From NCBI GenBank assembly GCA_024635875.1, contig JAGXIC010000017.1:1-39816 (forward strand): a stretch of 39,816 bases of DNA. Direction: 5' to 3'. The DNA is from Pricia sp. GTDB taxonomy: Bacteria; Bacteroidota; Bacteroidia; Flavobacteriales; Flavobacteriaceae. Below, piece after piece: positions 1 to 39,816 of the stretch. A program made the position numbers and the translations under genes. How positions within the stretch are numbered: the stretch's first letter is position 1; every line of letters begins with the position of its first letter. The notes below the pieces were generated by a model. It made no database searches and had not been told where the DNA came from. It saw only the letters and a program-made list of their open reading frames with translations.

Positions 1-2
1 GC

Positions 3-1331
3 ACCGGCCTGGTTCAGTTGGTGGGCGGAACCGTTACCGCCATAGTTTCCCTTGTGCTGTTGTTGCGCATTAGTCCGGCTATGACACTTTTTACTTTTAT
101 TCCGCTGGCGATTTTTTCATTTATTGCACTGAAGGCGTTTAAGATTATCCGCCCTATTTTTCGCAAACGCGGGAAAATAAATGCAGAGGTCACCGGACGC
201 TTGACCGAGACCTTGGGCGGCATCCGTGTTATCAAGGGCTTTAATGCCGAGGCACAGGAGAACCGGATTTTTGAGGATGGCGTCGAGGAGCTGTTCCAAA
301 ACGTCAAAAAAAGTCTGACCACAACGGCCTTTATGACCAGTTCGGCTACTTTTCTGATTGGAATCGCGACTACCGGCGTAATGGGGTTTGGGGGATATAA
401 AATAATCGAGGGAACCTTGACCATCGGCGACCTTTTGATGTTCACGGTGTTGCTAGGCTTAATGGTTGCCCCGATCGTGCAGATGAGCAATATCGGAAGT
501 CAATTGACCGAGGCCTTGGCAGGACTGGACCGAACCGAAGAACTTATGAATATGACCCCGGAAGCCGATGAGGCCGAACGTACCGAGGTTCTTGCTGATG
601 TGAAGGGCGATATGGCCTTTCATGATGTTTCCTTCGCCTATGAGGAGGATAAGGAAGTACTGCATAACATTAGCTTCGAGGCCAATTCCGGTTCGGTGGT
701 AGCTTTGGTCGGAAGTTCGGGTTCAGGGAAAACGACCATAGCTGGATTGGCCGCCAGCTTTTTGAACCCAGATTCAGGGAAGGTTACTATTGACGGCAGA
801 GACCTATCGAAGGTAGACCTCAACAGTTTCCGCCAACATCTGGGTGTTGTTCTACAGGATGATTTTCTGTTCGAAGGTACCATTCGGCAAAATATTCTGT
901 TCCCACGGCCGGATGCCTCCGAAGAAAGGTTGCAACAAGCGGTCAAAGCCGCATATGTCGACGAGTTCACCGACCGTTTCGACGATGGCCTGGATACCCT
1001 CATCGGCGAACGCGGCATCAAACTCTCCGGAGGGCAGCGTCAACGGATCGCCATTGCAAGGGCGGTATTGGCCAATCCGAAAATCCTTATTCTCGATGAG
1101 GCTACTTCCAACTTGGATACCGAGAGTGAGGCCTTGGTGCAAAAGAGTTTGGCCGAACTTACTAAAGGACGTACCACTTTTGTCATCGCCCATCGGTTGA
1201 GCACGATAAGAAAGGCCGACCAAATATTGGTTATCGAAAACGGCAAGATTGCAGAGCGGGGCACACATGATGGGTTGATAGCTTCCGAAGGGCGGTATTA
1301 TAATCTGTTTACCTACCAAGCGCGAATTTAA
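3..1331 (+). CDS. ABC exporter (MsbA-like: TM domain plus ATPase), 5'-truncated by window edge
   Basis: Open frame runs to the window start; Walker A GSSGSGKT, signature LSGGQRQRIAIARA, Walker B ILILDEATSNLD, H-loop IAHRLST; the annotated start at 18 is an internal TTG. Confidence 0.93.
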   Translation, partial: TGLVQLVGGTVTAIVSLVLLLRISPAMTLFTFIPLAIFSFIALKAFKIIRPIFRKRGKINAEVTGRLTETLGGIRVIKGFNAEAQENRIFEDGVEELFQNVKKSLTTTAFMTSSATFLIGIATTGVMGFGGYKIIEGTLTIGDLLMFTVLLGLMVAPIVQMSNIGSQLTEALAGLDRTEELMNMTPEADEAERTEVLADVKGDMAFHDVSFAYEEDKEVLHNISFEANSGSVVALVGSSGSGKTTIAGLAASFLNPDSGKVTIDGRDLSKVDLNSFRQHLGVVLQDDFLFEGTIRQNILFPRPDASEERLQQAVKAAYVDEFTDRFDDGLDTLIGERGIKLSGGQRQRIAIARAVLANPKILILDEATSNLDTESEALVQKSLAELTKGRTTFVIAHRLSTIRKADQILVIENGKIAERGTHDGLIASEGRYYNLFTYQARI

Positions 1332-1343
1332 CTAGGAACACGC

Positions 1344-1438
1344 ATTGCGAGGAGCAATTGTTAGAAGCGTTTACGCGGCGAAGCAATCTGTTAAACTATT
1401 CGAAAGGTCTCAACAGATTGCTTCGCTTCGCTCGCAAT
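1344..1438. repeat. Intergenic inverted-repeat element (ATTGCGAG...GCGAAGCAATCTGTT / AACAGATTGCTTCGC...CTCGCAAT)
   Basis: 15-bp perfect arms 1378-1392 and 1412-1426, plus outer ATTGCGAG/CTCGCAAT arms. Confidence 0.75.
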
Positions 1439-1449
1439 TTTGCACAAAA

Positions 1450-1477
1450 AAAGGAACCGTGCCGGCACGGTTCCTTT
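1450..1477. terminator. Bidirectional intrinsic terminator between convergent genes
   Basis: Perfect 28-bp palindrome AAAGGAACCGTGCCGGCACGGTTCCTTT with an A-run on the left (T-run for minus-strand transcripts). Confidence 0.8.
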
Positions 1478-1520
1478 CTCTAAATTGGTTTGGGTTTATT
1501 CCCAAATCAATTAATTGTTC

Positions 1521-1880
1521 TTATTGCTCAACAGCGTTACCTTCTTCATCAACGATAAGGGCACCTGAAGTTCCATCTTCCAAAGAAACTTCTACTTTAT
1601 AATGACCAGCTTCGTTTTTGGCCGCAGCGTCAACTGTAGCGCCTGGGTAGTTAGTCTCAATCATTGAAGTAACAGCTTCTGGTACTTCTTCGACGGCGAT
1701 TTCACTAAAATCATCTTGGGCAACGGCTTCAGTCGCAGCTTCTTGACCTTCAGCAGCAGCATCAGTTGCTTCGTCTTGTACTTCTGTAGCAGCATCTTGT
1801 GCTTCAGCAGCTTGCTCTTCTTGAGCGAAAGCAGTTAAACTTCCTAATGCAAATACGGCTGTAATAAATACTTTTTTCAT
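1521..1880 (-). CDS. Secreted Ala/Glu-rich protein with PepSY-like C-terminal half
   Basis: Signal peptide MKKVFITAVFALGSLTAFAQ; C-terminal HYKVEVSLEDGTSGALIVDEEG resembles PepSY-like repeats. Confidence 0.7.
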   Translation of the reverse strand: MKKVFITAVFALGSLTAFAQEEQAAEAQDAATEVQDEATDAAAEGQEAATEAVAQDDFSEIAVEEVPEAVTSMIETNYPGATVDAAAKNEAGHYKVEVSLEDGTSGALIVDEEGNAVEQ

Positions 1881-2053
1881 AATATTCTAAGTTTTAATTT
1901 ATAAGTTAAATTCTTAAGCTCAAATGAAAATATAATACCATAAAAACCATTTTTTATAAATTACTGATTCCTAGTAAACTGTATTTATTTCTTCATAGTT
2001 CGATTGTGTAAATATGTGGAAATATTCACAATTTGTGTAAATTTTTCACAGTT

Positions 2054-2380
2054 TCAACTTTCTGGTGCCAACTCAACTTCCAAGCCGTCCAAATCTTCAG
2101 TCATGTGAATTTGGCATCCCAATCGGCTATTATCTTCCACATAAAAGGCCTCGGCCAGCATCGCTTCTTCATCATCCGATTTTTCGGGAAGTTTGTGATT
2201 TGATTTCACATAGCACTGGCAGGAGGCGCACATGGCCATTCCGCCACATATACCGATAGTACCTTCGGGAGCGAGTTCGTAGGAGCGAACGACTTCCATC
2301 AAGTTCATATTCATGTCGGTCGGAGCGTCTATTTCGTGTATGAAGCCCTCGCGGTCGGTTATTTTTAACTTTATATCCAA
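2054..2380 (-). CDS. 2Fe-2S ferredoxin (adrenodoxin-type)
   Basis: Cys motif CGGMAMCASCQCYV and downstream LGCQI. Confidence 0.88.
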   Translation of the reverse strand: MDIKLKITDREGFIHEIDAPTDMNMNLMEVVRSYELAPEGTIGICGGMAMCASCQCYVKSNHKLPEKSDDEEAMLAEAFYVEDNSRLGCQIHMTEDLDGLEVELAPES

Positions 2381-2483
2381 AAGAAAGTTGATATTAGTGA
2401 ATTCGTTGGTTAGTAAAATAGTGAGTTAATGGGTTAGTGAACTGGTTTTGTTTGGGGAAGATACTTATTTCATTGATTTTATT

Positions 2484-3542
2484 TTAATCTATTGCCTTAA
2501 CCACTGCCTTCGGCGCTTCCTTTTTGCTACCATCAAAACCGGTAACCCCGCCCACCGTAGTATATTTCATGACATATCTTTTATCGGGATAGATACGTTG
2601 ATAAGCACTTTGGCACATCAGGGTCGCTTCATGGAAACCGCACAGAATGAGTTTTAATTTTCCAGGATACGTGTTGACGTCGCCGATGGCATATATACCG
2701 GGTACGTTGGTCTGATAATCGAAAGTGTTTACTTTGATGGCGTTCTTTTCGATTTCAAGGCCCCAATCGGCAATCGGACCCAATTTCGGAGATAATCCGA
2801 ATAATGGGATGAAATGGTCTACTGCTATCCGTATATCCTCTACCGCCGTGGTTTTCTTTCGAATGGTCACCGCTTCCAATTTCTCATCACCTTCAAGAGC
2901 TGTAACTTCAGCAGGGGTTATTAGTCGTATCTTTCCTTGGTTTTTTAAAGACTGTACTTTTTCCACAGAATCCAAGGCGCCGCGGAATTCCTTACGGCGA
3001 TGTACAAGGATTACTTCGGAGGCTACATCCGCTAGAAAGATACTCCAATCCAAAGCGGAGTCGCCACCACCGGCAATCAGCACTTTTTTATCGCGATAGA
3101 CCTCAGGGTCTTTGATGATATAGTCTATGCCGTTATCCTCGTATTTTTTCAAGTTATCCAGTAGTGGTTTTCTTGGCTCGAAACTTCCCAATCCGCCTGC
3201 GATAGCTACAATGGGGGCCTGATGCTTGGTTCCCTTGTTCGTAGTCACGATAAAAGAACCGTCATCTTCCTTTTTAATGGTCTGCGCCCTTTCGCCCAAA
3301 GTAAATCCGGGGGCAAAGGATTTGATCTGTTCCATAAGATTATCCACTAAATCTCCCGCAAGGATTTCGGGAAAACCGGGAATATCGTATATGGGTTTTT
3401 TGGGATAAATCTCCGAGCACTGTCCGCCCGCCTGAGGCAAAGCGTCGATCAAATGGCATTTCAACTGTAACAGGCCGGCTTCAAAAACGGCAAAAAGCCC
3501 AGTTGGGCCCGCACCGATAATCAATATATCAGTAGTAATCAT
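2484..3542 (-). CDS. Ferredoxin-NADP reductase (thioredoxin-reductase-like type)
   Basis: FAD motif IIGAGPTGL, NADP motif IAGGGDSALDW, C-terminal YAIGDVNTYPGKLKLI. Confidence 0.9.
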   Translation of the reverse strand: MITTDILIIGAGPTGLFAVFEAGLLQLKCHLIDALPQAGGQCSEIYPKKPIYDIPGFPEILAGDLVDNLMEQIKSFAPGFTLGERAQTIKKEDDGSFIVTTNKGTKHQAPIVAIAGGLGSFEPRKPLLDNLKKYEDNGIDYIIKDPEVYRDKKVLIAGGGDSALDWSIFLADVASEVILVHRRKEFRGALDSVEKVQSLKNQGKIRLITPAEVTALEGDEKLEAVTIRKKTTAVEDIRIAVDHFIPLFGLSPKLGPIADWGLEIEKNAIKVNTFDYQTNVPGIYAIGDVNTYPGKLKLILCGFHEATLMCQSAYQRIYPDKRYVMKYTTVGGVTGFDGSKKEAPKAVVKAID

Positions 3543-3609
3543 TCAAAAATCATCTTTAAAAAATCCACTCCCATCATCAGCTCTCATTTGGGACTGCCAT
3601 CAAAAGCCC

Positions 3610-3861
3610 TTAAGCTACAGGTTGGCCTACATTTACGACCTCTTCGATTTGGGGCGCGTATTTCTTTATGGTCATCTCGACACCGCTTTTTAAGGTCATT
3701 TGATTGACCGAACAACCGATGCAGTTTCCTTCTAATCTCACGTTCACGGATTTCCCGTTATCAATGGATATCAATGAAATATCCCCTCCGTCACTTTGCA
3801 AAAAGGGGCGAATCTCGTCCAAGGCCTTTTCTACGTTCATTGTTAGTTCTTCCGAAGTCAT
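3610..3861 (-). CDS. NifU C-terminal-domain (NfuA-like) Fe-S scaffold protein
   Basis: RPFLQSDGGDISLI and GNCIGCSVNQMTLK; start assigned to MTSEEL with a 4-bp ATGA overlap with the upstream mrp stop. Confidence 0.88.
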   Translation of the reverse strand: MTSEELTMNVEKALDEIRPFLQSDGGDISLISIDNGKSVNVRLEGNCIGCSVNQMTLKSGVEMTIKKYAPQIEEVVNVGQPVA

Positions 3862-5006
3862 GATTTCTTTCCTTTCACGGCGGAACATCCCGCCATTGTT
3901 GTTATTTTGATCGCTTCCGTCGGGGGAAGGCTTTTATTGCGGCGCACCAGTTCCTGCACTGTATTTCTGGTCAGTTGCTCGAAGGCTTCTTCAACAGCAG
4001 TGGCTGTTTGCAAAGCGGCAGGTCTTCCAATATCACCGGCTTCCCTTATACTCTGCACTAAAGGAATCTCGCCCAGAAATGGAACGCCGAGGTCCTCGGC
4101 CAAATGCTTTGCGCCTTCCTTTCCAAAGATATAATATTTGTTGTCAGGAAGTTCCTCAGGTGTAAAATACGCCATATTCTCCACAATACCCAATACGGGC
4201 ACGTTAATGGAATCTTGTTGGAACATCGCAACACCTTTGCGGGCATCGGCAAGCGCCACTTCTTGCGGCGTACTTACAACGACGGCACCGGTCACAGGCA
4301 TCGCCTGCATTATACTCAAGTGGATGTCACCCGTACCCGGGGGAAGATCCAGCAGCATAAAATCGAGCTCGCCCCAGTGGGCGTCAAAAATCATTTGATT
4401 GAGTGCCTTTGAGGCCATGGGGCCCCGCCAAATTACTGCTTGGTTCGGCTGGGTAAAAAATCCGATGGACAATAGCTTGACGCCATAACTTTCCACAGGC
4501 TTCATTTTCGATTTTCCATTGACATTGACCGCTAAAGGCTTTTCCTGGGTCACATCGCACATGGTCGGCATAGAGGGGCCATAGATATCGGCATCCAGAA
4601 CGCCGACCTTAAAGCCCATTTTAGCCAATGTCACCGCCAAATTGGCGGTTACGGTGGATTTACCGACACCGCCCTTACCGGATGCCACGGCGATTATACT
4701 CTGAATACCCGGGATTGGTTTACCCTTGATTTCGTTGGTCTTCGGTTTCGCGGCAGGGGCATCGACCTTGATATTGATTTTTATCTTGGCTTTCTCATAG
4801 ACTTCCCTATGGATAATCTTTAGGATTTCGACCTCGGTTTTCTTCCGGGCCTGTAGACTAGGGTTGGCGATCGTGATATCGACCTCGATCTCATCCCCAA
4901 AAATCTGTATGTTCTTGACCGCGCCACTTTCGACCATATTTTGGCCCTCGCCGGGTACGGTGATGTTTTCCAACGCCTTTAGAACTGCTTGTTTTTCAAT
5001 CTTCAT
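3858..5006 (-). CDS. mrp: Mrp/NBP35-family Fe-S carrier ATPase
   Basis: Walker A VASGKGGVGKSTVTANLA, LLDLPPGTGDIHL, MIP18-like N-terminal domain. Confidence 0.92.
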   Translation of the reverse strand: MKIEKQAVLKALENITVPGEGQNMVESGAVKNIQIFGDEIEVDITIANPSLQARKKTEVEILKIIHREVYEKAKIKINIKVDAPAAKPKTNEIKGKPIPGIQSIIAVASGKGGVGKSTVTANLAVTLAKMGFKVGVLDADIYGPSMPTMCDVTQEKPLAVNVNGKSKMKPVESYGVKLLSIGFFTQPNQAVIWRGPMASKALNQMIFDAHWGELDFMLLDLPPGTGDIHLSIMQAMPVTGAVVVSTPQEVALADARKGVAMFQQDSINVPVLGIVENMAYFTPEELPDNKYYIFGKEGAKHLAEDLGVPFLGEIPLVQSIREAGDIGRPAALQTATAVEEAFEQLTRNTVQELVRRNKSLPPTEAIKITTMAGCSAVKGKKS

Positions 5007-5099
5007 ATACTCTTGCTAATTCGCTTTATGTAAAGTCTTTCTAAATAGCAAAGATACAGTATGGAGGTGAGATGGTAAAGGGATGGGTATTAAATGTAG

Positions 5100-5762
5100 C
5101 TATATCTTCCTCCCATCCAACAAATTAATAGTTCGTTTCCCGTATGCAGCGTTTTGCTCAGAATGGGTAGCCTGAATGATTGTTACCCCATCATCATTAA
5201 GTTCCTTGAACAGTTCCATAATCTCGGTGCTTTGTTTGGAGTTTAGGTTACCGGTAGGCTCATCGGCCAAAATCAATTTGGGTTTAGAAATCAAGGCTCG
5301 GGCAACACCTACCAATTGTTGTTGCCCACCACTGAGCTGGGTGGGGAAAAGATCTTTTTTACCAACGATGCCAAATCGATCGAGCATGTCCGCGACCATG
5401 GCTTTGCGCTCTGAACCTTTCAGTTTTTTGTACAATAATGGCATTTCGAGGTTTTCGTATACCGTTAGCTCGTCAATTAGATGATAGGCCTGAAATACAA
5501 ACCCGATGTACTGCTTGTAAAGATTGGCCCGGTGTTTTTCTTTAAGCTGGTGTACGGGTTCGTCCAAAAAATTGTATTCGCCTTCGTTGAAATCGTCGAG
5601 AATGCCGATTACATTGAGTAAAGTCGATTTCCCGGATCCAGATGGCCCCATAATGGAGATAAACTCCCCTTCCTCTACTTCGAGGTTGATGTCTTTTAAT
5701 AAAAAGACCCTTTGGCCGCCCTGTTGTACCCATTTGAAAATGTTGTTTAGTTGTAGTAGCAT
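5100..5762 (-). CDS. ABC transporter ATP-binding protein (MacB/LolD family)
   Basis: Walker [28 protein letters not shown]. Confidence 0.92.
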
Positions 5763-5780
5763 AGATATTTATGGTTTTAT

Positions 5781-5801
5781 ATTCTCGCAAAGGCGGGAAT
5801 C
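5781..5801. repeat. Small REP-like palindrome, degenerate copy (ATTCTCGCAAAGGCGGGAATC)
   Basis: Matches the ATTCCCGCNAAGGCGGGAATC family seen at 14945 and 20979. Confidence 0.65.
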
Positions 5802-5840
5802 TGATTAATTTAAATTCTTCCTTATTTTTTCTGACCGCAT

Positions 5841-5962
5841 GTCCCCTCCCCGAGGGGGAGGGAGCTACCTATTGCCAGTATTGAAAATTTCAATTCTTCT
5901 AAGTTCTTCCATTAAAGGAGTAAACGAGTTCTCCCCCTTCGGGGGGAGTTAGAGGGGGGACT
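5841..5962. repeat. GTCCCCTCCCC...GGGGGGAC intergenic palindromic element, copy 1
   Basis: Outer inverted arms plus internal hairpin CTCCCCCTTCGGGGGGAG; abuts the stop of permease 5965-8346. Confidence 0.75.
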
Positions 5963-5964
5963 TT

Positions 5965-8346
5965 TCATTCATCCCGCAGCACATCTACCGGATTCTTTCT
6001 TGCGGCCTTGAAACTCTGCCAGCTTACCGTCAATAGGGCGATTGCCATGGATATAAGTCCCGCCAAGGCGAAAATCCACCAATTCACCGTTGTCTTGGTG
6101 GCAAATCCTTCCAGCCATTTTTGCATAGCGTACCATGCAAGAGGTACCGCAATCAAAAACGCGAATACCACCCACTTTAAAAAATCTTTGTTGAGCATCG
6201 CCAATATTTGGGATACATTGGCACCGTTGACCTTTCGAATTCCGATTTCTTTGGTCCTGCTAGCCATGGCGTAAGAGGCCAAAGCGAAAAGGCCCATACA
6301 GGAAAGGATTACGGCCAAAATGGAAAACCAGGTAATCAAAGTATTGACCCGTTGATATTCCTTGTAATAGACATTCAGTTTTTCGTCGGAGAAAAAATGG
6401 GTGAGGGTAGCATGGGGAAGCAGTTGTTTCCATTTATCCTCCAGAAGTTGGATAACTTGGATACTGGCCCCTTTTTTCGCCCGGACGGTGAGATAGTCCC
6501 AATCCGCAAAATTCTCCTGCTTGCTATAAAAATGGGCCAATGGCTGTGTCTCGGTCTGCACGCCTTGGTAGCTGAAATCGTCGATTACACCTACGATGCG
6601 ATAGGGCTCGCCATCTTGTGAACCTTCACGGAGCAATTGCCCTTCGGCGTTCTGTAAGCCCAATTTATCCATGGCGGTCTTGTTGAGTACCACGGTGTTT
6701 TCAAGGGATGCGGCTTCCGTATCAAACCCATGTCCGTTAAGGACGGGGATACCGAGTGTCTTGAAATAATCCTTTCCGACATAGGCCTTTCTCAGACTGA
6801 TGTTGGGCAGACTGCTCTTCGCCTCGGGATAGAACGTATTGTAATTTTCGTCATAATCGCCGGGAACGGTGCCCGTAAAACTAACAGAAGCTACCAACGG
6901 ACTAGCCTCCATCTCCTTGCCGACTACCTCCAGGCTACGTGCCGCAGCCTCAATATCCTTATGCTGCCAATGGCTCGTTTCCGCGACGATTACGTTTTCA
7001 TTATCGAACTTCGGATTCTTGGTAAGCATGTAATCGATCTGTTTCCTAACGAGAAAAGTGCCTGAAATCAGGACAATCGCTATAACGAACTGTACAACGA
7101 TAGAGACATATTTCGAAGCGGACGGCCTGCCTTTTGAGGATATTTTTCCCTGTAGGCTTTCCACTAACTTTCCCCTTGCCCACAGATAGGAAGGTACCGT
7201 GCCCGAGAACAGGCCTACTATGAGCCATATGCCCAAAAGTAGCAAAGCCAAAATCGCTGCATCGAAGGATCTTAGGGCCAACTGCATCTCAAAAAGGGAA
7301 TTAAAAGCCGGAAGCAGTACGGAGGTCAAAAGCAGCAGGCCAAAGCATAGCGCGAACAGGCCCAAGCCCAAGGATTCGACCATAATCTGTTGCACCACAT
7401 GCTTTTTCAATGCTCCGTGTACTTTTTTGATACCGATTTCCTTTGTTCTGGAAAGGGAGTTCGTAATGGCCAGGTTGATGAAATTAACGATGGCTATTCC
7501 CAAAATACCGAAAGCGATAAACGCCAAGATGATAATCAGCGTACGGTCGGATTCCGCCTCGGTGTGATACTCGGCAAAAGGCAGGAGTGCGATTTTGGTC
7601 GTGTTCTCCCCCACGGGAAGAAAATTCTCTTTTACGATATTGCCAAGTTTACTTTTGATGTCCGATGGCCGGATGCCGTCTTGTAGCACCACATAGGTCT
7701 TGGAAAAGGTATTGTACCAATCATGCACGTCTTTGACCCAAGGCGATATGGTTTGCCCGGTGTCATAGGAAGTCACGATATCGAATTTCACCGAGGAGTT
7801 TTCGGGGATGTCCACCACCCCGTTCACAGTCAAAAAGGTATCCACGAAACCAACCTGCAACTGCTGGCCCATCGCCGAAGACGTACCGAAATACTTTTGG
7901 GCAAAGGGCTTACTGACGACCGCCGTGAATTTCTCGTTCAAAACGTCCTTGGCCGACCCTTCGGAAAATGGAAAGGTAAACACGGAGAAAAAACCCTCGT
8001 CCACATAATATACATTTTCGGGAAAGGCCACTTCGTCGTGACTCAGCCGGTATCCGTCCCAATCGAAAATTCGAGTGCCGTTGACGATTTCGGGAATCTC
8101 TTCCCTCATTTTCGGGAAAAGCAATCCTTTAGTCTGCATCCCTTTGCCCTCTTGATATTCCTCTTGTATCCTATAGATATTCGCAAGGTTATCGTTGAAA
8201 TGGTTGTAGGTCAAATCGTTGTACACATATAGTGCGACCGTCAAAAATGAGGCGATACCGATTCCTAGGCCAACGGTATTGATCAAAAAGGTGCCTTTAT
8301 TGTTTTTTATGTTCCTAAAAAATAGTTTTAAGTTGTATCTTAACAT
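5965..8346 (-). CDS. ABC transporter permease, MacB_PCD plus two FtsX domains (permease 1)
   Basis: Start reassigned to MLRYNLKLFFRNIKNNKGTFLIN; repeated motif RTKEIGIKKVHGA / RTKEIGIRKVNGA; C-terminus NPVDVLRDE. Confidence 0.9.
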   Translation of the reverse strand: MLRYNLKLFFRNIKNNKGTFLINTVGLGIGIASFLTVALYVYNDLTYNHFNDNLANIYRIQEEYQEGKGMQTKGLLFPKMREEIPEIVNGTRIFDWDGYRLSHDEVAFPENVYYVDEGFFSVFTFPFSEGSAKDVLNEKFTAVVSKPFAQKYFGTSSAMGQQLQVGFVDTFLTVNGVVDIPENSSVKFDIVTSYDTGQTISPWVKDVHDWYNTFSKTYVVLQDGIRPSDIKSKLGNIVKENFLPVGENTTKIALLPFAEYHTEAESDRTLIIILAFIAFGILGIAIVNFINLAITNSLSRTKEIGIKKVHGALKKHVVQQIMVESLGLGLFALCFGLLLLTSVLLPAFNSLFEMQLALRSFDAAILALLLLGIWLIVGLFSGTVPSYLWARGKLVESLQGKISSKGRPSASKYVSIVVQFVIAIVLISGTFLVRKQIDYMLTKNPKFDNENVIVAETSHWQHKDIEAAARSLEVVGKEMEASPLVASVSFTGTVPGDYDENYNTFYPEAKSSLPNISLRKAYVGKDYFKTLGIPVLNGHGFDTEAASLENTVVLNKTAMDKLGLQNAEGQLLREGSQDGEPYRIVGVIDDFSYQGVQTETQPLAHFYSKQENFADWDYLTVRAKKGASIQVIQLLEDKWKQLLPHATLTHFFSDEKLNVYYKEYQRVNTLITWFSILAVILSCMGLFALASYAMASRTKEIGIRKVNGANVSQILAMLNKDFLKWVVFAFLIAVPLAWYAMQKWLEGFATKTTVNWWIFALAGLISMAIALLTVSWQSFKAARKNPVDVLRDE

Positions 8347-8416
8347 AATTGCTAATTTTTCACTTATTGTCCCTTTTTCGACTAGCCTGCAAGGTTTAAG
8401 TTCGAGATTCTGCCCG

Positions 8417-8620
8417 AAAAGTCCCCTCCCCAACCCATTCATTCCTCTCACTCCTAAGGTCGCTCGTCGGATGCAAGCGGGGAGGGAGCCACATTTTATA
8501 GGTATTTAAAGCTTCAATTCTTCGACATTCTCCCGTTCAAGGAGAAATCGAGTTCTCCCCCCTCCCTTGTCTCCGAAGAGAGAGGCATGACCGAGAGGAA
8601 GATACAGTTAGAGAAGGGAT
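8417..8620. repeat. GTCCCC-type intergenic element, diverged/extended copy 2
   Basis: AAAAGTCCCCTCCCC at the left end; ...GTTAGAGAAGGGAT at the right end next to the stop of permease 8621-11068; shares GTCGGATGCAAG with the copy at 18497. Confidence 0.6.
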
Positions 8621-11068
8621 TTACTCCGTCCGCAAACTTTTCACCGGATTTCTATTCGCCGTAGCAATCGTTCGTATGCTTATAATCACCAATGCAATTA
8701 ACAGCATGGCAACGCCGCTGAGCACAAAAACCCACCAGCTCAGTTCCGTTTTATAAGCGAAATCCTGTAGCCAATTGTCCATACCCCACCAAGCGATTGG
8801 TGCGGCAATAGCAAAGGCAATGCCGACGAGCATCAAAAATTCCTTGCAGAGCAGGAGGTTCAGTTGTGCCAAGGTTGCGCCCAATATTTTCCGGATTCCG
8901 ATTTCTTTTGTCCGGCGTTCAGTGGTGTGGATGACCAAGCCTAGAAGGCCCAGGCAGCTGATGGCTATGGCTAGACCGGTCGCCCATGCCAGTAGTACGG
9001 AAGTTTTTCGTTCTTGTTCATAGAATTGTTTGATGGTGTCGTCCATGAATTTGGGGGCGAATTCAAAGTCGGGATATGTGTTTTCCCAAGCCCTTTCCAA
9101 TTTGGCAATATTTTGCGTCCATTCGCCAGCCCTATCGGGGTCAAAAGAAAGATGCAGGGTGGTAAACTGCGAATACTCTTTCCGGTCCCAATCGCCTATC
9201 AGTGCCATAGGTTCGATTCCCGTTCGTAACGATCGTTGGTAAAAATCGTCCATCACACCTACAATGGGGTACGCATATTCTCCTTCGCCCAAAAGTTTGC
9301 CGACAGCTTCTTCCGGAGCTTCGAAACCTAATTGTTTCATAAAGGTCTTGTTGATGACGTATTCGCGTATGGTATCGTTCAAAGGAGTTCTGCCCGCCAA
9401 CAACTTTAATTTATAAAGTTTCAAATAGTTGGCATCGCCATAAAGCAATTGTAGATCGGAACGTATTTCCGTCTCCCCGTCCTTATACAAAACGGCCGAT
9501 GCATGTGTCCCTCCTGAAGCCGGGGGATTACCGCCTAAGGTAATTGCATTAATTTGCGGAATCGCTTTTATCTCTTCCATAAACCGAAGTTTTTTGTCCA
9601 TTGATCGGTCATGGTACGGGGTTCGTACATAGGCGATGGCGTCGGTCTCAAAACCCATGTTTTTGGTCATCAAAAAATTCAGCTGTTTGCCTACCAACAA
9701 GGTCGCAATGATAAAAATCTGGGCGACGGCAAACTGGAAAACGGTCAAATACTTTCGCAATGAGCCTTTATTATTTCCCGGTAGAATTTGATTTTTTAGG
9801 ACCGACACAGGTTTGAAATGGGAAAGTACCAAAGCAGGATAAAATCCGGATAAGAGGGTCAAAACCAATAATAGACCAATGACCAAAACGATAAGCACCG
9901 GATTTTTAAATATGCCGAAGCCAACCCCTTGGGGCATAAAGTCAACAAAAAATCGCAGTAACCAATGTGATAGCATAATCGACACGATGGCGGCAGCCAA
10001 AGTTAAAATCAAGGTCTCGCCTAGAAATTGGTAGATCAACTGTTTTCGTGAACTCCCCAAGGTTTTTCGGATACCGATTTCCTTGGCACGCTGAGTCGCC
10101 TGTGCGGTATTCAGGTTGATAAAATTGATGCAGCCCAAAAGTAGAAGGAACAAGGCCACGAACGCCAAACTGATTAGCACGGGCCTACTGGCCTGGACCC
10201 TACTGTAATCGTATGTTCCGTAATCGGGATTGAGATGTATATCGGACAAGGGCTGTAGATGGAAATTCTGTCCGTGTCCAAAACTGACCATCTCTTCATC
10301 TTGATGTTCTTTTGCCAATGCCGTCAACTGTTTTTGTAACGCAGTCACATCGGTATTTGGCTTCAGTTTTATAAATAATTGGGAGGCATTATTTGTACTT
10401 GACCAGCCATCGTCTCCCAACAAACCTTTAAGGCCATTGGTACCCAAGGTATTTACAGATATAAATTCCTCAAAAATAAGATCAGTCCGGTTTTTGAAGT
10501 TCTCTACAACACCGGTAACCGTTGTTGGTACCGAATCATTATAGATTAAAGTGCGACCAATTATTTCTCCGGAAGGTATATCGGGAAAATATATATGTGC
10601 CCTATTCTCGGTCAAAACCACCTCGTTGGGATGGGCCAGGGCACTTTTTTCATCTCCGGCTACCCAATTGTATTCAAATATTTGAAAATGGCCGATGGTC
10701 GAATAGATGACATTTTCGGGTTCCATAAAAACCTTATCGGTTTCTTTGTTCTCCACTTTATAAGGCGGATTCGTAAAAAAGGGACTTACGGTTTCAACAT
10801 TCGGCGCCTTTTCTTTTAGGGCCTGTGCCAAAGGTACGGTAATGCCCGAATTGCTAAAGTTTCCTTGTGGCGATGAGAATTGGGTAACAACCCGATAGAC
10901 CCGCTCTCCATCTTTATGGAACGTATCAAAGGTCAAATCATAATATATCATCGCCCCTATGACAAAGGCAGCACTCAGCCCTATCGAAAGCCCGATGATG
11001 TTAATCAGGGAAAACGCCTTGTTCTTCCAGATGTTTCGGAAGGCGATTTTTAGATAGTTTCTCAACAT
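8621..11068 (-). CDS. ABC transporter permease, double FtsX (permease 2)
   Basis: MLRNYLKIAFRNIWKNKAFSLINIIGLSIG; RAKEIGIRKTLGSS and RTKEIGIRKILGAT; C-terminus NPVKSLRTE. Confidence 0.92.
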   Translation of the reverse strand: MLRNYLKIAFRNIWKNKAFSLINIIGLSIGLSAAFVIGAMIYYDLTFDTFHKDGERVYRVVTQFSSPQGNFSNSGITVPLAQALKEKAPNVETVSPFFTNPPYKVENKETDKVFMEPENVIYSTIGHFQIFEYNWVAGDEKSALAHPNEVVLTENRAHIYFPDIPSGEIIGRTLIYNDSVPTTVTGVVENFKNRTDLIFEEFISVNTLGTNGLKGLLGDDGWSSTNNASQLFIKLKPNTDVTALQKQLTALAKEHQDEEMVSFGHGQNFHLQPLSDIHLNPDYGTYDYSRVQASRPVLISLAFVALFLLLLGCINFINLNTAQATQRAKEIGIRKTLGSSRKQLIYQFLGETLILTLAAAIVSIMLSHWLLRFFVDFMPQGVGFGIFKNPVLIVLVIGLLLVLTLLSGFYPALVLSHFKPVSVLKNQILPGNNKGSLRKYLTVFQFAVAQIFIIATLLVGKQLNFLMTKNMGFETDAIAYVRTPYHDRSMDKKLRFMEEIKAIPQINAITLGGNPPASGGTHASAVLYKDGETEIRSDLQLLYGDANYLKLYKLKLLAGRTPLNDTIREYVINKTFMKQLGFEAPEEAVGKLLGEGEYAYPIVGVMDDFYQRSLRTGIEPMALIGDWDRKEYSQFTTLHLSFDPDRAGEWTQNIAKLERAWENTYPDFEFAPKFMDDTIKQFYEQERKTSVLLAWATGLAIAISCLGLLGLVIHTTERRTKEIGIRKILGATLAQLNLLLCKEFLMLVGIAFAIAAPIAWWGMDNWLQDFAYKTELSWWVFVLSGVAMLLIALVIISIRTIATANRNPVKSLRTE

Positions 11069-11184
11069 GGTTCTCTTCTTTGTTGTAGTGCTCCCATGGC
11101 TTTCAGGGTCGTTCTGACGTTTTTGGGAGCCCCTACGCTATAGCTAACGTAAGGAATTTATGGGATTGAAGCCGTTACTCCAAA

Positions 11185-11200
11185 ATCGATTTTCGTGCCA
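11185..11200 (-). promoter_or_regulatory. Putative sigma-54 promoter (TGGCACG-AAAA-TCGAT) for permease 2 operon
   Basis: Perfect -24 TGGCACG on the minus strand, weaker -12; same distance to palindromes as the tolC promoter. Confidence 0.6.
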
Positions 11201-11263
11201 CATATATAAATAACTATAGTTCAATGTCTTACAAATAAAAAAAGCATTCAAATCTCATCAAAA

Positions 11264-11302
11264 TGTAAAATATTTGGACAGTCGCTGTACAATATATGGA
11301 CA
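11264..11302. promoter_or_regulatory. Tandem 17-bp palindromes (putative enhancer/UAS): TGTAAAATATTTGGACA and TGTACAATATATGGACA
   Basis: Two TGTMMAATAWWTKKACA sites at 11264-11280 and 11286-11302, 22 bp apart, as at 29632-29670. Confidence 0.72.
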
Positions 11303-11394
11303 CTCCCTAACCTTTTGGTGCCGCTTAAGCGCACTAAAACCATCTAAGGTTTCCCTTTTAAAACCTTCGCCGTATCACTTCCGTAAATTTGGTT

Positions 11395-12342
11395 ATGAAT
11401 CGATGCTTCTTTTTGATGCTTTTTCTTCCGAGCTTTATTGTTGCACAAAAAATAGATCACATGGTCTCTTTTCGCGACCTCAACAGCGCTTCCTATTTTA
11501 GGATCAATTATGATAACGACTTTTTTTCCGCGACCGATAAGGACTATACGCAAGGCTACAACTTGGAACTGGTAGCTCCCTTTCTCAAAAAAAGCCCGCT
11601 CAACTTTCTTCCCTTTGCTCCAAAAGGAACTGTTTCCAAATATGGACTTTCTATTGAACATATTGGTTTTACGCCGCAACAGTATCAACTCCCGGACATC
11701 CAATTCGGCGACCGGCCGTTTGCCGCAGCGATCATGCTCAAAAGTTTTCGTGTGGCGACCGATACCGTTAAAAAATCTAGAATAACATCTTCATTGAGCA
11801 TCGGCCTGATTGGTCCCGGTGCCTTTGGCAGGGAAATGCAGGCGGGCATCCATAGGTGGACCGGTAACAAGGTGCCCTTGGGCTGGCGAAATCAGATCAA
11901 AAACGATGTGGTGCTCAACTTTCGGTTGGCCTATGAAAAACGGCTGTGGTCGTATACCGACCTCATGGCCCTTAACGCTGCGGCGAGCGCGCAGTTGGGA
12001 ACCTTGTTCAACCATGTGTCTGCAGGAATCAATACGGCGATAGGTCTTGTAAACCGCCCCTACACTAAAGATAAAAAAGGGTTTCGATTATACCTTTATA
12101 CACAGCCCACGGTAAAACTCATAGGGTATGACGCAACACTTCAAGGCGGTTTGTTCAATAGGGACAGCCCCTATACCATTTCCGTTAATACCGTGAAACG
12201 CCTTACCGGCCAATTTGATTATGGTCTTGTCATCCAGATCCGAACCTTGTACTTCGAATATACCCGTTCCCTTATCACCCGGGAATTTGACTCAGGACAA
12301 GCTTCCGCTTGGGGCGGGATAAACGTAGGATTTAGCTTTTAG
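11395..12342 (+). CDS. LpxR-family (DUF2219) outer-membrane lipid A deacylase-like protein
   Basis: Signal peptide; NDFFSATDKDYTQGYNLELV, FGDRPFAA, GLIGPGAFG motifs; ATG at 11395 preferred over TTG at 11389. Confidence 0.82.
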   Translation: MNRCFFLMLFLPSFIVAQKIDHMVSFRDLNSASYFRINYDNDFFSATDKDYTQGYNLELVAPFLKKSPLNFLPFAPKGTVSKYGLSIEHIGFTPQQYQLPDIQFGDRPFAAAIMLKSFRVATDTVKKSRITSSLSIGLIGPGAFGREMQAGIHRWTGNKVPLGWRNQIKNDVVLNFRLAYEKRLWSYTDLMALNAAASAQLGTLFNHVSAGINTAIGLVNRPYTKDKKGFRLYLYTQPTVKLIGYDATLQGGLFNRDSPYTISVNTVKRLTGQFDYGLVIQIRTLYFEYTRSLITREFDSGQASAWGGINVGFSF

Positions 12343-12495
12343 TGTTAAAATTAGTATTCAAAAATTTTAATTGATATGGCTATCCGTTTCGCTAAATCGC
12401 TTTTTTGTACAGCTTTGGTGTTTTAAAATCTTGAATTACATGGCCGATCACCAAAATTTTGCATCACAAACGAAATCAATGCGGTCTGCATTATC

Positions 12496-14928
12496 TTATT
12501 CCGAACCCAAGCTTGTTGCTGGATTCACTATTGCCGCCTTGACACTTTGATAACTTACTGTTAGTATGGCCACCCCGACCGCCAACAGGGCAGCGATTGC
12601 GAAAACACCCCATCCTATTTCCATTCGATAGGAAAAATCTTCGAGCCATTTGTTCATTATGTACCATCCAACGGGCAAGGCTATGGCTATAGCGATTGCG
12701 ACCAGTTTGAGAAAATCAGTGGTGAGCCTATATGTTATTTGACCAATACTGGCTCCCAGAACTTTGCGTATTCCGATTTCCTTGGTCCGTTTTTGGGCGT
12801 TGAAGGCGGCCAGACCGAAGAGACCTAGACACGCAATTAATATGGAGAGCATGGTAAAAACCATAAAGATTTTGCTCAACCGCTGCTCCGCTTCGTAGGT
12901 GGTATTAAAAGATTCTTCCATAAACCTATAACTGAAGGGCTGACCAGGGGCGATGTCGTTCCAAATATCTTCGATATCGACTATGGTAATCTTAAAATTA
13001 TCTGCTTTTAGTTTTACGGCCAAACTTCCCGTAGAAGGTTGCATAAAAAGGCCCAATGCACCGATATTTTTACGTAGGGTTTGATAATGAAAATTTTTAA
13101 CGACTCCTATCACGGTATAGAATACCTTTTCTTCGAGATCGGCATCCTCAGTAATCCGCATCCCCAAGGCTTCGTTAGGGGTAACGCCCATAACCGAGAG
13201 GGTAGCCTCGTTGATGATGACGGATGTTGAATCGGTGATGAAGCTCTTATCAAAATTTCGTCCGGCAATGAGTTGCATGTCAAGAGTAGATAGATAATCC
13301 GGATCAACACCCCATTCCTGCATCTGAATGGCGTGCTCCTGACTCATGGCCCCCTCCTCAAAGAAAGAACTGTCAGATCGGAACGAAGGCGTAGGGAGAA
13401 AACCGCTCATGGTCGCATTTTGCACCCCACCTAGTTTGACCACTTCTTCCTTAAAGGCCCCCGCCTTATCACCCGCTGCATAGGTATCGTTGATAAGAAC
13501 AATTTGATCTTTGGCATATCCAAGGTCCCGACCTTGGATAAATTGTAACTGCTGAAAAACGACTAGGGTGGCCACAATCAAAAAAACGGAAATAGCGAAT
13601 TGAAAGACCACTAGCGTATTTCGGATATTACCACCACCTGCTTTAGTTTGCCCACCGCCCTTTAGGGTTTTCACGGGCATAAAACGGGACATAACAAATG
13701 CAGGGTAACTTCCTGAAAAAAGTCCCAAAAATACGGTTGCTGATAACAAAATTATCCAAAACCAGGGGCTTGTAAACGGTATGGCAACGGACTTTCCGGA
13801 AAGGTCATTAAAAAATGGTAGAGCCACAATAGCGATGACTACGGCAAACACTAGTGAAAGAAACGAAATAAGGCCCGATTCCGTCAAGAATTGGCGTACC
13901 AAATCAGCCTTGTTGGACCCTAAAGTCTTCCGGATGCCGACCTCTTTGGCCCTTTTCAGGGAATGAGCCGTAGAAAGGTTCATAAAATTTACGCCTGCCA
14001 ACACTATTAAGAACAGACCGATAAACAAAAGAATATACACGTTTTGGATACTGCTGTTGGCACTGAGTTCCGTATTGCGGTTCGAATACAGGTGCATATC
14101 GGTCAGCGGCATGGTATGATACCGAATATAGTTGCCGGAAGCTGCAAAAGATTCGGCCGTCATCCCCGGAAAATATTCTTGTGCCCAAGGCAGCATGTAT
14201 TTTTCGAGCATATCCTGTAATTTTACTTCAAAGCGATCGATATTCGCACTAGGAATCAATTTGACGAACGTAAAAAAGTTGTTGCTGCCCCATAGGTTTT
14301 CCCGTGAGGCCGGATTGCCCGCCATGGCCATAAAAACCGTGTAATCCCTTAAAAAGGAATTCTCGGGAAGGTCGTCGATAACCCCATTTACGGTATAGGT
14401 ATCGGTATTGTTCAGCAAAAGGCTTTGTCCCATAGTATCTATGGCACCAAAATATTTTTCAGCAGCTGTTTTCGTAAGCACCAAGGTATTCGGTTCGGTC
14501 AGGGCAGTCTTGGCATCGCCCACAAGCAGACCGATGTCGAACATATCAAAAACAGTGGAATCGGCAAAGGTTACGTGCATTTCCTTCGTATTGGCATTAG
14601 TACCGGATTTTCGGATCAATATACTCCCAAGGTTACGAAACCTAACGGTGTTTTCCACTTCGGAATAATCCCGTTGCAAGGCCCCGGCCATGGGTGGGGC
14701 GGCCTCGGCGGAAAGGATTTCCGCACCGCCAAACTTGATATCGGTATCTATTCTGTAGATGCGGTCGGCATCAGCGAACATTTTGTCGAAGCTCAGCTCA
14801 TGGTAAATGTACAGTGAAATCAGCAGCCCCCCGGCCATTCCGATAGCTAATCCAAACGTATTCAGAAAGGTGAGGAAGGGTTGCTTTTTTAGGCTACGCC
14901 AGGCGATTTTTAGATGGTTCTTGAACAT
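12496..14928 (-). CDS. ABC transporter permease, double FtsX (permease 3)
   Basis: MFKNHLKIAWRSLKKQPFLTFLN; RAKEVGIRKTLGSN and RTKEIGIRKVLGAS. Confidence 0.92.
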   Translation of the reverse strand: MFKNHLKIAWRSLKKQPFLTFLNTFGLAIGMAGGLLISLYIYHELSFDKMFADADRIYRIDTDIKFGGAEILSAEAAPPMAGALQRDYSEVENTVRFRNLGSILIRKSGTNANTKEMHVTFADSTVFDMFDIGLLVGDAKTALTEPNTLVLTKTAAEKYFGAIDTMGQSLLLNNTDTYTVNGVIDDLPENSFLRDYTVFMAMAGNPASRENLWGSNNFFTFVKLIPSANIDRFEVKLQDMLEKYMLPWAQEYFPGMTAESFAASGNYIRYHTMPLTDMHLYSNRNTELSANSSIQNVYILLFIGLFLIVLAGVNFMNLSTAHSLKRAKEVGIRKTLGSNKADLVRQFLTESGLISFLSLVFAVVIAIVALPFFNDLSGKSVAIPFTSPWFWIILLSATVFLGLFSGSYPAFVMSRFMPVKTLKGGGQTKAGGGNIRNTLVVFQFAISVFLIVATLVVFQQLQFIQGRDLGYAKDQIVLINDTYAAGDKAGAFKEEVVKLGGVQNATMSGFLPTPSFRSDSSFFEEGAMSQEHAIQMQEWGVDPDYLSTLDMQLIAGRNFDKSFITDSTSVIINEATLSVMGVTPNEALGMRITEDADLEEKVFYTVIGVVKNFHYQTLRKNIGALGLFMQPSTGSLAVKLKADNFKITIVDIEDIWNDIAPGQPFSYRFMEESFNTTYEAEQRLSKIFMVFTMLSILIACLGLFGLAAFNAQKRTKEIGIRKVLGASIGQITYRLTTDFLKLVAIAIAIALPVGWYIMNKWLEDFSYRMEIGWGVFAIAALLAVGVAILTVSYQSVKAAIVNPATSLGSE

Positions 14929-14944
14929 AAGAATTCTTTATTTT

Positions 14945-14970
14945 GTCATTCCCGCGAAGGCGGGAATCTG
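14945..14970. repeat. REP-like palindrome GTCATTCCCGCGAAGGCGGGAATCTG
   Basis: ATTCCC-N8-GGGAAT inverted repeat 17 bp upstream of the permease 3 start. Confidence 0.8.
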
Positions 14971-15046
14971 TTTAATATTATTTAAAAATAATCTTATCCG
15001 CTATTCGTTTTTTTGATTGTTCGCATAATTCGAAAACTTGCCCCAG

Positions 15047-15175
15047 AGTCCCCTCCCCAACCCTCCCCGAGGGGAGGGAGCTCCTGCTTAGAATTAATTT
15101 GAAGTTCCGATTTATTTTCATTTTCAATACTAAAAAGGAGTTCTCCCCCCTACGGGGGGAGCTAGAGGGGGGACT
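15047..15175. repeat. GTCCCC-type intergenic element, copy 3
   Basis: AGTCCCCTCCCC...GAGGGGGGACT outer arms, internal CTCCCCCCTACGGGGGGAG hairpin; overlaps the stop codon of permease 4. Confidence 0.8.
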
Positions 15176-17591
15176 ACTCCGCCCTTAAACTCTTAAGAGG
15201 CTGAATCAACGCCGCACCGACCGATTGATAGCTTATGGTCAGAATGGCAATGCCTAAGGCAATACCGCCCGCTGCCAAGAATATTTCCCAGCCTATGTCG
15301 ATGCGATATGCGAAATCTTCCAACCATCTGCTCATCGCATACCAACCTATGGGTATGGCAAGGGCTATGGAAATCAGTATCAATTTCATAAAATCCAAAG
15401 TCAACAATTGATAAATACTCCTGAACGGCGCGCCAAGCACCAAACGGATGCTTATTTCCTTTTTACGCTGTTCGACCATAAAGGCGGACAGGGCAAAGAG
15501 GCCCAAGCAGGCGACAAAAATGGCGAACAGTGCAAAGCTGTTAAAAATGATGCCCATTCGCTGAACATCGGCATGCATTTGGGTAAACTCTCGGTCTAAA
15601 AAACTATAGTTGATGGATTGGTTCGGCACGTTTTTGTTCCAAATGGATGTGATGGATGCCAGGGCCTCGTTGATATTCCCTTTTTCCAGTTTTACGGATA
15701 CCGCTCCGATATCTTTACCTATGACCAAGGAAAGGGATGAAATATCCTCCTTCAATGATTTAAAGTGAAAGTCTTCGACAACACCGACTACGGTCAAAAT
15801 TTGGCCATTGTTGTCCAATTCTTTTCCTACTGGGTCGGTCAACACAAGTTCTTGCGCCATTTTGGAATTGATGATGATGGAATTGATGGAATCGGAAGCA
15901 AATTCCCTGGAGAAATCGCGACCTTCTTTCAGCTGAATGCCCAGAGTATTGATATAGTCGTAATCGACCCTCCAGATTTGGGCGGGAATACCCCTGCCCT
16001 CGTTGCCTTCATCGGCCCTTCTAAACGTATTACCGTTTCTACTGCCCCCATCGATTGGCAAATAATTTGTGGCGGTAACTTCTTTTACCTGAGGTAATTG
16101 CAAGAGCTGTTCCTTGAACGTGTCGGAACGGTTTCCCAAAACTCCCGTACCTTCGAGAACTACTACCTGCTCTTTATCATAGCCCAATTCCTTTTTTAGG
16201 ATAAAGTCCATTTGGCGGTAAATGATCAAGGTGCCAATAATCAATATCACCGAAGTGGTAAATTGAAAAATGACGAGGCCACTCCGAAGTTTTCCGCTTT
16301 TGCTTCCTACGCTAAGTTTACCTTTCAATACGTTGACAGGCCTAAATGCCGATAAATAGAATGCTGGATACAGTCCGGCAACAACGCCCACCATTACCGA
16401 AGAGACAAAGAGTATCGGCAAAAACCACCAAGCGGACCAAGGCATGACGATGGTTTTGCCCGCAATGGCATTGAACGAAGGCAGTAACCCCCAAGCCAAT
16501 AAAATACCCAGAACAAAGGAGATAAGGCTAAAAACGACGGATTCGGTCAGAAACTGGGCCACGAGATTTCGCTTAAAAGCACCCACGGTCTTTCTTAGGC
16601 CGACTTCCTTGGCCCTGTTGGCCGATTTTGCCGTAGAAAGATTGATAAAATTGATAACGGCTAAGAGCAAGACGAACCCAGCAATGGCGGCAAACAACCA
16701 AACGAACCGGATGTCGCCGTGTTGTAATCCATCCGCCATCCTAATATCAGTCCGCAAATGGATATCGGTCACTGGCTGCAACTTGTATTCAAAAGTTTTC
16801 AGCACCTCTATAAAATCCGGGCCGCGACCCCGTTCCAATTGTGCGGGAATCAAATATTTCTCTACGAGAGATTTCATTTTTTGTTCCAGTTGCAAAACAT
16901 TCGCATTCGGGTCGACCAAGATATAGGTAAAGTAGTTCTGGTTTGTCCAGCTCCCGCTGGGATCCTCAATAGGAAGTATAAAATCGAAGTCGAGATGCGA
17001 GTTCTTGGGGACATCTTTCATCACCCCCGTTACTTTAAACGGTTTTGAGGCGTCATTATCCAAGATAATGGTCTGCCCCAATGCATTTACGTTCTGAAAG
17101 TATTTGTCGGCCTTCGATTTAGAAATGACAATGCTTTGCGGATCGGTCAGCGCCGATTCCGGGTTGCCCTGCTCTAAGCCAATCTCTAGAATATCGAACG
17201 CCTCTTGGTCGGCAAGAATAAACCCATCCTCAAAAGTGTTCTGCGATTTCCCGGTCAAGCGCATTCCCCGCTTGCCGGCACCGAAAATCTCTATAGTATT
17301 TACTTTGCCCGCTTTAATTATTTCCGGGAAGTCGGTCTGGATGGCATCGGCAAAATGCAGTTGAAAATGCGTGCTTTTGAAAAGCTCGCCTTCGAACGTC
17401 CCTTGCATCACCACCCTGAATATTTGATCTTTGTTGGCGTAATGTTTGTCATAGCTGACCTCATTTCGAATGAACAGGGCTATTAAAAGGCAAGCAGTGA
17501 TACCCACGGCAAAACCACCGATTTTGATGGAGGTAAAGAGCTTATCTTTTCTGATGCTTCGCCAGGCGATTTTTAGATGGTTTTTGAACAT
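15174..17591 (-). CDS. ABC transporter permease, double FtsX (permease 4)
   Basis: MFKNHLKIAWRSIRKDKLFTSIKIGG; RAKEVGLRKTVGAF and RKKEISIRLVLGAP; QPLKSLRAE. Confidence 0.92.
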   Translation of the reverse strand: MFKNHLKIAWRSIRKDKLFTSIKIGGFAVGITACLLIALFIRNEVSYDKHYANKDQIFRVVMQGTFEGELFKSTHFQLHFADAIQTDFPEIIKAGKVNTIEIFGAGKRGMRLTGKSQNTFEDGFILADQEAFDILEIGLEQGNPESALTDPQSIVISKSKADKYFQNVNALGQTIILDNDASKPFKVTGVMKDVPKNSHLDFDFILPIEDPSGSWTNQNYFTYILVDPNANVLQLEQKMKSLVEKYLIPAQLERGRGPDFIEVLKTFEYKLQPVTDIHLRTDIRMADGLQHGDIRFVWLFAAIAGFVLLLAVINFINLSTAKSANRAKEVGLRKTVGAFKRNLVAQFLTESVVFSLISFVLGILLAWGLLPSFNAIAGKTIVMPWSAWWFLPILFVSSVMVGVVAGLYPAFYLSAFRPVNVLKGKLSVGSKSGKLRSGLVIFQFTTSVILIIGTLIIYRQMDFILKKELGYDKEQVVVLEGTGVLGNRSDTFKEQLLQLPQVKEVTATNYLPIDGGSRNGNTFRRADEGNEGRGIPAQIWRVDYDYINTLGIQLKEGRDFSREFASDSINSIIINSKMAQELVLTDPVGKELDNNGQILTVVGVVEDFHFKSLKEDISSLSLVIGKDIGAVSVKLEKGNINEALASITSIWNKNVPNQSINYSFLDREFTQMHADVQRMGIIFNSFALFAIFVACLGLFALSAFMVEQRKKEISIRLVLGAPFRSIYQLLTLDFMKLILISIALAIPIGWYAMSRWLEDFAYRIDIGWEIFLAAGGIALGIAILTISYQSVGAALIQPLKSLRAE

Positions 17592-17608
17592 AAATATCTA
17601 TTTTTGTT

Positions 17609-17655
17609 ATTCCCGAACCTCGACTCCGCTAAGAATAAACCCCGGCGGGAATCTG
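17609..17655. repeat. REP-like palindrome with extended loop (ATTCCCG...GGCGGGAATCTG)
   Basis: Same arms as 14945/20979, separated by an extra loop segment. Confidence 0.6.
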
Positions 17656-17674
17656 TTTCTTCTCTCTCTGAAAT

Positions 17675-18433
17675 TTACTGTATTTTACGAACTGTTGCCT
17701 CCCCTATAATTATACCTTTGTTGACCTTGGGATTTCCTTCATAAGTCACCGTGGCTTCTCCAAAAGCGGTAACTTTTAGGTCGTCAGTTACTTTCAGGCG
17801 ATAACTACCTTCTCCGTAGGCAATTATCTTGGCAGACTTACTGTCAACACCCAAGGTGTTGATCTTGGTTTCTCCATAAGCCGTAATCTTATGTCGCCCG
17901 ATGTTACCTTCTTGAATCTCTAGATAACTTGCACCGTAAATCGTGGTCTTTAAATGGCCAAGGTCGACTTTGTCGAGATATACTTGGGACGCACCATAAA
18001 TCGTCAAGTTGAACTTTGTAGCCTCCAACGCGCTTTTACATACAATTTTTTCCTCGCCGCGTAGGGAAAGTTCTTTCAGCTGTTTATAGGTCACGGTCGC
18101 CTTTACCACCGTTCCACTATAAATGGATTTCCGTTGTTCGTACCCGTTTTCGTTGGTTTTTTCACTTTTGGTCACATCCCTGGCACCATCGAGATAGATG
18201 CGAAGCGTCTTACCGTTGACCTCTATATTGATGTTATCTTCTGGTTCTGTACTACTTTCTACGGACACGCTTTCGGAATTATCCTGCTGGAAGACTACCT
18301 GTATGTGTGGACTTACGATGACCTTGTCGAAGGTATCGACATTTGTGGTCTTTATTTGGGCGAAACTGGTTTGGATGGCCGAGAAGGCTAATAGAATTGT
18401 GAAAATGGTTTTTGTATTTATTTTTCTTTTCAT
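17675..18433 (-). CDS. Head-GIN domain protein (DUF2807 family)
   Basis: Signal peptide and repetitive beta-solenoid pattern LTIYGASQVYLDKVDLGHLKTTIYGASYLEIQEGNIGRHKITAYGETKI. Confidence 0.82.
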   Translation of the reverse strand: MKRKINTKTIFTILLAFSAIQTSFAQIKTTNVDTFDKVIVSPHIQVVFQQDNSESVSVESSTEPEDNINIEVNGKTLRIYLDGARDVTKSEKTNENGYEQRKSIYSGTVVKATVTYKQLKELSLRGEEKIVCKSALEATKFNLTIYGASQVYLDKVDLGHLKTTIYGASYLEIQEGNIGRHKITAYGETKINTLGVDSKSAKIIAYGEGSYRLKVTDDLKVTAFGEATVTYEGNPKVNKGIIIGEATVRKIQ

Positions 18434-18496
18434 CGTTGTTGTTTTATGTTTTATCCGGTTAAAATCTTACTGATTTAATTGAACATTCTACCTCCG

Positions 18497-18567
18497 AAAG
18501 TCCCCTCCCCGGCCCATGCATCCCTATCGCTGGTCGGATGCAAGTGGGGAGTTAGAGGGGGGACTTT
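18497..18567. repeat. GTCCCC-type intergenic element, short copy 4
   Basis: AAAGTCCCCTCCCC...GAGGGGGGACTTT; ends directly against the stop of permease 5. Confidence 0.75.
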
Positions 18568-20964
18568 TCACTCTCTCCGTAAACTTTCCACAGGATTCGT
18601 CATAGCCGCTTTTATGGCCTGGTAGCTTATGGTAATCAAGGCGATTGCAACTGCAATGCCTCCGGATAGCACGAACATCCACCACTTCACATCTATACGG
18701 TAGGCGAAATTTTGTAGCCACCGGTCCATGGCGACCCAGGCAATGGGAATGGCAATCAGGGCCGCGATGGCCACCAATCGACCAAAATCCTTGCTCAACA
18801 TTAGCGTTACAGAGGTTATCGATGCTCCCAGTACTTTTCGTACGCCTATTTCCTTTCTGCGCTGTGCGGTCATAAAGATGACGAGCCCTAACAGCCCGAG
18901 GCAGCTGATGATAAAGGCCAGAATGGTAAAAATCACCGACAGTTTTTCCTGTTTTTGCTCGGCCACATATTGCCGGTCAAAATTGTCGTCTAGAAAATGG
19001 ACGTCCACTTGATTCTCGGGGTCGAATTTGTCGAAGGTGTTTTTTAGAAATGCGATACCGGCCTCGGCACGGCCTTTCGCGATCCGTACGTAGAGATTGT
19101 CCCGCTCCCCGTCTTCCGGGGGCAACAGTAGTACCATGGGCTCGATTTTACGCAGCAGCGAAGTGGAATGAAAATCCTTGACCACACCGATTATCTTTCG
19201 GTGGATCGTGCTGTCGTTTTCTGTGTTATATTGGACTCTTTTTCCGATGGCATCCGTATAGCCCAGCGATTTCATCTGGGTCTCGTTGATGAGAACGGCA
19301 TCGGCCGCATCCGTTGACATATCCTTTGAAAAATTCCTTCCCTGTACCAATCCCATTCCGTTGGTCGATATAAAATCAGTATCCACATAAAAGAAACTTG
19401 CCATTTGGGGCGTTGTTTGTATTTTTCCGTCCACCTCAAAATTGAAACCATATTTGCCGATGTAGTCGTTACCAATGGGATTGCCCGCCGTGGCCGCAGC
19501 TTCGATCAATGGACTTTGCAACAATGCTTGTTTTAAGGCCGGTATTTTGCTGCGCAATTCCATATTGTCGATATGGGATATCAGTATCTGTTCTTTCTCG
19601 AAGCCCAGATCTTTTAGGGATACGAACTGCATTTGCCTGTAAATAATGTAGGACCCGCTTATCAGGCAGACCGTGATAACAAACTGTAGTACGACCAGGG
19701 ATTTGCGGAAGACAACGCTCGTGCGCATATTCCCCAACTGGCCTTGCAGCGAGGGAATCATTTTAAACCGGGACAAGAATAGGGCGGGATAACTACCGCT
19801 GAGGATTCCCGTCAAAAAGGTGAAAATGATGATTGACGCCACGGTGTTTGCGATGCCAAAATGCCAAAGGTTCAAATCCTTTTCGGCGAGCCGATTAAAC
19901 ATGGGCAATGCCAATTGGACCAGAAAACAGGCAATCATAGCAGCGATAAAAGTAACGAGCAATGCTTCGAGCATAAACAGGCCTATCAGCTGTTTTTTTC
20001 CCGAGCCCACCACTTTCCGTATCCCGATTTCCTTGAGCCGTAGGGTGGCGCGGGCCGTGGAAAGGTTCATGTAATTGATGACCGCGATCAACAACACGAG
20101 CAGGCCGATCACGATAAACAGGTACACTCGACCGATGCTTCCGTTGCCGCCCATCTCATAGTCCAGATCGGAATGCAAATGGATAGCGGTCAGCGGCTGC
20201 AGTTCCATCCGGAAATCGGTAACATCCATTCGTTGGGCGATGTCTTTTTCAAGGGGAGCCAGCTTATTTTTGAGCGATGTTATATGCGTTCCTTTTTTTA
20301 ATAGGATGTAGGTATACAGGAAGATATCGTCCCAATTTTCACTTTTTAGGTCCTCCTTTTCAAAGGAACGGATTCCGCTGAACTGTAGATGCGAATTCTG
20401 TGGCATATCCCGTATAACACCGGTTACCTTGACCGGATTTTTTCCGCTGCCGAAACCTATAATCCTGTTGATGGCAAGGGACGCATCCCCAAAAATGGTA
20501 CCGGCCAGGCTTTCCGTAACAACAATGCATCCCGGCTCGGCCAAAGCGGTATTCGCATCGCCGTATAAAAAGGGATGGTCGAACAATGTAAAGAAGGAAC
20601 TTTCCGCGTAACAGATATCATCCTGTTTAATGGTTTTTTCGTCGTAGTGCATTACATCGCCGGCCTCGATACCGATACGTACGGCCTCTTCCACTTCGGG
20701 AAAGTCATTTTTTAAAACGGTCGCATAGGGTGGGGAGGTCAGTGCCAGATCAAATTTTCCACCGTCCCAGTTCGCATGCTGCGCGACCCGGTAGATACGT
20801 GGCGCATCGGAAAACGATCGGTCATAGCTGAGTTCATCGGCCACATACAGGGCGATCAACCAAAAGGCCGCCAGCCCGATGGCGATACCTCCGATATTCA
20901 GAAGGCTGTAGCCCTTATGGTGTTTTATGTTGCGCCAGGCGATTTTTAGGTTGTTTTTAAGCAT
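18568..20964 (-). CDS. ABC transporter permease, double FtsX (permease 5)
   Basis: MLKNNLKIAWRNIKHHKGYSLLNIGGIAIG; RLKEIGIRKVVGSG and RRKEIGVRKVLGAS; NPVESLRRE. Confidence 0.92.
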   Translation of the reverse strand: MLKNNLKIAWRNIKHHKGYSLLNIGGIAIGLAAFWLIALYVADELSYDRSFSDAPRIYRVAQHANWDGGKFDLALTSPPYATVLKNDFPEVEEAVRIGIEAGDVMHYDEKTIKQDDICYAESSFFTLFDHPFLYGDANTALAEPGCIVVTESLAGTIFGDASLAINRIIGFGSGKNPVKVTGVIRDMPQNSHLQFSGIRSFEKEDLKSENWDDIFLYTYILLKKGTHITSLKNKLAPLEKDIAQRMDVTDFRMELQPLTAIHLHSDLDYEMGGNGSIGRVYLFIVIGLLVLLIAVINYMNLSTARATLRLKEIGIRKVVGSGKKQLIGLFMLEALLVTFIAAMIACFLVQLALPMFNRLAEKDLNLWHFGIANTVASIIIFTFLTGILSGSYPALFLSRFKMIPSLQGQLGNMRTSVVFRKSLVVLQFVITVCLISGSYIIYRQMQFVSLKDLGFEKEQILISHIDNMELRSKIPALKQALLQSPLIEAAATAGNPIGNDYIGKYGFNFEVDGKIQTTPQMASFFYVDTDFISTNGMGLVQGRNFSKDMSTDAADAVLINETQMKSLGYTDAIGKRVQYNTENDSTIHRKIIGVVKDFHSTSLLRKIEPMVLLLPPEDGERDNLYVRIAKGRAEAGIAFLKNTFDKFDPENQVDVHFLDDNFDRQYVAEQKQEKLSVIFTILAFIISCLGLLGLVIFMTAQRRKEIGVRKVLGASITSVTLMLSKDFGRLVAIAALIAIPIAWVAMDRWLQNFAYRIDVKWWMFVLSGGIAVAIALITISYQAIKAAMTNPVESLRRE

Positions 20965-20978
20965 ATTTAACGTTTTTT

Positions 20979-21004
20979 GTCATTCCCGCTAAGGCGGGAA
21001 TCTC
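20979..21004. repeat. REP-like palindrome GTCATTCCCGCTAAGGCGGGAATCTC
   Basis: Near-identical to 14945-14970; 15 bp upstream of the permease 5 start. Confidence 0.8.
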
Positions 21005-21039
21005 TCCAATTAAATCACCAAGTTTCTTCAACATACCAT

Positions 21040-23463
21040 TTATTCCGTACGCAGGCTTTTTGCAGGATTGATCGTTGCTGCCTTGAACGATTGAAAACTG
21101 ACGGTAAGCAGTGTCAATACCAAGCAGGAAAAACCTGCAAACCCGATGGTCCACCACGCAAAATCAATACGGTAAGCAAACCCGGAAAGCCACCTATCCA
21201 GTAAATACCAAGAAATCGGTGCCGCTATCAGCAGACCGATCAACACCAATCTTACAAAATCTTGAGACAGAAGATATAGTAGTTGCGGCACGCTGGAGCC
21301 CAAGACTTTTCGAATCCCGATTTCCTTCGTTCTACTACTTGCTATAAAGGCGCTTGTAGCAAATAGCCCCATACAGGCCAGAAACACCACGATTACGGAA
21401 AAGAAGTTCAAAAGCTTGAAATGTTCCAAATCGGTTTCAAAAAAGCGGGAAAACTTATCATCCAGAATATTCAACTCCATGGGCGTGACGGGATCGAAGG
21501 AATCATTGACACCTTCGAGTGCCGCAAGAGTCGTTGACCAGTCGGATGTTTTGATTCGCAGGGTATAATAATCGATGGAATGTATCGGATTGTTCCAATT
21601 GGCAATAATCAAGGGTTTGATATCGGTCCGAAAATCCTCTATCTGAAAATCTTCGATCAGACCACTAATCTGGACCTGAAAAGGCTCGGGTAAGGGTTCA
21701 CTGCTTCCTCCAAAATTCACGTTAGGTACTTCTACATACTGGCCAACGGGGCTATCAAGGCCCAAAGCCAAAGCCGCCGCTTTGTTGATAAGTACTTTGG
21801 TGCTGTCGGAAGCTGTGCCCGCGAAATTGGTGCCTTCCAAAAGTTTGATATCGTATGCTTTTAAAAAGTCCTTATCGGCACCCATAAAAAGCATATCCTT
21901 GGATGCATTGCTAGCTTGTCCGTTCCGTTTCACTTTGGCTAGAGGAATATTTTTCCATTCCCCGGGAACCCTCGAGCTCACGCTAATGGCCTCCACTTCC
22001 GGAATGCGTAAAAATTCGCTTTTTATCGCCTGAAACTGTCCCCGTAAAATCCCACTATTGATATCGACTGTCGCCAGCCCTTCCTTTTCAAAGCCCAGTT
22101 CCCTGTTCTTCAAAAATTCCATTTGTCCATTGAACACTAAGGAAGCCGTAAGAAATGTAATGACCGCAACGAACTGAAAGGTTAGCATTACTCTTCTAAA
22201 AGGAAGTTTCGAACCCCCGGAGATCGTATCTTTCAATGAGGACGATACGCCCGTTCGCATAATTGCCCAAAATGGATAGGCTACGGATAAAAGTCCTAAA
22301 ACAAGACCCGTAATTAGTACCAGCAACATTTCCCCGAAAGGTATTTGCGTCAAATTTAATGTGGTGCTGAACCATTTTTGAACCATGGGTTGTAACATCC
22401 ATAGTAATGCGTAAGCCAATGTCATTGAAACGGAAATCAGCAAAAGACTTTCGGACAAAAATTGCCGTAATAAATGGGACTTGCTCGCTCCGACAATTTG
22501 GCGAAGTGCAATTTCCTTGAATCGGTCGATAAAGGCAATGTTCAACAGGCCGGCATAATTGAAACAGGCCACTAGAAGAATTATAATAGCTATCCAGAAA
22601 AATAGGTTGACATAAAGCGCATTGCCTTTGGCCTTGTTCATCTCGCCCTCGACTTCGTTTTCATATAAGTGGATGTCCTGAACAGGTTGTACGGTGAACG
22701 TGCTACTGAACTGTTGATCCGTGGGATAGTTCTCCTTGGTCAGTGCGGTAATCTTTTCTCCCAACTTTCCCATTTCAGTACCCGGAACAAGTTTGAAATA
22801 GGTGATTAATTGGTTATTCGTCCAGTTGGATGCCATAAACCCATCATACCAATCGAAAGCTTCCGAAGCCATTTGATGGCTGATGAACACTATGTTTTCC
22901 AAATGGGAATTTTCTGGAAAATCGTCCAAAACACCGACTACGGAATACTGTTCTTCTCCCATTTTTAATAATTTGCCCAAAGCCGGTTCTTTTCCGAAAT
23001 AAAGTTTTTTGGTCGATTTGGTCAAGATGATACCATTGGGGTTTTCCGACAAGGCGTCAACAGTACCTTCAAGTACCGGAAAATCGAAAACCTTTAAAAA
23101 ATTATCGTCCAAAATGGCCATCTCTTGATGGGTTATGGTCTCTGGATCGTTTCCGACATTGGTACGCCCCATATAAAAAATCTGGGTCTGGTTTTCGATT
23201 TCGTCGAACATTCTTCCTGACTCGATTCCCACTTTTGGTGGCGTCTGGGCCATTTCATGCACCGTACCGTTTTCATCGGTAGTCTTCTGTAGCAGCCGAT
23301 AAACCCCTTCTTGATCTTTATCAAAAGAAGTTTCCTTTAAGACATAAGCGTTTAACAGAAAAAAACAAAAGAAGCCCAGCGTTAGCCCAAGTATATTGAC
23401 TATCGCAAACGATGGATGACCTTTTAAATATCTGAACGCAACTTTGAAGTGGTTTTTTAACAT
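21040..23463 (-). CDS. ABC transporter permease, double FtsX (permease 6)
   Basis: MLKNHFKVAFRYLKGHPSFAIVNILGLTLG; RFKEIALRQIVGAS and RTKEIGIRKVLGSS; NPAKSLRTE. Confidence 0.92.
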   Translation of the reverse strand: MLKNHFKVAFRYLKGHPSFAIVNILGLTLGFFCFFLLNAYVLKETSFDKDQEGVYRLLQKTTDENGTVHEMAQTPPKVGIESGRMFDEIENQTQIFYMGRTNVGNDPETITHQEMAILDDNFLKVFDFPVLEGTVDALSENPNGIILTKSTKKLYFGKEPALGKLLKMGEEQYSVVGVLDDFPENSHLENIVFISHQMASEAFDWYDGFMASNWTNNQLITYFKLVPGTEMGKLGEKITALTKENYPTDQQFSSTFTVQPVQDIHLYENEVEGEMNKAKGNALYVNLFFWIAIIILLVACFNYAGLLNIAFIDRFKEIALRQIVGASKSHLLRQFLSESLLLISVSMTLAYALLWMLQPMVQKWFSTTLNLTQIPFGEMLLVLITGLVLGLLSVAYPFWAIMRTGVSSSLKDTISGGSKLPFRRVMLTFQFVAVITFLTASLVFNGQMEFLKNRELGFEKEGLATVDINSGILRGQFQAIKSEFLRIPEVEAISVSSRVPGEWKNIPLAKVKRNGQASNASKDMLFMGADKDFLKAYDIKLLEGTNFAGTASDSTKVLINKAAALALGLDSPVGQYVEVPNVNFGGSSEPLPEPFQVQISGLIEDFQIEDFRTDIKPLIIANWNNPIHSIDYYTLRIKTSDWSTTLAALEGVNDSFDPVTPMELNILDDKFSRFFETDLEHFKLLNFFSVIVVFLACMGLFATSAFIASSRTKEIGIRKVLGSSVPQLLYLLSQDFVRLVLIGLLIAAPISWYLLDRWLSGFAYRIDFAWWTIGFAGFSCLVLTLLTVSFQSFKAATINPAKSLRTE

Positions 23464-23488
23464 TTTTATTTCTTTTTTGATTGATGAT

Positions 23489-25888
23489 TTACTCCGTACG
23501 CAAACTTTTTACCGGATTCGCATTCGCCGCCTTGATGGCCTGAAAGCTTACCGTTAAAATCGTTATTGCCAATGCCCCGACAACGGCTAGTGCAAAAATC
23601 CACCAGGATAGTATGACCCGATACGGATAATCCTGTAACCAGCCGTTCATCACGAAATACGAAATGGGAATCGCAATAAAGCAAGAGATAACGACCAATT
23701 TTAAAAAGTCTTTAGACAGCATATTCCACACATTGAAAACAGAGGCCCCCAGAACCTTGCGCACACCAATTTCCTTGGTGCGTTGTTCCGCGACAAAAGA
23801 GGTGAGCCCGAACAGGCCGAGACAGCTGATCAGAATGGCCAGGGCCGTGAAAATACCGGATAACGTACCGATACGTTCTTCGGCCGCGAATTTTTCGCCG
23901 TATTCTTCATCCACAAAATCATATTAAAAGGGAAGATCTGGAAAGTGTGCCTTGAACACCCTTTCAATTACAGCCAAGTTTTGGTTTGCGCTTTGATTCG
24001 GATTCAACCGCAGATTATAAAAACTCGCGTTTCCGCTTTTATCAAAAACGTAGATCCCTTGTTTTACTGGTTCGTAAGGAGATTGGGTAATCATATCTTC
24101 CACCACACCGATGATCTTTAAAGGGTCATTGGGATTTTCTTCGTCATCATCTTTTAAGAACTTGCCGATAGGGTCTGTAAGCCCCATATATTTTAAAGCC
24201 GTTTGGTTGATTAGCACGGCATTGGAATCTGTTGCAAATTTCCTTGAAAAATCCCTCCCCTGCACTATTTTCAAGTTCAGCGATTGGGCATATTCGGGGG
24301 TAACCTCTGTCCAGGCCAAATCTTCTTGAAAGCCTTCGGGCTTGCCCTCCCAAATAAAACCACTACGGTTGGACCATATTTGCGTAGTAGGACTGCTGGA
24401 AGCGGACATTTCAACAACAGCGCCGGAGGCCAAAAACTCGTTGCGCATAAGATCATACTTTCCTTCGAAATCTTGGCTCATGGTCGGAATTTGTACCAAA
24501 CCCTCTTTATCATATCCGATCGGACGGTCTTTGGCATGGTTGATCTGCTGCACTACGATAACCGTTCCGATAATAAAGGCGACCGAGACCGTAAATTGGA
24601 CGACTACCAAAATTTTTCTTGGCAACCCTGCATATTTCCCGCCTCTAAAAGTTCCTTTCAATACGTCAACAGGCCGAAATGAAGATAGGTAAAGGGCGGG
24701 ATAGCTACCGGCCAACAACGAAGTAAACACGATAAAAACGAGTGAAATCAGCCAAAAATTTAAATTTCCCCAGGGAAAATCGATTTCTTTTCTAGACAGT
24801 TCGTTGAACCCGTTCAATGAAATCAGCACAATCACCATGGCCAATAAAAAGGCAAATGCCACTACCAAAAAAGATTCGCTCAAAAATTGATTGATCAGTT
24901 GACCTCTTTGTGAGCCTATGGTTTTTCTGATGCCAACTTCTTTGGCTCTTTTTTCGGATCGTGCGGTACTGAGATTCATGAAGTTGATACAGGCCAACAA
25001 CAGCACAAAGGCTCCAATAATCGCAAATAACCAAACATATTTTACCCTTCCTCCGGCCTGTTTTCCATTTTCAAAATTGCCGTATAAATACCATTCGTCC
25101 ATCGGAAAAAGAAACAATTGTGGGTTGAACTCGACCGAATTTTCGTTCAAGGTCTTCTTAACATCTTTGATGGTAGTGGTAACCCTATCCATTTTAGTAT
25201 TATCTGCAATTTGCACGAACATCTGAAATGAGTTATTGCCCCATTGATCAAAAGCATTTTTTATCCACTCCTGTGTTGTGATGTATTTTTCCCAGGGCAT
25301 TAGAAATTGGGCATCGTTGAAGGAGTTATTTATAGGAATGTCTTCATACATCGCGCTTACGATCATATCGTATTGGCTGTTGACCTTTATTACCTTGCCA
25401 ATCGGTGCTTCATCACCGAACAGGGCATCGGCGGCCGATTCTGAAAGCATGATGGAGTTGATTTCCCTTAGGCCATCCTTTTCGCCTTTGAGAATTTTTA
25501 GATCGAACATTTCAGGGCCCTCCCGCTGCATAAAATGGCCCGTTCTTGTAAGGCTCTTTTCCTTATAGTTAAGATATTGGGAATTATTCCATGAAGCCAT
25601 CACGAGATGTTTGAAGTTGTCAGCATAATCGTCCCGAAAGGCTTTTTCCAAAGGTCTGGGGATGGCCGGGCCTGTATCTGTTTGGCCATTAAACGTCTGC
25701 GATTGAAAGACCTGGGCTATTCGGTCCCGGTTTTCGAAGTAGTCGTTGTACGTCAGTTCGTCTTCGATCCAAAGTCCGATGATCAGGGTCACCGCCATGC
25801 CCAGGGCCAGCCCGCCTATATTGATAATCGAGTAGCCTTTGCTCCGCTTTAAATTGCGCCAAGCTATTTTTAAATAATTTTTGAACAT
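23489..25888 (-). pseudogene. ABC transporter permease, double FtsX (permease 7), interrupted by in-frame TAA at 23924-23926
   Basis: ORFs 23924-25888 and 23489-23914 are in the same frame; read-through gives HFPDLPF*YDFVDEEYGEKFAAEERIG, collinear with permease 3 GQPFSYRFMEESFNTTYEAEQRLS. Confidence 0.85.
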
Positions 25889-25930
25889 GAGTAACGTTTT
25901 TTTGATTTGATTGATGAATAAACCCCCTTT

Positions 25931-26626
25931 TTACACCCGCACTTCCAGAGCCCGATTATGGCTCTCGGTAACAATTTGCCCGTCGAACAGATTGACCACC
26001 CGGTGGGCGAAATGCGAATCGTGGTCCGAGTGCGTCACCATCACAATGGTGGTACCTTCTTGGTTCAGTTCGGTGAGCAGGTTCATGACTTCAAGTCCGT
26101 TTTTGGAGTCTAGGTTGCCTGTGGGCTCATCCGCGAGAATCAGTTTGGGGTTGGTGACCACCGCCCGCGCGATGGCCACACGTTGTTGCTGTCCGCCTGA
26201 AAGCTGATGCGGGAAATGTTTTTCACGATGGGCGATTTTCATGCGCTCCAGCACCTTCATGACCTTTTCGCGGCGGCTGGTCTTGTTTTCCTTGAGATAA
26301 ATCAAAGGCAGCTCCACATTTTCGAAAACGGTCAATTCGTCAATTAGGTTAAAACTTTGGAAGACGAAGCCCAAGTTTCCCTTTCGTAGCTGGGTACGCT
26401 GACTTTCTTTAAGTCCCGCTACTTCATTGCCGGCGAAATTGTAGCTGCCTTCGGTGGGATTGTCGAGCATACCGATGATGTTCAGCAGCGTGGATTTCCC
26501 GCAGCCCGAAGGCCCCATAATGCCTACGAATTCGCCGTCCTCCACTTTAAGGTTGACCTTATTTAAAGCTAGGGTTTCGACTTCTTCTGTTTTAAAGCTC
26601 TTTTTTAGGTTTTGGATCTGTATCAT
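25931..26626 (-). CDS. ABC transporter ATP-binding protein (MacB/LolD family)
   Basis: [36 protein letters not shown]. Confidence 0.94.
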
Positions 26627-26709
26627 ATTGGATTGATTTTAGTTGTTTTTATTTAAGGCATCTCGACTGCGCGTGTGCCGTGCATAATCGAGGTGCTCGA
26701 TACGTTATT

Positions 26710-27960
26710 TTATTTTAACACAATCTTCTCCGCCTCCCCAAACGAATCATAATTACTTGTAATCACTTTCTCCCCGGCCTGCAAGCCTTCCAAAACTTCG
26801 TAATAGCGGGAGTTCTGCTTTCCTATTCGGATGTTACGTTTCAAGGCTTGCTCGCCATCCGGGCCGACCACGAAAATCCATTGGCCGCCGGTACTTTGAA
26901 AGAAGCTGCCTTTAGGAAGCAACAGCGCGTCGCTTGATTCGCCCAATTGCAATTTGATGTTATAGCTCTGTCCGGTTCTTATGGTCAGAGGCCTACTATC
27001 AGTGAAAACCAGATCGACCTTAAATTTGCCATTTCGGACTTCGGGATATACCTTGCGCAAACGTAATGGATATTCTTCGCCGTTTCTATCCAGCACGGCA
27101 CTGAGATCACGAACGACCCGGTCGATATAATGTTCGTCGATGGTGGCCTCAATTTTATAATCGGTCAGTACGTTGATCTGTCCGATACGTTCGCCCTGTG
27201 CGATACTTTGTCCAATTTCGGCATCCAAGAAACCCAATTGACCATCGGCGGGGGCGCGGACATTCAGGTGGTCTAATCTTTGGTAGACCATGCCCAGGGT
27301 TTTCTGCATTCGGGCCAAATCTGCATCAAGACCTTTCAATGATGTCTCTCGCAGCTCATTATCATTTTCAGTCTGTACCTTTACGATTTCGAATTGTTTT
27401 TTGGATAGTTCATAGTTTTCTTTGGATAATTGATATTCCTCCTTCGAAATCAGCTCTTCATCATACAAGGCCTGATTTTGCTCAAAGTTCCGTTTCAGCC
27501 TTTGCAAATCGGTACTAGCGGTTGCCAAGGATCTACGACCATCTACTTGACGGGAATCAAAAGTCAGTTTCGTCGAACGCAGGTCATTTTGCTTTAAGGC
27601 CAAATTACTTTCACTGGTCATAATCTGTTCATAGAGGTTAATATTTTCCAGTTTTAATATAATATCCCCCTTTTTGACCATCGCCCCTTCTTCAATTAGC
27701 TTTTCCTCGACGCGACCGCCCTCATAGGCATCCATATAAATGGTGGCAATAGGCGCAACGTTTCCGTTGATGGTAATGTAATCGTCAAACTTGCCCTGTG
27801 TGACCTCAGCAACCGAAAGCTTGTCTTTTTCGGTTCGGAATGTCGAGACCGAACTGGCAAAAATCAGTTGGTAGCCCGCAAAAATTATGAGTAGGCCCAA
27901 GGCGATATAGCCGTAATGTTTCGGGCGGAGTCCTTTTTTCTTTTCTAGTTTTATATCCAT
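26710..27960 (-). CDS. HlyD/MacA-family periplasmic adaptor
   Basis: N-terminal TM anchor, lipoyl/barrel-sandwich motifs, long coiled coil, C-terminal LQAGEKVITSNYDSFGEAEKIVLK. Confidence 0.9.
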   Translation of the reverse strand: MDIKLEKKKGLRPKHYGYIALGLLIIFAGYQLIFASSVSTFRTEKDKLSVAEVTQGKFDDYITINGNVAPIATIYMDAYEGGRVEEKLIEEGAMVKKGDIILKLENINLYEQIMTSESNLALKQNDLRSTKLTFDSRQVDGRRSLATASTDLQRLKRNFEQNQALYDEELISKEEYQLSKENYELSKKQFEIVKVQTENDNELRETSLKGLDADLARMQKTLGMVYQRLDHLNVRAPADGQLGFLDAEIGQSIAQGERIGQINVLTDYKIEATIDEHYIDRVVRDLSAVLDRNGEEYPLRLRKVYPEVRNGKFKVDLVFTDSRPLTIRTGQSYNIKLQLGESSDALLLPKGSFFQSTGGQWIFVVGPDGEQALKRNIRIGKQNSRYYEVLEGLQAGEKVITSNYDSFGEAEKIVLK

Positions 27961-27999
27961 TTTTTAGTTTTACTTACTTATATTTTTTTAATTCCTTAC

Positions 28000-28085
28000 G
28001 CATTACCAGCGCAGCGAAGTAATCTGTTGAACATTCTGCAAGGCTTCAAATCTTTGCCACGTCGCGTAAAATGCTTCACATAGAC
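28000..28085. repeat. Degenerate relative of the 1344-1438 element (CGAAGTAATCTGTTGAAC)
   Basis: Similar to CGAAGCAATCTGTTAAAC at 1380-1397. Confidence 0.45.
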
Positions 28086-28095
28086 GTATTTCATT

Positions 28096-28174
<79 letters not shown>

Positions 28175-28181
28175 AAAATCT

Positions 28182-29528
28182 TCATTCTATATCAAAAACA
28201 GGTAACCCCCTATAAAAATTCAACGTACTCTTATTGATTTCAGAACGTAGACGCACCTGAAGGTTTTCGTTTTGGGCACTGGCAAAAAGGTTTTTGGCCT
28301 GAAAAAGTTCCAAGGCATTGATCAATCCCTTTTCGTAGCGTTTTTGCGCAATAGTAAAGGCCAAGTTCTGTGCGTCTACGTTTTGGTCGCTCTGTTCGTA
28401 TTCCACTAACAAAGATTCGTATTCCTGAACCAACTGCTGTATCGTCTGAAAAATGACCTGTTCTTGCACTTCAAGATTGTTTTCTGCGCGAAGACGTTCG
28501 ATTTTCTGCTGTTTGACGCGGGATTGTGCCGACCAAGCATTACTGATGGGTACATTTAAACTCAATCCGATAAACTGAAAGGTATTATCCCGAAATTGAT
28601 CTCGAAATGGTACGGTCGAACCTAGTGAGTCTCGCGTGGTTTCAAAGTAACCGGTTCCAATTCCGGCAAACAATGATACTGATGGAAATAGTCTCCCTCG
28701 CTCTACATCCAACTGTTTTTTTGCTGCTTTTGCCCTAAGCTGTTGTGCCTTGAGGATAGGCATAAATGCTTGCGATTCTTTATAAACCGAATCGGTCTGT
28801 ATCTTCAAGGAATCGTTTGCCCCAAGATTTTCGACTATTTCGGAATGAATGGAAATATCGGCCGCATCCTCTAAATTCATTTCTTGTATCAATCCTAATT
28901 TGGCAGTCGCCAATTGGTTCTTGCTTTGGGTCAGGTTTAAACGATCGGTCAATAAAAGTGATTCCGCTTCGTAAAGATCCGCACCGGCTTTCAGGCCCAC
29001 TTCAATCTGTTTTTCCACCAGGTCATAATTAGACTGTGATACGGCCAATTGCTCTTTGGAAATCGCCACCAGACCTTCTGCAAATCGAATATCATAAAAC
29101 GCCTGCATCACGCGAAAGGCCAAAAGGTATTTTTGCTGCAAGGTCTCTTCTTGGGTCGCTTTATATAAAAACTTTGAGGTCTTGATGGCATTAATTTTCT
29201 GAAAGCCTTGAAACAGGTCCATCGAAGATTCCAATGAATACCGATTCGAAAAAAAATCGGTCGTGACCACGTCGTTCGTAAAAGGATCGGTACTTCGCCC
29301 AAAGTTGACGACATAATCGGTAGAACCGTTTACTCGGGGCAATAAATCACGTATGGACTGACGATAGGTTTCCCGGCCCGATTGCCTCGTGTATTCGAAA
29401 TCGTTCAATTGAAGGTTATTTTGCAGGGCATAGGCCACACATTCGTCCAGCGTCCATTTATCCTGTGCCTGAAGTCGCATGCATAGCGCGGTTAGAAGTA
29501 GGATAGCTATTTTAAATCTTTGATTCAT
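28182..29528 (-). CDS. TolC-family outer-membrane efflux protein
   Basis: Signal peptide MNQRFKIAILLLTALCMRLQAQ; WTLDECVAYALQNNLQLN; coiled-coil repeats; start reassigned to MNQRF. Confidence 0.92.
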   Translation of the reverse strand: MNQRFKIAILLLTALCMRLQAQDKWTLDECVAYALQNNLQLNDFEYTRQSGRETYRQSIRDLLPRVNGSTDYVVNFGRSTDPFTNDVVTTDFFSNRYSLESSMDLFQGFQKINAIKTSKFLYKATQEETLQQKYLLAFRVMQAFYDIRFAEGLVAISKEQLAVSQSNYDLVEKQIEVGLKAGADLYEAESLLLTDRLNLTQSKNQLATAKLGLIQEMNLEDAADISIHSEIVENLGANDSLKIQTDSVYKESQAFMPILKAQQLRAKAAKKQLDVERGRLFPSVSLFAGIGTGYFETTRDSLGSTVPFRDQFRDNTFQFIGLSLNVPISNAWSAQSRVKQQKIERLRAENNLEVQEQVIFQTIQQLVQEYESLLVEYEQSDQNVDAQNLAFTIAQKRYEKGLINALELFQAKNLFASAQNENLQVRLRSEINKSTLNFYRGLPVFDIE

Positions 29529-29552
29529 ATTATATTGATATGCCAAAAGATA

Positions 29553-29568
29553 TGCGATCCGCGTGCCA
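29553..29568 (-). promoter_or_regulatory. Putative sigma-54 promoter (TGGCACG-CGGA-TCGCA) for the tolC operon
   Basis: Differs from TGGCACG-N4-TTGCA at a single conserved base; 25 nt upstream of the tolC ATG. Confidence 0.78.
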
Positions 29569-29631
29569 AGAATGTAAATTCTTGATTACTAGTTTATTAC
29601 TAATAATTTCAAGGAGGAAAGATAATCAAAG

Positions 29632-29670
29632 TGTAAAATAAATGTACATGTATTGTCAAATATTTTTACA
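29632..29670. promoter_or_regulatory. Tandem 17-bp palindromes (putative NtrC-family enhancer/UAS): TGTAAAATAAATGTACA and TGTCAAATATTTTTACA
   Basis: Sites at 29632-29648 and 29654-29670, 22 bp apart, 64 bp from the -24 edge. Confidence 0.75.
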
Positions 29671-29752
29671 GTTTTTGAAAACAAATGGGATTGAAGTTGT
29701 ATTTTTAGAACGTCATTACGAGCGTAGCTTGGCAACCCATAAACTTTAATAG

Positions 29753-31114
29753 ATGCTGGATGCAAAAATCTTAGTGGTCGACGACAACAAAAGTGTACTT
29801 AGCGCTTTGGAGATCCTCTTGCAGTTCGAGTACAATACGGTAAAGACCATTTCAAATCCGAATCAGATATCTTCCTTTCCCGATTTGGATATGTATGATA
29901 TCGTGATGCTGGACATGAATTTTACGGCCGGGGTAAACACCGGTAACGAGGGCATCTTTTGGCTTCGGGAAATCCGTAAAAAAGCGCCCCAGATCTCGGT
30001 CATCATGATGACGGCCTACGGTGCCATAGATTTGGCCGTAAAAGCCCTAAAAGAGGGAGCAACGGATTTTGTGCTGAAACCCTGGAACAATGATAAACTG
30101 CTGGCCACTGTAAAATCGGCCTATGAACTACGGAAATCACAGAAAGAAGTTTCCCAACTTAGAGAAAAGGAGAGCAACCTTAAGCAGGTCATCAATCAGA
30201 GCAGCAACCACATCATCGGTAATTCTAAACCGCTTAACACGGTTTTGTCCCTTACCGCTAAAGTGGCCAAAACGGAAGTCAATGTTCTGGTAACGGGCGA
30301 AAACGGAACCGGAAAGGAATTGATTGCCCGAGAACTTCATAAACTATCCGGGCGTAGCAACGAGGTGTTTATTTCCGTGGATATGGGTTCCATTTCCGAA
30401 AATCTGTTCGAAAGCGAACTTTTCGGCCACACCAAAGGTTCGTTTACCGACGCCAAGGAAGACCGTGCGGGAAAATTCGAAGCGGCCAACGGCGGCACGT
30501 TGTTCTTGGATGAAATCGGGAACCTTTCCCTTCAGGCCCAGGCGAAGTTATTGTCGGCCATTCAGAATAAAACCATCGTCCGAGTCGGATCTAACAAACC
30601 GATTCCCGTAGATATCCGTTTGATATGTGCCACCAACGAAAATTTGGATAAAATGGTTAAGGACGGACTTTTCCGCGAAGACCTATTATACCGAATCAAC
30701 ACCATTCGCATCGAAGTGCCACCGCTGCGTGAAAGAGAAGGCGATATTCTGGTTTTGGCCGATTTCTATCTCAAAAAATTTGCTGTCAAATACGCCAAAC
30801 AGGGTTTACGCATCAACCAATCTGCCCAAGAAAAATTGATGGTCTATCCTTGGCCCGGAAACATCCGTGAACTTTTACATACCTTAGAACGCGCCGTAAT
30901 ACTCTCCGAAGGAAACGTGTTGAATCCTGAAGATTTTCTGTTGGAGGCAAAACCGACGACTTCCGTAACAACCGGTCCGGAAACCTTGGAAGAAATGGAA
31001 CTGCTGATGATTACCAAAGCCTTGAACCAAAACGACGGTAATTACAGCGCGGCCGCCGAGCAACTGGGGATTTCGAGGCAGACACTTTATAACAAATTGA
31101 AAAAGAAAAAGTAA
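29753..31114 (+). CDS. NtrC-family sigma-54-dependent response regulator
   Basis: Receiver domain (VVDDN, VMLDMNF, KPW); AAA+ GENGTGKE, GSFTDA loop, FLDEIG; C-terminal Fis-type HTH NYSAAAEQLGISRQTLYNKLKKKK. Confidence 0.95.
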   Translation: MLDAKILVVDDNKSVLSALEILLQFEYNTVKTISNPNQISSFPDLDMYDIVMLDMNFTAGVNTGNEGIFWLREIRKKAPQISVIMMTAYGAIDLAVKALKEGATDFVLKPWNNDKLLATVKSAYELRKSQKEVSQLREKESNLKQVINQSSNHIIGNSKPLNTVLSLTAKVAKTEVNVLVTGENGTGKELIARELHKLSGRSNEVFISVDMGSISENLFESELFGHTKGSFTDAKEDRAGKFEAANGGTLFLDEIGNLSLQAQAKLLSAIQNKTIVRVGSNKPIPVDIRLICATNENLDKMVKDGLFREDLLYRINTIRIEVPPLREREGDILVLADFYLKKFAVKYAKQGLRINQSAQEKLMVYPWPGNIRELLHTLERAVILSEGNVLNPEDFLLEAKPTTSVTTGPETLEEMELLMITKALNQNDGNYSAAAEQLGISRQTLYNKLKKKK

Positions 31115-31127
31115 GCTATAAAATCCT

Positions 31128-31451
31128 ATGAAATTCAAATATATCTATTTGATACTAGCAGTTTTAGGAATTTGTTATACTTGGTATTACAATATTCAAT
31201 GGTTTCAAACAGTAGAAAATCCCACATTTACAAATTTTTTGAATGATGCACAGGCTAATTTTGCGGGCAAATCTCTTGGAGCGGATCTATCAGTGGTCGT
31301 AATAACTTTCTTTGTATTTATGATTTCAGAAAGCCTAAGACTTAAAATCAAATTTTGGTGGCTTTTAATTCCCCTGACGTTTCTAATTGCAATTGCATTT
31401 ACGTTTCCGTTGTTTTTATATATGCGGGAAAACCGATTGGAAAAGATATAG
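31128..31451 (+). CDS. Small membrane protein, DUF2834-like
   Basis: Three hydrophobic segments; YLILAVLGICYTWYYNIQWF N-terminus typical of DUF2834. Confidence 0.7.
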   Translation: MKFKYIYLILAVLGICYTWYYNIQWFQTVENPTFTNFLNDAQANFAGKSLGADLSVVVITFFVFMISESLRLKIKFWWLLIPLTFLIAIAFTFPLFLYMRENRLEKI

Positions 31452-31486
31452 AACGAAGCTGCTAATACTATAGTTTAAACCGAATA

Positions 31487-32854
31487 ATGGTAAGCAGACA
31501 CATATATTGGCAATTACTATTCCGGATACTCCTAATCTCCGCAGCCGCCCTTGGAACAGGCTTTTTCTTTTTTGATGGGCAATATGTGCTATCCGTATTT
31601 GTATTCGGCTTCCTCGTGCTACAGACCGTTTTTCTTATCCGCTATGTCAATCAGACCAACCGAAAAATCGCCTATTTTTTCGATGCGATAAAAAATGAGG
31701 ATTTCACCCTGCGGTTTCCCGAAAAACTGAGTGTAAAGTCCTTAGAGGAACTGAACCACAGCCTGAACATGCTGAATGCGATGATACAGGACATCCACCT
31801 AAAAAAACAGGCACAGGAGCAGTATTATCAAGAGATTCTGAAACAGGCAGATATCGGCATCCTGACCATTAATCCAAAGGGACACATTCTGTATGCCAAC
31901 CCTACCGTCGAAAAACTGTTGAATTACCGGCCGCTGAACCACATCAAACAATTGAACCAAGTCGACGAAAAACTGTACGGACTATTTGAAAATTTACAAG
32001 CTTTTGAAAGCAAGACCATTCAACTGACCAACGAACGTGAGAAGATACAGTTGGCGCTAAAATCTACGGTAATCAACCTAGAAAAACAATCGTTATTGCT
32101 GGTGGTCGTACAGGATATTCGCAGGGAACTGGATGAAAAAGAAACGGATTCCTATGTGAAACTCATCCGCGTTCTGACCCATGAGATCATGAATACGATT
32201 ACCCCGATCACTTCGATTTCGGAATCCGTTTTAAAATATTTTAAGAAGGACGGGCAGTTGTTAACCACCGACGAATTCGCGGAACACCATATGAAAAGTA
32301 CGGTCAAAGGACTGGAAATCATTAAAGAGCAAGGGAAAGACCTCATGGGATTCGTGCAGTCGTACCGTACGTTTCTCAGTGTACCCGAACCCGATAAAGC
32401 GCTCATACCGGCCCAAAATCTACTAGAAAAAATCAAACTTTTAATGGGTGGGGATAGCGGTCAGGAACACATCGATATCGAGGTCATTGTCGACCCAGAA
32501 GATTTACAGCTTTTTATCGACGAAAAGCAGATTACGCAGGTACTTTTAAACCTTGGGAAAAACGCGCAGCAGTCTTTGATAAATCAAGAAAGTATTACAC
32601 CATCGGATAAAAAGGGACAAATCAAGTTTTTAGCGGGTATCGATGATAAAAATAAAAAAATCATCAAGGTCTGGGACAACGTCCCCGGAATTCCCCAAGA
32701 ACATCTCGATGAAATTTTCGTGCCTTTCTTCACCACTAAAAATACCGGAACTGGTATCGGCCTTAGCCTATCGAAACAGATCATGCGATTGCACGGGGGC
32801 AGTATTCGGGCAGCATCGAAAGAGAATACGGTTTTTACGCTGACCTTTGATTGA
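31487..32854 (+). CDS. NtrB-like sensor histidine kinase (HAMP/PAS, HisKA, HATPase)
   Basis: RVLTHEIMNTITPI H-box, NLGKNAQQSL N-box, FFTTKNTGTGIGLSLSKQIM. Confidence 0.93.
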   Translation: MVSRHIYWQLLFRILLISAAALGTGFFFFDGQYVLSVFVFGFLVLQTVFLIRYVNQTNRKIAYFFDAIKNEDFTLRFPEKLSVKSLEELNHSLNMLNAMIQDIHLKKQAQEQYYQEILKQADIGILTINPKGHILYANPTVEKLLNYRPLNHIKQLNQVDEKLYGLFENLQAFESKTIQLTNEREKIQLALKSTVINLEKQSLLLVVVQDIRRELDEKETDSYVKLIRVLTHEIMNTITPITSISESVLKYFKKDGQLLTTDEFAEHHMKSTVKGLEIIKEQGKDLMGFVQSYRTFLSVPEPDKALIPAQNLLEKIKLLMGGDSGQEHIDIEVIVDPEDLQLFIDEKQITQVLLNLGKNAQQSLINQESITPSDKKGQIKFLAGIDDKNKKIIKVWDNVPGIPQEHLDEIFVPFFTTKNTGTGIGLSLSKQIMRLHGGSIRAASKENTVFTLTFD

Positions 32855-32862
32855 GACTCCAT

Positions 32863-32950
32863 TTAGACCTGTCAGGTTTCGTTTCGAAGCGTCTATTTTC
32901 TATCTTGACAGTTCGTTTTCCGATTACAGATATAAACCTGACAGGTCTAA
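32863..32950. repeat. 17-bp inverted repeat (TTAGACCTGTCAGGTTT ... AAACCTGACAGGTCTAA)
   Basis: Perfect arms 32863-32879 and 32934-32950 between convergent genes; the second arm contains the stop codon of the ATL gene. Confidence 0.9.
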
Positions 32951-33285
32951 CCACCAAGCTCCTTAAAGGGATCCCAAAAATGTGTATCAAAATCCACGAT
33001 TTGGTGATCGACCACTTTGATGCCCTCGTTTTCCAGAAGTTGTTGCATCAGATGGGTTCCATCAAAATGATGTTTGCCCGTCAATAACCCAATTTTATTC
33101 ACTACCCGGTGCGCGGGCACCTCAGGCAGGTTTCCGGCCCCGTTCATGGCCCATCCGACCATTCGCGCACTGCGGGCGGCACCCAAATATTTGGCAATGG
33201 CGCCATAAGAGGTCACTCTGCCCTCGGGAATCTGCCGGGCCACTTCGTAGACTTTTTGGAAGAAATTTTTGTTCTCGGGATTCAT
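32947..33285 (-). CDS. Alkyltransferase-like (ATL) MGMT-family protein lacking the catalytic Cys
   Basis: VPAHRVVN in place of PCHRV; RVTSYGAIAKYLG, ARMVGWAMN. Confidence 0.88.
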   Translation of the reverse strand: MNPENKNFFQKVYEVARQIPEGRVTSYGAIAKYLGAARSARMVGWAMNGAGNLPEVPAHRVVNKIGLLTGKHHFDGTHLMQQLLENEGIKVVDHQIVDFDTHFWDPFKELGG

Positions 33286-33457
33286 TTCAAATTCAAATGT
33301 CAAATTCAACTATCAAGCTTAAATTCCTTTTTCGACTCCGTGTCCTAACCAGATTTAAGGTTCAATTCTGCCTGGTGGCAGATTCAAGGTTCAAAAGGAT
33401 TCCTTGTAAAATCCTTCAGCATCCATCCTTCATCTTTCATCCGTTATCGGTCACTAG

Positions 33458-34084
33458 TCAATAAAACACCCTAAACAAGGTAATCACCAACAAAACCACC
33501 ATTAATCCGCTTAAAATATAATTGGAATTCTTTGAAAAACGGTTCGTTTTGTTTTCGAGCTTGTTAAAATAAATGGTATACATATAGAGTACTGAAAAAG
33601 TACCCAGACCGGCGGCCAAAATAAAAATAGCGATATCCCAAACCTTAAACTTTATCCATCCGGAGGCATTCCACATGATGTTAAGTCCACTGTAATAGGG
33701 AATGGTCAATAAGTTGACCGCTGCAAGGCCCATCCCCTTAAGAAAACTGTTCTTTTTACTGGTCGTGACCAGCTCTGGATTTGGTACTTTATTCCGTTTG
33801 GCGGCCCAGAAAAAATACACCGCGAAAAAGGCAAAAACGACCGTTGCAGTTTTCAATAGCACGTCGATGACATGGGGGTTATTATCCAAAAATCTTGAAA
33901 TATAGACCGCAACCGTCGCCTGCATCATAATCATGGTAGACACCCCGACACTAAAAATGATGCCGTTCGTTTTTCCTTTCTCGACACTTACCTTTGCCGC
34001 GTTCATATTCAGTAGCCCTGGTGGTACCGTGGCCATAAAAGCTGCCGAGAACGTGGCGAAGAAAAGTATGAAAAGATGGTGCAT
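33458..34084 (-). CDS. LysE-family translocator
   Basis: Start at MHHLFILFFATFSAAFMATVPPGLLNMNAAKVSVEKG; multiple TM segments. Confidence 0.8.
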   Translation of the reverse strand: MHHLFILFFATFSAAFMATVPPGLLNMNAAKVSVEKGKTNGIIFSVGVSTMIMMQATVAVYISRFLDNNPHVIDVLLKTATVVFAFFAVYFFWAAKRNKVPNPELVTTSKKNSFLKGMGLAAVNLLTIPYYSGLNIMWNASGWIKFKVWDIAIFILAAGLGTFSVLYMYTIYFNKLENKTNRFSKNSNYILSGLMVVLLVITLFRVFY

Positions 34085-34144
34085 GGTTGTCAAGTTCAAG
34101 TTCAGGCGCAAGTTCAATCCCGTTGGCCATAGAAAGATTCAAAT

Positions 34145-34813
34145 TCAAGAAACCCTGAACTGAATATACGTAATCGCCTTTCCTTTATCAAGATACTGTT
34201 TTTCGTAGAAAGTCTGTATCCCAATAACCGCTTTCGGGCTACCTTCATTTTTATAGACGTCGTGATTGGCGTAGATGATTTCCAATCCCAGACCGTGCAA
34301 TATCCCTAAAGTATAGCCATGCATAAATTCGCTATCCGTTTTTAAGTGCACCAGACCTTCCGGACGTAAAATCCTCTTATACTTATCCAAAAAATCAGGG
34401 TTCGTCATGCGGTGCTTGGTACGCTTGTACTTGATTTGGGGATCGGGGAAGGTAATCCATATTTCGGATACCTCGTTTTCGCCAAAAAGTTCGTCTATAA
34501 GTTCGATTTGGGTACGGAGAAAGGCCACGTTTGCAAAATTTTCTTCTAGTGCGGTCTTTGCGCCGCGCCACAAGCGGGCGCCTTTAATGTCAATACCAAT
34601 AAAGTTTTTAGCGGGATGAATTTGTGCTAGACCTACGGTATATTCCCCTTTTCCACAGCCAAGTTCGAGCACTATGGGATGGTCGTTCCCGAAATGGGAT
34701 GCCCAGCTTCCTTTGAGGGAAAATCCATTTTTGATCGTTTCCCGGTCGGGTTGGATGACGTTTTTAAACTGTTCATTTTCTTTGAACCTTTTGAGCTTAT
34801 TTTTGCTTCCCAC
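34145..34813 (-). CDS. trmB: tRNA (guanosine(46)-N7)-methyltransferase
   Basis: VLELGCGKGEYTVGLA, FIGIDIKGARLWRGAKTA, WITFPDPQIKYKRTKHRM; GTG start. Confidence 0.93.
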   Translation of the reverse strand: MGSKNKLKRFKENEQFKNVIQPDRETIKNGFSLKGSWASHFGNDHPIVLELGCGKGEYTVGLAQIHPAKNFIGIDIKGARLWRGAKTALEENFANVAFLRTQIELIDELFGENEVSEIWITFPDPQIKYKRTKHRMTNPDFLDKYKRILRPEGLVHLKTDSEFMHGYTLGILHGLGLEIIYANHDVYKNEGSPKAVIGIQTFYEKQYLDKGKAITYIQFRVS

Positions 34814-34993
34814 TACTTTACTTTAGAGTTTCTATCTTGAAATTACTGAGAAGAAGGTTCAGCCAGTACTCCTTCAAAGAATTTTGCCATGGCTTGATCG
34901 CCAAGCGCCCTAAATATTTGGGCATATAGTGCATGGCGGTAAGCGGATTGTCAACAACGGGTAAAATTAATGAAAACTTGTGTGAAGAAATAA

Positions 34994-36052
34994 CTATTGA
35001 CTCACCTTGACCTTACTCTTTTCCAACGTAAACGAAAACTCGGACCCTACCTCGATTTCACTTTCGACGTAGATTTTTTCTTCGTGGGCCTCAATGATAT
35101 GCTTTACGATGGCAAGCCCTAGACCTGATCCGCCCTCTTTACGGCTTCCGCTTTGGTCGACCCTATAAAAACGTTCGAAAAGCCGGGGTATGTGGCGTTT
35201 CGGAATGCCTTCGCCGTTATCGGTGATCCTGACAATTACCTTGTTTTTGATCAGGTTTTCTACACTGACTTCCGTCGTACCGTCCCGCCGACCATATTTC
35301 ACGGAGTTGACCAAAAGATTGGTAATGACCCGTTGTATTTTTTCCTTATCGGCATACACGTGAATCGGTTGGGAATACTCCATATCAAAAGTAAGAACGA
35401 TATTCTTTTTTTCCACCTTCATTTCCAACAGGTCGAAAACACTTTGTATCAGCTCTACAATATCGAAATCTTCCTTTTCCAGATTGAGTTCACCGACTTC
35501 AAGCTTCGTAATCAGATCGAGATCTTTAACGATGTATATGAGCCTATCGACCCCTTTACTCGCGCGCTGCAAGTATTTTTTACGGATGTTCTTATCGTTC
35601 ATGGCGCCATCCAACAAGGTTTCAATATAGCCTTGCACGGTGAATAGCGGGGTCTTAAGCTCGTGCGAAACATTTCCCAAAAAGTCTTTCCGGTATTCTT
35701 CACGTACCTTTAGGGTATCGATCTCGATTTTCTTGTCTTTGGCGAACTTTTCGATTTCGTCGGTAAGCGTGCGCATGTCGGTGGTGATCGGATCTGACGT
35801 CAATGTTGAGGATTCCAAAAGGGCAACGTCGTCATAGATCTGTTTTATCCTTTTGTAAACAAATTTTTCGATTCGGACTTGAAGGATAAGAAAGGAAGAA
35901 AGAAAAAGGAGTACGGTGGATAGCAAAACGGCCAAAAGGTCAAAAATATGGAAAAAGAAAAGTAGGATGCCCAAGACAAGGGCAAAAATTAAGGCTATCA
36001 AAAGGGATGATCGCAGGGCGAAGCGATATGATCTTTGTAGCTTGATGGCCAT
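34994..36052 (-). CDS. Sensor histidine kinase, PhoR-like
   Basis: NVSHELKTPLFTVQGYIETLLDGA, FERFYRVDQSGSRKEGGSGLGLAIVKHI. Confidence 0.9.
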   Translation of the reverse strand: MAIKLQRSYRFALRSSLLIALIFALVLGILLFFFHIFDLLAVLLSTVLLFLSSFLILQVRIEKFVYKRIKQIYDDVALLESSTLTSDPITTDMRTLTDEIEKFAKDKKIEIDTLKVREEYRKDFLGNVSHELKTPLFTVQGYIETLLDGAMNDKNIRKKYLQRASKGVDRLIYIVKDLDLITKLEVGELNLEKEDFDIVELIQSVFDLLEMKVEKKNIVLTFDMEYSQPIHVYADKEKIQRVITNLLVNSVKYGRRDGTTEVSVENLIKNKVIVRITDNGEGIPKRHIPRLFERFYRVDQSGSRKEGGSGLGLAIVKHIIEAHEEKIYVESEIEVGSEFSFTLEKSKVKVSQ

Positions 36053-36738
36053 TACAACACGAACTTATAGCCCACCCCTTTGACCGTCTTAAAATGCTCT
36101 TCCCCGATTTTTTCGCGTAGTTTCCGAATATGAACGTCTATGGTACGGCCACCGACGACCACCTCGCTGCCCCAAACCCGATCTAGGATGGTTTCTCGCT
36201 TGAACACCTTATTGGGCTTTGAGGTCAAAAGGGCCAGCAGTTCGAATTCCTTTCTCGGTAAAATGAGTTCTTTGCCGTGGTTGACAATCTTATATTCCTC
36301 CCGATTGATGACAATTTCGCCCACCTTGGTAATATCGTCTTGGGTTCCGTCGTCTTCTTTCAACCTTCTGAGCAGTGCCTTGACTTTACTTACCAAAACT
36401 TTGGGCCGGATCGGTTTGTTGATATAATCATCGGCCCCGGCATCAAGGCCGGCCACTTGGGAATAGTCTTCGCCGCGCGCCGTCAGAAAGGTGATAATGG
36501 TATTTTCGAGTCCCTTTATCTTGCGTATTTTCTCGCAGGCCTCCATCCCGTCCATTTCCGGCATCATAACGTCGAGAATGATCAAATGCGGCTCCTTTTT
36601 TTTGGCCATGGCGACCCCCTCGATCCCATTTTTCGCAGTAAACACCTGATAGCCTTCCGAGGTAAGGTTATATCCGACGATTTCAAGAATATCGGGCTCG
36701 TCATCGACTAAAAGTATCTTGATGTCTTTCTTTTTCAT
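36052..36738 (-). CDS. OmpR/PhoB-family response regulator
   Basis: LLVDDEPDI, VMMPEMDG, C-terminal winged helix GGRTIDVHIRKLREKIG; TAATG overlap with the kinase gene. Confidence 0.92.
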   Translation of the reverse strand: MKKKDIKILLVDDEPDILEIVGYNLTSEGYQVFTAKNGIEGVAMAKKKEPHLIILDVMMPEMDGMEACEKIRKIKGLENTIITFLTARGEDYSQVAGLDAGADDYINKPIRPKVLVSKVKALLRRLKEDDGTQDDITKVGEIVINREEYKIVNHGKELILPRKEFELLALLTSKPNKVFKRETILDRVWGSEVVVGGRTIDVHIRKLREKIGEEHFKTVKGVGYKFVL

Positions 36739-36799
36739 GGTGTTCTAAAATTTGGTTAACCCGTCAAAAGTAAAGATAATACATCTAGGGTAAAGCGGC

Positions 36800-36867
36800 T
36801 TAACGTTGATTTAATGTCATAACGTTAAGGTAACAGTATTGCAATATAGGTTTAACGTGGAGGTAAC
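36800..36867. promoter_or_regulatory. Array of KTAAC direct repeats in 11-bp register (candidate Pho-box-like operator)
   Basis: TTAAC 36800, TTAAT 36811, ATAAC 36819, GTAAC 36830, TTAAC 36852, GTAAC 36863; steps 11, 8, 11, 22, 11. Confidence 0.5.
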
Positions 36868-36919
36868 ATGACTTTTACAGCATGTGGCGTTCTTTGCGCC
36901 AAATAATAGAATTTATTTA

Positions 36920-39816
36920 ATGAAAAATTGCTTAACGTTTCTGTTGCTTCTTTTAGGTGTCATTAATCTCACCGCTCAGCGCACAGGAAGTATCGCAGGT
37001 AAATTAACTGACAAAGAATATAATGATGAACCATTGGCCTTTGCGAATATTTTAATAAAAGGAACGACAACTGGCACGACGACCGATTTTGACGGATTGT
37101 ATGAAATCTCTGGTCTTGAGCCCGGCACTTATACGGTGGTCTACAGCTATTTGGGGTATAAAACGGTCGAGATTCCCAATGTTAATGTGGAGGCGGGCAA
37201 GGTCAGCGAGCTCAATGTGCCCATGAGCGCTTCGGAAGGGGTTTCTTTGGATGAGGTCGTTGTGACTACATCTGCGCGAAAGGATTCGGAGACCGCACTC
37301 CTTCTTGACCAAAAAAGGGCTATCGAAATTAAGGAAAGTATCGGTGCAATCGAACTTGGTAACCTTGGTATATCGGATGTAAAGTCGGCCGCAACAAAAA
37401 TTTCCGGGGTTACCGAAAGTGAAGCCTCAGGAGACGTTTTTGTAAGGGGACTTGGAGATAGGTATTTGGTAACCACGTTCAATGGTCTGCCCATCCCTTC
37501 AGATAACATTGAAAAAAAGAATATTGACTTGGGACTTTTTCCGACTAGAGTCATACAAAATGTCAGCATTAGTAAGACGTATTCCGCCTCGGTCTCTGCC
37601 GATCAGGCTTCGGGAAATATTAACATTGCCTCTAGGGAATTGAACGGTGCCGAAGAGCTTGAAGTTGGCGTTACGGGCGGTGTCAATACCAATGCCATCG
37701 GTGATGGTTCAGATGATAATTTTAAGGTTTCCGCTAACTACGATGATACAACATTAGGATTTTATGATACCGATGTAGATATATTCGATCAACTGACCAA
37801 ACAATCTTGGGATCCGAGTACGGTTGAGACTCCCATCAACCGTGGATTTAATCTAAGTGCGGGAAAATCTTTTTTTGACAACAAATTCAAGGTGTTTTTG
37901 ACCGCATCCAATAAAAAGTCTCATCAATACCTGACCCCTGGTGTTTTCAAAATATATGATCAGGTTAATGTTACCGATTCCATAAACGATTTCAGTCAAT
38001 GGGAAACCGAATACGTCAACAACGGACTGTTGGATTTGACCTATCAGAACGAAAAAAATATTGTTAAATCGGTGACTCTCTTCATCAATACGTTAAACGA
38101 TGTGGTTTCCGAAGGGGGAAGGGATGGTAACGGAGATCTTCAAGAAGAGACCATTGGTAATTTTTCCGATTTCTTGAGAGATCAAAATACAAAACAGACC
38201 AGATTATTTGTACAGCAATTCATCGGGAATCATAAAATCTCCGAGAAAAACGAATTAGACTGGGCTGTTAGCTATAATAAACTCAATGCCGATGAGCCGA
38301 ACCGGATACGAAATATCGTAAACTTTAGTTTGGATCCAACCAATGTTTTCCTTTATGAGAATAGTGGCTTTGAATCCAGAAAACTTTCTCAATTGATAGA
38401 TGATGAGGAATATAATGGTCTTATCAAGGACCAAATTAAAGTGATAGATGAGGAAAACAGAAATTTCTATATCGATTTGGGAATTAATTACAGGAGAAAA
38501 ACGAGAGATTTCGAGTCTACCTTTTACGGTGTTTCCAATGTAGGTGAAAATAGGGCCAACTCTAATTCCTTGGACGAGTTTGACCAAATTTTTACAGTGG
38601 CCAATTTTCAGAACGACCTGCTTGAGATATCTTCTTTCCAGTCTAATGCAGATGGTGAGGTTCAAGATGAATACAAAGGAGAATATGAGTCCAAAGCTGC
38701 ATTTGCACAGTTCAATGTAAGTTTCGACAAATGGAATATCAACGCTGGACTGCGCGCTCAATTAGATGACCTTGTTGTCGATTATGATGTAACCAGTGCC
38801 CCTGGTGGTGATGTAGGGACGGTCACTCGCGACTATTCCAATTTTTATCCAAGTTTAAACCTTAAATATTCCATAACAGATGAACATGCGGTTAGATTTG
38901 CTGCCAGTCGCAGCATAACACTACCCGAGTTTAAAGAAATCGCTCCCTTTCGATACATATCTCCCACTGGCCAACAGGTTTTTGGAACGGTTGGCGAAAA
39001 TGCCTTGGAGGCGTCCTTTTCAAACAACTTCGATTTAAAATGGGAATTCTTTCCAAGTAGGGGCGAATTGATTTCCGGATCATTGTTTTATAAATCAATC
39101 GAAGACCCCATTAATAAAGTGCGTGCCAGGGGAGCTGATGGGGCTTTGTTTACTTTTCGAAATTCGGGAGACGAAGCCACTGTTTATGGTATTGAAATCG
39201 AATCCAAAATCGATTTGGTTAAACCCGAAACTGATGACGAAGGAAGTCCAGTCGGACCAGAACTAAACCTAGTCTTCAATGCCAGTAGAATGTGGCACAA
39301 ACAGGACTTACGCGAGGTACGTGCCGAGAATAATCCCGACCTTATTGCAGAGACTTTCAGATATGGTACTAATACGGAGTCCGGTCTTCAAGGTGCCTCC
39401 GATTGGGTCGCCAACTCAAGCCTGAACCTAAAAACCTCTGGTGACAATCCATGGACGGCGAACCTTTCGGCGAGTTATGCTTCTGACAAAATATTCGCTC
39501 TCGGTTTCGCACGTAGCCAACAAGATTGGGACGTTCGTTACAACGATGCGATTATTGAGAAAGGCTTTGTGGTTCTGAATAGCCGGGTAAGTAAAGAATT
39601 TGGCGAGCATTTGGAAGTTTCACTGTCAGGTCAAAACCTCTTAAATCCCTTTATTAGTCAGACTATCGATGTGTTGACCTCAGAAAGTAGGGCTGAGCTC
39701 GAAGCCTTTTCCGACGAAAGGGACGAACGCTTAGGCCCTAACGCCCCGGAGAGGGACGTGTTTACCGATGTAGTAAGATCGTACAAAATAGGCCGTACGT
39801 TTAAATTGGGCCTTAC
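36920..39816 (+). CDS. TonB-dependent receptor with N-terminal carboxypeptidase-regulatory-like domain, 3'-truncated by window edge
   Basis: MKNCLTFLLLLLGVINLTAQRTGSIAGKLTDKEYNDEPLAFANILIKGTTTGTTTDFDGLYEI..., plug motif DVFVRGLGDRYLVTTFNGLPIP; open to the window end, so absent from the ORF track. Confidence 0.93.
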   Translation, partial: MKNCLTFLLLLLGVINLTAQRTGSIAGKLTDKEYNDEPLAFANILIKGTTTGTTTDFDGLYEISGLEPGTYTVVYSYLGYKTVEIPNVNVEAGKVSELNVPMSASEGVSLDEVVVTTSARKDSETALLLDQKRAIEIKESIGAIELGNLGISDVKSAATKISGVTESEASGDVFVRGLGDRYLVTTFNGLPIPSDNIEKKNIDLGLFPTRVIQNVSISKTYSASVSADQASGNINIASRELNGAEELEVGVTGGVNTNAIGDGSDDNFKVSANYDDTTLGFYDTDVDIFDQLTKQSWDPSTVETPINRGFNLSAGKSFFDNKFKVFLTASNKKSHQYLTPGVFKIYDQVNVTDSINDFSQWETEYVNNGLLDLTYQNEKNIVKSVTLFINTLNDVVSEGGRDGNGDLQEETIGNFSDFLRDQNTKQTRLFVQQFIGNHKISEKNELDWAVSYNKLNADEPNRIRNIVNFSLDPTNVFLYENSGFESRKLSQLIDDEEYNGLIKDQIKVIDEENRNFYIDLGINYRRKTRDFESTFYGVSNVGENRANSNSLDEFDQIFTVANFQNDLLEISSFQSNADGEVQDEYKGEYESKAAFAQFNVSFDKWNINAGLRAQLDDLVVDYDVTSAPGGDVGTVTRDYSNFYPSLNLKYSITDEHAVRFAASRSITLPEFKEIAPFRYISPTGQQVFGTVGENALEASFSNNFDLKWEFFPSRGELISGSLFYKSIEDPINKVRARGADGALFTFRNSGDEATVYGIEIESKIDLVKPETDDEGSPVGPELNLVFNASRMWHKQDLREVRAENNPDLIAETFRYGTNTESGLQGASDWVANSSLNLKTSGDNPWTANLSASYASDKIFALGFARSQQDWDVRYNDAIIEKGFVVLNSRVSKEFGEHLEVSLSGQNLLNPFISQTIDVLTSESRAELEAFSDERDERLGPNAPERDVFTDVVRSYKIGRTFKLGL

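Follow-up and report, generated by a model that had tools for sequence, protein, structure and literature searches.

What controls the export operon headed by tolC in this Pricia sp. genome, and does that control reach beyond the operon itself? The question is raised by the intergenic region between tolC and a divergent regulator gene on contig JAGXIC010000017.1, in a window of 39,816 nucleotides, by which we mean the whole stretch of DNA analysed. A sequence-only reading had placed here a sigma-54 promoter for tolC and two palindromes for the NtrC-type regulator encoded next to it. Judging from sequence comparisons, we consider it very likely that the region forms an enhancer-dependent NtrC-type/sigma-54 switch, in which the adjacent regulator acts on the palindromes, and that this switch runs an envelope-export regulon. 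The earlier reading of the tolC module is supported; it had missed a second module in the window, the dispersed regulon, an IHF-like site and the regulator's own sigma-A promoter.

Results

The export operon lies on the minus strand and comprises tolC, encoding an outer membrane efflux protein (28182–29528), a gene for an hlyD-type membrane fusion protein (26710–27960) and a DarD/MacB/LolD-like ABC ATPase gene (25931–26626), the first two assigned by domain search and the ATPase by domain and family matches. These are followed by five duplicated MacB_PCD/FtsX permease genes and a DUF2807 gene (12496–25888, minus strand). The permeases are about 800 amino acids long, and their best NCBIfam matches, nearly full length, are ADOP (TIGR03434) and DarB of darobactin export (NF038008). 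They fall far below the curated cut-offs of both families; the full-length copies score about 203–347 bits against an ADOP cut-off of 622.3, and we therefore call them ADOP-like and not ADOP. One permease (23489–25888, minus strand) is split by an in-frame TAA (...DLPF*YDFVDEE...) in a frame that is otherwise open; the gene may have decayed to a pseudogene or carry a genuine nonsense mutation, or the draft assembly may be wrong here.

On the plus strand, the divergent gene (29753–31114) was borne out as an NtrC-type response regulator, with receiver, sigma-54 activator AAA+ and Fis-type helix-turn-helix domains (PF00072, PF00158 and PF02954, all above cut-off). It is among five strong sigma-54 activator matches in the genome, which encodes one RpoN (G000:C96; Sigma54_CBD match, 2.9e-56). 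The sigma-54 contact loop reads GSFTDA in this protein and G[SA]FTDA among its orthologues, as against GAFTGA, and related activators near sigma-54-like sites likewise have GAFTDA. Domain searches further identified a small DUF2834 membrane protein (31128–31451, plus strand) and, beyond it, a histidine kinase with PAS and HATPase domains and the H-box LTHEIMN (31487–32854, plus strand). By inspection, the kinase has two N-terminal membrane segments joined by a very short loop.

A scan of the window for TGGCACG-N4-TTGCW returned only one match with fewer than two mismatches: TGGCACGCGGATCGCA on the minus strand (29568 to 29553), the -24/-12 core TGGCACG-CGGA-TCGCA of tolC. It has a single mismatch and lies 25 nt upstream of the tolC ATG at 29528, with transcription predicted to start at about 29542. 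Farther upstream are the two 17-bp palindromes, TGTAAAATAAATGTACA (29632–29648) and TGTCAAATATTTTTACA (29654–29670), both exact and 22 bp apart from start to start. The nearer one is separated from the -24 edge by 63 bp, and the palindrome centres fall approximately 98 and 120 bp upstream of the predicted tolC start. Position, distance to the ATG, mismatch count and palindrome period thus all agree with the sequence-only reading. In the draft genome (3,964,525 bases, about 80% complete), perfect matches to TGT-N11-ACA-N5-TGT-N11-ACA number just two, at 29632–29670 and 11264–11302, both in the window.

We compared the orthologous intergenic regions of 80 named regulator orthologues from Pricia, Maribacter, Zobellia, Pseudozobellia, Arenibacter, Muricauda and other genera, 77 of which had enough upstream sequence; the loci span many genera but are related, so they do not represent 77 independent events. 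Tandem TGT-N11-ACA palindromes are present in all 77, perfect at the twelve specified bases in 72 and with one mismatch in five. Their loss in relatives that keep the operon, which the earlier reading had named as a refutation, was thus not seen at any of these loci. The -24 element is also present throughout, at 63 bp in 62 loci, 62 bp in 11 and 64 bp in four. Beyond these close orthologues, regulators with 62–63% identity adjoin the same palindrome family, one of the two with a weakened second palindrome. At 52% identity, the two palindromes are 23 bp apart, TGGCAC lies at about 65 bp and the half-sites have become TGTTYC..GAAACA. The layout appears, from these sequences, to be older than the present recognition sequence.

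Within the core, TGGCAY-N5-TNG has invariant GG and G and a fixed spacing in 77/77 orthologous loci. The -12 element is lax: T-n-G is found in every locus, the next C (TnGC) in only 18 of the 77, and the second T of TTGCA, the one deviating -12 position in the window, varies across the clade. The groES promoters of the same genomes also keep the G of -12 and not always the C, and because they are equally lax, the laxity seems to be a trait of the clade, with no fault in the tolC site. A sigma-54 promoter of groES has been mapped in Flavobacterium psychrophilum (PMC9723704). We also considered the change of the contact loop from GAFTGA to G[SA]FTDA as a cause of the lax -12; this is unsupported, as the groES promoters are just as lax and other GAFTDA activators adjoin sites with T[TC]G[AC]. 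For promoter prediction, the -12 box in this clade should be searched as T-n-G and not as TTGC.

Two observations concern the surroundings of these promoters. The groES upstream regions examined (L180, L182–L191) retain TGGCAY and the -12 G, often without the C. Upstream of the promoter, they also have in common a conserved TGACAAGCTGGCATTTT...TGTCAG block, perhaps the site of another activator. At the predicted tolC start, there is an extra TGGCA repeat (29540–29545, minus strand), about 23 bp downstream of the -24 element; its GGCA is found in 64 of 77 tolC-type loci and is not conserved in unlinked modules. We rejected this repeat as an overlapping sigma-54 promoter, since in the window there is no G at its -12, and also as a conserved hairpin, since inspection showed the pairing to be broken in many relatives.

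The AT-rich spacer between palindromes and core varies among orthologous loci, except for a block around YTGA...CAR...TTR conserved at a fixed distance from -24. In the window, this block contains AATCAAGAATTTA (29575–29587, minus strand), which matches all nine specified positions of the E. coli IHF consensus WATCAANNNNTTR. In one register, at least seven of these nine positions match in 48 of the 66 dereplicated modules of tolC type and in 10 of the 22 others; no other register exceeds 8 and 6 modules, and shuffled sequences give means of 1.5 and 0.3. The tolC-type counts are partly post hoc, since it was these very sequences that drew attention to the register. We predict that 29575–29587 is a probable DNA-bending site. 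The genome encodes two members of the HU/IHF family (PF00216).

Scanning the window with the palindrome consensus revealed the second module, consisting of the tandem palindrome TGTAAAATATTTGGACA-GTCGC-TGTACAATATATGGACA (11264–11302) and the sigma-54-like core TGGCACGAAAATCGAT (11185–11200, minus strand). It has the same 22-bp period and 63-bp spacing as the tolC module, with GA in place of the canonical GC at -12 and a poor IHF match (4/9). The module points at the distal part of the same cluster, where the predicted target is a duplicated permease gene (8621–11068, minus strand), followed by a further one (5965–8451, minus strand) placed by gene order and family match. Next comes a second ABC ATPase gene (5100–5762, minus strand), whose orthologues in genomes G003 and G054 have a module of their own upstream. 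Divergent to the permease gene is an LpxR-type lipid A deacylase gene (11389–12342, plus strand), whose start lies 87 bp beyond the second tandem palindrome; it might share this enhancer.

To find further copies, the bare tandem pattern proved unspecific: with one mismatch allowed, it occurs at seven places in the draft genome, compared with two for the reversed pattern. It was therefore dropped in favor of the full module (palindromes, 63 bp, TGGCAY-N5-T-N-G), which we sought in 100 related genomes, allowing up to two mismatches. Matches with at most one mismatch were confined to nine genomes, all with a regulator orthologue, and the reversed control of the full module matched nowhere in the 100; two-mismatch matches in G005, G027 and G041 look random. 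The genes that follow the modules are almost all tolC, duplicated permeases (many of them far from the regulator) or an ABC ATPase. Two modules differ, standing before a DUF2268/GldB-like gene and one open reading frame without identification (L167 and L169), and no open reading frame was picked by the script at one site of tolC type in G003. In G021, we scored 19 regions lying before dispersed duplicated permeases: ten reach at least 16/19 for the module, and in the other nine it is not recognizable. None of five regions upstream of ordinary FtsX permeases of about 400 amino acids reaches that score. Shuffled regions reached 16 once in 540. Such module copies before scattered pump genes lead us to predict a regulon in marine Flavobacteriaceae.

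On its other side, the enhancer faces the regulator's own gene. A sigma-A -7 box, TATTTTTA (29700–29707, plus strand), of the form TAnnTTTR, lies 29 bp past the palindromes, and the -7 consensus of F. psychrophilum sigma-A is TAnnTTTG (PMC9723704). Among the orthologous loci, a TAnnTTT[AG] box is found in 75 of 77, at 28 bp from the far palindrome in 73 and at 29 bp in two; none of the 16 modules that do not adjoin the regulator has it. No -33 element is clearly conserved at this promoter in the orthologous loci. Activator-dependent promoters likewise have no clear -33 element. Because the palindromes keep a fixed distance from the sigma-A promoter, the arrangement suggests that the regulator controls its own expression. 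Between this promoter and the ATG is a repeat-like stretch, GTCATTACGAGCGTAGCTTGGCAAC (29710–29737, plus strand), with a similar stretch in locus L008; it was rejected as a multicopy element, as the draft genome contains one copy within three mismatches.

Discussion

These observations can be assembled into a mechanism. The nearby kinase would phosphorylate, and so activate, the NtrC-type regulator, which would occupy both palindromes in dimeric form, at a distance of about two helical turns. The spacer may be bent at the WATCAANNNNTTR-like site by a member of the HU/IHF family, allowing the AAA+ ring of the regulator to reach sigma-54 RNA polymerase at -24/-12, and the tolC-hlyD-ATPase-permease operon would then be transcribed from the sigma-54 promoter. 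The module at 11185–11302 would provide the distal permeases with an internal promoter. Further copies in related genomes would bring duplicated permeases at unlinked sites, as well as an ABC ATPase, under control of this regulator, which probably also regulates its own expression at its sigma-A promoter. The inducing signal, we infer, probably comes from envelope-active compounds.

Alternatively, the palindromes might be bound by another factor, such as a repressor or a one-component regulator, with the sigma-54 promoter driven by a different enhancer-binding protein. Palindromes alone do not name what binds them, and about four further strong sigma-54 activators are encoded in the genome, but we regard this as improbable: the site adjoins an orthologue of the 29753–31114 regulator at every one of the 77 loci, each genome that has a full module with one mismatch or none also has such an orthologue, and the half-sites change along with the divergence of the regulator. 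The regular placement of the -7 box, 28–29 bp past the palindromes in 75/77 loci, would also fit palindromes that serve mainly the divergent sigma-A promoter, the sigma-54-like core being incidental. This is very improbable, however, given a -24/-12 core at 62–64 bp in all 77 loci and 16 of 16 remote modules that retain palindromes and core without the sigma-A box. That the resemblance arose by chance in AT-rich intergenic sequence, as the reversed-control matches of the bare one-mismatch pattern might suggest, is hardly credible because the tandem palindromes and the -24 element persist in 77/77 loci, and the full module has no reversed-control match in 100 genomes.

If the NtrC-type/sigma-54 switch operates as proposed, a single tandem enhancer may have a double function, looping to sigma-54 promoters of the tripartite exporter and of the unlinked duplicated permeases and, at the same time, serving as a position-fixed site for the regulator's own sigma-A promoter, and the orphan permeases may be alternative subunits that share the ATPase, HlyD and TolC of the operon in one interchangeable pump system. 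We put this combined proposal forward tentatively and with more doubt than confidence.

Enhancer-dependent sigma-54 promoters are textbook biology, and the features of NtrC/sigma-54/IHF systems used for comparison here are general textbook knowledge. Similar to systems such as glnA/glnH, psp, nif and ato, the module has tandem palindromes about 100 bp upstream, an AAA+ activator with a Fis-type helix-turn-helix, a -24/-12 core and an IHF-consensus site in between. Unlike them, it has a nearly invariant enhancer-core spacing (62–64 bp), a -12 element reduced to T-n-G, a regulator with G[SA]FTDA in place of GAFTGA and export permeases as targets.

Mapped sigma-54 (SM4) promoters, groES included, are available from the same bacterial class in F. 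psychrophilum, where the targets selected in the main text are chaperones, gliding and exported proteins, with no tolC/permease operon in that selection (PMC9723704). A 2025 survey predicts sigma-54 control of FtsX-like/COG0577 permeases in Bacteroidia and calls this prediction the first evidence of it (PMC12316311). The promoter class and the kind of target gene are the same as ours; in the passages considered here, promoters are scored by a sequence matrix and gene groups by enrichment, whereas here an activator, a site, a geometry and dispersed genes are assigned (PMC12316311). A description of the regulon was not found in the open-licence literature, where absence is weak evidence. What appears to be new, on the sequence evidence, is the assignment of activator, site and regulon, together with the scatter of the permease targets, the constancy of the geometry and the use of the enhancer on both sides. 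For the Flavobacteriia, where few sigma-54 regulons have been defined, this provides sigma-54 regulation with a concrete activator, a predicted binding site and a gene set.

In Bce modules, intramembrane-sensing kinases work with FtsX-type permeases (PMC10314905). By inspection, the kinase described here resembles that of BceRS-BceAB modules in having two membrane segments with hardly any loop between them, alongside permeases of the FtsX type; the likeness would be one of functional analogy only. The activator here is sigma-54 dependent and belongs to a Gram-negative TolC/HlyD system. That the permeases themselves might feed a signal to the kinase is a guess from this analogy.

The predicted co-regulation would tie duplicated permeases that are dispersed and have no assigned partner to one ATPase/HlyD/TolC set, a connection that can be tested for an otherwise unexplained family. 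In G021, a stretch of about 67 kb (C2:754170–821642) is almost wholly a tandem array of approximately 27 duplicated permease genes, all on the same strand, that stops close to the tolC/regulator locus; many others are dispersed through the genome.
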